NCBI GenBank assembly: GCA_030998015.1
Contig: JARWMV010000048.1
Location: 1-64,000, forward strand
Length of the DNA: 64,000 bases
From: Ceratorhiza oryzae-sativae
Taxonomy: Eukaryota; Basidiomycota; Agaricomycetes; Cantharellales; Ceratobasidiaceae
Direction of reading: 5' to 3'
The translations under genes and the position numbers were made by a program. Shown here in pieces: positions 1-64,000 of this stretch. Under the pieces are notes generated by a model that made no database searches, was not told the origin of the DNA, and was given only the letters and a program-made list of their open reading frames with translations. Within the stretch, counting starts at the first letter, position 1, and every line of letters begins with the position of its first letter.

Positions 1-2000
1 GCCACCACAGCCACAGGCATATATAAGAAGGATAAAGCAAGACTTGACACCTCAGCTTGCTTTATTTTGTCAACCACCATAGACCATAGCAAACACTGTA
101 ACTAAGAACACTCAATACATACTGCATAACATCAAACTGTCAATGCAGCCACTACTTAAGTGCTTTGCAAGGAAACATCCAGAGGGTCACAACAGTCCTC
201 CAGCTTGCTTTCCTTTTATTATATACTCCACAGGGTGTGAGTCAGGCTGTTCTGCAGTCCACAGTGTTTATAGGTCATGTGAGTTGTTTAGCCATGAATC
301 AACAGCATTGAGGCTTCACATGATTGTTTATAACCCTTATGTAAGTTGCTCTTAGGGTTGTTGCAGCTCTGAATCTTATAGAGCTGTGCAAGGTCCCAGG
401 GTCACATGATTTAAGTGCTGAGGCCATGTGATAACTTGCTCCTCACTCCTCATTAGAAGAGAGAGATTTCAGAGGAGCAAGTAGGTAAGCACTGGGATAA
501 GCACTGAGGTCATGTGACCTTGTTTATTACTTGTTTGCTTTGGGAGTAAATGCTACCCATTGTAGATTTACTCCTTTGTTCCATTATGACCACTGAGTAG
601 GTGATGACACAATCAAGCTATTCCTAATGTGCCAAAGTCTACTTGATGATACAAGACTTTGGTGCAAGAAACAAGCACTGGAGATACACCAACTTCAAGC
701 AGATCCATCAAATCTGAGATGAACACCCCCCTTTGTGCTATGCTTAATTTACTTCATGCTTGCTTTGCAAACAAAGCTGAAGGACAGCAGACTGGTTTAA
801 GGAAGCTGTGCTGGTATTTTGCAGGAGTACACCTCCTGCAGATGGAATCTGCACACTTTTGGCAATTCCAGCTCCAGCTCTGGCTCCTGCATGCCAGTAG
901 CCAGAATCTGTATGGAATTCTAGCAGGTGCAGCTACTTTGAGCCTTTTTACTCTGGTCTAAGAAGTATTGAGTACAATTAGTGTATACTAACATATCTAA
1001 ATTTGCTTAAGCTCTAGATATTCAAGTGTACCCTGACCTGTAACAGAGAGGCCCTCTTTATATACACTTTGGAGACAACAAATAAAGGGTTGACATGCTG
1101 CTGCACAGTTGCTGCAGGCTACCCTTGGACTGTGTGCACTGCAGGCTGTGTGCACTTCACAGCTGTGTACTGTGACTTGCTGTAGTGAAAACAAGTACAA
1201 GCAAGATGGTAAATTAACCATTTTGAGTGAATATATGTGTAGTTAGGAAAATAGGACAAAATATAGAAAATTACTGCAGTGTTGTGTGATGACACTTGAC
1301 TACTAAGGTCAGTATTTTCCTACATATTCTCCACATATATCACAGGTTGACCCCTATGCTCATATTTCATGCTGGGGTGGCCATATGGAAGCATTCACAC
1401 TGTAAACAGGCTCACAAGTTTTTTTGTCCCTTTTATCCTATTTGTGCTACTGAGGGATGTTGCATTTACCCCCTAGTCACAGTGTAGGTTTGTGTTTGTG
1501 TCTTGTTTTGATCATTTTGTCCTTGTGTAGAGCTAAACCATGTGTGTGTGTCATGGCCTAGACCATGACCATGGATTTATTCCAATTTATCATAATTTAT
1601 CTTTTCTCTACTTTTATGGACAAGTCCTGTTTATTCAGATATATGCATAGAATTATTGACTGAGTCAGGTGACCTTGTTGTTGTTGACCATTGTTGATGC
1701 ATTCTGGAATATTCTGTTGACATGGCACCATTTCTGTTATTGCATGATTTACCTAGGCTTCCTATTTCACATGTACTGCCTCACTGTTTGAATATATAAG
1801 GGAGAGTCTGAGAGCCTTAAGCCTCAGAACTCAACCTCCTGTTGATACCACCCTTCTACCTGAGTTGGTCACCAAGCCACTTAGTTCTTGCCCAGTGCTC
1901 TTTAGCACAAGTGCACCCCTCATACATCCCTGCATGTTGTCATACACCCTATCCCTTCACTGTGCATCCCCTTCTAGGTGTTGCAGCTAGACCTTTGGCT
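1..2000. repeat. CpG-free, repeat-derived AT-rich DNA
   Basis: Reading bases 1 to about 2000 I find no CG dinucleotide at all, whereas genes further right have many. TG and CA are abundant, as expected if methylated CpG decayed to TpG/CpA. Only short open frames occur and none resembles a known protein. Words such as CATGTGA and TGTGTGCACTGCAGG recur. This is the usual look of silenced, methylated transposon DNA in a basidiomycete. The left boundary is outside the window. Confidence 0.6.
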
Positions 2001-2110
2001 GTCATAGCCTATAGGTCTGCCATCGCCTCATCAGTGTTTGGTGTCATCATTCAGGTCATTGGCTCTGACAGTGTGTGTGTGTGTGTGTGTGTGTCTGCAG
2101 AGGCATAACA
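1549..2110 (+). repeat. possible solo LTR of a retrotransposon
   Basis: The segment begins TGTCATGG and ends CATAACA, fitting the TG..CA ends of LTRs. A TATATAAGG box lies inside at about 1793, followed by a plausible transcription start region, and the segment includes a (GT)12 tract at 2071-2094. I saw no primer-binding site, no partner LTR and no 5-bp target duplication, so this is tentative. It could equally be an internal piece of another element. Confidence 0.3.
2071..2094. repeat. (GT)12 microsatellite
   Basis: Twelve uninterrupted GT units follow CTGACA and precede CTGCAG inside the CpG-poor repeat region. Likely polymorphic in length. Confidence 0.9.
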
Positions 2111-2239
2111 TTCTGCAAAACCAGCCAATACTCTCAGACTACCAATGTTACCTCAGTATATTTCTGTCAACAAAGATAACCTGGCAGGGTGAGAGCAAAT
2201 GTATTTGCCCAGAAAGCCCACTACTGTACCTGAGTGACA

Positions 2240-3016
2240 ACATGCCTGCAGCTGGTAAGTTTTAGCACAACTTGCTCCTCAGCCTCCCTGTGGCCACCAA
2301 TGAACTCATCCCTCATGAGTTCACCCCAGTTGCTGCATTTTTGTGTCCCAACTCAAAATATCCCTCATCATGCACAGAAATCTTATCTGTCCCCATTAAC
2401 TTTGCCCTGGACTTGCACGATCACAACATTAACGCAGTTGTTCAAGCTTTGAAAAGTAAATCAGGCATACCTCTGCCAAGGATACACTTTTATCAGCATT
2501 GAAGGGAGTACAATATTGTACTCAGAGAAGTGGGTCAATGCTGTCGCGTTTGCATATAAGGACACTCTTGTAACTGCAGAGCACAATAAAATTATGTGTT
2601 TAGAAGCCTTGTACTTTGAAGATATGAGACTGCAGAGCAGAATTATGCACGACGATTGGCACTTCCGTGTTGCTAGGGCCGAAAAGAAATTTATATCCAA
2701 TTTCTCCATTTTGTATTACGCCAGGAAGTTTCCCGAGACACAACTGCCAAATTTTTGGTATTTTTCTCAAGCTGGGACAAATCCAAGGCCAAAGCGACTG
2801 GGACACAATCGCATAAAAACGGCGACTGAAACTCCGTGCCCACCTAGTATTGGCTGGGGTCCTATTGTAAGCAGAATAAGTAGAATTGTGGTCATAACTT
2901 TTCACTATAATCAAAACCATCGCTTTGTAGTTATCATAACACAGACAACCATATCAGTCATAACATCAACAGTCGCCGCCTTCGTCATCACAACAACAGC
3001 CAAGCAGACAACATAG
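2240..3016 (+). other. uncharacterised coding-like relics in repeat DNA
   Basis: Two neighbouring frames look protein-like. One (about 2272-2500) includes HEFTPVAAFLCPNS. The other (2516-3016, up to 166 residues) starts MYSEKWVNAVAFAYKDTL and holds aromatic motifs such as DDWHFRVARAEKK and PNFWYFS. They are in different frames with a stop between them and no clear intron, so they may be one decayed gene or transposon protein. I do not recognise the family. CpG reappears from about 2400, so this part may be younger or of different origin from the DNA to its left. Confidence 0.3.
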
Positions 3017-4329
3017 ACTCCCCCAGAAACCGCCCCCTCGCAATCGACTAGCAGCCTCTGTCATAAATTGTATCAGCTGAGGTCTATGGAGGTTTTCAGA
3101 GTGATGGTGAGACGTCAAGCACGTACCCTGTTTCTGTTGATTAACCACTGCAACCTCAACTGCAGCCTTGGGAGTAGGCTGTTGAGAAATAGGCACCACA
3201 GTTGCTGAATTTCAACCGTCAATAGTCGCTCGCGACCATTAAGTAAATATTCTCACATGTGTCAGGCATTGAAAACTGCTTCGCTGAACTGGGCCAGGGT
3301 TGAACTCATCTTAACCACTCATTGTTCATTTTATAAAACGGCGGCTCCGCGCGCTTCACTTGGCCGCACCAGTATGGCCAAGCCACTCGGGGTGATTATT
3401 TAATTTGGTTCGCTCCGTGTCGATTGAACAGGTGTTGCGCAATGCGTCTTGCCCCTCAGGAATTAGCGCCAGTCAAAGCTTGACAGCATTAAAATCAAAT
3501 TGATCTAACTGCCCTGGGGACACAGTGGGGCACGGCGGTTGAGGCACCAACTGTGGGGATGTACATTTACCGAATGTGTAGTCCTCTGCGGGTGCGTGTC
3601 GTTGCCCACAAAGAACTTGAGGCTGAGCTAAAGTGGGAAAACAGTCGGATCGAGTCCGTTGTGAACCCGCATAGAGGCACTGCGATCGGTTACGGCGAGG
3701 GAACACCGAGTATATCCATCGCCAGAATGTGGAAACCGCGTCCGACCGGGAACGGAACTGAGCCCCGCACGACAACTAGACGTGCTCAATAGACGTATGC
3801 TGTATCTTCGATTCCAGGCTGAATTATGCAGATGGCGAGCTGCACCACATACGAGCCAGTCATTTCCTTGTCTTTTGAACGAATGAAAGGTCTAGTGGCT
3901 TGTTCATTGAGAAATATGCAATGGTAGGCAAAATCTCCACCCAAGGGTTTATTGCCTTGAGTAATCTACCATTCCTTGCACCTGCAGATTTTGTTTGGCC
4001 CCCACACCGTGCAACCTCAATTGAACTGTATTTCAATTATATACCAAGACATACATAGTCTATAAAAACACTTCTGTAAGTTCCCTCGACATTCTGTGAG
4101 AAACTCGCCGTACAACTGTGCTTGAACAAAAAGCGTGATAGCCTCTTTGTATCAGCACGTGCGCTCTTCGTTCTCATCCTCGCACTGCAGGAAGGGCTTG
4201 GCTGCACCTGACCTGGGGCGGTGATTCTTAGTACCGCTTACGGAGTACTGGACGAGAACTCCGTCCCGGCCCGCCTCTGCTGGGCGAACCGCGGTCTTTT
4301 CTTCTTCAAGGGCAAAGTTCCACGTTCTT
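3017..4329. other. no recognisable gene
   Basis: GC content rises from about 3200. The only longer frames (3473-3775 minus and 3553-3792 plus) overlap antisense and show no family motif. This may be a decayed 5' part or the upstream region of the WD40 remnant that follows. Confidence 0.4.
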
Positions 4330-5707
4330 GGAAGCGACGCGACCGCCCTCGGCATTCAGGTAAGCTAATTTGGCCATACCTGTACCAACGCTGCGAGTTT
4401 GCTCGCAGTCTGCAAGCCATACACAATCCTACACTCATCGCCTTGTCTCTGGATCAGAAGATGAGACAATTCGCGTTTGGACGCAAGCACAAGTCATCCG
4501 TTACTCGAAAAAATCACAGATCAAATGGAGGCAGTCCGCTCGGTGTTGCGTATTCACCTTGTGGGACTCGCTTTGCCTCTGCCTCTGGCAACGGAACAGT
4601 GCGCATATGGAATGCGCATATGGGATGCGCATACCGGCACAACGATTGGCGAACCATACACTGAGCATGCAAACTGTGTACTGCCAGCCCCATTCTTTCG
4701 AGCCACCTCTGGCACTGACGGGATCATTACACATAGGAGCGAAGGGCCTGGACGCTAGTTGCTGTGTCATTCGGAGAAGGCACGAAGGCAGTTCGATCGC
4801 TGTCGTTCTCCCGGGATAGGCGACATATTTCAGCTGCTTCGGAATGCAACACGGCGATGATATGGGACACACAGATGCAGAACACGCCATGCGAGCGTTC
4901 ACTGGTGGCAGCTCCATCATCGCACATACCCCTGGCGATAGTCAATTCGCATCCGAATTGACGGCCGTGCTGTTATGGTTGGCGATGTTTACGATGGGTG
5001 GATTGTCACTGAACCATGGAGCGGACAGGAAGCCGGGCCTCTGTACAATGCAGACACCCAATTTTTTTGGATCCCAAAAAGGGCCACTTTTTGACTAATT
5101 TGCCCAAGAATAGTGGTCTTACAGAGCATATAATATGGATGTTTTGCACAAGGTAGCTTAAGTTGTCAAAATGATCCAGTTCAGGGAGACGGAGACCAGG
5201 GCTGGCTCGTGTGATTTTGTGTGATTCTTAGTCCTGTCAAAAGAATGAAGAGCTATTACTTGCATACCCCTCATGAAAATGGACATTCAAGCCAAATTCC
5301 AGTATTTAGGTGAAACATCCAGATTTCATGTCGGGTATAACCACTATAACTAGCTATATTGGTCAGAAAGAGGCCCTTTTGAGGATCCAAATTTTTTGGA
5401 CGTCTGAGCTGTATAGAGCGGGATTGGGTATATGGCCCCCTGGCCTGACAGCCATTACCCCAGCTCGGGCTCAAAGTTTTGCTCAATCGGTGTCTGGGAA
5501 ACGCAGAACGGACAGCTGATCAACTGCTTGTTGAATGCACACATCAATTGGGCCAATTCAGTCACACATCCCACAAACAAAGAATCGACCGCTTCACTCC
5601 CCTTTGATAGATCGATCGGTGTGTGGGACACTTCTGCACTCACCTCTCCAGCGGCCAATGGATGGGTTACAGGCTATGACGGAACTCGACTGCTTTGGGC
5701 ACCATAA
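4330..5707 (+). pseudogene. WD40-repeat protein remnant (NACHT-WD40 type)
   Basis: Pieces of WD40 blades occur in order but in different frames: RLVSGSEDETIRVW (about 4445), GVAYSPCGTRFASASGNGTV then RIWN (about 4540-4610), an IWDAHTGTTIGEP blade (about 4620), SLSFSRDRRHISAASE (about 4800), and after a transposon insertion SIGVWETQNGQ and RSIGVWDTS. The end, NGWVTGYDGTRLLWAP plus stop, matches the usual C-terminus of basidiomycete NACHT-WD40 proteins. Such proteins are large NLR-like molecules whose propeller is thought to sense ligands. Only the propeller part is seen, with no NACHT motif upstream. Frame changes and the element at 5051-5406 make it non-functional. Confidence 0.75.
5051..5406. 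mobile_element. MITE-like element with about 65-bp imperfect terminal inverted repeats
   Basis: The left end reads CAGACACCCAATTTTTTTGG and the right end, on the other strand, CAGACGTCCAAAAAATTTGG. The match continues through GGATCC, AAAAGGGCC and TGAC to a shared ATAGTGG, about 65 bp in from each end. The interior codes for nothing. It interrupts the WD40 remnant between an FWIP-like frame end and SIGVWETQNGQ. No exact target duplication was found, so the insertion is old or the ends slightly misjudged. Confidence 0.7.
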
Positions 5708-7082
5708 ATACTAGGAGCAGGACTGAAGCCGACCCAGAAGATGAATGTTACTCATCCAGACAGTAGTTGAAGGTTGCACTTTACGGAAGCAAATACTGGA
5801 GATAATTGGACACAATACTATAACTGGTCATAACACTGGAAGTCATTGGCTGGCTGTGAGTGTGAGAATTTTGCAAGAAATACATTTTACAACAATATTT
5901 AGATTGGTGGAACAACTTCCTTCGAAGCCCGAACCTGGCTGAGTACCTGCTAATCATGGAAGGATGGGTAGGTCGGAGATTAGCCGATCGAGGGTCGGCG
6001 ATCGGCGTTTCATCCTTATTACCTCAAATATAACGTTCAAAGACAGAAGGTTCAATTTCACAGAGTATTGATCGCTAGAAGGGAATTTTGAGAGATCGAG
6101 AAGGCATTGGATGGGATTCTTGAGCGCCATGGTACCAGAAATAGGACTGAATTACACGCTCATGAGAGGCAAGCATATTTTTGGTTAGCGAAATTAGAGT
6201 CGGACGAAAGGAATCACACTGACCGGAAATAAAACATCATACCATACAGCCAAGCCCGATCACTAACAACTGATCGGCGCAGGGAAAAAGGTTCTGGTTA
6301 GCCCAAGCCTGTCGCTGGCGGATAAATTCCATGCCAATTACATGCATGGGATGTCTAATGTGGTTGATTTTGCTTGGGGCTGGGGCTGCGTGGTGGCTGT
6401 AGGCCAAGTTCGATGATCGACGACCCGCATTCCAAGATTTCCGCCCCGCCGGAGGGCGAATTTTGACTCTCTCATTTGTGTATCGTGTATTCTTGAGAAC
6501 AGGAGCCAATTTGCTGGGGCGGCCTAACAAGGTCAAACCAACAACGTGGGGTACCGACAGATCATTTGCCCGGCGACTGACGTCACAACCCGCCAACGAC
6601 GGACAGATGTCGCAATACAAACATCGCTTGTCTGATCGGTCGGCAAGTTGACGTTTCCAAAGCAGCTGATCGATTGTGGCGTGTGTCAGTGGCGTTGTGG
6701 GACGATTAGAGGAGACATGTGCTGCAGCGAGGGCGGCTCTAGAGACGAGGTGCAAGCGACTCTAGGTAAGGAGGAACGCCCACCAAAATGAAGGCTGGAG
6801 GCAAAGGACCAGATGAGGCCCAGGAGATAGGATCCACCGTAATGCCCGAACATAGTTGGGCTGCTTCTTTGATCGAGTCTAGCGTGCTGTTCTTCCCTCT
6901 CTTCCCTGCTCCTTCCACCTTCCACCACCTCCTCCCCCTCCCGCTCCCCGCTATCGTTCCCGCCCCGGCACCCGATGGGCGTTCGCCGGCCGCCGCCACG
7001 ACGTCGGCGTGAAAATCGTATACTACGCCCTCCTCCCCATTGGCTCACTCTTGGTTCCTTTCGCTCCATAGGTAGACGGTTG
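5708..7082. other. intergenic; upstream region of the RGS gene
   Basis: No gene recognised. The ORF on the minus strand at 6237-6755 has no family motifs and is probably chance. From about 6885 to 6975 the plus strand is a long pyrimidine-rich tract (CTTCCCTCTCTTCCCTGCTCC and similar), typical of promoters and 5' leaders in these fungi, just upstream of the RGS start. Confidence 0.5.
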
Positions 7083-9189
7083 ATGCACCCGCCGCCGCCA
7101 TCTGAGAAAGAGCGATATTTTCTATTTGGTAATTCTATTTCATTTGTTTTTCGCGCGGTTGTTTGTTGATGTCGTATGGCCTGATAGTGGTGCCCAGGTA
7201 TGATGTTGTCCTCGAGGATGTTGTAGCAAATAAACATTTGCCACCAGTGAGCTGGAGTTCATTACTGACATCACGTTGACTGTTGACAAGATTGTTCGTA
7301 GCTAGCGTTGCAAGACTTTGAAGAATACCTCAAATATGTGGAGGGTACATCACAAAACCTGTGCGCACCGTACCCCCATGCCCCCATCTACCTTGATTCT
7401 CACACTTTGCACAGATATTTCTTTCTCTGGCTACAGCGCTACAGATCATGTACGAAGATTGGGTCTCCACCGTTCTTCCAACTGTCCCGAGCACGAGCAC
7501 AGGCGGCTATCGACCTCGAGATCTCTGGGAGCGCCTCAACCCATGTCAGGACAGGATACTAAAAGAAGAATTCGCATCCGCTAAAAAGCACTGGCTGAAC
7601 TATGACGCTCTCGCTAGGTTGGACATCTCCGACGACTTGCGACGGAGTGTGTTGGATATCCCAAACTTACCGCCTCCGCACAAGGCGGGTGCGGATGGTA
7701 TGTGTTATGATTCTCGCGTAGTGTAGGACTCATCATTTTTGGTGATTCACAGAGCTGACGCACCAACTTCCGTCATTCCCTCACCAACCTTCCCCGTCCC
7801 ATTTCGACACGCTGCTGGGATACATCACCTCATGCCTCCGGTCTGCTTTGACGAGGTTTCTTCGCATTGCCTTTTCCAACGGCGGGCTGTGGCACGCCTG
7901 TATGGGACAAATGGGGAGTGTCATGTTGTTCCTCGCCCCTGGACTGGCTATGTGGACACTGGGACTGTGCGGTAGACGACGGGCTCTGATCCTCGGGAGC
8001 CTACCACTCATTTGGCTGGGATTTTCGCTGATGCTCATGTCAATGAACAAGGTGAGTTTCCGTTATCTTATCCACACTTTGGGTGTTCATTTCGTGAGAA
8101 TAGCATTGTTTTGCTGTCTATGCTACAGGCGATGCTCGCCAACTATACCCACACGAGATTATTCGACCTTTACCACCACAATATTCAAATGCCCCACCCG
8201 TATATTCGCTCGATTTGCCCCGTGAAGCAGACGACCAAACCCCTCCCTCTGTATACGAATCTCGACTGTCTCGAAAGGCGTCTGGTGTTCTATCCATTAT
8301 GAGTGGAGTTACTGGCGGAATGAAATTGGGACAGCGCGGAAGCGGTCATGGAGGGGCGTTGGGGATATTTAGCCGGAAGGACGAGGAGGAGGATGCCATA
8401 GAAAAAGGTATGGCGATTGAACTCGACGCACACCGCAAGCTGGAATCGCGCGAGGGCAACTTCAAACCAGCACTACCCCCAGCTCGAAAAACCAAGGATC
8501 TCACTCGACAGTCCCTAGCGCCGGAGATCCAACCCGTCATTTTACCACCACACCCTTCTCCTTACCCGGCTCCGAAAGATGTCGAACGTTACCTCACGGT
8601 TACCACTACAGCAGATATTCCAGAGTTCCGCATGTTTTCCGAGCAGGATGATTTCGGGATTATCGTGTCCGACGCATACGAAGAGGACGAAGACTATCCT
8701 TTCCCGCCCATTCATTCCCGACACGTCCAGACGATCTCTGTTCATGAACACGACCAGAGCGCACCGGCGAGCTCTGGGCTCGAGCCACTCGTTCCCAACC
8801 ATCTCCAGGCGCCGGAACCTCCCTCACCAGATCTGGACCCCATGTCATCGGCTCCAATCTCGGCTCCGCCTCGCAGGGGTGCTCTACCCGATATTTTTTC
8901 CTTTCAGTCGTTGTCCACGCCCACGGCGGTTCCGAAACCTACAAGATCTCCCATCAGCCCCACGCTCGAGTGGGTGATGTCCCAAGCAGCCCATCGGGGG
9001 TCGAAGCAGCTTGATCCGGAGAGCAGGGAGGAGGTCGCATTGATGAACCCACGTTGGCGGACGATCTTTGGCCCGATGACGCTGGTGCATGATCCGCTCG
9101 TTCGGCGAGCGCATTGGGCGATTACTGTGCGCAGTGCGATAGTCGGTGCTGTCGTTGTGTGTGGGATGTCGCTAGGGTTAATTCGTTAG
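7083..9189 (+). CDS. RGS-domain membrane protein (regulator of G-protein signalling)
   Basis: Proposed exons are 7083-7128, 7188-7246, 7302-7360, 7415-7697, 7753-8051 and 8104-9189. The first joins read YDVVLEDVVANKHLPPLALQ, then DFEEYLKYVEGTSQNLYFFL, the classic RGS start. RGS proteins speed GTP hydrolysis on G-alpha subunits and damp receptor signalling. The domain continues with CQDRILKEEFA and ISDDLRRSVLDIPN. Then come two membrane segments (about 7905-8050, around a CGRRR loop), the family motif CFAVYATGDARQLYPHE, a long acidic proline-rich tail and a last hydrophobic segment before the stop. Between 7441 and 7448 the frame must change by one base, from LWLQRYRS to MYEDWVS, and no splice pair explains it. 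This is a sequence error or a recent frameshift. Other exons are open and well kept. Confidence 0.7.
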
Positions 9190-11372
9190 GATTATTTGAT
9201 TTTTCTTTATTTTTCTTTTTGCATAGTCGGATGCGGTATACCGTTATTGGAGTAGATAGGATATTACCCCCCATGACAAAGATGTATTTTGTATATGCTA
9301 TTTTGTGTTGCGTTTTGCTCAGTACGTTAAATTTGGCATAGTTCGATTGTAACTATAGTTTGCTGTAATCGTCAATCAAGGTTCACTGTACCTATGGAAG
9401 ATCGTCCAGGAACACGGCGGAGATATCCGCGCAGGTGCACGGTCGAGGAATCCGCTAAGCAGACGGAAGACAAACCCACTGAGGGGGAGGTATCACGTGT
9501 TCGTCGGAGCCGCTGAATAGGAGAGCCATGTCAACACGTCAAGACGCGAAACGATGCAACAAGGATCGAACCATGCCAACCAAATCCATGAGCAACAACC
9601 ACTCCGGCAGGCCATGATGACCAACTTGCCAAAGCTTCATGCTCGTTTTCAATCACATATATTCAGGCTGGCGTCCCTGAATTGCATGCTTGTGTGGGGA
9701 TTTCCAAGTCTCTGGCGTTTAGGCATCCGATTGGACAGTTTCAACTGCAGTTTCATTTTGAGACGGGATACTCGCTGGGGGGCGAGGAATTGGACCTCAA
9801 GCATGCATAAAAGACAAAGCTAGCCGTCAATATTGGATATGATGTGCACGGCGGAAGAAGTCAGTGCCAGAGTTTTGCGGTTGCGTTTAATGGCGCTACG
9901 CAACACCGTTAGGTTGCTGAACCCATTACCGTTGACGATCCTGTCCCTTGCGAAGCCAACTCCTCCACGAACTAGATGGAAGCATCCCGCTCTTGCCTGC
10001 CTGAACTATGGGGGAGGCGACTCACATCGGGGCACGAAGCCGAGCGCCTATGACGAGGCTGGGATTCAAAGGGCGAGCTGGAGATCCCCGATGGCGAGGT
10101 GTTTGGCGCCTCGATCCTGAGCATGGCGCTCATCCCTGGGGCTGAAGAGACGCCAGCTGTCTTGGATCCGGAGTATCACCACTTGACGGCTGAGCAAAAA
10201 GCTTCTTACCATTCGATTTCACGTGATCTTGTGTAAACTACACTCGACACACGCAGTGTGTGAGGGAGAAGAGGAGTCTCGTCATGACGCAACACGCGGC
10301 ACCAAGCAAGCAGCGTCGGTCCCCGTAAACATTCCAAAATCCGTACGCTGGGCAGTCAAGGTTAGCAACAGGGTGAAACGGAAATTTTATGACTTGGTCC
10401 AAGATGTAAAAGGCAGCCAAATGAAAACCCATGGCGACAACATTCTTGGTGCATTGTCGATGGCTATACAGGTCGGGGGAGACACTTGAAGTCGGCAACG
10501 GCTAATGCACGGTCCGGGGGAGGGGCAAGCAATTGGGAGGGGGGCAGCCGGGCATGCGAGGGGGTGGGGGTGACCGGAGGTGGATGTCGAGTAATTGAAC
10601 CAGATATCGATTCAGCGATAGCCTCGGCTTATATAGTGATGACTATTTTACTTTTGAAAAAATTGATGATTTACGTTGTGCATCATTATCATTCAATCAT
10701 TTTGTTTCCTTGAAGCGTGGACATTAGGTATGAAATCCATCTCTACGGGCTGGGACACGACATGCTGGTCCTGAATGATACCTTACCTGTTGTCGGGGAT
10801 TACTCGTGCCGCGATAATGCCTGTGTTCGAATTAAGGACAAAGTTAGGCCGCCAGGAATAGAAAGTCGTTTTATAGGTCATACGAAACACGAGAAAGCAA
10901 CTGCGATCGGATCCAAGAGAGGGTAGATGATTAGAAAAAATGAGGAGAATGATAATATTTCCTTAGCATCGTTTCGATCAACCATATATGCGACTTAAAG
11001 ACTCTGACACTTCGTTTCCAATCAGCTGATGTCTCACGAGCCAAGCATACTTGGGGCGCGAACCCCAATATGCAGGCCACGTGTTCTCCGGCGGCTGACC
11101 AAAACGGGTGACTTTGTCAGCATTATTTCTCCCAGGAGATCACCTAACCGCCATTTTTCTATTGTACCAGGACTAACCAGGGAATAAACCTCTTGAGCTC
11201 CACCGGATTGGAAGTACCTACTCATCTAACAGGTTTATTCTCCTATGAATAAGAGCACAGGCACTCAGACAGGAGGTCATGATTCGCCAAGGTATCGTTC
11301 AAGGACAGCCTTCGGGGAACTTGAGTTGATCCTTGTTTCCACTCAGTGATGCAGTGCTATCAACTGTAGGCC
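9190..11372. other. intergenic with weak coding-like relics
   Basis: No recognisable gene. A frame ending at about 10239 (with GEVFGASILSMALIPG and LDPEYHHLTAEQK) and another at 10223-10489 (with VNIPKSVRWAVKVSNRVKRK) look protein-like. Upstream the first is broken by several stops in every frame, so it may be a decayed gene. I do not recognise the family. 10500-10600 is G-rich. 10930-11372 probably holds the promoter of the TPR-CHAT gene. Confidence 0.35.
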
Positions 11373-14300
11373 ATGCAAAACATTTCATTTGCAATGTCGC
11401 TGATGTCCTTTCAGGTCGTTCAGGGGGTTGCCTCTGGTCCGGAAGAGTCTGCGATATCGTTCATTTATCAAAAAATACCAGAGGTACCGGAATTTCAAGT
11501 GCTGCGTCAAGAACTTCGTCAGTTTCTCGACCCAACGAATGTTAAAGATTCTGGAGATGAATTCATCAACTCGTCAATATCGCTTCAGCGGAATGGGATT
11601 TCGTTCTTAAAGGGATCTAGCTCTCCAAAAGTGACTGCGTTGCACAACCTAGCTTGGTCGTTAAATCGCCGCTACAGACGTCTGAGTAATCTGGAAGACC
11701 TTGATGAGGCAATTTCGTGTCTTGCTGAAGCCGCTATGCTTGCTCCTGAGGATGATGAAGTGAGGCCCACTCTGTTTACCGATCTAGCTAGCTTGCATTA
11801 CGACATGTACCACTGCACTGGCCTTCCTGGAAGTCTTGACCAAGCTCTTCAATTCTTCCATATGGCTGTATCACTCCTGTCCGAAGACCATCCAGGTAGA
11901 GTCAACCCGGTGCTTGGTCAGAGTCGCTGTCACCTGGCTCGCTTCCAAATTCTGGGGCAATTGTCTGATCTCGAGTCCGTAATCTCCCTCCTACCGGAAA
12001 CTGTTTTGCTTGTTCCGGAATATGACCCGCTGTATCCCGATATAATGAATACCCTCGGTTCAGCCTATTCGTTTCGCTACTCGCTCCTCAACCAACCAGA
12101 AGATATCGACATGGCACTTGGGTGTAAGACTCAAGCCACTCAGCGCCATTCTGGAGACGCATTCGAGCGAGAAATGTGGCTTAGTGACCTTGCAGGGCTG
12201 TATTTTACTCGATTCGAACACCTAGGGGAGATGGAAGATTCTCAGCATGCGATCAATTGGCAGCGTGCAGCTATTGCCCTTGTGTCCGATAACGACTCGG
12301 AAAAGGCGATTTTGTTTGGGCAGTTGGGCGATATATACAACCTTCGATACGAGCAATCAAAAAACTTGGAAGACATCGATCAAGCTATAGAATGTCTCGA
12401 GCAAGTTATATCTCTCACATCCGAGTCGGATCCCAAGAGACTTCGAGCATTCCAGACATTAGCGTCTATGTACAACCGGCGGTCTACTCGGAGTCGGAGC
12501 TCTGAGGATCTGACCAAATCGATTGATCGCTTGCTGCAAGTTGTGAGCCTTTTGCCCGATGTTCACCCGGACAGAGCTCCTACGTACTCTCATCTTGCCG
12601 ACTTGCATCATTCTCGTTATAGTCTCACGAAAGAGCTAGCGGATCTGGACAAGGAGATAGAGTACCTTACAATTGCGCTCGGTTTGGTGCCAGCACCACA
12701 CCCTATGCGACCACAACTTCTGGCCAATCTGGCAAACTCTCAAGAGCTCCGCTATAAAAGTACAGGCAAGCAGGAAGATGCTGAAAGCTCTATCGCCTGC
12801 TATCGACAAATTGCACAAACGATGACCGCCGATTCATATGTTAGATTCTCTGCTGCATCTTCTTGGGCTAAGATCGAATCTCTACTTGGTTCGAATTCTC
12901 TAGATGTCTACGAAACTATAGTCAATATGCTACCTCAAGTATTCTGGCTAGGTAGTGGCGACATGAAATGCTATGATTCGGGTTTGAATATCGAACATAT
13001 CACTACGGGCGTCGTAGCTGCAGCCATCGCCGCTCAGTCGTATGGCACTGCACTGCAATGGTTCGATAGATGCCGTTCTAGGGCCTGGAAGGAGACATTG
13101 GAGTTACGCGGCGCCACACTCACCCAGCTCCATTCTGCCAATCCAGAACTTGCTACGAATCTCGAGCGAACTGCTCACGAGCTCAATGTAGCCCAAGGCT
13201 CGGCCGATGAACGTACTGCAGCGGTTCGAAATCGATTAGCGAATCAGTGGGAGAGCCTTGTGTCGTCCATTCGATTATTGCCAGGACTCGAAGGGTTTTT
13301 GATGCCTAAAGAACTCCCCGAATTGCTTCGTGCTGCTCGTTTTGGCGATGTGGTTCTCGTGAATGTACATGAAAGTCGATCCGATGCACTCGTAATGCGT
13401 TCTGGTCAGGGGGCTGTGCAGCATGTTCCTCTGCCGAAGCTTACGATGCAAAAAGTCATGTTGGCGCGGTTAGAGTTCAAGGCTATTCTCGGAAATCTAG
13501 GGTCTCCTGTTGATCAAAGCGGTGAAAGCAAGTTTGAAGGTATTCTTGGGATGCTGTGGGACGATGTTGCTCGACCTGTATTGGATAGTCTTGGGTATAT
13601 CGTGCGTTGAGTTCATCGTTTCAGGCAAACAGAGTTCACTTATCAAAAGCAGTCTCAGGAAATCCCGAGAGATAAGTTGCCACATGTTACATGGTGCCTG
13701 ACTGGCCCACTATCAAGTCTTCCGTTGCATGCGGCTGGTTGTTACAAGGAGCCGAAAGCGGGGATATTCGATTACGCTATCACGTCGTACGCTCCGAATC
13801 TAAGCGCTCTGCTTGCCGATCCACCCAGTTTGGACAGCATCAAAGATATTCTTGTGGTTGATCGAATCAAAGGGGATACTCGCGGAGAAATGTTGAAGCG
13901 GCTCGCGGAAGATACAGACCGCTCCTCAGGGCTCCATGTCACTGAACTGCTCGGAGAAGCAGCGATGGCCGATGCTGTGCTCGAACATTGCAGTAAACAC
14001 GATTGGATCCATTTAGGGTGCCCGGTTTCAGAGAACTCGGCCCACCCCATGGCGAGCATGCTGCATCTCCACGGCGGCGATCTTTCTCTGGCCGAACTCT
14101 TGAGTCCACCTCGCAACGGTGGAGGGGTGGTACTCTTGTCACGAGGCGCAGCTGCTCAAACGGATATAAAAGTCTTAGAATCGTTTCCAATTGCTACCGG
14201 GATGATTATGGGCGGGTTCTCTACTGTGCTCACCATGATCTGGGCGGCTGAAGATCGGGACGTTACCAAAGTTACGGATGACATATATGGGCGCCTGATT

Positions 14301-14426
14301 GAGAAGGCAGGTGACGATTCTGAATGCTTGGCCGACGCCTTACACCACGCCGTCGAGCGGCTGCGTACCGAGGTGGGGGAGCGAGCATTTATGCGTTGGT
14401 TACCTTTTGTGCATATAGGGTTGTAG
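11373..14426 (+). CDS. TPR-repeat protein with a C-terminal CHAT domain lacking catalytic residues
   Basis: From ATG 11373 a frame runs to a TGA at 13608. The same frame resumes and closes at 14426. Removing a 30-nt GTATAT..TTTCAG segment (13579-13608) keeps frame and gives about 1007 residues, but that is very short for an intron. About ten tetratricopeptide-like repeats come first (LDEAISCLAEAA, SLDQALQFFHMA, DIDQAIECLEQV). The C-terminal CHAT part (LPHVTWCLTGPLSSLPLHAA, then GMIMGGFSTVLTMIWA) belongs to the caspase-like clan. CHAT proteases need His in a CHG motif and Cys in a SACQTA motif. Here these positions read GCPVS and LSRGAAA, so it is probably a pseudoprotease. Partners are unknown. 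The N-terminus could extend upstream through an intron ending TTTCAG at about 11414. Confidence 0.75.
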
Positions 14427-14746
14427 ATTTTATCTATATTTTTTTTCATCGTTGAGCTGGAAGAATTAGAACGGTGTATACGACTGGGCGATGTCTCTCT
14501 CAGGATCGCCTTGAACGGCGCTCGGCCAGAATACCCGAGATCAAACAAATTAACCAGTTTCGGCGCGTCGATCAGCACCACTAAGCACACATTGAACCGC
14601 ATCCAGGGGCGTTTTAATCAACATTTTTTCGGGCTGGGAGATACACTGCCCTACCATCGGGCGCTCATCAGTTTGGTGCACGTGACCCTGGATTGACCTA
14701 CTTAAGACCCCCACATCGGACTCATCCCCCGCGACTCTCCCCAGCC
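14427..14746. promoter_or_regulatory. upstream region of the calpain gene
   Basis: About 320 bp between the TPR-CHAT stop and the calpain ATG. No clear TATA box. The leader near 14708-14745 is C-rich (CCCCACATCGG, CCCCCGCGACTCTCCCCAG). Confidence 0.35.
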
Positions 14747-17700
14747 ATGCTTGGAATCATCACCCAGTTTCGACAGCAGCAAGTCCCTAAGAAAAATAAA
14801 ACCATCATTGAGCGCAAGCCAGCGCCGACCAAAGGTTTTACCCAGCAGGCCGAACACGCGGTCCGTAACTCTCTTGCTTCGACGCGATTCGCCTCATGAT
14901 ATCTACCTAGGGTCTGCTCTGCACTGAGGAGCTCAACATTGCCACTGAGAGGTGCCGTAGAAAGGTTCGGGCAATTGCGAAACAGTGTCGGTGCGTGTCC
15001 TGTGTACATCTACCCAGTGGTCGATTATCTGAGTCGCATCGTAGCGCTCGTAATCGTCGATTCCGAGATGTCGAGTTTGATATCGAGGAAGACAAGGAGC
15101 GATGCCTGCATGGGCTTAGTACTTCTCCGACCAATCGATACAGTCCTGCGGACGTGATGCGGGTCTCACAGATCTTCGACCAGGTGAGCGGACTGGGTAG
15201 ATTCTATTAATAGGTTTCTGAAGATTTATATCATAGCCTAAATTCTTTATCGATGGAGCCGATTGTTCTGACATCATGCAAGGCCGAATTGGAGACTGTT
15301 GGTTGCTCAGCGCTTTGGCGACCGTTTCCACGATGAAGGATTTGATCGAGAAGATATGCGTCGAGGTGAGTGTTCCGGCGTGATTGGGCGTGATCGTTAG
15401 TATGTGTCAACACAACTTTTAGCGGGACGAAAAGGTTGGCGTGTACGGGTTCATCTTCTATCGTGACTCAGGCTGGGTTGAAGTGATCGTGGACGACTTA
15501 CTCTACACCTCGGTCCCTAAATACGAGGAACTTTCTCGAGCAGAGAAGAACCTGTATCATAACGACAAGGACAAGTACAACACGGGCGCACGCAGAGGTG
15601 GTCAGAGCTTGTATTTCGCTAAAAGCGGGACGGAAAACGAAACTTGGGTGTGCGTACTTCACATTTTCTATTCGAACTGGTGAGGTTTTAACGTTGTTTG
15701 GTAGGCCGATTTTGGAAAAGGCGTATGCAAAGCTGCACGGTGACTATGCTGCAATCGATGGTGGACTGGCCGCAGACGCGATTGAGGATCTCACGGGGTG
15801 TGTTTCGATTGCTTTATTTGTGACTTGAAACTGAAGCTTAGTCGTTGTCCTTAGTGGAGTCTCCACCATTTTCCACGTTCATGATATCTTGGACGAGGAC
15901 CAGTTTTGGGAAGAGGAGCTCAGCAAAGTAAATCTAGATCGGCTGTTTGGATGTTATATCTACAAGATACCTGGCGGCGACGAGGACATCACCATCAACG
16001 GTAGGTCGCAGCCTGGGGTATGCGCATTCAGTCTCATAATCGCCTTATAGGTTTGTTTGCTGGCCATGCCTACTCCGTCATTAGCGCGAAGGAAGTGAAT
16101 GGTGAGATCCCATGTCTCCTTTCTCTCAATTCATCCTCATTTGATTATAGGAAAGCGATTCCTCCGCGTTCGCAACCCTTGGGGCAAAACAGAATGGACT
16201 GGTGCCTGGTCTGACGGATCCAAGGAATGGACCCCCGAATGGCTCGCTCGCCTTGAAGAGCTCAACCACAAGTTCGGCAACGACGGCGAATTCCTGATGG
16301 AATATTCTGACTTCCTCAAAACATGGACCATGATCGAGCGAAGCAGGCTATTCGACCGCGGGTGGAAGCTGAGCTCGATGTGGTTAAACGTCACCTCGAG
16401 GAGTTTCCCGTGCGCGTGGAATTACGGGGACGTCAGCTGTGAGCCGCATCTGCTTGTTCAGGACCGGGTAAGCGCTGATCGAATTGATAGTTACGTTTAG
16501 CGTGGCGGAAGATAAGCCGGCAGTCATCGTCCTTTCTCAGCTTGATGACCGGTATTTCTCGGAGATATCAGGCTATAGTCAGTGGACGCTGGAGTTTGCC
16601 GTTTACCGCAAAGGTCTGTGCGAATGTTGGTGGAGACATGAATTATATTGATACCTGATTCGTTTGTAGGTGCCTCAGCCGACGACCCATACGCCTCTTC
16701 CGCTCATACTATATTCTGGCGTCGGAGTGTGAATGTTGAGCTGGATAACCTCGAGGCAGGAGATTATGTCGTGCACGTCCGGCTGGACCGCAGGCACATT
16801 CGTAACCGGGTACGCGATATTAGAACCGCGGAACGAGAGTGAATCTAACTTCGTATCCAATTATAGAACTACTTCCAGGAAGCCATGAGTGGTTGGGATC
16901 ACCGGAAACTCAGTAAAGTATGGACTGAGGCTTGTGTTTCGAGCTCGATCGCGATCAGTACGTTCGTTATGCGGAACTGTGCAACCAAACTAATTTTCTT
17001 GTCATTTAGATTTCGACGCTAAGATGTATGGTGAACTCCTTCCCGCGGATATTGGTTGGTTCGGTGGGCAAGATCTCACCGAGATTGAGCTCACTCATTA
17101 CGAGGGAGATAAAAAGAACCCAGAGGACCCCATGACGGCTTCTCCGCAGACGTTGAACGCACCTCTTGATCCTGCCCCCAGCTATGATAGCTCTGGCTCT
17201 GAAGTCATCGTTCAGCAGGACGTACCGCCCGCTCCGTCCGTTGTGCCGATCCCCGTGCCTGAACCCCCAATCGTGATCGAAGGTGAAGTTGCCGGGGTCG
17301 TCAACCCGACTGGAGGTGATGACGATGACAAGTTTGAGGACGCAAAGAGCGAGAAGGCAGAGAGCGAAAAGGGCGAGGTCAAGCCGGACGATGTCCAAAG
17401 CGACAAGGCGGACGAGGGTGAGGTGCCCCCACCCAACCCGGATCTTGCTGGGCCCGGAGCCCCGACTCCGGCTAGTTCGCCCATGGGGGTGGTTCATGAG
17501 GGCTGGCGATGCGATGGGTGCAGTGTGCGTAGTAATTCTCTTTCTCCCTGTGGTCAGGTTCTAAAGTGAAATCCCATGTTGTCTAGGCGGACCCGATCGT
17601 TGGACCCCGATATCATTGTCTGGAGTAAGTCCTCCCCCTTGGCAGAATTAGACCTGTTTTGTTGAAATGGTGTTTAGTGCTTCGTGTCCCGATTACGACT

Positions 17701-17979
17701 TATGTTCAACATGCATGACCAAGGGAGTGCATAATAAATCCCATCGCATGCTTTGTATTCGAGACCCTTCCGAAGCGGGCAAGCTCCGAGATCAAGTAAG
17801 TGAAAAAAATCAAGCCGTATTTTAGATTATTAAACGCCATTCCCCAGACCTCTGAAGGAGAAGATAACTCGATCATTTTAGGATTGCGGGTATATACGAA
17901 AGGAGAGGCTGTGACAAACGTCTCCGGCCAATTGCGTCACGGAAATGTAGTTGGGTGGAAAAAGAAGGTTGTAGGATAG
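14747..17979 (+). CDS. calpain-family cysteine protease with C-terminal ZZ zinc finger
   Basis: Exons 14747-14860, 14911-14990, 15045-15183, 15237-15365, 15423-15649, 15705-15797, 15855-16000, 16051-16101, 16151-16438, 16491-16613, 16670-16809, 16867-16957, 17010-17524, 17587-17624, 17678-17795 and 17848-17979 sum to 2424 nt, 807 residues, with no stop. Calpains are cytosolic, usually calcium-activated, and cut substrates at limited sites. The protease core has Cys132 (GRIGDCWLLSAL), His315 (FAGHAYSV) and Asn335 (RVRNPWG), the complete triad. Domain III-like beta repeats follow (VIVLSQLDDRYFSEISGYSQ and SVNVELDNLEAGDYVV). An acidic Pro/Glu/Lys-rich linker (about 580-700) leads to a ZZ finger (CDGC, then CPDYDLCSTC and H-x3-H) that may bind protein tails. 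A decayed tandem copy lies downstream. Confidence 0.85.
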
Positions 17980-18452
17980 GGAGAGAACAGACGGTATCGA
18001 ACGCCCAAGCATAGTAACGTGATTCTCGTAGGTTTCGTGAGTTTTGGTTGGAATGTACGTCATAATATGATATGAACTGAAGGATATCCAAGATGAAACG
18101 AGCTTCTGGGGCTCCGGTGCCGTGTATGAATGCGAGCGCTCCAAGGCATTTACGTTGTAAACTTGGAACATTTCTGATCTCGGCAATCGGCCATGCTGTT
18201 AAGCCCGAATCAGGCGACAATGGGCGTCTCGGAAGTACCTCTCGTCAGAAAATCATTGGCAGCTTGAGTGTAGCGGGAGATAGAAGCCCTTCTGGTTGTG
18301 CGACATGGTGTTCATTTCAGGACATCTGTTCCGGGGTACTATCCAATGGCTGTGTACGTTTATCCTGAACTACCCAGCTGAAAAGCGTTCATGTGCAGGC
18401 GACTAGCATATATAAGCCTTTCAGTAGCCACATTCATCATTCGCCTTCACAC
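17980..18452. other. spacer between calpain copies
   Basis: No gene. Contains the 3' end region of the intact calpain and the promoter of the decayed copy. Confidence 0.5.
18409..18415 (+). promoter_or_regulatory. TATA box of the calpain pseudogene
   Basis: TATATAA in the context AGCATATATAAGCC, 38 bp upstream of the former ATG at 18453. The intact copy lacks a comparable box, so the duplication included different upstream DNA or the two promoters have diverged. Confidence 0.5.
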
Positions 18453-21400
18453 CATGCTCGGTTTATTATATTCACATTTTCGCAAAGAGAATGCTCTGGA
18501 GAAGCAGAGCCGAATTGTTGAGCGAGGGTAGCACCACCTGAAGGATTTGAGCAAGAGACAAAGAAAGTGGTATGTGGCCTGTCAGCTCATTGTCACCTGC
18601 GTCTTATATTCCCGCTCGCTAGAGGCTGTTGTGTACTGAAGAGCTTCAAGCCGCAATCACTCGCTGTAAAAAAAAAAAAAGTTGACTCGATTACTCGGGA
18701 TTGCAGGTAAGCAAGGTTAGCTGCCCGAATTGCTTGGGGTTTATGGTATTGCGCAGAGCACGCAACGCTCGCTTCCGCGATATCGAATTCGATCTGAAGA
18801 TCGTGAGAGATGTCTCCATAGGCTGGACACTCCTGAAAAGGATCGTTATGATCCCTCGGACGTCTTGCGGGTTGCTCAGGTCCTTGACCAGGTGTGTAAC
18901 GCCGTATCCGATAATAATTCTAGTGGATTGATCAAGGACGCGATGTAGCCCCAGTTTTTTATCGATGGCGCAAATTACTAAGACGTTAGTCAAGGAAAGC
19001 TCGGTAATTGCTAGTTTATGAGAACCATTTCTGTGGTTTCGGCAATGAGAGGGCTGATCGAAAATATTCGTTCAGCCGTGAGTGCCATCTTGATGTTTGT
19101 GGTGGATTTATTTCAAACGTATTCTACGGGTGATCCCAGCAGGATGAAGAAATCAGCGTGTACGGCTTTATATTTTACCGCGATTCGGGCTGGGTGGAGG
19201 TTGTCATTGATGACCTTCTATATGTCAAGATACCTAAATTCGAAGACCTTTGGGAAGTTGAAAACGCGATATACCACAACGACAAGGAGCTCTACGAAAG
19301 TCAGGCTAGAAAAGTTTGCAAGGCTTTGTATTTCGGAAAGAGCAAGACCGAGAATGAGACGTGAGTGTGAGTATGACCCTGGTTAGCCTTTTCAACGTAT
19401 TAATTGGAGTCCACAGGCCACTATTGGAAAAGGCGTATGCCAAGCTACAAGGTAACTACGCTTCACTAAATGGTTGATTTGGATGTAAAGCTATCGAGAA
19501 TATGACTGGGTGAGAGGCTCAGAAAGGCTATAACCTTGACGCAGTTCTAAGATAGCGTTCACAGGGACTTTCGACTGTGTTTCATATGCATGATGTTCTG
19601 GATACCGATCGGTTTTGGGAAGAACAACTCCTTCGCGCCAATAAAGATCGACTATTTGGGTGCTATATTAGAGGCATGAACTAGTCAAATGAGGTGAAAG
19701 GTACATGACTGAAGGATGTATCTAATGAAGCATCTCATCCATCTTATTATACACTCGGGCTTCTATACTATGCATGCTTACTATACACTGGGCAACAAAT
19801 CAAATGGGACATGTGACCATCTGACAAAGAATCAACTGTAAAAGATGAAGGATAGACAATATCAGACACATGTGTTAATAGAATATATAGCTATATGCCA
19901 TGTGATTTCCCTGGCAAAATTTCAGGACAACAGCTTGACTCTATGGCAAGATAATGTTTGGAGAAATTTTTGGCTGTCCCATTTGATTTGACAATTCATA
20001 CCTGGATGCTCATGCTGGGTAAAAACAGGCTAGCCTGCTCATTTCCTGGTCAATTTATCTAAAACAAAATATGCCAGGCATCTTTTGAACACCATAAGAG
20101 TATGTTTTCAGAGTTTCAGCAAGTTGGGATGCACTAATAGAAAGTTATAGGCTGTTCAAGATGCTAGGTTTGCATGCTCCCCCACCCCTTGTTTCACACT
20201 AATTTAGGCAGTTCATCTAATACAAATGACATTAAGACATTCAATGATCATTTATAAGCTCTAAATGCATGAATAAAACCAGCTAAGAGGCACATACAGG
20301 AGTGGAAGTAGCTTGGATACATTTCCATGCATACACCCAATGGAATAAACCAGTCATGCTGAGGGCAGGAGTTCAGCTGGAAGTCTAAAAGCTACATGGA
20401 TTATAGTACCCCCAGGAGGGAATCTTTGATCTAAGTTTCAAGGGGACAGGGCAAAGACAAGGAAAGTTACAGACCATGCAGTGCAAATTGTCTCCAATCC
20501 CATAGTAAATCTGATCAAAAGGTCCAATTTTTGTACTGCATGGTCTGTAACTTTCCTTGTCTTTGCCCTGTCCCCTTGAAACTTAGATCAAAGATTCCCT
20601 CCTGGGGGTACTATAATCCATGTAGCTTTTAGACTTCCAGCTGAACTCCTGCCCTCAGCATGACTGGTTTATTCCATTGGGTGTATGCATGGAAATGTAT
20701 CCAAGCTACTTCCACTCCTGTATGTGCCTCTTAGCTGGTTTTATTCATGCATTTAGAGCTTATAAATGATCATTGAATGTCTTAATGTCATTTGTATTAG
20801 ATGAACTGCCTAAATTAGTGTGAAACAAGGGGTGGGAGAGCATGCAAACCTAGCATCTTGAACAGCCTATAACTTTCTATTAGTGCATCCCAACTTGCTG
20901 AAACTCTGAAAACATACTCTTATGGTGTTCAAAAGATTCCTGGCATATTTTGTTTTAGATAAATTGACCAGGAAATGAGCAGGCTAGCCTGTTTTTACCC
21001 AGCATGAGCATCCAGGTATGAATTGTCAAATCAAATGGGACAGCCAAAAATTTCTCCAAACATTATCTTGCCATAGAGTCAAGCTGTTGTCCTGAAATTT
21101 TGCCAGGGAAATCACATGGCATATAGCTATATATTCTATTAACACATGTGTCTGATATTGTCTATCCTTCATCTTTTACAGTTGATTCTTTGTCAGATGG
21201 TCACATGTCCCATTTGATTTGTTGCCCAGTGTATATTTGATGCCTTGGAAGTCAACAGTGGGTGCCACATTTTTTCATGGTGTCCATGTTGGGGTAGCTC
21301 TGTTCTTAGGGAGGTGCTTCTTGTGCCTAAGAAACCCTTGGGGTGAATCTGAGTGGACCGGCCCTTGATCCGATGGATCAAAAGAATGGACAGGTGAATG

Positions 21401-23330
21401 GCTTTCGCACCTACCAGAACTGGAGCATAAGTTTGGTGACGACAGCGAATTCTTGATGGAATATAAAGACTTTTTAAAGACTTGGACTATGATTGAATGC
21501 AGTCTGCTTTTTGAGCAGGACTGGAAGTTGAGCTTTATGTGGTTGAATGTTACTTCACACAGCTTTCCCTGTGCTTGGAATTTTGGCGATGTCAGTTGTG
21601 AGTACTCTCTCTTTTTGAAAGTGTTTTCTCTTGATCTGGATCTGTTAAGCTCACAATCTCTGCATTGGAGGGCACACCTGTGGTGATTGTCTTGTCACAA
21701 CTTGATGACCAATACCTCTCAGCAATATCTGGCTACAGTTCATGGTCCCTAGAATTTGTTGTATTCAAGAAGTGTGGGTTGCTTCCATACCCCTAATATA
21801 GAATGCTGATAAAGTCTCTGTGGGTTTTAGGTGCTTTAACAGATGAGCCGTACACTCGATCCCCTCACAACGTATTTTGGCCTCGTAGCGTGAATGTCGA
21901 ACTTGACAACCTTGAAGCAGGTGAATATGTGGTTCAAGTTCGCCTTGACAGAGAGAAGCTCCGTGAAAAGGTGCATATATTCACTACCCTATCGGCAAAT
22001 CTCACGAGACTGGGAGTAGACGTACTACGGGGACTCTGGACAAGTGGAACCGTCGCAAGCTCGGCAAGGTCTGGGCGGAAGCTTGTCTATCCAAATCGAT
22101 CGCCGTTAGTCAGTCAACTCTGTTTCTAATATTGTATTCAAGGCTGATCTAGGCGACCGATAGATTTCAACCCCGAGTAAGGCTGATGTGGGATACTGTG
22201 TTCCATGTTTCAACTTTTGGGTATCCTTGGTGCATTCGGAGACCTCTTGCCAGCAAGTATCAGCACGTACGGCGGAGATGGTCTCACCTCCATCGAGCTC
22301 AGCCATTACGAAGAGTCACAAAAAAAACTTCCGCGTCCTTCAGCTTTCGCGACACCACTAGTTGAGGCAACCACCTTCACAGAAGGTGTTCAGGACAGCC
22401 CAATAAAATTCGACGACTGTGATCGTAGTGATTTTGGAGGTAAAGAAACCAAGCAGGAAGGTCAGGAGAGTGGCGAGGAAGAGGAGGGGGGGAAATCGCC
22501 GCAGGATAACGGGCAGATGGGAGACAGTGCTTCTGGGGAGGAGACCATCTCGGAGCCGGGCTTGGCTGTCATTGTCGATTTTGTCACGAGTCCAGAGAAC
22601 GAAAATCCGGAAGTCGCAGCACACGACAACCTCAACACATAGGGAGGTTCGATCGCGGGAAGGATACGGACGGCGGACGCGGCAATCTCAAAAATGATAA
22701 GAAGGCTAGCCGTGGTCATGTGGGAGACTACTGGCATGAGAAATGCAGTGAGGATCATAACAGCGTTCCGCCGCCGAATCCTGACCTTGTAGGCCCGCAA
22801 CCTACCCTGGTGACTCAAGCAGCTTCAAAATCTGTGGACGAAGTGATACACGAAGGATTCTCGTGTGATGAATGTCGGGTATGACCTGTTCAAGAGCGCT
22901 TGAGAATCTTAAACTAACATAACGCCTTGATTGGATGGGTTTTTCCAATTATTGGCCCCCGTTATCATTGCCTCACGTACGTGGACAGTTAATGTGCTCG
23001 ATATTGTTAATTACCCAGCCGCTCTAGTGCACCTTGTTGTGACTACGACGTTTGCTCCAAGTGCATGGATGCCAACAAGCACGATTTCACCCACCAGCTT
23101 TTATGAATCAGGAATCCTCATCACGGAGACAAAGTGACGGACGAGGTGAGTTTAATGCAAAATTGCAAAGAAGAGGATTTTTATGCTCTCACAAATTGCC
23201 GAGGGAGAGGATAACTCCATCACGTTGGGTCTCAAGGTGTACACAAAAGGCAGTGCAGTCACAAATGTTGCAGGTCGGTTAAGACATGAAAAAGCTGTAA
23301 ATGGGGCAGAAAAGGCAAGGTCAGTCTCAC
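18453..23330 (+). pseudogene. decayed tandem copy of the calpain-ZZ gene
   Basis: Homology to the intact neighbour runs from MLGLLYSHFRKEN through GLK-VYTKGSAVTNVAGRLRH, with the same exon order. It is clearly dead. Exon 1 has a TAG after RIVERG. An A13 tract (about 18668) disturbs exon 2, and exon 3 is frameshifted after FRDIEFDL. The active-site stretch reads GNC-stop (TGG to TAG). NETWV became NET-stop (TGG to TGA). GAWSDG became GP-stop-SDG (TGG to TGA). The splice acceptor before the VIVLSQLDDQ exon is TG instead of AG. A 1450-bp palindromic element lies in the exon carrying the catalytic His. The linker (about 22205-22640) is still open. Exons after the insertion keep high similarity, so decay is fairly recent. 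Confidence 0.9.
19784..21233. mobile_element. 1450-bp palindromic (fold-back) transposon, non-coding and CpG-free
   Basis: Two arms of about 700 bp (19784 to about 20490 and about 20527-21233) are near-perfect reverse complements around a 35-50-bp loop. In the stretches compared I found only about one mismatch per 150-200 bp. The ends read TACACTGGGCAACAAATC and are flanked by TA on both sides (19782-19783, 21234-21235), as for Tc1/mariner/pogo-type insertions. There is no ORF, and I find no CG dinucleotide in either arm. Inside each arm the TIR word AAATCAAATGGGAC recurs inverted (GTCCCATTTGATTT, about 19977), so the palindrome is nested. It must depend on a transposase encoded elsewhere. 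Confidence 0.85.
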
Positions 23331-23363
23331 GCAGGGAGGTTACTTGTGGCTGATATACAATTC

Positions 23364-23850
23364 TGTTGAATTTACAATCATATGCGTGTATGTATGCGCA
23401 TATTTGTTTCTGTTTCGTATCCCCCCTCTCTGATATCATGCGCGAGTTTGCGGGAACCCCCTTTCTCCTTCCTTAGTTCTCTACCTTCGTAGTTGAGCTA
23501 AGGTATCGTATTTTCATCTCTTTTCATGTATTTTATTCTTACTGTGCTCTATAGTACGATTTGTATCTTAGGTACAGTATATATAGTTCTCTACCTTCGT
23601 AGTTGAGCTAAGTACGATTTGTATCTTAGCCACGAGATACCTCCCTGTGAGAAATTCGTACTACGACGTACAGTGAGAATAAATACATGATAAAAGAAAG
23701 AAAGATACGATACCTTAGCTCAACTACGAAGGTAGAGAACTAAGGAAAGAGAGAGTGGGTTCCCGCGAACTCGCGCATGATATCAGAGGGGGGATACGAA
23801 ACAAAAACAAATACGCGCATACATACACGCATATGATTGTAAATTCAACA
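23364..23850. mobile_element. 487-bp fold-back element, TGTTGAA..TTCAACA ends
   Basis: Arms of about 190 bp (23364-23553 and about 23665-23850) are inverted copies. Each holds AATTTACAATCATATGCGTG at the outside, then CATATTTG, TTTCGTATCCCCCC, GATATCATGCGCGAGTT and CTACCTTCGTAGTTGAGCTA. A further direct copy of the last block sits in the middle (about 23588). The TG..CA ends recall LTRs, but I found no 5-bp target duplication and no coding capacity. It directly follows the last homologous bases of the calpain pseudogene. Confidence 0.65.
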
Positions 23851-24002
23851 AGTCAGAACATTAGACAGATTTAAAGCTCAACGTGCGGACGGCATGCAGT
23901 CGCACGATCCACTACCATTGAATTATTTGGTTTTTCAAACATCAGCATTGCATAATAACTCCCCCTAATTAGCCGCAAATTTCGTCCATCGACCCCCGTG
24001 AT

Positions 24003-24016
24003 AATACTTGGGGCTA
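24003..24016. repeat. left target-site duplication of the LINE
   Basis: AATACTTGGGGCTA, identical to 24454-24467, directly borders the 5' end of the truncated LINE. Confidence 0.85.
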
Positions 24017-24453
24017 CGCCTCGTCGACTCGCCGGCCTGCCCAGCCTGCGGCGAAGCTAGGGAAAGGGTCACACACTTCCTGTTACATTGTCCAAAATTT
24101 ATGACCATACGGCAGCATGTTCTGATCTCCCGTGGAAGGGATTTTATTTCGCTTTCGCCTCTTTTCTCGTCTCGTTCCGGTCTTAACGCACTTATGGAAT
24201 ATGTCCGGCGCACTAAACGTCTCACTAACTATCTCCGTTAGCCTGTAGCTTTTCCCCTCTCTTAGTTATAGCCACTTTAGAGTAGCGGCCGTAACTAGTA
24301 CCAAGTCATATAGTCGCATAGTGTCGTGTGCTCAGTGTCAGTAGTATTCGCTTGTTTCTCCTATTTCTCTCTCCCTCTGTCTCTTGTCCGTAGCAGTCGC
24401 ACCATGAGGCCTGGCCTTCGAACGACTATAATATACATGATGGAAAAAAATAA
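24017..24453 (+). mobile_element. 5'-truncated non-LTR retrotransposon (LINE) 3' end
   Basis: The first 224 bp encode the extreme C-terminus of a LINE polyprotein: LVDSPACPACGEARERVTHF, then LLHCPKF, ending RRTKRLTNYLR and a stop at 24241. C-x2-C with H-x4-C is the zinc-binding knuckle that follows the RNase H domain in Tad/I-like elements. A 3' UTR of about 210 bp follows and ends in an A-rich tail (GGAAAAAAATAAA). Perfect 14-bp repeats on both sides mark target-primed insertion. Only 437 bp are left of an element normally 5-7 kb long. Confidence 0.85.
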
Positions 24454-24467
24454 AATACTTGGGGCTA
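24454..24467. repeat. right target-site duplication of the LINE
   Basis: AATACTTGGGGCTA directly after the A-rich tail of the LINE. Perfect copy of 24003-24016. Confidence 0.85.
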
Positions 24468-25342
24468 GCTCAGGGGAGCGCAGCTCGCCTTGTGTGTGCA
24501 CGCCTGTTCGCCTTGTGCTCTGATAATACTCAGTTGCGGTCGTTTTCATAAATCTAGCTCGACTTGATTATATTTCTGAGGGAACATTGTGTTTTGTAGC
24601 ATTCATCAAACTACCGCTTTGTACCATCAGCAATGATTTTTGATTAGACTAGGCCCGTAAAAAACTCCTCGGTTACACGAACGACATGGTTGACAATAAT
24701 GAGGTCGCCATCTTCCCGCCCTGAAAGATTGGCGAGTCCACCAAACACCCCAACCATCAACGATAACGCATACAATCACATCACGTGAGTACTTTCAAGC
24801 CTGGTCGTGGATGGCGTCTGTCATAAATCTCCTGTGGACACCCCAAAACTACCCATAACTAACAATAGAGTATCAATTGAGTAGCTAAATGTATTGAACT
24901 CACACAGCCCAATGTACGGCCAATACCTCTCAAGACGTGCCTAGGCGCGAATCGCCCCCCGCATACGGCACAAGTCACTCACGACACAGAACCCGTCCAA
25001 GCGATAGCACAAGTCGCTCTTCCTCGCACCTCTGGACCTACGGCAAATATAACTTGATACACGTTATGATTTACCCTAGCCTCTCCCCCACGCGGTCTGT
25101 CTTGCTCGATCGAGTTGGTCGAATTCCCTGCATATATCGAGTCGAGAACCCATCAGAGATCATGCTGTGTTGAACAAAGCACACGACATCTGCGTGTGGC
25201 CCTTGGGGGACTGGGCATGGATTACATACTCCCTGGAGGGCCCCGGATAGGTCGTACCGTCCAGCTATGACGTACTTGACTCCTATATATACTCCACTCC
25301 GCCGCTCTGACCTCTCGATCAACGCTATCCCCCCAAGTCACC
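24468..25342. other. intergenic; promoter of the beta-trefoil gene at its right end
   Basis: No gene recognised. A TATATATA box at 25284-25291 lies 52-59 bp upstream of the next ATG and is a plausible core promoter. Confidence 0.45.
25284..25291 (+). promoter_or_regulatory. TATA box of the beta-trefoil gene
   Basis: TATATATA within GACTCCTATATATACTCC, about 55 bp before ATG 25343, followed by a C-rich leader ending CCAAGTCACC. Confidence 0.55.
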
Positions 25343-25894
25343 ATGCCTCTACCAAACGGAATCTATCGACTCGCTGACGCGAGCGGCGACAGAATGCTCT
25401 CGATATCAGGTGTAATGCCAGGTACGGGTGCGGGAACCCAATTAGTCATGTTGACCGAGCAAGAGGGAACGGCCGAGGGGTTCAACGTACGTCATCGCGA
25501 ACCGACCAAAACGGTGTATTCATTTCCACCATTCGATGGTTTCGATCAGTGGAGGGTCCAGTACGACGCGTCTCAAAACGCATACAGCATTCAACACGCC
25601 ACCAATGGCATGTATGTCTCGTTTGAAGGGACGGCGGTCGAGAACGTGCATCTGGGTGCACACTCTAAACCAAGATTCTTTGAATTGCAGCCCAACGGTT
25701 CGGATCTGTATAGGTCAGCTTTTATGCTCTCCCCTTTTCTACTAGGATATCCTAAAAAATCGACATGCAGGATTAATCTTAAAGCTGCCAACTTGACCCC
25801 TGGCATGTCACCATGCATAATGTATCCTCCTATGGTATGCACCGCATTGATCACACTCTCGTAATGTCTTTACATTAAGGTTTCGTACAGGTAG
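25343..25894 (+). CDS. small beta-trefoil (ricin-B-lectin-like or mycocypin-like) protein
   Basis: Exons 25343-25713, 25771-25834 and 25880-25894 join in frame to 450 nt, 149 residues, ending PPMVSYR. The start LPNGIYRLADASGDRMLSIS is the first strand pair of beta-trefoil proteins of mushrooms, which include ricin-B-type lectins and mycocypin or cospin-type protease inhibitors. These bind sugars or proteases and often serve in defence. Aromatic-rich repeats (FDQWRVQYD, YSIQHATNGMYVSFEG, FFELQPNGSDLYRINLK) fit three lobes. There is no signal peptide, so it is cytosolic or released unconventionally. Which ligand it binds cannot be told from sequence. The third lobe looks short. ATG 25343 is preceded by a TATA box and a good context (CACCATGCC). 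Confidence 0.65.
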
Positions 25895-26282
25895 CGTTGC
25901 AAAGTGACGTACAATCTAGTCTTGTATGGAAACTGACACAGATGTAATGATGGCCTGGGTTGTCCGTGTATTCGATAATTGTTGTAATAGTATGGTTATG
26001 CGCTTTTCACCTATTACCCCCATGTCAGCCAAGCGACTCACATCGATGAGAGCCGAATGATAGGGGCTCAGCCCCGCAGCGTTATCTTATCTTGCACAGC
26101 CCCTGGATCTGGTCAAAGTACCAAGTTCGATTTTGGGAAATACAATATAACGTAAACTCTGTCAATACATAGGTTTATACGCTCAGCGTTTACACTATGC
26201 ACCTCGTCCGGGTGCGCAGTCCATTTAAATGCTCAAAACGATACCCACATCTATCCCCGCATGTTCGGATCGACCACCCTCG
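25895..26282. other. spacer between convergent genes
   Basis: 388 bp between the stops of the beta-trefoil gene (plus) and the ENT gene (minus). Nothing recognised. Confidence 0.4.
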
Positions 26283-27790
26283 TCAAACGAACCATTTTCC
26301 GACTGCGAAACTGACGGTGCCACCCAGTACATATCCGACCATCATCCAGAGCTGGAGAACCCGCGTCGCGCTTCGAGCCCGGGCGCCTCTCTTGCGTCCG
26401 ACGGCTACAAAGCCGAGTGAAGAGGCGTACCCGCTCGTAAACGCAAAGATGAACACGAGGGTCAAAAAGGGTATGTCGGCGAGTCGCGTGGGGAGCTGGG
26501 TATGAATGTTGCAGAACAGGAAAAGTGAAGCGAGTATCGTTTGGAGCCCTGAATAAGCCAAAAGCATGTATGGGGGCGCTGATATGGGGTAAATTGAGAC
26601 GAAAAGCCGACCAAAGAGGTCACCGCAATTGAAAATAAGGAAGTGGAATGCTCGAAAGACAAGGGGAGCCCATCGGAAATCGACAGATTCAACACGAGTG
26701 GTGACTGCGGGAAATACAGCCTATTGATCTCGATAAGCATGATGCACAAAAGGCAAGGAGATTTTACCTACGACAGTAGCAATGTACAGCCAACACTGTG
26801 CCACATTGTACTTCCAATTCCGTTTTGTAGTCGCCCAAACGCCATCACCCTGGACCAGTACCATCTGCAAGTGCATCCTCAACAGCCAATCCCTTTCCAG
26901 ATCGGTATGCTTCGGCCGATCCTTGAATTTAGTTTTGTAGGTGTCCGTATTTTCGACCGCGAATCGAAATGCGGCGAGGGAAGCGAGCGAAACCATAGTG
27001 CAGACTGAGCATGAGAGAGTTACGCCCAACTTCCCATCGGATAGTGTGCTCGAGTTTGAGATATACGCGACAAGGAACACCATGGCGCTAATGATGACCG
27101 CGACCAATGCGGTTCCTGAGAGGTACGATGCGAGTGCATCTGGCCCAAATGTTGTCGCAACCGAAACGACAGGTGTCTTGAAGAAAGATTTGGCCGACGC
27201 CAGCGCCAATGTACCCGCAAGCACAGTCCAAAATAGGGTCGAGGTTGGCCATAGGGGAATGGTAGCGAGAACGGAGAGCGCGAGGGCTATGGTGCAGACA
27301 GACGATACGATACTGAGGTTGGGTCGAAGCTAAATAAGAGAGCACTGAAATCAGATACGCCCAAGGGGAATATACCCAACAATGAACCTTATCGGCCAAC
27401 CATGTGGCAACCATGAGGGCGCCGAGACCGGCAACGTTGAATGTGACCACCATCGACGATCCGAGGCATGGTTGGAGTGGTGAACCATCCAGTCTATCGA
27501 GGAGATATGGCAGAGATAGAGTCAATGCTTTTATTTGGACGTCAGCGAGTGACTTGTCACTGGGACAAAGGCTTACCGTTCCATGGGATATTCGCGACCA
27601 CACCAAATAGATAAAATGCTGCCCTCGTAGCAGCCGCAAGGGGAGGGGGAGGTGCAGGCGTCGCAGGGGTGGCAAAACTGGCGTCCCTGACAGAACTGCT
27701 GACGCCCGACGACGGGCGGCGGTGTCCGATGGAGCCGTACCAGCGCATGAGATAGCCACTCGGGATCGACAAGACAAGAAGATCAGCCAC
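26283..27790 (-). CDS. equilibrative nucleoside transporter (ENT / SLC29 family)
   Basis: Read on the minus strand: a proline-rich N-terminus, then AFYLFGVVANIPWN (ENT first helix), MVVTFNVAGLGALMVATW, LRPNLSIVSSVCTIALALS, VSVATTFGPDALASYLSGTA, a hydrophilic central loop (DTYKTKFKDRPKHTD), and the family signature VFPAVTTRVES followed by FLIFNCGDLFGR. Further helices follow, then GYASSLGFVAVGRKRG, ending FAVGKWFV-stop at 26283. ENTs move nucleosides and bases across plasma or vacuolar membranes (yeast Fun26 is the model). Introns include GTAAGC..AAAAG after IPWN, one after TWLADK, and GTAAAATC..AATAG before the VFPAVTT signature. The start at 27790 is the first ATG of the open frame, and the true start may lie slightly upstream. 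A ruined paralog lies about 830 bp upstream on the same strand. Confidence 0.75.
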
Positions 27791-28623
27791 CGAGATCGTC
27801 GAGTTCAGGAGACGACAGTTCTGCCCGCCTCATGCACTCGTCGTGCCCGCCGTCGTGGTTGGGTCGAGGATCCGGCCAGTCCATGACGCCAACGTCCCGA
27901 GCATCGTGGTTGTCTCTTTCTTAGTCGCTTCCCACGTGCTGACTAATGCCAGTCCCATCACGTCAGCCGATGTCGTTGGGGGGTCAAGACAGTCGGCGAT
28001 CCCCAGTGGCCATGGTCCCCGATGTTAGCCCTCCTGGATTCATTCTGGGGTTTTATATTGCTAGTCTGATTAAGTACCCTCGTTCTTGTCACCAAGGCAG
28101 ATCTTACGACAAGACTCAGGGAAAGCGATAGACAAGATACGTATGCAAGTTATTCAAAGCAGTCCAGTTGCTCATACATTGACCATGAGGAGAATGCCCC
28201 AAATTTAATTTCTGATTCAATGTAGAAGCGCATATGGATACCCCACCGTTCAAGTCTACGGCTCTACACAAAAACCCAACACACTCCCCAAAGCATATCC
28301 CACAAATAAGGAATGGTGCAACCCCGCACCACTTTGTCCATCTGTTACTTTCTGGGCTCTGACAGAGACGAAAACTGCCGTGAGCCAGAACTATCGGCCT
28401 TGCGCCGGACAAGTATTGGCAGTAAACATATGGTTTAAGGTCCTATTAGGCAGCGTAGAGGCTTTGCCTTTCTTCTTTGTTCATATCATTTCCTCTTTTG
28501 TACGGTTATAATTGTGTACTAGGATTCGATTGTATGCTACAGTCTGAGCACATATAGCCAGGGACATCGTACCTGCTCCGTAGACCGAACTACCTTCGCA
28601 TCCCCTACACTACATCTGTCAGT
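27791..28623. other. intergenic, no gene seen
   Basis: Spacer between the two ENT copies. Several short frames on both strands, none with family motifs. Confidence 0.4.
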
Positions 28624-29930
28624 TTAAGTACGACCCCTCCTACAGGCCGTAGCAAAAACAACCGACGAAGCGTGTTCGCTAATTAGCGCAAATATAGACA
28701 CAAGCACTAGAAATCCTACATCTTCGCCGGTACCGGGTGAACCAAGGCTGCACAATAAGCATAGAGGGGCGAGCAAGGTCTGAACGGCCTCATAACAAAG
28801 TAAAATATTTGCCGATGCTAGGGTCCTAGTAAGTGATACCAAGGTGCGACTGACCAGGTTTCCGAGACTTGAAATTAAAAAGGGAAACACTCGAAACATG
28901 AGCGTAGTATGTAGAATGTACCAGAAGATCAAGTCAGTAATCGCGTCAAGTGTATAAGCGCAATATACGCGCAGCACCATTCGCTAAGCTTCACCCATAA
29001 TCGCAGGGTATAAAAAGGGGCTCCCAGAGCCCCTCGTCTCCATCGATTCACTCACCCGTTCACATCATTTTGTAAATCTATTCTGTAATTCTAAAATATA
29101 CATTTAGCCCAACACAGTCCACGGCACGTAGGTTGGCGCGACGCGAGCACTGACGGCGGGAAAGAAAGCCCACAAATTAATCGCCAAGGTCTCAAGATCG
29201 TTTTGCTGGAAGAGGGTAGATGCACGTGCCATCGTCACCACAAAGATCATGCACTGAGCCAGATAGCAGACTCAATCTCGCCTCGCAGCCTTTCATATAC
29301 CGCCATCTTGTTCTGAGTCTATATTCCAAGTACCGCAAAGTAATCGAGCCTGCTCTGAGCCGCTCTCGACTCAACGACATTCGAAATTTGTGCAAAGGTT
29401 CGCGCGGGGAGAATCCCCGAGTGATACGCAACCAGATTCGAGAGCGATAGTATGACGGACCAAAAGCAGGAAAAGAATGTCCCAGCCGGCCCTTGATCCT
29501 CAGGATCTGAAAGGAATACTGCAAAAAATACTTGAGTGTTGATAACCACAGCAACAAGAGCGGTTCCGGAAGGGTATTGTGTGGTCGCCCGGCATCGAAT
29601 GACGTTGACACCGCAATGACCGGAATGTGAAACAAAGACCCAAAGATGCGACAACCAACGACCCAACGAGGGCGGACGAGGGGTTGCCTCGGATGAAACA
29701 TGCCAGAGCGGCAGCATTCCAAGACCAAAGAGACTGGCAATCAGCAAAATGTCTGTCGAAGCGGTGAGTCGCAAGTCACTTTGAGTCATAATCAAGATAC
29801 CCGTGGAACTTGGCAAGCTTTGTCGGCCAGTCTGGTGGTTATCACCAGGCTCGCCAGCCCCGCCACCGCGAGTGTTGCGATTATCCATAATGCAGCATTC
29901 CTCTATGGTGGAGAAGTCTCCAGTTGATTC
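28624..29930 (-). pseudogene. decayed second copy of the ENT transporter
   Basis: The minus strand keeps two ENT blocks. 29319-29888 includes YPSGTALVAVVINTQVFFAV and SLSNLVAYHSGI, matching YLSGTALVAVIISAMVFLVA and SLASLAAFRFAV of the intact copy. 28624-28900 includes FRVFPFLISSLGNLVSRTLV and FLVLVSIFALISEHASSVVF, matching FLIFNCGDLFGRLFV and FLTLVFIFAFTSGYASSLGF. The signature NCGD is lost (SSLGN). The two blocks are about 350 bp apart in different frames, and the N-terminal helices are unrecognisable. It is a tandem duplicate that decayed much longer ago than the calpain copy. Confidence 0.7.
29009..29037 (+). promoter_or_regulatory. orphan TATA box with GC-rich hairpin
   Basis: TATAAAAAGG (29009-29018) runs into GGGGCTCCCAGAGCCCC, a perfect 7-bp stem with a 3-base loop. 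It faces right, into the decayed ENT copy, and no plus-strand gene is seen within 1 kb. It may be a relic promoter, for example of an inserted element. Confidence 0.35.
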
Positions 29931-31570
29931 AAGAAATACGGTAGGCCCAGTACTATGGAACGACCATTAGAAGTTGCGATCCACACCAGAGCACGAAGTA
30001 AGCTAGCGATTGCTGCCACTGCTAATCATGCTCGATGTAGCGCTCGTCGGCACCGTAGTATCGTCCAGTAGATCGTTAAACCCACTAGAAGCGTTCAACT
30101 AGCTTGCTTAGAATTTCGAGTTTTCACCGAGCATGCACTCTCAATCATACCTTCCGGGTCTCTGTTATCCAGGAGGCTAGAGGACAACATTTGGGCAAGG
30201 GCGGGAGAATCGGCGTCGTCGACTGCATGTATCGAGATAGGAGAGTTCGGTGGGGAATCCGAGCTGGCGCCATTCAGATTCGGACCGCGCATATCAAACA
30301 TGCAGTTGTGCTGATGGCGGGCGGCACGTGAATGCTGGCCCCTTTATGGCATCGCTGACGAATCATCGTATATTACGTTATCCCGATTCTTGGCGCATGT
30401 AAAGGTCGCTCTTGTGCATCTTTCAAGAATGCAACTTTGTTACTGGGCTTGAAAACCAGGCAGTAGGATACGATTCACAGATCCCAGGTTGCGGTCCCGA
30501 CTGCTGCTATCACCCTGGAGACCAAGTCTTCTACCATCAGGCCGAGTAGATTGAGAAAGTATTGGAAACGGATCCCTTGGTTGAAGATATTCACGTCCCC
30601 GACGCCAAGAGTGGAAATTAAGACTGACTGTCAATTCCGATCTAGGTGCTTGAAGATTTATAGTCACACAAAAAATATGAAGGATCCGAGTCTTTCAGGT
30701 ATCTAGACACCCGAAATAAGGTTTGAATAAATTACAGCACATAAACTGAAGTCTACAGAGGCTGAGGGCGGTAGCTAAGAAAATGAGGGCTGGAATAATG
30801 GTTCTCGAGACGAGGCTCCGAGGACATGATTGGGCTCATGGTTTTAGTAGAACTAAGCCATAATACGCATAGCACATGTTCGCATGGGAAACCATGTGAG
30901 CCATCTATCGCCATAAGCTTCGCTTTTACCAGTGATTGAGCGAGTGCGGTAACCAAGAATCGATCCAAAATCAGTCAGCCAATTCTTCTGGAACTAAAGG
31001 AGGCATCAAATTAATGTGGACAGGTCGAGACCATGATAGGTGCGCACTACCCGTTGTACTAGAGTACTAGCATGCAGCGATCTCTAGGAAACTCATGTCA
31101 TAATTCTGACATAAATTAAAGCAATAGAACACGGGCAAGCATGAAGCTGTCACAGTGAACCTCGTGCGGGAGTCGAGCGCAGGCTTGGGTGTGACAGGTA
31201 CGTGACCTGGGGAATCAACCCTGGTGGGAAATCCTCAATAGAGTCGGCGATCGGCCCCAGACTTTTTCAAATGGCAGTAAGGTCGGCCAAATCCCCTCCG
31301 AGGGCGCGCTAGAATTTTCAAGCGTTGAGTGGGTGCCTAGATGTAAATGTCAACTTCCGGGACGGCCACGGAATTCCCTAAGATAACAAAAACATTGCCA
31401 CAGTTCCTGCCTTCTTCATTTGCAAGTTCTTCGGGTTTACTAATGCGTGCAATGTCAGGCCGGGGGAAAAGGCTAACGTTAGTCATGATATTCTGCTAAA
31501 GTACGTCGTATGAATATATACAAAACCCCAACAACCGGAACCCAACCGAGAAAGACGTTATGTGGCGTAT
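29931..31570. other. intergenic, no recognisable gene
   Basis: A 68-residue minus-strand frame at 30095-30301 (MFDMRGPNLNGASSDSPPNS at its start) has a coding-like composition, but no homologous family is evident. The rest shows nothing. Confidence 0.35.
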
Positions 31571-33384
31571 CTACAGAACATATCTAAACAAAGGACTTGC
31601 ATCGCCCATCTCCCTGAATTCGCTCTTGCGCTCATCGGTAATACCCTCGGCCTTGCACTGTGCCTCTTTTTGCTTGTTAAGTCGATTCAAGTTCCACCAA
31701 GTAAAACCGGCAGCGGTGAACGCCATGCAGAGAGACCCGAGCACAACATTGTGGCCAAGTTTGTAGCGCGGAGCATCCTTGGCCCGGTAGACAAACGAGG
31801 CACAGATGCCGCCGAGGTTACCAATGCCAATACTTAATACAACACGATGTCAGTATTAAAAATAGCATATAAATAAGCGAGAGAAAGACGTACGCCATAG
31901 CCAAGACGACTGCACGTTTGGTATCTCCACCAACGTTGTTGCTGATCCAGGAGATCAAGCACGGGACAGTCGAGTATACACCAGAGCAGGTCAAGAAGAT
32001 GCCAGCATAAGCTACGTCGGGATTGCGCGTCCCGCGAATCATGGCATAACCGGTGATACTGACGAGTTGCAAACCCATCACGAATGGGGCACGTCGTCCG
32101 ACCCTGTCGCTAGCAGTCGCGGCGAAATATGCGACGAACATGGCGAGGCAGTAAGGCGGAGTCGACATGAGTTGCGCCCGGGCAGCGGTGTATCCGAGAT
32201 CCTTGATGATTGTCGGGATGAACAGAGAGAAAGCGTATACGGGGATGAGACCACCGAGGTAGGCGATGCTGAAAACCCATGATTTGTAGTCGCAGAATGC
32301 CTGCTTGACAAACTTGGGCGAGAAATGGGTTGCGAGATCGGGAGAGTCAGCTTTGATCATTTCAAGGAGACGAGTGCGTTCAGAATCATCCAAGAATTTG
32401 GCGTTTTCTGGAAGCTATGAAATCATTGTCAGTCAGTCTTTGATATCGCCAAGCCAGTGAAGATCACGTACGTCGTGCATATAGAAGAACGAGACTAGGC
32501 CAATGACGATAGTCACAAGACCTTCAAGGAGGAAGATCCATTGCCATCCCTTCAAGCCCCCAAGACCGTTCATCTTGACGATGCCGTAGGCTAGGATACC
32601 GCTAAAAGCGCCTGAGCTCGTGGTCGACCTACGGCAACCAAATATCAACCAATACTCAAAAGAGAAGACTACCAGAGCCACTCACGCATAGAAAATGGCG
32701 ATACGTTGTGCGAGGCTTCCACGAGGGTACCACAGGGATATATAAAAGTTGATACCAGGGAACAGGCCGGCCTCGGTCACTCCGAGGAAGACACGGGAGA
32801 CGACGATACCGGGGTAGGTGTTGACCAGGCACATGAGGGCAGTGACGAGGCCCCAAGCAATCATTTGTCCTGGGAACCAGCGTGAAGCACCGATCCGCTT
32901 CATGGCCAAGTTGGACTATGAAAAATAAGATGAGTTAATTTATCGCAAAGTCATTAACATGCTTACAGGGATCTCGAAGGCACAGTACTTCAAGCAAGCA
33001 CTACCGTCAGTTTTTTTTTCATATTTCATGATGGCCCAAGACTGACAGTAATGTAGAAGACAGATGCCGCGATGTTATAGTCGAATCCTTTCAACTTGAG
33101 GTCTTTCTCCATGCCAGCGATCTTAGCATTCCCAAAGTTCGTGCGATCCCTTCAGATTCATGACGTGAGCGTCGCCACTCTAACTATAAAGAACGGATCA
33201 GGAACTTACAAAAAAGAAAGCAAGTGCAAGAGGATATGAGTGGAAGTATATTCCAATCAATCTTGCGCAATAGCCGATTGTCTGACAGTTGCTCGCCAGC
33301 TGGTAGCTGAGCGGCGGCGAGCGCAGAGCCTTTCTCCGAGTGCTTGTCGAGCGACGACACTGAGGGAGAGGACTTCGGAGACAT
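31571..33384 (-). CDS. MFS transporter, Dal5 / allantoate permease (ACS) family
   Basis: Start ATG at 33384 (MSPKSSPSVSSLDKHSEKGS), stop at 31571 (ends PLFRYVL). Family blocks in order: KIDWNILPLIS, DRTNFGNAKIAGMEKDL, FEIPSNLAMKRIGASRW, VVSRVFLGVTEAGLFPGINF, GWQWIFLLEGLVTIVIGLV, a central loop, and GFLIPVY-type helices ending in GVYSTVPCLISWISNNVGGD. About 12 membrane helices. Members import allantoate, nicotinate, biotin, pantothenate or other small anions with protons. The substrate cannot be told. At the first intron (GTAAGT after a run of six T) the exons do not join in frame: one more T would give LF-LDRTNFG. That suggests a homopolymer error or an unrecognised splice. Other joins look good. 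Confidence 0.75.
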
Positions 33385-34605
33385 GGCAAGACGGGATGGC
33401 CATCAGCAGGAGTTGCAGGCTCGTCTATAAACGAGGAACCTCGGCACGTCAAGGTACGGAAATGATGATTTGGCGAGGGGAAGAGGCACAAGAGAATTAG
33501 GGTGAGTTGCAACTAGAATCGCCGTGCCGAGAACAGAAGACCGAGTTTTCGTTGCCACCCAAACTATATGCGGATGGGAAGCAATCCGATGGTCGGAACC
33601 GTTTGATGTCTGGGACAGTAATAGTCTGCAACCTTGCGGCATACCAAATTTAGACGCCCCTTGCCTTCTTGGTGCTGAGTCAGCCATGCTGCAACGGGCA
33701 TAGGGTTCTGGGACCGAGCACCGGTACTGGATATCAAGTCTGCGATCAATGTATTTCGCTGCCCCATGTGGAAGATGCAACGTGATATTCACTTTTTGAA
33801 TGTTTTTTTAGTCTTCTCGCCCTTGCGATATGCCCTGGTAACTTCGATTCCGGAGGGTATTGTTTGACTGCCCAACTTCGACTTCTCACAGACTGATGCG
33901 TTCTGGCATGGCTCCTCGGGGTATCCCCCTTGGCGTGTTCCTGCAGCATTTCCGCCGGCCGCAGCACGAGTGCCACGACAAATAAATATGCATTTCAGGA
34001 TGGGATTTTCTATAGGTTTGCAATCGCACCTGGCACAGTACCTGATCCTCAGCCCGTGTGCCTCAAGAACGCAACCCCTCCGACTTGTGCCTTCCGACCT
34101 TGCAAATCAAATGGGCGTATTTTCACACCTCCATGCCGAGCCAGGTTCGAGGGGCTGGCTCCGGTAGACGTAATTCGACTCACTTGCCTGATCGGTTTGG
34201 GAGGAGTTTGACAGCGGCATGTTGGACGGTGCGGCTATATCGTGATTATCATGACCGCTGCTGGCAAAGCAGGCAAAGTTCAGTTACCGTGAGGGCCTAC
34301 TACCAACCTCGTGGATGAATGCGCTTCCCCCGTGCGACTCCGGTGTATCACCCAGTTAAGGATCGAGGCTGACCGCATATGCTGCCAGCCCTGTTCCATC
34401 GCCATTACCCCGGCTTGGGTTCTGAGAACAGATTCTGGGCACAAGGTCCGATATTGAACATGCTTGGCCGCTTCTCGGACCTGAAAATATCATACATCAT
34501 ATATAGGACCTTGTCTTGGTTGGTCTTGGTGGTCTCGGCTCACTCGGTTGCGTTCCTACGCTTTACTTGGTTGTACATTAGTCCCCCACCGTCCTCAATT
34601 CCGTC
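33385..34605. other. divergent intergenic region
   Basis: Lies between the divergently transcribed MFS transporter and DUF6533 genes and must hold both promoters. No ORF with family motifs and no clear TATA box was seen. Confidence 0.4.
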
Positions 34606-36618
34606 ATGCCCCCAGTGCAGACTATTGTGAGCCGAGGGTTTGACGTCCTACTCGTCGCGACTGCGGCGGTCAGCCCGTCGTCACAAACCGCGGCATATAT
34701 GCGTATCGCAGCTATGACAATGGCGGCGTATGAGTGAGTGTTGAATTAATAGGTAGTTACATAGCGAGCTGACGTTTTGGCTCATAGTTGGCTTGTCACG
34801 CTGAAGCCGGAAATCAGATTGTATAGACGGCACAGGACGCTTAGCAAGGCCGTTGTACTTTTTGCATCGATCCGGTACGCTTTACCGCTGAGATTATGGT
34901 AAATTCTGGCACTCAAATCATCAAATGAATAGGTACGTGAGCATTGCAGCAATCATCACCTCAAATGTTGGCTTTTTCGGAACCGGCTTCTCGGGCCGGG
35001 CGTGTCATCACTACCACCTTGTCGCCCCGCTATTGAAAAGTCAGTCGAACTGCATTATCATCCCGGTTCTTTGTACGCTAAACCTATAATTACTTTTCCG
35101 ATACAGTGTTTGCGACTCTGATATCTCAAGTCATCATCTCTATCCGCACTTATGCTATCTCACGCAAGGCGCGTTGGGTGCTCTGGACGCTCTCAGTATT
35201 GTTTGTGCTGTCATGTGTGGTGAGTCACCATGGACTGGATTCGTTAATTTCATATTGATGGGCGTGGATATTACTCGGTTTATTTTTGGGGACGGGCTTG
35301 GTATCGTTGCAATTATTGTTGTGACGGGATGACAGCCCGAAGTTCTTGGGAACGCATGGCAGCGAAAGTCCGTGCAAAATTCTCAGGTATGTTCCTGGCT
35401 GCTTCTCTGGACCGTGATTCTGATGAATATCGTGTTACACAGCTCAAGTGAGTGCCCTACATTTTTTTAAAATTCACATATCTCAGCAGGCTGACCTTCT
35501 CCACTCCCTCGTATGAACCCCAATTTTTGAACTTTGCACAGCTGTACCTCTGGCAACCTCCCAACCCACAAGATTGCATGGTTACATTACCTCGCGGCGG
35601 TGGTATTCGATACAGTTGCGATGGGTATTGCGACGTTCTATCTGTATTCACCAACGAAGAGATCGTAAGTTGATGGTTCCTCGTACCCATTCATTTCCGC
35701 GCCTAATATTCGCCCTTCAGAATCACGGGCCTTGCGAAGGTCATGCTTGAAGAGGGTCTTATGTATTTCATTTTCCTCACTGGTCAGTGCATCTCGACAT
35801 CACCGGAGTATATCTGGGCTGACACGTGTTGAACTATACTGATTTTGACATACATCATGGGCTGAATCTGACCACGCTGTCTCACGCCACCTGATCTGAC
35901 CCCGCCACACTTGTGTCACACTGTTCTCCCACAACTAATCCGTTTCGGATAAATAGTGGCAAACATTGTGAACCTGGCAATGTTCCGGATGGCCGATATT
36001 TCTGCTCAGTCGTGTGCTGCTGTGTTTGGCCAGGCCGTTACCATGATCATGAGCCAGCGCATCATACTCAATTTGCAGGGTCAGTACCGTACATCTGGTT
36101 GCTATTAAGCTACCATCGCTCACCTGCTATTTTCCATCATGATGAATCTTCCTACTGGTTTCCCTTAATCTCGGACGCATCATGAATGATTCGAAATCTC
36201 GTGGGACACGATTCAAACTTGGCCGGCGACTCGGGGTTTGCTGGTTTTTTGGGGAATTTTTTTTAACTTCGCAGAATGGACGAGCGAGCCGAGTCAAGCA
36301 CCTTCGCATTCTCACTCGACACCTAACTACGCTATGCATGTTCTCCATCAACGATCGCAGACCGGGACAGGCCCTCAAACCCCGAGCCACCTGATTTCTA
36401 CAAAGCACGACGCTTGGCTCGAGCCCCGAACGCTTGAACAGAAGCGGTCTATTCATAATCACGGGCATACGCGACGCCCGAGCTCAGGAGCATATGACTT
36501 CAGTGATGGCAATGGTAACGTCCCGACTGTTCACGTCGTCGTGGAGCGCGAGGTGCGGTACGACGAAAACGGCAGTGTTTCTGAGAAATCGATCTCAGAT
36601 GGGACTCTAAAGAAGTGA
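34606..36618 (+). CDS. DUF6533-family multi-spanning membrane protein
   Basis: Exon 1 (34606-34733) ends AAY-D and joins at 34788 to WLVTLKPEIRLYRRHRTLSK, the N-terminal DUF6533 signature common in mushroom-forming fungi, where dozens of paralogs occur. Hydrophobic segments follow: VLFASIRYVSIAAIITSNVG, KMFATLISQVIISIRTYAIS, WVLWTLSVLFVLSCV, WLHYLAAVVFDTVAMGIATF, LEEGLMYFIFLTVANIVNLA, giving about seven helices in all. A cytoplasmic tail follows (TPSHLISTKHDAW to VVVEREVRYDENGS) and ends SDGTLKK. The layout resembles a receptor, but no function is established. Two later introns are long for this genome (about 35830-35956 and about 36080-36274). Confidence 0.7.
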
Positions 36619-39600
36619 TGCGGTGAACGACGAAAATGCTCTTAGATTTTAAGGTTTGGCCGATTTTTGCTATCTTTCTTCTGGTTATACTTCTTCGCCA
36701 CCCCCGCTCGCTTTATTCTCCCACTCATTACCACTTGTTAGTTCTGATAAAAAACAATGTACATGCTTTTGTTTGGTTACATTCGTGCTACCTCTGAGTC
36801 CACCTATAGGTCTTTAGTTCATTTTGGGCATTTATATCAGTTATTCAGCGACTCTTCATCGTCCGGCAGTGGTGCGATCAAAGCACAGAGTTCAAGTCCG
36901 AGCTGAGTTATTCTGTGTCCACAAAGATCACCGAAAACTCTCCAATAGCTTCGAGATACCCCCAGATGGCAGGCTTCTTACCGAGAGCTTCGCGACGCCA
37001 GGTCGGGAACACAGGGTGTGAAGCATGTAGTGACCAGCTCCACCCAAGTTCACAGGGCTCTAGTCACCGATTCCTCGGAGCGAATGCCAATGGACCTGCA
37101 GAAATTTTCGAACTTGGAGTAGTGACTGGGCTATAGGATGTTTAGTTGAAAGCTCCCTCTGGTGTAAAATTTCTGGGATGGATCATATGTCTACATGCGC
37201 TACATCGCAGAGCCACGGCTGGTATCCAGTCGAAATGGACAATGTCTCCTTTGTCTCCATGGTGGTAAACGTATACAATCGAAACCGGCCCGAAAAGGAC
37301 TGAGCTCGTGTGTTGCAAGGCACCTGATCGTGAATACGCGACATCTCTCATTATGCGTGATATTCTCGGCGCGGTATGAAAAGGGCACATAAATACGTAT
37401 TCGCTCGTCTCATCGACTGGTCAGTTTCAGTATCGAGTGACATATTTTATGATGCAGGAGAGATTAGCCGAGTTTTATTGAGGCTATGATATTTAATTAA
37501 ACTCACCCCAGTCAATTGACTACAACTTCGACCTCCCAAGAGGGCAAGGTCTCCGAGCACCACATGCACGGTGGAAAAGGTTGTTGAGCCTGCGACACAC
37601 TGCCTCCAAGTTGACCGGGTTGCCGTTATTACAACCGTAGCCATCCACGAGTCTACGAAAAAATCGCGCGTCTCTCCCTGACTCTCCTCAAGACTAGTTG
37701 TACGGCCACTTGCTTGGCAGATTTTGTCACAGTTCCATTCTACAAATGCAACGACATATGCGCCTAAGGAATGAACAATTGCCATTGACGCAAATCTCTC
37801 GGGCAACTCCAGTTACAGTGAAGTTCGCTGACTGAGTGAGACCGCACATTGAATAACCGGCCTATTGGCATAAAACAAAGGGCAATGATGCGAATCCATT
37901 AAACCATATAGATGATGCTTTAATCAACATGTTTGCCACTCCTTTGCGCTCACACCTTTTCGAATATTTTTATTTCTCAACATAGGTGAACGCCAGCCAC
38001 AGGCGACGCCTGATTTCAGACGCATGTGGTCGACTATCTGGGGCTCATAATACAACTTCTCGCCTTCAAATTCTGTTAAATGATCCCGTACATATATCGA
38101 TGGCGTACCGGTGTTGTGCCTTTCGGTGTGTACTGTTTCCGACGTGTGTGTTTTATCTTCATTCGTAAGTGCATCGCCCGCATACACGCTGATGTGCTAC
38201 CTGGTTTCTCCTGTCGCATACTATATAAACCAATGTATGGATTGCTTGAACTAAAGTGACGTTTCCTCCACTCTCGTACAACGAGCTCGATCCGTTTCAC
38301 TGCACTGCGCCAAGTCTTATTTGACGATCACTTATTGTTACCGCTTCAACAAATCCGCGTCCAATCGCAAGAAGGGCCATGACATAGATACTGACAGGGT
38401 TGTAATTCCACCATCTCTCTCTTCGGTAAGAATTTGATGACACCCCGTATGGGCTATGATCAAATAAACCATACGCAGAACGAATTTGAATGATATTTTG
38501 GATATCCAGTCGAAATCAGGCGTGCCTATCCGCGACCTAGTTATTGAACACGCCGCTTAATATGATTATGCTAAGGGTAACACGGTTTCAGCTAATCACC
38601 ACCGAGCGAAGCGGGAAGGCATGGATCATTTTTCCGGTCTCCTTGTGGCGTGTAGCTGAGGGTGCGTCGTCATATTATCAACCCTATAATGATAATGAGT
38701 AAGTTAGTTTGTGAATGAGTCCAACTATGAAACGTCCATTACATCAAAGCTAGAGAATTGAATGGGATCCTGAAGACCAATCACAAGCATTAGCAATGAA
38801 AATATCCAGCTAACAATTCCATCCCCTGGCTCGGCATTGAACAGGGGAAATTAAATTCTATTCCTTCTCATCCCTTGATAGTCTCGAATCGCTAGGGGCT
38901 TAGTACTGATATTGAAGCGAATTGATCCGACGTGAGGTGTGAGAGACTAGAAGCCTATCATTTTCTGGGTTCGTCATCGCATGGATTAGGCCTTCGTCTC
39001 GTCTACCGCCGGCCCCCATGGGCCGCCCCTCACGATCCAGCCTGGACCTAGCCTTGACAAATTACCATCAAATCTAGTTTGCAAGATATCTGACCAAAAG
39101 TCGTGCATGTGCTGCAGCATTCCTTGGCCATAAGCTTCAAGTGTTGCGTAGCGGCGGGTGAGTACGGATTCTCTGGATGGATTCCTGGGTCACGGGTGAA
39201 GCTAAAGTTTGGAAACTTGCTTGTTGAATTTGATGCGATTTCTCACACATATTCGTCATTTCCCACCACCTCATATACCACCATGAATCTACGCATACCC
39301 CGCGCCACCTCGACCTGAGTTGTATATCAACAAACTCGTCTACTCTATACTAGATAACGATTTACCCATGCTCATTCCCTGCACCATAAGCCATAAACTA
39401 AAGAAGACTGTGCCTTCTGCATTGCTTGCAAGGAATATCCAGCACAAGCGCAAAGAACTGATTGGAGTGCTTAAGCAGTACGTGATCGCGTGCATGCCGG
39501 CGCTGTGACGTAGTTCACCGGTGGATGGAGGAGCCCGTTTTACCCGCCAACCGGTAGGGCATCACAGGGTATAACGCAAAACCCCACGCCATAAATTTCA

Positions 39601-40817
39601 GTATACTCTAAGAAAAATCAACATTATCGCTAACACAGAGTGGCTCTACTGCGCAACATCCCGGTAAATACAAACAAAAGTCGCCGCGTGGATAGCGAAA
39701 ATACCCGCTTGAACAAGGAATCGGTCATAGGATAGGTGTGCAGGGATAAATAAATGTGTGCGCATAGGTTGCGGCCTGCGGAGACGCAAGGCAGCACATC
39801 TTAAAGACTTTCGTCTTTAAGATCTATGACCTAGCGTTTGCGTGTAGTGGAAGCAAAGGCATATGAATCTCTGATTATTTTCTACATTCTACAGTTGCAC
39901 TTATATACATTAAAATGTGAGATAAACGGCAGGGATACGTATATGCGCAGCGTGTAAGCTGAGACATCGGACCATCAAGTGATCTGAGTGTGTGCTCTTC
40001 AACAGGATACTCAGCCGCCGTTCGCAAGAGCCACGTCGGTTACGTGGGTTTTTACTTGTATGTCCCCCGTTGCGTTACCATGTGTTCGTGTAGGTCTTTA
40101 AATATGTTTACAAAAAAAAAAAAGCAGTGGCAACGTGTTCTTATTCCTGGATTATGGTCCTTCCCCCCTCCACTACACTCGAGTCCCAGTCGCACGAGAC
40201 CGTTGGAAATTCGGTCTAACGGCGCTTATGGCGCATTTGTGGCTGCATAAGGGACGATACGCCGTGCGGGTACGGGCTATATCTCTCTTACCAACTTGCC
40301 CCATTTTGGCGATTTTTTGTCCCACCTCCCCACCGTTTCTGGAGTACAAGGATCTGCCACCTGCCCATTGGCCCCGCTCGCGTGACTGGCGGTACGGCCA
40401 TACATCCGCAAAGCGGCTTCGGCACCTCTGGGATCTCCCATTCCACGGTGACCTGTCCCTTTATGCAGCATAGAACTGCTAATTATATTATATGACCCTT
40501 GATGATTTCCGCTTGGCTTGGCTCGTCATCGAAGTATAGCAGTTTATATGTAGGGTCTCGGGCTACGACGGATGAGAAGATCTTGGCCCAGACGTGCGAT
40601 AGACGCCCTGCCGAAATTTCCAATTGAACCGAGAACCGGGCTTTCCGCTAAAGGCGCGTTCATGGGCAGCAGGATCTACTGTTGGCATTCCACGACCAAT
40701 TGATTCTAAACGATGAGCAACTCTGATTGTACATCAACCATGTAGATCCCTGTATATAACGCCATCTTTCCGCGAGCAATGATATACATTCAACCGCTTT
40801 TTTTTGTGCTGGGCATA
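36619..40817. other. 4.2-kb region without a recognisable gene
   Basis: Both strands read. Frames at 37447-37806 (minus), 39103-39508 (plus) and 40135-40473 (plus) are open for 60-120 codons but show no family motif or intron pattern. A perfect 11-bp hairpin, ATCTTAAAGAC-TTTC-GTCTTTAAGAT, lies at 39799-39824. The right end holds the promoter of the protease fusion gene. The stretch may be worn transposon DNA. Confidence 0.4.
40753..40759 (+). promoter_or_regulatory. TATA box of the caspase-subtilase gene
   Basis: TATATAA, 59 bp before ATG 40818. It supports 40818 as the true start of the fused gene. No such box lies before the internal ATG at 42126. Confidence 0.55.
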
Positions 40818-43777
40818 ATGTCGCGCGGGTTGTTGGGCCGAAACTGGCGTGTGGAGACTGAAGAAGGCGATTTTCGGTATGCATCTCACTAGTCTCACCT
40901 AGCGCATTTGTAGCTGATGTTCTGGGAATGTGCCCAGCCCACCCTCGGGGCATGTATCACCTCACGGGGGAGACGGGTTGAAGTCTCGCAGATCTTCTAT
41001 CGTGCCGAGCCCGCAACTATTTGCTCTTGTCATTGGCATAAACGACTACCCAAAAGTCAAGCCGCTTCGTGGCGCGGTAGGAGATGCGCGGGCGATGGCA
41101 CAATACCTTCGCGATTTGAATATCCGCGATGATCACATAACCACGCTATATAATGAAGAAGCGACTCACGCCGCCATCGTCAATGAAATGAAAAGCTTTA
41201 TGGATGATGACCGTATCCAGCTGGGTGACGCAATGCTTATATTTTTCGCAGGCCATGGATGGGAGGGGCCTAGTCGGTTTGTGGTGTCAGCAGAGCCAGG
41301 GAATTTATGGAATATTTGGAACTTCGGCAGTTTCCCGAGAACTTCCAGTAGAACAATCCGAGGACTAGTGCCTTACGATGCGGGAACTATGGACTCTCAC
41401 GGCAAAACAGTTGGGGTTATTCCTGAGCATTCCACAGCGATTTTACTAAAAGAAATAGCTTCAAAGAAAGGAAATAACATTGTACGTGTTTGGGCTTGAC
41501 TTTTGATAGATCTTTGGGCCTAAATTAACCATATAGACGGTAATATTCGACTGCTGTTTCAGTGGGGGCATATTCTCGGATCATATAAACACCCGCTACA
41601 TTGGGCCAACGGACCTGCCAGCAAAAGTTTCAAACACAACAACTTCCCTTAGCAGGCTACGTCAGGACCCAAGAGAATATAGCACGCTCATTTGGGCGTG
41701 CCACGCAAATCAGCCCGCGTTCGAGCTGAACGAGCGAGGACTCTTTACCGAAGCACTGTTGTCAACTTTGCGGGACTCCACTCTAGATACCCTGACCTAC
41801 GCGGGACTGGCAAAGCGAGTGACTAGCAAAGCATTGCTGCAGTTAGGGTGTGTTTTTTCCCGGCGTATGCGTGATGGCAGCTCTCAAAGCCCCCTAACAG
41901 GCAACACCCCGTGTGTGAAGGGATCAATCGGGACCGTATAATATTCGATGGTAGAGTAACTGGAAGTACACTCAAAAAGTCAATGATGGGCGATTCAATG
42001 CCGAAGATACGAGAGGAGTCTTATCCTCATGTAGAGTTCGATCTGGCTAAACCCGGAGATAAAAGCGCTATAGAAGATTGCTACATTGTAGGTTGTCGCT
42101 CAGCTCTCACGCCTGTCATAGAGTCATGACTGACTTCTTGCCCAAGATTACCTTGACGGCTGAGTCGGACAAAGAGCTCCATATGAAATGGATACGCAAT
42201 CTAAGCAAGGACTATAAATCTTGGGGAATGCAATGCGAGGTTCTGTTTGATTATGACAGTGAGTTGAGCTTTGACGTCTTCAAGCACGACTCAATTCAAT
42301 TTAATATTTATCCAGTAATCAAAGGATATGCAGCTATGCTAGGATCGGAAGCTTTGAAGGCGGTGGCCAGGTGCCCTGACGTCAAACGCATCGCTCAAGA
42401 TAAGGAAGGGGCTGCCTGTGCTGTCGAGGCTGGCAAATCTTCCTTCGGATCCGAGCAGACAGACATAGCCGAGGCCGCAGGACTAGGGTACGCAGAGAAT
42501 TTGATTTGTTTCATTTCCGTGCTTGCGAAACTTTTTCCCAGAAAAAAATCACCGTGGGGTCTCCAGAGGATTAGCTACCGGGAAAGGCTGCCTCCCGGAT
42601 CCTGCCCAAATATTCTCGAGTACGATTTTATGGAGAACATTGGGCACGGCTCAAACCAAGTCGATGTATATGTACTCGACAGTGGCATACGCACTGACCA
42701 TCCAGAGTTTGAAGGCCGTGCAAGCTGGGGTGCTTCGTTCCCAAGTACGACCGAGACAGACGCCTCGGGGCACGGCACCCATGTTGCCGGAACTATCGCC
42801 GGGAGGCGATACGGTGTTGCCAGGAACGCGAACGTCATCTCTGTGAAGATTTGCGATGATGTCAAGAAGCAGTTTAGCCGAATGAGCGTGCTCGCAGGCT
42901 TTGATTGGGTCAAGAAACAAGTCCAGCGGACAAAACGGGCCAGCATAGTCAACCTTAGTATCGTTTATGAAGCGCCTTTCCCAGAGTTGGCGCAGTCGAT
43001 CGAGCAGCTGGTAAATATGGAGCAAAACCCGGTAGCTGTATGCGTAGCCGCTGGGAATAATGCCGGGGATACGCGTCACCGAAGCCCTGGATGTTTGTCA
43101 AGTGTAATCACAGTGGCTGCGTCGAACATCAAGGATGAACTCTGGTGCAATTCAAACTATGGTGACGCGGTCGACATCATTGCTCCAGGCGAGGATGTCC
43201 TTTCAGCCGATTACCAGGATGACTATGTGGGGAAGAGGATGTCGGGAACGTCCATGGCAGCTCCACATGTCACAGGGGTAGCTGCAACCATTCTTCGTTG
43301 CGAGAAACTGAATCCGACGCAGCTCCTCACACGACTTCAATCGCTCGCCGTCCCGGACGTGATACAGAGTCTCGATTCAAAGGTCACTATTTGGTAAGTT
43401 AATCAACCGTACTCGTCGAACATGCTAATTCTGACCGAAATGAATGTAGCAATATATTACTGCAGAACGGCGCACCCTCGTCAGGGCCGGAGCGCGAGCG
43501 GGTGATTGTACCCATATCCCAGTCCCATGTAGCGAATTTTTCAGGCGAGATAGGTCCAGGTGAACCAACTCCGCAAGTGTCAGTTGCCTCGCCTTCCAGT
43601 GGTGGATTCGCAGCGGGGGCGTGGACTCAATTTGTACCATTGATAATCTTGATTGTGTTGTATTGTTGTTGGCTACTTGTGGAATGGAGTGGCTTGCGAG
43701 ATCTCTTGTACAATCCCACACTGATATCTACATTATGCACATGTTTTTGGCGGTCCTTGGTTTATCTTCTTCTGTAG
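40818..43777 (+). CDS. caspase-like / subtilase fusion protease with C-terminal membrane anchor
   Basis: Exons 40818-40876, 40938-41481, 41537-41847, 41901-42087, 42147-42487, 42542-43393 and 43450-43777 give 2622 nt with no stop, 873 residues. Residues 47-330 form a C14 caspase-like domain (LFALVIGINDYPKVKPLRGA) with His126 (FFAGHG) and Cys208 (FDCCFSG). From about 366 an I9-type propeptide follows (DCYIITLTAESDKELHMKWI). From about 480 comes a proteinase-K-like S8 domain with Asp527 (VYVLDSGIRTDHPEF), His558 (SGHGTHVAGT), Asn653 (AAGNN) and Ser718 (GTSMAAPHV). These spacings are close to proteinase K. Residues 825-842 are a membrane helix and the last 18 are also hydrophobic. No signal peptide, so topology is open. 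The join at 42087/42147 has GTAGGT, a CTGAC branch site and AAG. Without it, a TGA at 42127 and an overlapping ATG at 42126 mimic two genes. Substrates unknown. Confidence 0.75.
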
Positions 43778-44381
43778 CTATACCATAAATGTACATAACG
43801 CTGTAGTCTCATTTCTATTATTAATGGTTCTATATCAGCCAATATACGAGTTGCTTCCTACATCCGCAAATTTTGCGCCTTTTAACTCCGGGGGATCAGT
43901 CGATTCATGCCGTCGTACCATGCCTTACTTAAATCCCTCGTAAAGTGATTAGCCTCATCATGGTGCTCCCGTTAAGGGTTAAATGTCCGCGATGACTAAT
44001 CGATCATGCCTCCATCCAGTTCAGTCCAAACGACAATTCATTAATCCAAACCAGGAGAATTGAAAAAGATATCCACAACAGACAGGGAGAAGAAGAAAAA
44101 AAAAAAGAGAGAAAAATGAGTTGGATTATGTACAAGACTATGACGATGAGTAGGAATGCATGATGACGAAACTGGCAATTGTCCGAAATCGTGAGTCTAT
44201 GAAACAAACTTGGGGGTAGTGTCAGTAAGGAGTTGTGATGTGAGCGGCGGGAAGAGTGGGGGACTGGGGTTAGGGATTGCGTTGGCTCTCAATAGAAGAG
44301 TCACAACCCCCAACCCAAATGGATCACGGCTAGCGCGGGACGAAAAGAACCACCATCACCAAGAAGACGCAACTCACATTC
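43778..44381. other. spacer between convergent genes
   Basis: 604 bp between the protease-fusion stop (plus) and the Rab stop (minus). An A/G-rich run lies at about 44090-44115. No gene. Confidence 0.5.
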
Positions 44382-45820
<1,439 letters not shown>

Positions 45821-46027
45821 TACAGGGGTATATGGTGTGCGGCGGCGGAGGAGATGGTGGACGACGGGAGCAAGGGGGCAGTGATCACTGGGCGGCTCCA
45901 AGACCGATGGGCTTACGTAAGCCACCTCGGCTCGGATGAGGCGAGTGAGGCCCTTCGTTCTCACCAGGGGTAAACACAACGCGTTGATTAAATCATAGTG
46001 GAGCAGACACGAGGCAGAACACATTGT

Positions 46028-47383
46028 TTATAGTTTAGGTAAAGGCTTGAACCTCGCCGGCTTCTTCGTCTGGAACACCCCAATCGCATCACCCGTATCC
46101 TGCCAGCTTGATGAGTTTGGCTATCTTCGACTCTTGAAATAGACCTACCGATGACTGCAGCATGACTTGGTTCCAGGTTGCAACGTATTCCAGATTTTCG
46201 TCCACCCTGCGCCCCAGACCATGAACGAGCAGCAGAGACAAAGGAAGGCAAGACTCACGAATGGTCTCGTGCGTGTAATAAAATCCTCTTGGTCCCAACA
46301 ACCGCAATCGGGCTCTTGCTAGCAATGGCCTTGGCCACCTCGAGCGCCTCCCCTTTATTCTCTATTTAACCTTGGACAAGTCGAAAGCGGGAAAGCAAAC
46401 GCACGAATAACGTCCTGCCTTCCGCCCGAGACGATCCTTGAAATCATTCCCAGCCTTAGAGCATCCTCGGGCCCGAATACTCGAGCAGTAAGCGCGAGCT
46501 CTCGGAGGAGCGATTCGTTGCCTGTTATTTTCGGCAAACGTGCAAGGGTGCCGATATCTGCGGCTAGGCCTACGTCTACTTCCTATTTCAATCGCACATG
46601 GGCATCGGGCGGAAATAGGGAAGCGGGACGAAATTTCAAGCGGTGGTGAATCCAAAGCCAAGATTAGAGTGGGCAAGAGCACAATGAGATTATGTACAAC
46701 GAACCTTGATCGAAAATTTCGCATTCGGGCTACTCAGCCTGATATCGCAACAACATAGTATATCAATGGCGAGACCATAGGCTACCCCATGAACAGCCGC
46801 GATAACTGGCTGGGTGCACTTCTCGATCGAGGATATGCACGCTTGAAAGTGCTATTCACATACATACCTTCATCACTACGAGAAGAAGAAATGCTGAATA
46901 ACGACGCACCAAAATATGATCCCTCAGCTTCAAACTCATCCGTGCCGGATCCAGCCCCTCGGTGTTCACCAAGCTACCTGTATCCATCACTACTCTTCTT
47001 ATTAGTGCACTTCAAAGTGGCCAGAGAGACCAAAGATCGGGTCGAGAGTGTGCATCAACTCACAATCCAGTCCTGCGGTGAAAACCTTCTCGAACCCGGA
47101 AGCAAGAACCACAGCTCTTATGCTCCCATCTCTCGAGATTTTATCAAACGTCGAGCCAAGTTCTTCCCAAAATCTTCGAACTTTCAATACAATCAAAAAA
47201 AGGCGGTATATTTTGCGTACGGTTGATTAAATGCATTTACGGGCGCTCTTCACGGCCCGTCAGGAGAGCGAAGAAAACACAGGGAGCGAGAAATACCCAC
47301 CGGTTCATTTCAACTAGCAAAACGGTCTCATCTCCAAGTGGAGCAGTTACTTTTACAAATTTGTTCGATGAAAATGCAGCCAT
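46028..47383 (-). CDS. enoyl-CoA hydratase/isomerase family, dienoyl-CoA isomerase-like
   Basis: Start ATG 47383 (MAAFSSNKFVKVTAPLGDE), stop at 46028. Blocks in order: FWEELGSTFDKISRDGSIRA, VVLASGFEKVFTAGLD, CTQPVIAAVHGVAYGLAIDI, CCCDIRLSSPNAKFSIKEVD, VGLAADIGTLARLPKITGNE, ALTARVFGPEDALRLGMIS, and a C-terminal QTKKPARFKPLPKL. The oxyanion-hole loops and the acidic VDVGLAADIGTL motif match delta3,5-delta2,4-dienoyl-CoA isomerase (ECH1/Dci1), which reshuffles double bases... bonds of unsaturated fatty acids during beta-oxidation. The final PKL fits the peroxisomal PTS1 consensus, so it is likely peroxisomal. One oddity is GLAIDI where relatives usually have GGGID/GAGID. The first intron joins were not resolved. 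The dynamin gene ends 270 bp upstream on the same strand. Confidence 0.75.
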
Positions 47384-47652
47384 ATTTTTGTTGTCGAGCG
47401 GCGGAGTGGACCAGCCTAGATCGTGGTCGTTTGCGGGGAACAATTTCCCTTCCGGCTATTCCGGGTCAACATTGGGGCCGGATGGCACGTGATTCACACC
47501 CAGTGGCTATAGCGCCACTTGAATGAAAACTCGAGGACGGATAAATACATGGAGCCAATGCGACTTGCCTAAGCGCTAAATGAAGCTGAGAGAAATTTTA
47601 TATTCACAAGAGATAAATATAAAGAGCACCGAATATAAATAAATGATTTCAA

Positions 47653-50478
47653 TCAAAGTACCTCTCGCCTTGCCGCGTGTAGCAGCTTTCTCTTTGTCAA
47701 CAAATCCTTCCGCAGCACGGAGACAGAATCAGATTCCTTCAATAAATCCTCGTAGTAGTTGTCCGATTGCCCTTCAGCGGGTTGGATCTCGTCATGTAGC
47801 GCGTTCCGGATCCTCTTGCCAAACTTGCGGACGAAATATTGGTCGATTGTCATCGGGACATTGTCCGAAAATCGACGGTACGCAACTTGGCACGATGTCG
47901 TTTTAGGTTATCATAGAATAAAAGTTAAATTACTTACTGTGATAGTGCGCTCGGGTGCTGGCCATAATTTCCAATGCACTCTGATGTGCTCCGTTCAGGT
48001 TCTGCAATGACGGACCCCGGACTTTCTTCCCAAACTCTCTAGTATTCACCGATCCGTCGGTCAATGCATCAACAGCTGCATCAACAATAGCCTCTCCGAC
48101 TCGTTGTAGTTTATCCATCGGGTCGGGCAGCATGAACACATCTTGATAGTATCGCAGGTATTGGGCTTTGTATGTTTTGAATTGACCAACGTGAGAGGTG
48201 TAGGGTTCGGACTCTTGTTCTAGTAGAGCCTCGAGCTGAGTAGTGGTTTCGTCCTTGCAGTCCTGCAAAAGGCGTCCCGTAATCTCGCTGTTCAATGACA
48301 TCCGTTAACATCACTGTACGAGAACAAGTACGTAACTTGACAAACCTGACAAGTTCCTCCAACTTTCCATGATGATACATCCCGAAATGCGCGTTGACAA
48401 TCTCATTCAGTATTTTCGCGAATGAGTCTTCCGTATCGGAAACAAGGGCGCGGACAGGTTGGTGCCATGCGTCGACAACCTTTGATATTAGTTGCTTCTT
48501 GACTTCGAACGGGTAGTCGTCTAGCCGAGCGTATTGTCTCAGGTAGGGCAATAAAAATATATATCAAAACATACCAGGAAACTCGCGAGTACGTGCCCTG
48601 TTATACGTGGTGAGCAAGGTGTATGCGCGACCGACTTGAAAATATATCACCATTTCGCGGCTGCATCCACTTCGTCGAGCGTAAATTCGTTCCCATACGG
48701 TGAAGAGTTCAGCCATAATTCGTCGTCTGGGATAAAGTCTGGACGAGGCAACTCCTTCTCTCCATCCTCATCGAGATCTTCAGCTCCCTGCTTTCGTAAA
48801 CAAAATACGAGACCAGCTCCCTGAAGGTCCTCCCGAAGAGCCTCGTACGAAGCATGAAGCCTTTGCATTAGTCCCAGCTGTCCCGCCAACGGATCCCCTC
48901 GAACCAGTTTGACCATGACATCGGCGACGAATTTGTCAATGAGGTCCCGAACAATCGAACGAGGGCTCCCTTCGCCTTGCTTTGGAAGTTTCTCGAGCTG
49001 GGATTCGTTGTCGCGAATTAGGCGAGCTATCTCAGTCCGGATGCTCGGTAAACTAGATCATATGTGATCAATAATCCTCTAGCGCAGAACATTGCACCAT
49101 CTCACAGTTTCTGAATCGCAATCGAAAGAACATCCCCTAGCTGGTGAGCAAGTTTAGATGCACCAAGATTCTTTTTGTGGGCAGAAGGAATTGTCGACCA
49201 TGGAGGCGTCGTCTCGAAATACTCCATTTCTTTGGCACGCGCTCGTTCCCATGTGTAATTTCGAGACCGTAGTTCCTTGGAGTTGGGCTGCTTCACCACA
49301 AACCAACCGTTTTTCAGCGAGTTGGCTTGGCCGGTAATCATTTTGATCCAACGCTCCTCTTCACCTGCTTCGATCCGATCGGGCTTTGTCAAAACGCCTA
49401 TCCTGGGTTGAGTTGTATGTTATGAAAAAGAGAAATAAAAACAAACCAATCGTGCGCTCGCCCGTTGGATCATACTTGCGAGCTAGGAATACTGATTTGT
49501 GGGTCTCAAAGTCGCCTTTGATACAGGTTGAGCACAAACAAACGTATCCTATACACCAACTTACTTTCGCAGGCAACGACGAGAAGAATGAGCGCAGTCG
49601 GTGCTGCCATATAGCTCGTGACCAGATCCTCGACCAATTGAATATCATTTTCGGTTAGGGAATCGGAGCTGTTTGCAATCAGACCTGTTGAGTGATATCG
49701 CATTCAGACACGGCTTGAGCGAAAGTCGACGGCGAAAGGCTCACCCGGGAGATCAACAAACGTGAGGTCGGAAAGCTCTTGTCCAAAAATTTCAATCACA
49801 ACAGTATCTCTTGTAAATGAACGGCCTTTCGGCTCAAGATCCTCATTCAAAAACCGCTTCGGGTCGATTTCAGGGCAAAGAACGGCCTTTTGGGCACGGG
49901 CAATTCGGTCTTGGACATAGTCCTTGCTTCGGAGAGTATCACCTGATAATCGTTATTTGAGAATTTTCATAAATTACCGATCGATTGCAACGCCTACCAA
50001 ATGGTATATCTACATCTCCTCGACTGCTTAAACCGGATTCAAATCGCAAGGACACACGCGCTTCCCAAGCGCCTGTTGTATGTCGTAAACGGCACTCGAT
50101 TGGACATCTACGCAATGGCCCTTAGTTTCTTATCTGCAAAGAGAACTATTTGGTACATGCCTCGTGCATGTCCCGCTCTGGCGAGGGAGATTTATCTACA
50201 AAATCGTACAACAGATATAGTCGGGTCCGATTAGAACATATCGTGGATGACGCTCACCCCCGATAAGGCTTCTATCAACGATGATTTGCCAACACTCTGA
50301 GACCCAACGCAGACCATGTTTGGTAGTTCGAGATCCCTGCTGAAGCTGCACCATCACACGACTCATGAGACTCATGGAATGCAGGCATCAAAAGAAGATA
50401 GAATCACCCCATAGCGCGCAGCGAGTTCAGGGTATCAAGCAACTTGCGCCGAGTCGCGCCATTGGCGTCGTTGTTCAT
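47653..50478 (-). CDS. dynamin-family GTPase
   Basis: Start ATG 50478 (MNNDANGATRRKLLDTLNSL), stop at 47653. GTPase motifs: GSQSVGKSSLIEALSG (P-loop), LPRQSGTCTR (switch I), DLTFVDLPG (G3), TKPDRIEAG (G4). A middle/stalk region follows (LPSIRTEIARLIRDNESQLE, RSIVRDLIDKFVADVM, ELPGYVPY-like region into RQYARLDDYPFEVKKQ), ending with a GED-like helix (DVSVLRKDLLTKRKLLHAARREVL). Dynamins oligomerise on membranes and drive fission or fusion. This one lacks a PH or proline-rich domain, as in the Mx-like and fungal dynamin-related group. About ten introns. One, after SGTCTR, seems to use a GC donor (AG|GCATGT..GTAG) leading into CPIECRLR. Upstream region 50479-52130 holds its promoter. Confidence 0.8.
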
Positions 50479-52130
50479 GTCGTGATACTCGACCATCGCG
50501 GGCAACAAGGAGGCAAACGGTGGAGAGAGAGGAACGAGGGTCGATGTATAGCCACGAGGGCCGGGGTATTTATGTTTGCTACTTTAAGGAATGAAAAGGG
50601 CACACATTCATTTCATGGAGGCCATGAGGTAGCCATGAGGATCCTTGCAGCCTGGTGTTGCATTGCGCATATACATACCAAACTTTCGAGGACCTGGCAC
50701 ACTTTCATCACCGGGTTGAGTTGTGGGGATTGTGCTATTGCCTCTGCTATGGTGTCTTTCATGGTGGTGGCCGACAGCGAAATGAGAGCAAGGCGTGTAT
50801 TAGATAATCAAGCAATCCATTAGTAACTCCGAACAAAACGAGGCAAAAGCGTGCCTTGCCCCCCTGAGCGTGAACGAAGTAGCGATCTTGTAGATAAGAT
50901 ACTAGAGTCTACGTTTTACTCATACAGAACTATTCATATATCGCTGGCAAGTGAAACCAACTAGTCTGGCTCGCCCCAGTTCTTTCATGGTTACGAAATG
51001 GGAATAGGGCATCGCCGCGAAACCAAAGGGTCGATTGGGCGTAATGATGGGTCATGAAAATGGAGAGTTGGGTAATGGTGTCGTTAGCCTGAATGGTCCA
51101 GGCGTGGCGAGGCGATGAGGTGTCATCACGTGTTCTTACACTTTTACGCTACTCCCGTTACTCCATAGGTTATTCTAGTTTTGGATAGAGCATCATGATA
51201 TAATGGTAGGCGCTCGTACCTGGGCATAAAAAATTGCCCGGCGCGCCTGTGGTCGAATTCAGATGGACTTCACTCAAGCCGCAGGATGCACAGTGGGATT
51301 GGAAAACAACCAAATTGACCAGCGGCGCGAATACGAAGCACGTATTTGCTTGCCCAAGCTCGCTAGATGTTGACCCTGGCTGAACTTCGTTCTCCGCCGC
51401 TTCTAAAGGCTGCAGACCACAAGATTGATATCGACGACAGCATCCCCCCCGCCCTCTTCGTTTTCACAGAATCAGCAAGGGGTCCAAGCTCGGCGGATCT
51501 AGACCAAGATACAAAAACCCTAGTTTATGCTAGTAGCCGGTGGGAGCCCAAGGTTTGTAGCTAGACTCTAGAGCCGCTCCATGGCAGTTAGAATACATGT
51601 AGACATTCAAAAATCCGCAGCGAAGGTTGCAAAGTCGACCGCCTTGAAAGAGCGGTACAAAGCCAGGGCAAGAATATGAATACTGTGGCTGAGCTATAGG
51701 GGCTCGATCGGAATCCATGTGCCGCGTGGCGAGATGAACACTCTCAGCGCAGAAAGGGCAAGAACACTGTCAGGTGCCCGCAAATTTCGCTCCAGGATTG
51801 GGTGATAATCACACCGGGAGCCGGCGCGGTGATTATCTGGAAAGGAAAAGCCTTTCAAGTGGTCGAGTCAGCAAGCTCGTGCAGAACCAGTGTCCGATTG
51901 CTAGGCTATGAAGAGGGCGAGTGCGGATGAGACCTCGTAGCGTGTGTTGACCGACGGCGAAGCAGAGGTGGTGGTCGGGATTTGGATGTTGAGGTGATTG
52001 TGCGTGAGTTCGAAGACCGGGTTCTGGGACCGAGTCGGTGCACGGGGTCTCCTTGATTGAGTATCGGGTGCTCCATGGACAAGTATATAAGCGTTCAGGT
52101 GCAAGGAGGTCCGGTTGGGTGCCCCAGAAC
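50479..52130. other. divergent intergenic region
   Basis: 1.65 kb between the dynamin start (minus) and the copper-fist start (plus). No gene recognised. The right end carries the TATA box of the copper-fist gene. No copper-response motif could be assigned with confidence. Confidence 0.45.
52084..52090 (+). promoter_or_regulatory. TATA box of the copper-fist gene
   Basis: TATATAA within GACAAGTATATAAGCG, 41 bp before the ATG at 52131. Confidence 0.55.
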
Positions 52131-53646
52131 ATGGTGTGTCCATCGTGTGGTTGGCTCTGCTTGTTCTGACATACCTCCAGATTGTCATCGACAACCAAAA
52201 GTTTGCGTGGTAGGTGCGTTTCCCTGCGCCGAACCTCACCGGCCGAAGCTTTCCTAGTTCGGCTTGCATCAACGGTCACCGCTCGTCCTCATGCAACCAC
52301 ACGGAGCGACCCCTGTTCGAGGTCAAGAAGAAAGGCCGGCCAGTTTCCCAGTGTGAGCGTTGTCGAACGCTCCGAAAGACCCGGTCGTACCACGAGAAAT
52401 GTGTATGTAACAAACCCGAGGCGGAGCAGGTACCCACGTCTAGCAACAGCCAACCAAAGGAGAAGCAAATCAAAAACGGTGCGGGCGCTCCCATTAGTGT
52501 TTGATCCCGACTCATCCGTTCGCAATGTCCCTACAGCACTCCGCCGAGCTCCTACAACTCCAGCCTTACCCAACGGCGTCAAGGATATTCTTGGCTCTGA
52601 GTCGGAGCAGTATGAAGGCAAGAATATATATCCCTATCTGTCCTTTTTCTTTACATTGCTCATATTCGGTGTCCCAGCCGGTGACGATTCTCGTGAGTCT
52701 TCTCGAGGTAGAACCGCTGCTCGAGGCAGTTTCACGGGTTCTACAGCTCAGGAAAGTGGTGGTATGCATAGCGCTGAAGCCGCGCATGTCCCCGACCCAT
52801 CTCCTCGGCGAGCATCCCCGTCCCACAGAATTCTACCTCCGCCTGAGAAATCAAATATTCTCGCAAGAAATCTAAACATGGCTTCTCAACCTCCTTCAAG
52901 CTGTTGTAATCAACCCGGCACCAATCCACTTGGTCTTTCATCCAGCGCCCTCGCCTCTTGCCACCTTCCGAGCATCTCAACCTGGACCTCAACCCCCCCG
53001 CTACTTCACTCGCTCCACATCACGACAACCAGTGACAGCTGTGGGTGCGGGAAAGACTGCATGTGTGCGGGGTGTGTACAGCACCGGGGGGCGGTCGCAG
53101 CGGCAGCGGCCATAGCCGCCGGACATGGAAGTTGCCCGGATCGATGCCAAACATGCCAGGATCAAGCCCTGACGGGATGCACATCTCCCCTGCACCTGTC
53201 GGAGCAGAAGTCGAGAGTCTGCTGACTCGTGCACTGGCGAAATTGCCCCCTCCGCCATCGGGTAGGCTCGGGGTGTTTCAGTCGACGATGGGGGGAAAGC
53301 AAGTCGCGCTGGTTTATTTCCCGGCTTCGATTCTAGGTGCCCGCGAGGATTTATCAGCACACAACGCACGCTCCAAACGGCCGAGGGAAGCACTGTCATC
53401 GGAAGGGGAGGATAGTCTTACAGACGCCGATGCAGAGGGGGAGGTTGAAGCGCCTCTTCTTCACAAGCTCAAATGCGACTTTCGATTGTTACTCCATCTC
53501 CACCAGCCTCACCACTCAGCGCCGCCGATAACGTAGCATCTCTCTCGCCAAGGCTTTACCGGAATAATGATTGGGCGCTGGCTCAGCTGGAGGTCGATGA
53601 AGAGACAGAACTGGGGATGGCCGTGGATGCAATCTCACCCAGATGA
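52131..53646 (+). CDS. copper-fist transcription factor
   Basis: The first exon is only the ATG (52131-52133). Introns 52134-52180 and 52210-52257 join it to IVIDNQKFAC and SACINGHRSSSCNHTERPLF, the copper fist: C-x2-C-x8-C-x-H binds zinc and the KKGRPVSQC loop contacts the DNA minor groove. A basic stretch (ERCRTLRKTRSYHEKCVC) follows. Later exons are Ser/Pro-rich and contain a Cys cluster, SDSCGCGKDCMCAGC, then CPDRCQTC. Such clusters bind Cu(I) in Ace1/Cuf1/Mac1 relatives and switch activity with copper. Then come ESLLTRALAKLPPPPSGRLG and an acidic tail ending LGMAVDAISPR. Exon limits after 52480 and near 53470 are approximate. Cuf1-type proteins control copper uptake and iron reductases, and a ferric reductase lies just downstream. 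Confidence 0.75.
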
Positions 53647-54077
53647 CCACTTGGGAACTGGCTGTATTTGAATGAGAATTGTGTATAATATATGGGCTCT
53701 GACGTTGCTGCCTATTTACTCTGGGTTTGCTGTGTGTACCTTAAGCGATAGGCAAGTGTACACATATATTTGTATCGTGGTTTGTACCCACTAATCAAAG
53801 CCGTCTAACTTTGTCCAGTTAATTTCCGCGAAACGTTACGCTACCTTACCAAAAAAAGCAACATTGTGATAATTTCAACTCTCGTATGCCCATGTAATTC
53901 CAACGGACTCTCCACACGGGTGACATCTGCCAGATTCAAACAAAGTTTCACTTTCACATATTCCTCTCAAGCTTCCGTAGCTTACTTGCGTTTGTCGAGA
54001 AACACTCGCATATGCCAATACCCGATTTACATATTTGAAATTCGTACACACCAGAAAAGGAATTCCGTCCGCTTTCC
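53647..54077. other. spacer between convergent genes
   Basis: 431 bp between the copper-fist stop (plus) and the ferric reductase stop (minus). No gene. Confidence 0.5.
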
Positions 54078-56696
54078 TTACCACGTGAAGCTCTCCTCAA
54101 AGAAGGCAATCTTGTCCGCCGGAACCTCATCCCCAAGAACGTTCACACACGCCGTACGGACCTGGTCTACCATCCCAACCGGGCCACAGACAAAGAACGC
54201 CACTCGGCCAGGGCGCTCCGCCCTCGCTTCGTCGTACACGAGTTGACTCACGTCAGGACGCAGACTGGGCGCATCGTGAGCTGGTTCACTGCCCTCGGGC
54301 ACCCCAGTATAATAGATCTTGGCATCGACGGATTCGGGTATCATGTTCCGTACGGCTGCAATGAGTCCAGAATCGCGAGACGCCCAGACGAGCGTCACGT
54401 GTTGGCCGCGAGCGGAGAGATCTTGAGCGTATGCAAGTGCAGGGGTGACACCGATCCCACCGGCAATCAGGACTACGGATTCATATAGGTGCAGGGGCTG
54501 AGGCTCCCCATACGGTCCCTCGAGCGAGATTGGCAGATCCACCGACCCGTTTCCGGCTTCGATGTGTTGGAGCAGGGTCTTGGTCGCACCGGTGTGCGGC
54601 TTGACGAACAAGGTGACATGCGGCCGAGCAACAGTGTGGCTATTGCGTGAGCCTTTACCGTGTTCGAGGTCGCTTGTGCTGGCCTTGTCGTCCGAAACGG
54701 AAGAGTCAACGGCCCTATCAGAGACAGACCAAGTCGCGACGGAAAACGGATGGTTCTCCCAAGGACGACGGGACTGCAAGGTAGGAAAGTAAACATAGTA
54801 GTGGTGCCCCGGGCGAATCGTGTTTTGGTTCAGACGAGGAAAGACGGTGAGCTTAATGATGCTTTGAGCCGAGTTGGGAATCAACTCTGCGATTGCTGAA
54901 CCGGAAGCTAAGGTTGCAAACCTGGATGAGCATCTGGCAATATTCGGATTTATCAAGACTTACTGCGGCCGATCGAGCCTTGCAGTCCATTCTTCCAAAC
55001 TGATATCATGCGAAGCGTGCGGTCTGCAAGCCAGATACCAATAGCCACGTAGCTAGACAAGCGGGATCTTGAGCACGTTTCAGTTGGCCATGAACTGACG
55101 AAAACTCACATCCAGTTGAGATATCCATATCGCCACTTGAATCGTAGAACCATATGGTAGTAGCAACCAGCGATCAAAAATCCCGCAAAGAAAATGTGAA
55201 GAATGAGGAAAATCTCGTATGACCACTTGCGGAACGGGAGCATAGCGAACCCGACCATGAGGCAGATTACTACCGTGGCAACGAAACCTACAAGTGCATC
55301 AAGTCAATCATCATTACCCGGAGATCATGAGTCAATGGACTAACCCCACTGCATGTATGGCAAAGATCCTTCTTCCATATACTTGCTCCAGTCACCAGTG
55401 TCCCAATACCACTGTACGGTCCAGCCAACGCTATGAATGACGGCCTGAAAAGCGGACATTCGGGCTGGCCACGCTGATTGGTCAAATGTCTTGCTCAGTA
55501 GGTATATGCACTTACCAACCCATCGATGCAAAGTAATCATCGTCGACGGGCTCCATCCAGTCAGCCAGAGCAAAGGATTATTCCTGTTCACAAAGATCAG
55601 CAATATTGTTCATGAGAACCGAGACGTTACGTACCGTGCCGAAAGGAGAATCGTTAGCGGAATCAGCGCAAAAGAAATCAGGCCCGCTCGATTCGATACA
55701 AAGCCCATCATCTCTTGCCGACGATCAGTCGCCCAGTTGTTGGGCTGAACCGACTTGTAGGCCACCGAGTTGGCAATGGCGGTCGCGGCAAGGAAGAACA
55801 GTAGAAACATGACCATGATTCGGGAAGGCAGGTATCCAAGACCGCGCAGGATAGGAGCACTCTGCGAGCCGTTGAACATGGCGGGTCGCACAAGATGTTT
55901 CTGAATCGAGGTCACTATCCGGGACGAGGAGAATGATTTGGGATCATAGGTGCTGCGGAACATGCTCCGAGCCGTTTTGCGGATCGAACCAATCATCAAG
56001 ACGCCCAGGATGACAAAAACGAGGATATACCTACGGAACATGCCTCAACAGAGAAAACAAAAGCGAGCTGGCTAACAGAGACTTACGACGCACGCTCGTG
56101 CCAACGCTCATTCCAAGCAAAGGCTTGCGCGGTGGCATAATCAAAGTTGTACACCTCATCTCGTACCCGAAGAGGTGTGTTGTTTAACCACTTGTTACCA
56201 ACCGGTGCCAGAGGTGGAACCGTCGCCGGAATCGAGTCCAGCAGCGGTGGCCACTTGGAGTCTCGATCGACTTGAAGCCAGAGCCAGTAATGTTCGACCT
56301 CGTGCCATGGTTCAGCAAAGCATTTATCCTTGAGACAGTATGCTACGCTCTGCAAATACGGCTGATACGACGCCTGGCAGTCCATGCGTTCACGAGCTGT
56401 TGGAATAAAGCTCTTAGTGAGACATGTTAGGCCTAATAGCGCGACGTACAAGTGGTGTGGTGAGAATGCTTGCCCGTCCCGTGCATGGCAGCGTCCAAGC
56501 GTCGATAACGCCGTTGCAAGACTCGCCACACTGGAGTTGGAACATGTCGGCAAGCAGCAGAAATCCAAGCTACCGAGAAGAAGGAGATGCTCCCGGGGCC
56601 AGGGGTGGACGAAGCTGGCCGCTTTTTGACCCATCATGATAGCGAGCCCCTGAGCTTGGCGTGCCGTGATACTCCGAGCCAAGAAAAATTATGCAT
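54078..56696 (-). CDS. ferric/cupric reductase (FRE family)
   Basis: A proposed first exon at 56696 (MHNFSWLG) joins LGFLLLADMFQLQ as a signal peptide, then an extracellular Cys-rich part (CGESCNGVIDAWTLPCTG, MDCQASYQPYLQSVAYCLKD). Membrane core: YILVFVILGVLMIGSI, SRIMVMFLLFFLAATAIANS, haem-ligand helices with TLHRWVGK and AVIHSVGWTVQWY, and EIFLILHIFFAGFLIA. Cytosolic part: WENHPFSVATW binds FAD, VVLIAGGIGVTPALAYAQDL binds NADPH, FFVCGPVGMVD is the conserved CGP motif, and the end is FFEESFTW (stop at 54078). The enzyme passes electrons from NADPH across the membrane to Fe(III)/Cu(II) outside, before uptake. The N-terminal exon is inferred; the rest is firm. A close paralog lies at 63075. 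Confidence 0.8.
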
Positions 56697-58036
56697 GAGG
56701 CCGGAGATCCTTGGACGGTTACGATATTAGGGGTAGAGTGGGAAAAAGGGACCGAGGTGGCCTTGCGCCGCTCCGACTTTGTCAACAATCCTTTCCAATG
56801 CTTCTAAAGTGGAGTCTCGCCCAGGCACACCCTATCGGGAGAAAAGTCCGACCATGCATATTGCTCGAGCGATTTTTTACTGAATCTTACTTGCCCAATG
56901 GGAAGAGGGCATACTCGGGATGAGATATGAACATAGCGCAGGAGACGAACTCTCGTTTGCCCGAGTCGGCGCTAAAATACCTCAGATCCCGAGAGCTAGT
57001 TCTGCCGTTGGGGATCCGAGCGACCGACGGGTTTGCCGGTGGTTCATCCGATACCCCAATCCACCTCGTGGAGAATAGCATAACCTACCACTGTCCATTG
57101 GACGCCTAGAGTAGGTTGCTCCCCTGCTGTAGATCTTGCGCGTCGTGAACGGGAGGCGAGGATCAATTGGACCGAGTGGGTTGTGATCTCAACAGGGCAA
57201 GAAAGCAATAGTCTAGCTGAACGAAATGAGCATAGAACAGGGGGAAGCGGCGACATGCAAGCGAGAACTAATCGATACCAGCGACAGTAGAATCCAAGCA
57301 AAGCTCCCTGAATCTGATGAACCCGAGGGGTAACCAGAAACTACTCCCCAAGCATAAGAGCCGAAAGACAAGTAAACAAGGAGAATATGCCGAGAATACT
57401 TTGTAATAATCTAGACTTGATACACAAAACTGCACATAGCACCCGTAGTTTGATGCTAGCTGGCGGGTTACTGATAAAAGCAGACAGCCTGGCTCACATG
57501 TGCCTAGCATTTGTTAAGCAGTTAATATCGGCGAATAAGTGGGGGACCCCATAGATGTTGCTTTCGCATTTTCGTGCTGCCTGGGCCACTACGGTGGAGG
57601 GTGATATGAGGTGATGCTGACGTGCTTCATATGTTGGGGACGCACGTGACTCCTGGCCCAGCATACATTCCCCTATGAGCTCGTTTCGCTGAACGATTCA
57701 AGTCGCTATTGGGCGCAAAACCTTGATAATTATAGACACATATGCAAGGCGTACAACAAATTGTCGCAAAATTACCTCGTTCAGCTTATTGGATGGCTGT
57801 CTCGCTCAAAGTACGTCGCGAAGTGCCTATACGGGACTGTGAATTGCGCAAGTGCGGTTGTATTAGAATTATGTGCCTCAACCGCACGGGAGGACCCGAT
57901 GTTTCTACCAGGCGATAGAAACTTGCAGTAGTTAGAACTTCCTATCCTCACTGTCCTTTTCCTTATCCCCGCCCCCCCTTTTTCTCTTCTTCTCTAAAAA
58001 ATTTCGTCCAACATCCTTCAACTGGGCATCATCCTC
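56697..58036. other. intergenic, no gene seen
   Basis: Upstream region of the ferric reductase and downstream region of the MFS remnant. Pyrimidine-rich at about 57950-57990. No family motifs in any frame. Confidence 0.45.
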
Positions 58037-60023
58037 TCAATTCAATGAATAATTTGCCACCAACCCCGTGGCCAACAGAGATCCCAATCCAGCAACTGAC
58101 ACGAACATAATCAACACCACTCGAAACCCTCGCCTATAACCTTCCACAATCTGACCCAACTTATCAGCGTCGACGTTCGTACGTAGCAAAACAGGATTGT
58201 CGATCATCTGAGCGACCGTATCAGGCGCGAGGTCCAGCGTAGCCAGATGCCGTCGAAACAACACAAGTCTACTCTCCCATCAGCCCACGAGCTGGGGGCG
58301 GGGGAAGCCAACACAAAAACGGGGAGACGCACAGACCAGTCTCACTCGTCGCCAACCCCCCACAGTTCCTCCCAAATTCCTCACAAACATTCTCACTTCC
58401 ATTCTTGCGGCTTTCCACCGCGATTTGGATCACGACCAGACTTGGGTGGAACGTCTGTCCGACGCCCAGAACGACTATAGGCAAGCATCCGATTTATTTA
58501 GCGAGCGAGGTGTGTGCATCGAATGTGGTGGATAAGGCCGAATCCGACGGTCCAGATTGCTCATCCTGAGAGGACGAGCTCGCGGTATTGGCCAGTGAGG
58601 GAGATGATTATACCCAAAAGAGTCGAGACGGCAGCTATGAATGAGGGAGTATTAGACACGACGGGGGGCTATGGAATAGAACGTACTTTGAACGAGGACG
58701 ATTGGCAAAATCATTGCACCGGTCTTGACCACACTGTATCCATATACGGTCTGGTAAACGTCGAGAGATAGAACACTTGAATGACGGTTAGGAATCCGTT
58801 CAGCGTATGTGCCGAGATTCCTCCAACAACCACTTTGTCTTTGAATATGTATACCGCCGGTCGACTCATATTAGCTGTAAAGAACGAGGCGAAGAGGCAA
58901 AACGCGTACGTGGTATCAACCGTATAGGAGCCCCTTTCCACTGCCATAAAACGAACATGACCAAGGGCACGCTCCCTCCAACGAGTGTGCCAATCATATT
59001 CACATCGCTCAATTCGTATTTGGAACCTCCCCAGCTTATTCCTAGTTGCAATCGCATGAGTTGTCAAGGGCATATAAGGTACATTGGTAGGAGCGGCTAA
59101 GAGTTTAGTTCCGACCAAAGCAAGAGTTGCACCAACAAAGTCGGCTTGGGCAAGTTTGCTAGATCACTCGAGTTCAACAAGAGAAACACGGACAGAGAGA
59201 CGGCCTACTTGAGTATGCCTCCTTCGACTCTGTGAGGGGGCATGAAGAATATGACGGATCCAGCTGATAAAACGGCCACAGGGGGCTCCAGCCGAAAGAT
59301 CCACCGCCCACTCATCATCAGTAACCAGTTTGGACGAAAAGAGAGCACAGAACTTACCAGCCATCGAGTGAGGTCCCTGGAAGGGCACCTCCAATCAACG
59401 GTCCAATACCATTCGCCAACGCAACGCTGGGACCCAAAATACCCTGATATTTTCCTCGCTGTCACAAACTAACCGATAATTTGCCCGACCGTTCCGATTC
59501 CCCCTCCATCGACGCTAAAAATGGCTCGAAAGATGAGGAGCTAGCCAAATGTCTGTGCAAGAGAAGATACGAGGTTTCCGAGAAAGAATATGGCCAGGGG
59601 GCGAGAACTGCCTTGCGAGACCAAATGTCGGAAATGGGGCCGTAGAGCATTTGACAAGCGGTGTTCGTTCTGGATAAAGTTCCGAGTTGGGGCACGGGTG
59701 ATATGTCAGGATGAACGCGACAAACACGAAATACGCAGTCGCAACTGTGTTCAAGTCTGACGCGACAGGAGCCATCGTAACCGCAATCATTGTCTCCTCC
59801 AACAAGCCGGTAATGCCAACCAACGCGCAAACCAGAAACACCTGTGGCGACATTGAAAAGAAGCAAATTACAGGAACGCAGAAATCGCTCACATTGATCA
59901 CGTGTCGACGGGGCAAATACTGGGTTTGATCGACGAGGTCGGTCTGGCCGGGTTGATCTGTTGTCGCTGCTCGATGTTTTTCGCGGCAGACGCGGTCGAG
60001 CTCGGGGGGTTGTCGACAGCCAT
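58037..60023 (-). pseudogene. DHA2-type MFS multidrug exporter, broken
   Basis: Starts well at ATG 60023 (MAVDNPPSSTASAAKNIEQR), with FLVCALVGITGLLEETMIAV (helix 1), QMLYGPISDIWSRKAVL (loop 2-3), QRGKYQGILGPSVALANGIG (motif C region), RWIFRLEPPVAVLSAGSVIF, KDKVVVGGISAHTLNGFLTV, and the C-terminal block DADKLGQIVEGYRRGFRVV, ending VANYSLN at 58037. Several lesions appear beyond introns: a frameshift after RKAVL, a TAG after AQTFG, a 1-base slip between FYLSTF and QTVYGYSVVKTG, TGA in LVLSG-stop-AIWTVGFGL, and frameshifts near 58300. The intact protein would have 14 helices and export toxic compounds with protons. It could only be functional if several lesions are errors. Confidence 0.7.
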
Positions 60024-61090
60024 CCTGCAGACGAGGGGGGGAGGGCTGAAGCGAGAGATAGGTTAGGGGCCATCAGGGAGGCTCGGAGCCTGGTGGAGAA
60101 GCCACGGGCACCGTGCCGGTGATGAAAAGCAGACTGTTGGGGGTCCTTGTCTGTCCACCCAGGAGCAAATAGCCCTTGCCGATACACCACCTGCGATCTA
60201 CGATCGGATACTTTATCTCGAATTCCCACACTAGCGCGCCACTTCCGAGAAGATCGGGAACATCATCATGTATCCCCCCCCCCCTCTGAAAGGCCTAGCG
60301 GACGAACCCTGTGATATGCGGTCGACATATGCAGGGCCGACAGTGTCTAATATGACCCTCCGTTTTTTATCTGAATTTTTTCGATTATTTTATACGCACA
60401 TATCACTCATGAGTGGTTTTTGCGTCTGCGATTGATGTCGATGACGGGCCAGACCCTGTTCATCACGGCCGCGGCCGGAGGCAATTGTGCGCCCGACGTC
60501 GATCGTGCTAAACGCGGGTAGCGCGCAGGCTAGATAGTGGATAGGTGAAAACTCTCTCACTTGTAGAATTTCCAGTGCAGTGTGCAAGTACTCGCGGTGC
60601 GAATCACATGACTACATGCACACAGCCACGTGTGAGATCCATCGTCGCTATAGGGCATCCCGCGATCGTCTGTCGGGCACGCACAATACGGAAGCGCACG
60701 TCATACCACTTTCCTTGTCTTTACAGCTGTGGTTGGCGGCTCACCCCAACCAGCAGCACGTCCAACGGCTCCAAGCTGCATTGGTCATTTTCCATTTCCA
60801 ACTTGTAACCTGGGCCAGATGCAACTCTTACAGATCCTATCTCCGCGGGAATTGGATTATGGTGGCAATGGCGGCAGCGCAGTGGCAATAGCAATTACCT
60901 TTCGGAGAACTGTGAGCTAATTCTATGCTATTCATCTCGTCACAGTGTCCTCAAGATGTTGGGCGTACAAACCGCCCGGGCATGAAACGCCATTTGAAAA
61001 TGAGAACCCTGCCAGTCATGTGCTATATATTACGCCATCAAGCTCTACCGGTTCATTTTATCCGTTCCCTACTCTCCTGCAAAACAATAG
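60024..61090. other. divergent intergenic region
   Basis: Lies between the MFS remnant (minus) and the aminotransferase (plus). C11 tract at about 60274-60284. No gene recognised. Confidence 0.45.
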
Positions 61091-62900
61091 ATGCTTTCTA
61101 CACGAGCGCGAGAGTACGTCGAGATTCTCAAGCGGCCCTTTGACTTGTATGTGCTCGTTATTTGTCCGCAGGTGGCCGATGTTGATAAATCTCCAGCGCT
61201 TGGAAAGGCGAACTCTACGATCCAGAGAAAATCCAAGCGGAATAATCAAGCTTGCCACGGCTGAAAATTCGTTGCTCACGAAAGAGCTGTTGGAGGTATG
61301 CACATGCCCCATTATTTGGTCTAAATTCTGATGACCACCAGTACTTGAATTCCCATTTCGAGTTGACACCATCCCATCTCAAATATCGTTTGTCCCATGT
61401 TACACATCTCATAACGTCAACCGAGACCAAGTCCCACAGGATGGACATTGCTCAATGGATATGAACGGTCGTCAAAACAGGTACTTCCGGCCTACTTCAA
61501 CGCGTACTTTAACCCACGCGAGCCGATCCTACCTGATCATTGCGTCCACGGCGACGGGCTCGGTTCGCTTTTGGCCCAGGTCATCTGGGCGCTATGTGAG
61601 CCCGGAGATGGAGTCTTGATGGCCACAGTGAGCAATGGTTTCCATACCCGCTTTTGGATGATTAACTGGATCGGAGCGCAGCCGTATTATGGTACACTTG
61701 GGCCATAATCCATATACGACGACTGACTTGGAGTTATAGACAGCTATCCCCGTGATATTGTCTATCCGGCTCAAGCAAAGGTCATCCCGGCACATGTCCC
61801 GCCATCAGTCGATCCGCTTTCGACGGACACCATCCCATATCTTCGAGCCGAGTTAAACAAGCCCGAGAACAAAATCAGAGCCATCATATTTTGGTAAGAG
61901 TATTCATTCAACCTCATTCAATCCGTGTTATTCGATACTTATTCGATGATAGCAACCCCCACAACCCGCTCGCAATCGCCTACCCAAAAACGACCATCCT
62001 CGAATACATCCGTCTCGCCAAAGAGGTACTCGATCCATCCCCGCCTCCAAACGCCGTACTAACGCCACCTCAAGTTCAACGTCCATCTTATCTCGGATGA
62101 AGTCTACGGGCTCCAAGTCTTTTCAAGCCGATACGTCCCTAATCCAACACCGTTCACGTCCATCCTCTCGCTTGCCGAGTCGGAATCTCCCCTCATCCAC
62201 GTCCTCGCAGGGCCGACCAAGGACTTTGGCGCGTCGGGGATTAAAGTCGGATCGCTCATCTCCCCACACAACCCTGATCTCCTCAGACTTGTCGAACGAG
62301 CCGTGCAAGCTCTTCCCATGAGCTCTGCAGCAGATGCCCTATTCACCCAAGTCTTGAGCGACGTTTCGTTTCGAGACGGGTTCTTGGAAGAGAACCGAAA
62401 GAGGCTGGGAAGAGCGTTTGAGCTTGTCGCCGATTGGTGTACGTTTCACACGATTCCGTGAGTGCAGCGGTGTGAATGGGTGGATCGTTGACTCGGGGTT
62501 GATTCGCCACGACCAGGTTTGTGCCCGCCAGCGCTGGGGTTTTCTTTGTTGTGGATTTCGCCCCGCTTCTCTCCCGAATTGCGAATCCAGACATGACTGC
62601 GTACGAGCGAACGTTGGCCGGATTTAAAGCCATGCAGGATTCGGGAGTCTACATCGTGCGTACCTATACATCTCTCGTTTTCCAATATTAAGAACTAATT
62701 TTTGCCAGGTTCCAATGACCATTTCTGAAGACCCAGTTGTGACGAGGTACAGGATGACGTTTACACTTCCGCCCAAGACTATGCGAGTGAGTGGAAATCG
62801 ATGCGTGCTTTTTTCACAATGTCTGATAGTATTTGTGTAGGTAGCGTTGCGGAGGATCGAAGCAGCATTTGGGCTGAAGCATTGGGAGCCCGATAATTAA
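61091..62900 (+). CDS. class I/II PLP aminotransferase, ACC-synthase-like
   Basis: ATG 61091 (MLSTRAREYVEILKRPFD), stop at 62900 (LKHWEPDN). Family blocks: GIIKLATAENSLLTKELLE then YLNSHFELTPSHLKYR, HCVHGDGLGSLLAQVIWALC (cofactor phosphate loop), IIFCNPHNPLA (Asn), VHLISDEVYGLQVF (Asp and Tyr contacting PLP), VLAGPTKDFGASGIKVGSLI (Schiff-base Lys in TKDFGASGxKxG), GVFFVVDFAPLL, and YRMTFTLP with the Arg that binds the substrate carboxylate. All cofactor residues are present. Members act as aminotransferases or as 1-aminocyclopropane-1-carboxylate synthases; which one cannot be decided by eye. Cytosolic. The first exon joins near 61140-61165 are uncertain. Short introns interrupt the frame at about 61300, 61690, 61895, 62035, 62440, 62655 and 62790. 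Confidence 0.75.
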
Positions 62901-63074
62901 TGTTCTTAATGTGAACCATTGAATCAAGTGCTTTCCGCGGCTGAGTTTCGCGAGAAACCCTTAAAGATTGATGGCAGCACAGCCACGATCCATGAGATCA
63001 CATGAGGATTGGTGATCCACATTTTATTCACACACAAACGGTAGAAAACAGGGGGACCAAATTATATTAAAAAA

Positions 63075-64000
63075 TCACCACGCGAAACTCTCCTCATAGA
63101 AATCGATCCTATCCGCAGTGACACCCCCGACCCCAAGCGAGCCTACACACGCCGCCCGAACCTCATCCACCATCTCCGGCGGCCCGCACACGAAAAACGC
63201 CGTACGTCCGGGTCTGTCGAGCGCGAGTTCCTCTCGCACGGCCGCCACGACGTTGGGCCGGAGTTGAGGTGCGTCCTGGGCGGTGGCTGTCTCGCCCACG
63301 CCGGTGTAGTAGATCTTGGCGTCGACGCTGTCAGGCAACATGTCTCGAACGGCCTTGATCAGTCCGGCGTCGCGCGAGGCCCAGATCAGAGTCGAGTGCT
63401 TTCCACGCCTGTCGAGGTCTTGGATATAGGCGACTGCGGGGGTGACACCGATCCCGCCGGCAAAGAGGACAATGTTGTCGTACAGGTGCAGCGGACGAGG
63501 CTCGCCATATGGACCTTCGAACGAGACTGGGATCTCCACTTTGGCCGATCCCGAGTTTTCCTGGATGTGCTTCAACAGCGCCCATGTCTTGCCCTGATGC
63601 GGCTTGACGAGCATCGTGATACTCGGTCTCACGCCTTGGATGGGTGTCGAGCTCGACCTGGCCTTTTCGACATCGCTTCCCGCGTCCGACGAGCCCGTCG
63701 CGACATCCGACTCGGACAAGACCCATCGCGTGATGGAAAACGGATGGTTCTCCCACGGACGCCAGGACTGGATCGTCGGAAAGTAGACAAAGTAGTGCGT
63801 GCCGGGTTTGACTTGGTTGGGAGCCAGGCGAGGGAATACCGTCAGTTTGATGATGTTTTGAGGCGAGTTGGGGATCAGCTCGGCGACGGCTGTGCCGCTG
63901 GCTGTTGATCACAAGGCGTAAGTATGTGTAGAGCTCGAAAGATATCTGAACCCACTTCGGCCGACACTTCCTTGGAGGCTATTCTTCCAGACCGATATCA
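63075..64000 (-). CDS. second ferric reductase (FRE family), C-terminal part; cut by window edge
   Basis: Cytosolic half only: AVAELIPNSPQNIIKLTVFP, a WENHPFSITRW FAD-binding motif, GKTWALLKHIQENSGSAKVE, VLFAGGIGVTPAVAYIQDLD (NADPH site), DSVDAKIYYTGVGE, FFVCGPPEMVDEV, ending FYEESFAW and stop at 63075. It follows the reductase at 54078-56696 nearly block for block (IIKLTVFPRL, YTGV, FVCGP, F-EESF-W), so the two are paralogs on the same strand about 9 kb apart. The haem domain and the start lie beyond 64000. An intron (GT at about 63905) separates the FAD domain from the membrane part. Confidence 0.85.

What the first reader, a model, noticed from the sequence alone, without database searches (positions are those of the whole stretch)
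40818..43777. Single gene fusing a caspase-like protease to a proteinase-K-like subtilase with a membrane anchor
Seen: seven exons sum to 2622 nt without a stop. The caspase dyad (His126, Cys208), the subtilase triad (Asp527, His558, Ser718) and the oxyanion Asn653 are all present, with a hydrophobic C-terminus. Known: C14 and S8 domains normally sit in separate proteins, and S8 zymogens are activated by removal of an I9 propeptide. Inference: the caspase part may cleave or license the subtilase part in one membrane-tethered chain, a possible self-contained cell-death or incompatibility effector. I know of no described protein with this layout.
Basis: partly seen in the sequence, partly recalled or inferred. 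Interest (0 to 1): 0.92.

Follow-up and report, generated by a model that had tools for sequence, protein, structure and literature searches.

The report
Fungal caspase fused to subtilisin-type protease
A fungal gene joins a caspase-like protease to a self-inhibited subtilisin-type protease in one chain with a likely membrane anchor, a combination not seen in the relatives searched, which could let one death-associated protease switch on another.

Summary
The join is supported at gene level. Exon 4 (41901-42087) carries, in one open frame, the C-terminal signature of the Agaricomycete caspase family (QHPVCEGINRDRIIF) and, 25 residues later, the N-terminal motif of a leaderless S8 family (YPHVEFDLA). 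The disputed intron 42088-42146 is the family's own: the same position and phase occur at five other I9 loci of this genome. The S8 module replaces the caspase family's usual C-terminal region of about 400 residues. A paralogue (L016) joins the same S8 module to a protein kinase, and relatives join the caspase to kinase or jacalin, so the gene belongs to a modular fungal set. The layout looks lineage-specific: 0 of 32 caspase relatives and 0 of 120 listed S8 relatives carry the other half. No transcript was available. Most likely mechanism (inferred): the S8 part matures as a membrane-bound protease held by an I9 tethered to the caspase, and the caspase releases it. New variant of a known kind; interest moderate.

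The parts
40753..40759 (+). TATATAA, TATA-box-like, about 60 nt before the proposed ATG
   Evidence: read; a consensus match only
40818..40876 (+). exon 1 with ATG (least certain part)
   Evidence: no homologue supports it
40938..41481 (+). exon 2, N-terminal part of the caspase (C14) domain; catalytic His126 at 41254-41256; may hold a further intron 41277-41339
41537..41847 (+). exon 3, C-terminal part of the caspase domain; catalytic Cys208 at 41555-41557 (3' end ambiguous: 41818, 41841 or 41847)
41901..42087 (+). exon 4, the fusion exon: caspase-family C-terminal signature QHPVCEGINRDRIIF (41902-41946) and S8-family N-terminal motif YPHVEFDLA (42022-42048) in one frame; the other two + frames contain stops
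42088..42146 (+). intron at the first strand of I9, after Tyr-Ile, phase 0; same place and phase at I9 loci L014, L015, L019, L022 and L023 of this genome
42082..42404 (+). Inhibitor_I9 propeptide domain (spliced; starts in the last two codons of exon 4)
42147..42487 (+). exon 5 (I9 and I9-S8 connector)
42488..42541 (+). 54-nt intron GTACGC..TCCCAG; frame is open through it, so retention would add 18 residues
42542..43393 (+). exon 6, Peptidase_S8 (42660-43298); Asp527 42678-42680, His558 42771-42773, Asn653 43056-43058, Ser718 43251-43253
43450..43777 (+). exon 7, family motif NILLQNGA, then a tail not seen in L016, with one hydrophobic segment (about 43625-43681); stop TAG 43775-43777

Best explanation
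One gene, made when a leaderless cytosolic I9-S8 protease module (proteinase K type) took the place of the normal C-terminal region of an Agaricomycete caspase-family protein. SHOWN at sequence level: the reading frame, all catalytic residues, the I9 between the two proteases, the hydrophobic C-terminal segment, and family-specific sequence of both parents in one exon. INFERRED: the S8 part folds and cuts itself after I9, as S8 zymogens do (recalled). This leaves two pieces held together without a covalent bond: caspase-linker-I9, which acts as a tethered inhibitor, and the membrane-anchored S8. An upstream signal that brings caspase domains together makes them cut the 46-residue linker or I9; the inhibitor is lost and an active S8 is released at the membrane, where it can cleave death or immunity substrates as HET-Q2 cleaves the fungal gasdermin HET-Q1. 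Probability that the fusion gene is real: about 0.88. Probability of this mechanism as stated: about 0.35. The confidence below is for the statement as a whole.
For: Fusion: exon 4 holds both family signatures in one frame. The caspase signature occurs in 20 of 24 relatives checked. Intron 42088-42146 is ancestral to the I9 of this family: same position and phase at L014, L015, L019, L022, L023 (L022 and L023 are identical there). Nine of 13 stand-alone S8 relatives examined, P0152 among them, begin without a hydrophobic leader just before the same strand. The only contig of this genome carrying both families is the window's: 16 C14 and 39 S8 exon-level matches (lower bounds), only C48 shared. 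Module logic: caspase fused to kinase (P0122, P0146) or jacalin (P0131); the same S8 module behind a kinase in L016; caspase fused to S8 here. Mechanism: I9 and S8 model together with mean pLDDT 81, and the model aligns over 421 columns, I9 included, to PCSK9; that the PCSK9 prodomain stays bound is recalled. In bacterial EACC1 systems a constant N-terminal caspase carries variable C-terminal effectors, peptidases among them, and effector deployment by auto-proteolysis is proposed (PMC7159879 section 33).
Against: No transcript or protein evidence. No orthologous fusion in another species: 0 of 32, 0 of 120 listed of 811, 0 of 120 listed of 7082. The I9 score only equals Pfam's cut-off. No gasdermin recognised nearby, though Pfam may hold no model for fungal gasdermins. 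Caspase specificity is unknown, so a cut in the linker is a guess. The caspase lacks its family's C-terminal region and might be unstable or inactive. A C-terminal hydrophobic segment is rare in the family: 1 of 19 caspase relatives scanned (P0123) and 0 of 13 S8 relatives. In L016 the kinase-S8 join crosses a site with no GT donor directly after the motif, and the S8 paralogues L015 and L016 look frame-disrupted, so this S8 family also decays.
Confidence: 0.4

Rival explanations
1. Real fusion gene, but the caspase domain is only an input or scaffold module (senses, oligomerises), interchangeable with the kinase of L016; S8 activates itself when brought together, and caspase catalysis is not needed.
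For: The same S8 module sits behind a kinase in L016 and behind short or unrelated N-termini in L014, L015, P0152 and P0180, so it does not need a caspase. [quoted passage not shown]
Against: Both caspase catalytic residues and their motifs are intact here.
Confidence: 0.3
2. Two separate, overlapping or adjacent genes: a caspase gene and an S8 gene whose own start lies in exon 4 (for example the Met codons before YPHVEFDLA).
For: The relatives found have only one half (as far as listed); Met codons occur between the two signatures.
Against: The caspase frame has no stop before the S8 motif, and the shared exon is open only in this frame among the three + frames. An unspliced caspase mRNA would end at 42129, inside the I9 intron and after S8-family sequence. 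Only 25 residues separate the two signatures.
Confidence: 0.1
3. A young chimaera made by a deletion or rearrangement between neighbouring genes, translated but without a selected function.
For: Single copy, no second haplotype found; no orthologue among the rows seen; dispersed repeat pieces lie just upstream; no remnant of the lost caspase C-terminal region.
Against: 2.6 kb open in seven exons with six catalytic residues intact, while S8 paralogues L015 and L016 look broken. Both halves are far from any paralogue found: best caspase stretch 56% over 87 residues; S8 34-41% over stretches above 200 residues, up to 55% only over about 60 residues. So the parts are not recent copies of another gene in this genome.
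Confidence: 0.15

Closest known systems
Agaricomycete/Ceratobasidiaceae caspase-domain proteins (P0123, 727 aa; P0122; Rhizoctonia P0129)
   Same: N-terminal C14 domain, up to 44% identical over the region, C-terminal QxPxCEG..R.xF signature (20 of 24); P0123, alone of 19 scanned, also has a C-terminal hydrophobic segment
   Different: They continue for about 400 residues (AAxWxWH motif in 15 of 33 rows, absent in the window protein), some with kinase or jacalin; here I9-S8 follows instead, with no remnant in the window
Leaderless I9-S8 proteases of Rhizoctonia/Ceratobasidium (P0152, P0180 and others)
   Same: I9 plus S8 of proteinase K type, no hydrophobic leader, same start of I9
   Different: Stand-alone, about 380-450 aa, no caspase, no C-terminal hydrophobic tail in the nine examined
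Kinase-S8 paralogue L016 (contig C34 of the same genome)
   Same: Identical 9-residue motif YPHVEFDLA before the I9, then S8, ending NLLLHNGAPA
   Different: Protein kinase instead of caspase upstream; ends without the hydrophobic tail; no GT donor directly after the motif and the frame looks disrupted
Fungal gasdermin-controlling proteases (HET-Q2-type S8; CHAT)
   Same: S8 or caspase-like proteases joined to other domains, kinase-like ones included (PMC12881547, passages and section 21)
   Different: The passages read describe an S8 or a CHAT domain per protein; here a C14 caspase and an S8 share one chain, and no gasdermin neighbour was recognised
Bacterial EACC1 two-gene conflict systems
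   Same: Constant N-terminal caspase with variable C-terminal effector domains, peptidases among them, at least 33% with membrane helices (PMC7159879 section 33)
   Different: Bacterial, with an EACC1 partner; S8 is not named among the fused peptidases in that section

Membership tests
Peptidase_C14 (caspase/metacaspase superfamily) | Pfam PF00656 match and His/Cys dyad | tested here: met
   E=1.4e-15, 58.1 bits against cut-off 21.4; H126 in AGHG, C208 in DCCFSG; nearest solved relatives by sequence are metacaspases 4 and 9, E 9e-4 and 2e-3
Peptidase_S8, proteinase K-like | Asp/His/Ser triad and oxyanion Asn in S8 fold | tested here: met
   E=2.1e-34; alignment to alkaline protease 1 and proteinase K; model matches 5z6o, TM-score 0.90 by target length
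I9-S8 zymogen | Inhibitor_I9 directly before S8 | tested here: met
   I9 21.2 bits, equal to its cut-off; six loci of the genome (L014, L015, L016, L019, L022, L023) show the same start of I9
Agaricomycete caspase proteins, canonical layout | C-terminal region of about 400 residues after the caspase | tested here: not met
   tblastn of five such regions: no match below E 0.1 in the window outside the caspase exons
Fungal gasdermin-activating protease (HET-Q2 type) | Gasdermin gene next to the protease gene | tested here: inconclusive
   No gasdermin among Pfam matches (E<=0.01) in six frames over 31201-40802 and 43801-53402; Pfam may hold no model for fungal gasdermins
Fungal gasdermin-activating protease (HET-Q2 type) | Cleavage of a gasdermin | not testable with these tools
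   needs biochemistry
Fungal NLR with N-terminal S8 | NACHT or NB-ARC domain in the same protein | tested here: not met
   only C14, I9 and S8 at E<=1 in the 891-aa version
Bacterial EACC1 caspase systems | Constant N-terminal caspase with another effector domain behind it | tested here: met
   definition from PMC7159879 section 33
Bacterial EACC1 caspase systems | EACC1 partner gene | not tested
   no EACC1-specific search was made
Bacterial EACC1 caspase systems | Bacterial host (actinobacteria, some proteobacteria) | tested here: not met
   48.8-Mb genome with spliced genes, closest named relatives Ceratobasidiaceae fungi

The most novel reading that the evidence does not exclude
A single-chain two-protease relay: the subtilisin's own inhibitor (I9) is covalently tethered to a caspase, so a caspase signal directly destroys the inhibitor and frees a membrane-bound subtilisin. 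Kinase-caspase, kinase-S8 and caspase-S8 fusions in one fungal family would then be snapshots of one kinase-to-caspase-to-subtilisin death or immunity cascade.
Probability: 0.25. Interest if true: 0.82.

Novelty: new variant of a known kind. Interest (0 to 1): 0.55.

Why it matters
What switches on the proteases that activate fungal gasdermins is an open question (PMC12881547 section 21, names it as future work). A natural caspase-S8 fusion, together with a kinase-S8 paralogue and kinase-caspase relatives, gives a concrete, testable wiring: which module acts upstream, and whether a caspase can release a subtilisin from its own propeptide. If true it would be a protease cascade packed in one gene.

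Tried and rejected
Tried: (1) a relative with both halves in three protein searches: none among the rows listed. Searches list only 120 of 811 and 120 of 7082 hits and scored only the ~8000 candidates sharing most words, so a distant fusion could be missed. (2) Another C14-S8 locus in the same genome: no other contig holds both. (3) Remnant of the lost caspase C-terminal region: none below E 0.1 outside the caspase exons. (4) A second haplotype of gene or flanks: none, apart from one 66-base match. (5) Kinase domain in the ~1.5 kb upstream of caspase paralogues L009, L010, L012: none found; L011 and L013 were not scanned. (6) Gasdermin neighbour by Pfam: none recognised. (7) Literature on a C14-S8 protein: none seen in listings; only openly licensed PMC papers are held. 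The main text of a survey of 993 fungal subtilase genes (PMC5371821) holds the words caspase, fused and kinase 0 times. Of the papers named I saw: PMC12881547 passages and section 21; PMC7159879 passages and section 33; PMC8195603, PMC3501461, PMC4986451 and PMC5371821 passages only; the rest only as search listings. The original HET-Q1/HET-Q2 paper was not seen; it is known to me through PMC12881547 and recall.

Rejected: S8 starting on its own at 42126 (it would skip the first I9 strand and the conserved intron); reading the 54 nt at 42488-42541 as necessarily coding (a GT-AG intron fits; retention cannot be excluded).

Full report
What was checked. The window lies in G000:C48 of a 48.8-Mb genome in 253 contigs. 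The closest named relatives of both halves include Rhizoctonia and Ceratobasidium proteins, so a fungus of the Ceratobasidiaceae or near it is inferred. Pfam finds C14 (E=1.4e-15), I9 (E=4.7e-4, exactly at its cut-off) and S8 (E=2.1e-34) (on an 891-aa version that keeps the 54-nt intron). Soft spots: exon 1 rests on frame only; intron 3 has three possible positions, all with the same downstream frame; and the alignment of P0122, but not of P0123, asks for one more intron (41277-41339) in exon 2.

Why it is one gene. First, exon 4 (41901-42087) is open in only one of its three + frames. In that frame it begins with QHPVCEGINRDRIIF, the C-terminal signature of the Agaricomycete caspase family, found by pattern in 20 of 24 relatives examined (misses P0127, P0134, P0135, P0138). 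It ends with YPHVEFDLAKPGDKSAIEDCYI. The first nine residues of that are identical in the S8 paralogue L016, and related stretches lead into the I9 domain in L015 (ATVEIIMAKKDGVPDSYV) and L022/L023 (TKVEFAKHDGVTGSYI). Second, the disputed intron 42088-42146 sits after Tyr-Ile in phase 0 at the first strand of I9. L014, L015, L019, L022 and L023 have a GT directly after the same Tyr-Ile/Val and an AG directly before the next strand; L022 and L023 carry identical sequence there and may be two copies of one gene. L016 has the acceptor but no GT donor directly after its Tyr-Met, and the L017 motif was not found in one frame. Third, the caspase frame has no stop before this intron; unspliced it would end at 42129, already beyond S8-family sequence.

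What was swapped. Caspase relatives continue for about 400 residues after the signature; an AAxWxWH motif of that region is in 15 of 33 rows and not in the window protein, and tblastn of five such regions finds nothing below E 0.1 in the window outside the caspase exons. The S8 half belongs to a leaderless branch: nine of 13 S8 relatives examined start without a hydrophobic leader, for example P0152, MAKEGGIPDSYIVILKETSD; P0158, P0165, P0172 and P0174 have one. The hydrophobic C-terminal tail is absent from L016, which ends at NGAPA, and from those 13; among 19 caspase relatives scanned only P0123 has one at its C-terminus.

A modular set. Among ten caspase relatives scanned, P0122 and P0146 carry a protein kinase and P0131 a jacalin domain (P0122 and P0146 are partial records, and P0122 could be a model that merges neighbours). 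In this genome L016 runs in one frame from a kinase C-lobe (Pfam E about 1e-11 and 5e-9) into YPHVEFDLA and then, across a splice site without a standard donor, towards I9-S8. So kinase-caspase, kinase-S8 and caspase-S8 pairs all occur. This suggests that the three modules work in one pathway (inference from fusion logic). No kinase was found in about 1.5 kb upstream of caspase paralogues L009, L010 and L012.

Against. No second protein with both halves was seen: 0 of 32 hits for the caspase region, 0 of 120 listed of 811, 0 of 120 listed of 7082. In this genome 16 C14 and 39 S8 exon-level matches share only contig C48. I do not take it as one, because those homologues are distant and the exon evidence is direct, but it does limit the claim to one lineage and leaves a functionless chimaera possible. 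There is no transcript evidence. Dispersed repeat pieces lie upstream; gene and flanks have no second copy beyond one 66-base match.

How it may work. The S8 half, modelled from window 42147-43394 as it stands (mean pLDDT 81, pTM 0.80, 25 sequences; residues 94-128, which hold the 18 intron residues, below 50), matches proteinase K-type structures. It also aligns to PCSK9 over 421 columns, so the I9 part is included. From general S8 chemistry (recalled) the I9/S8 border would be cut by S8 itself and I9 would stay bound as inhibitor. Here that inhibitor is attached to a caspase by a 46-residue stretch (residues 320-365). The simplest use is that caspase activation destroys or detaches the inhibitor. 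A published parallel is the bacterial EACC1 system: a constant N-terminal caspase, variable C-terminal effectors that include peptidases, membrane helices in at least a third, and proposed effector deployment by auto-proteolysis (PMC7159879 section 33). A functional precedent for S8 in fungal death is HET-Q2 acting on gasdermin HET-Q1, and fungal gasdermin-controlling proteases fused to kinase-like and repeat domains (PMC12881547, passages and section 21). No gasdermin was recognised near the gene.

Verdict. Observation confirmed; the fusion is real at gene level with probability about 0.88; the licensing mechanism is plausible but untested (about 0.35). The layout is new to the searches made here but is assembled from known modules in a known modular style: new variant of a known kind.

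Noticed in passing
L016 (G000:C34:128500-132500), ORF 1220-1642 and onward: Protein kinase C-lobe running in frame into the S8 N-terminal motif, followed by I9-S8 sequence: a kinase-S8 fusion, with signs of frame disruption.
   Followed up: partly
P0122, P0146, P0131: Ceratobasidiaceae proteins joining the caspase domain to a protein kinase or a jacalin domain.
   Followed up: partly
L022 (G000:C17) and L023 (G000:C233): Matching copies of an I9 domain with the conserved intron; the nearest S8 match lies about 2.8 kb away on the opposite strand, perhaps a stand-alone I9 inhibitor.
   Followed up: no
L014 (G000:C16:19467) and L017 (G000:C232:3187565): Very similar S8 genes, the second with an in-frame TAG in the S8 match; duplicated or haplotype copies, one possibly broken.
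   Followed up: no
G000:C244:669581-732587: Cluster of many S8 matches within about 63 kb.
   Followed up: no
window 38200-40548: Dispersed repeat pieces upstream of the gene (for example about 39801-40004, 76-80% to six other places), leaving the promoter region repeat-rich.
   Followed up: no
window 31.9-32.9 kb and 43801-53402: Ordinary neighbours: Ras-like GTPase, enoyl-CoA hydratase-like and dynamin domains on the minus strand; copper-fist domain near 52.3 kb on the plus strand; MFS transporter on the minus strand at about 31.9-32.9 kb.
   Followed up: no
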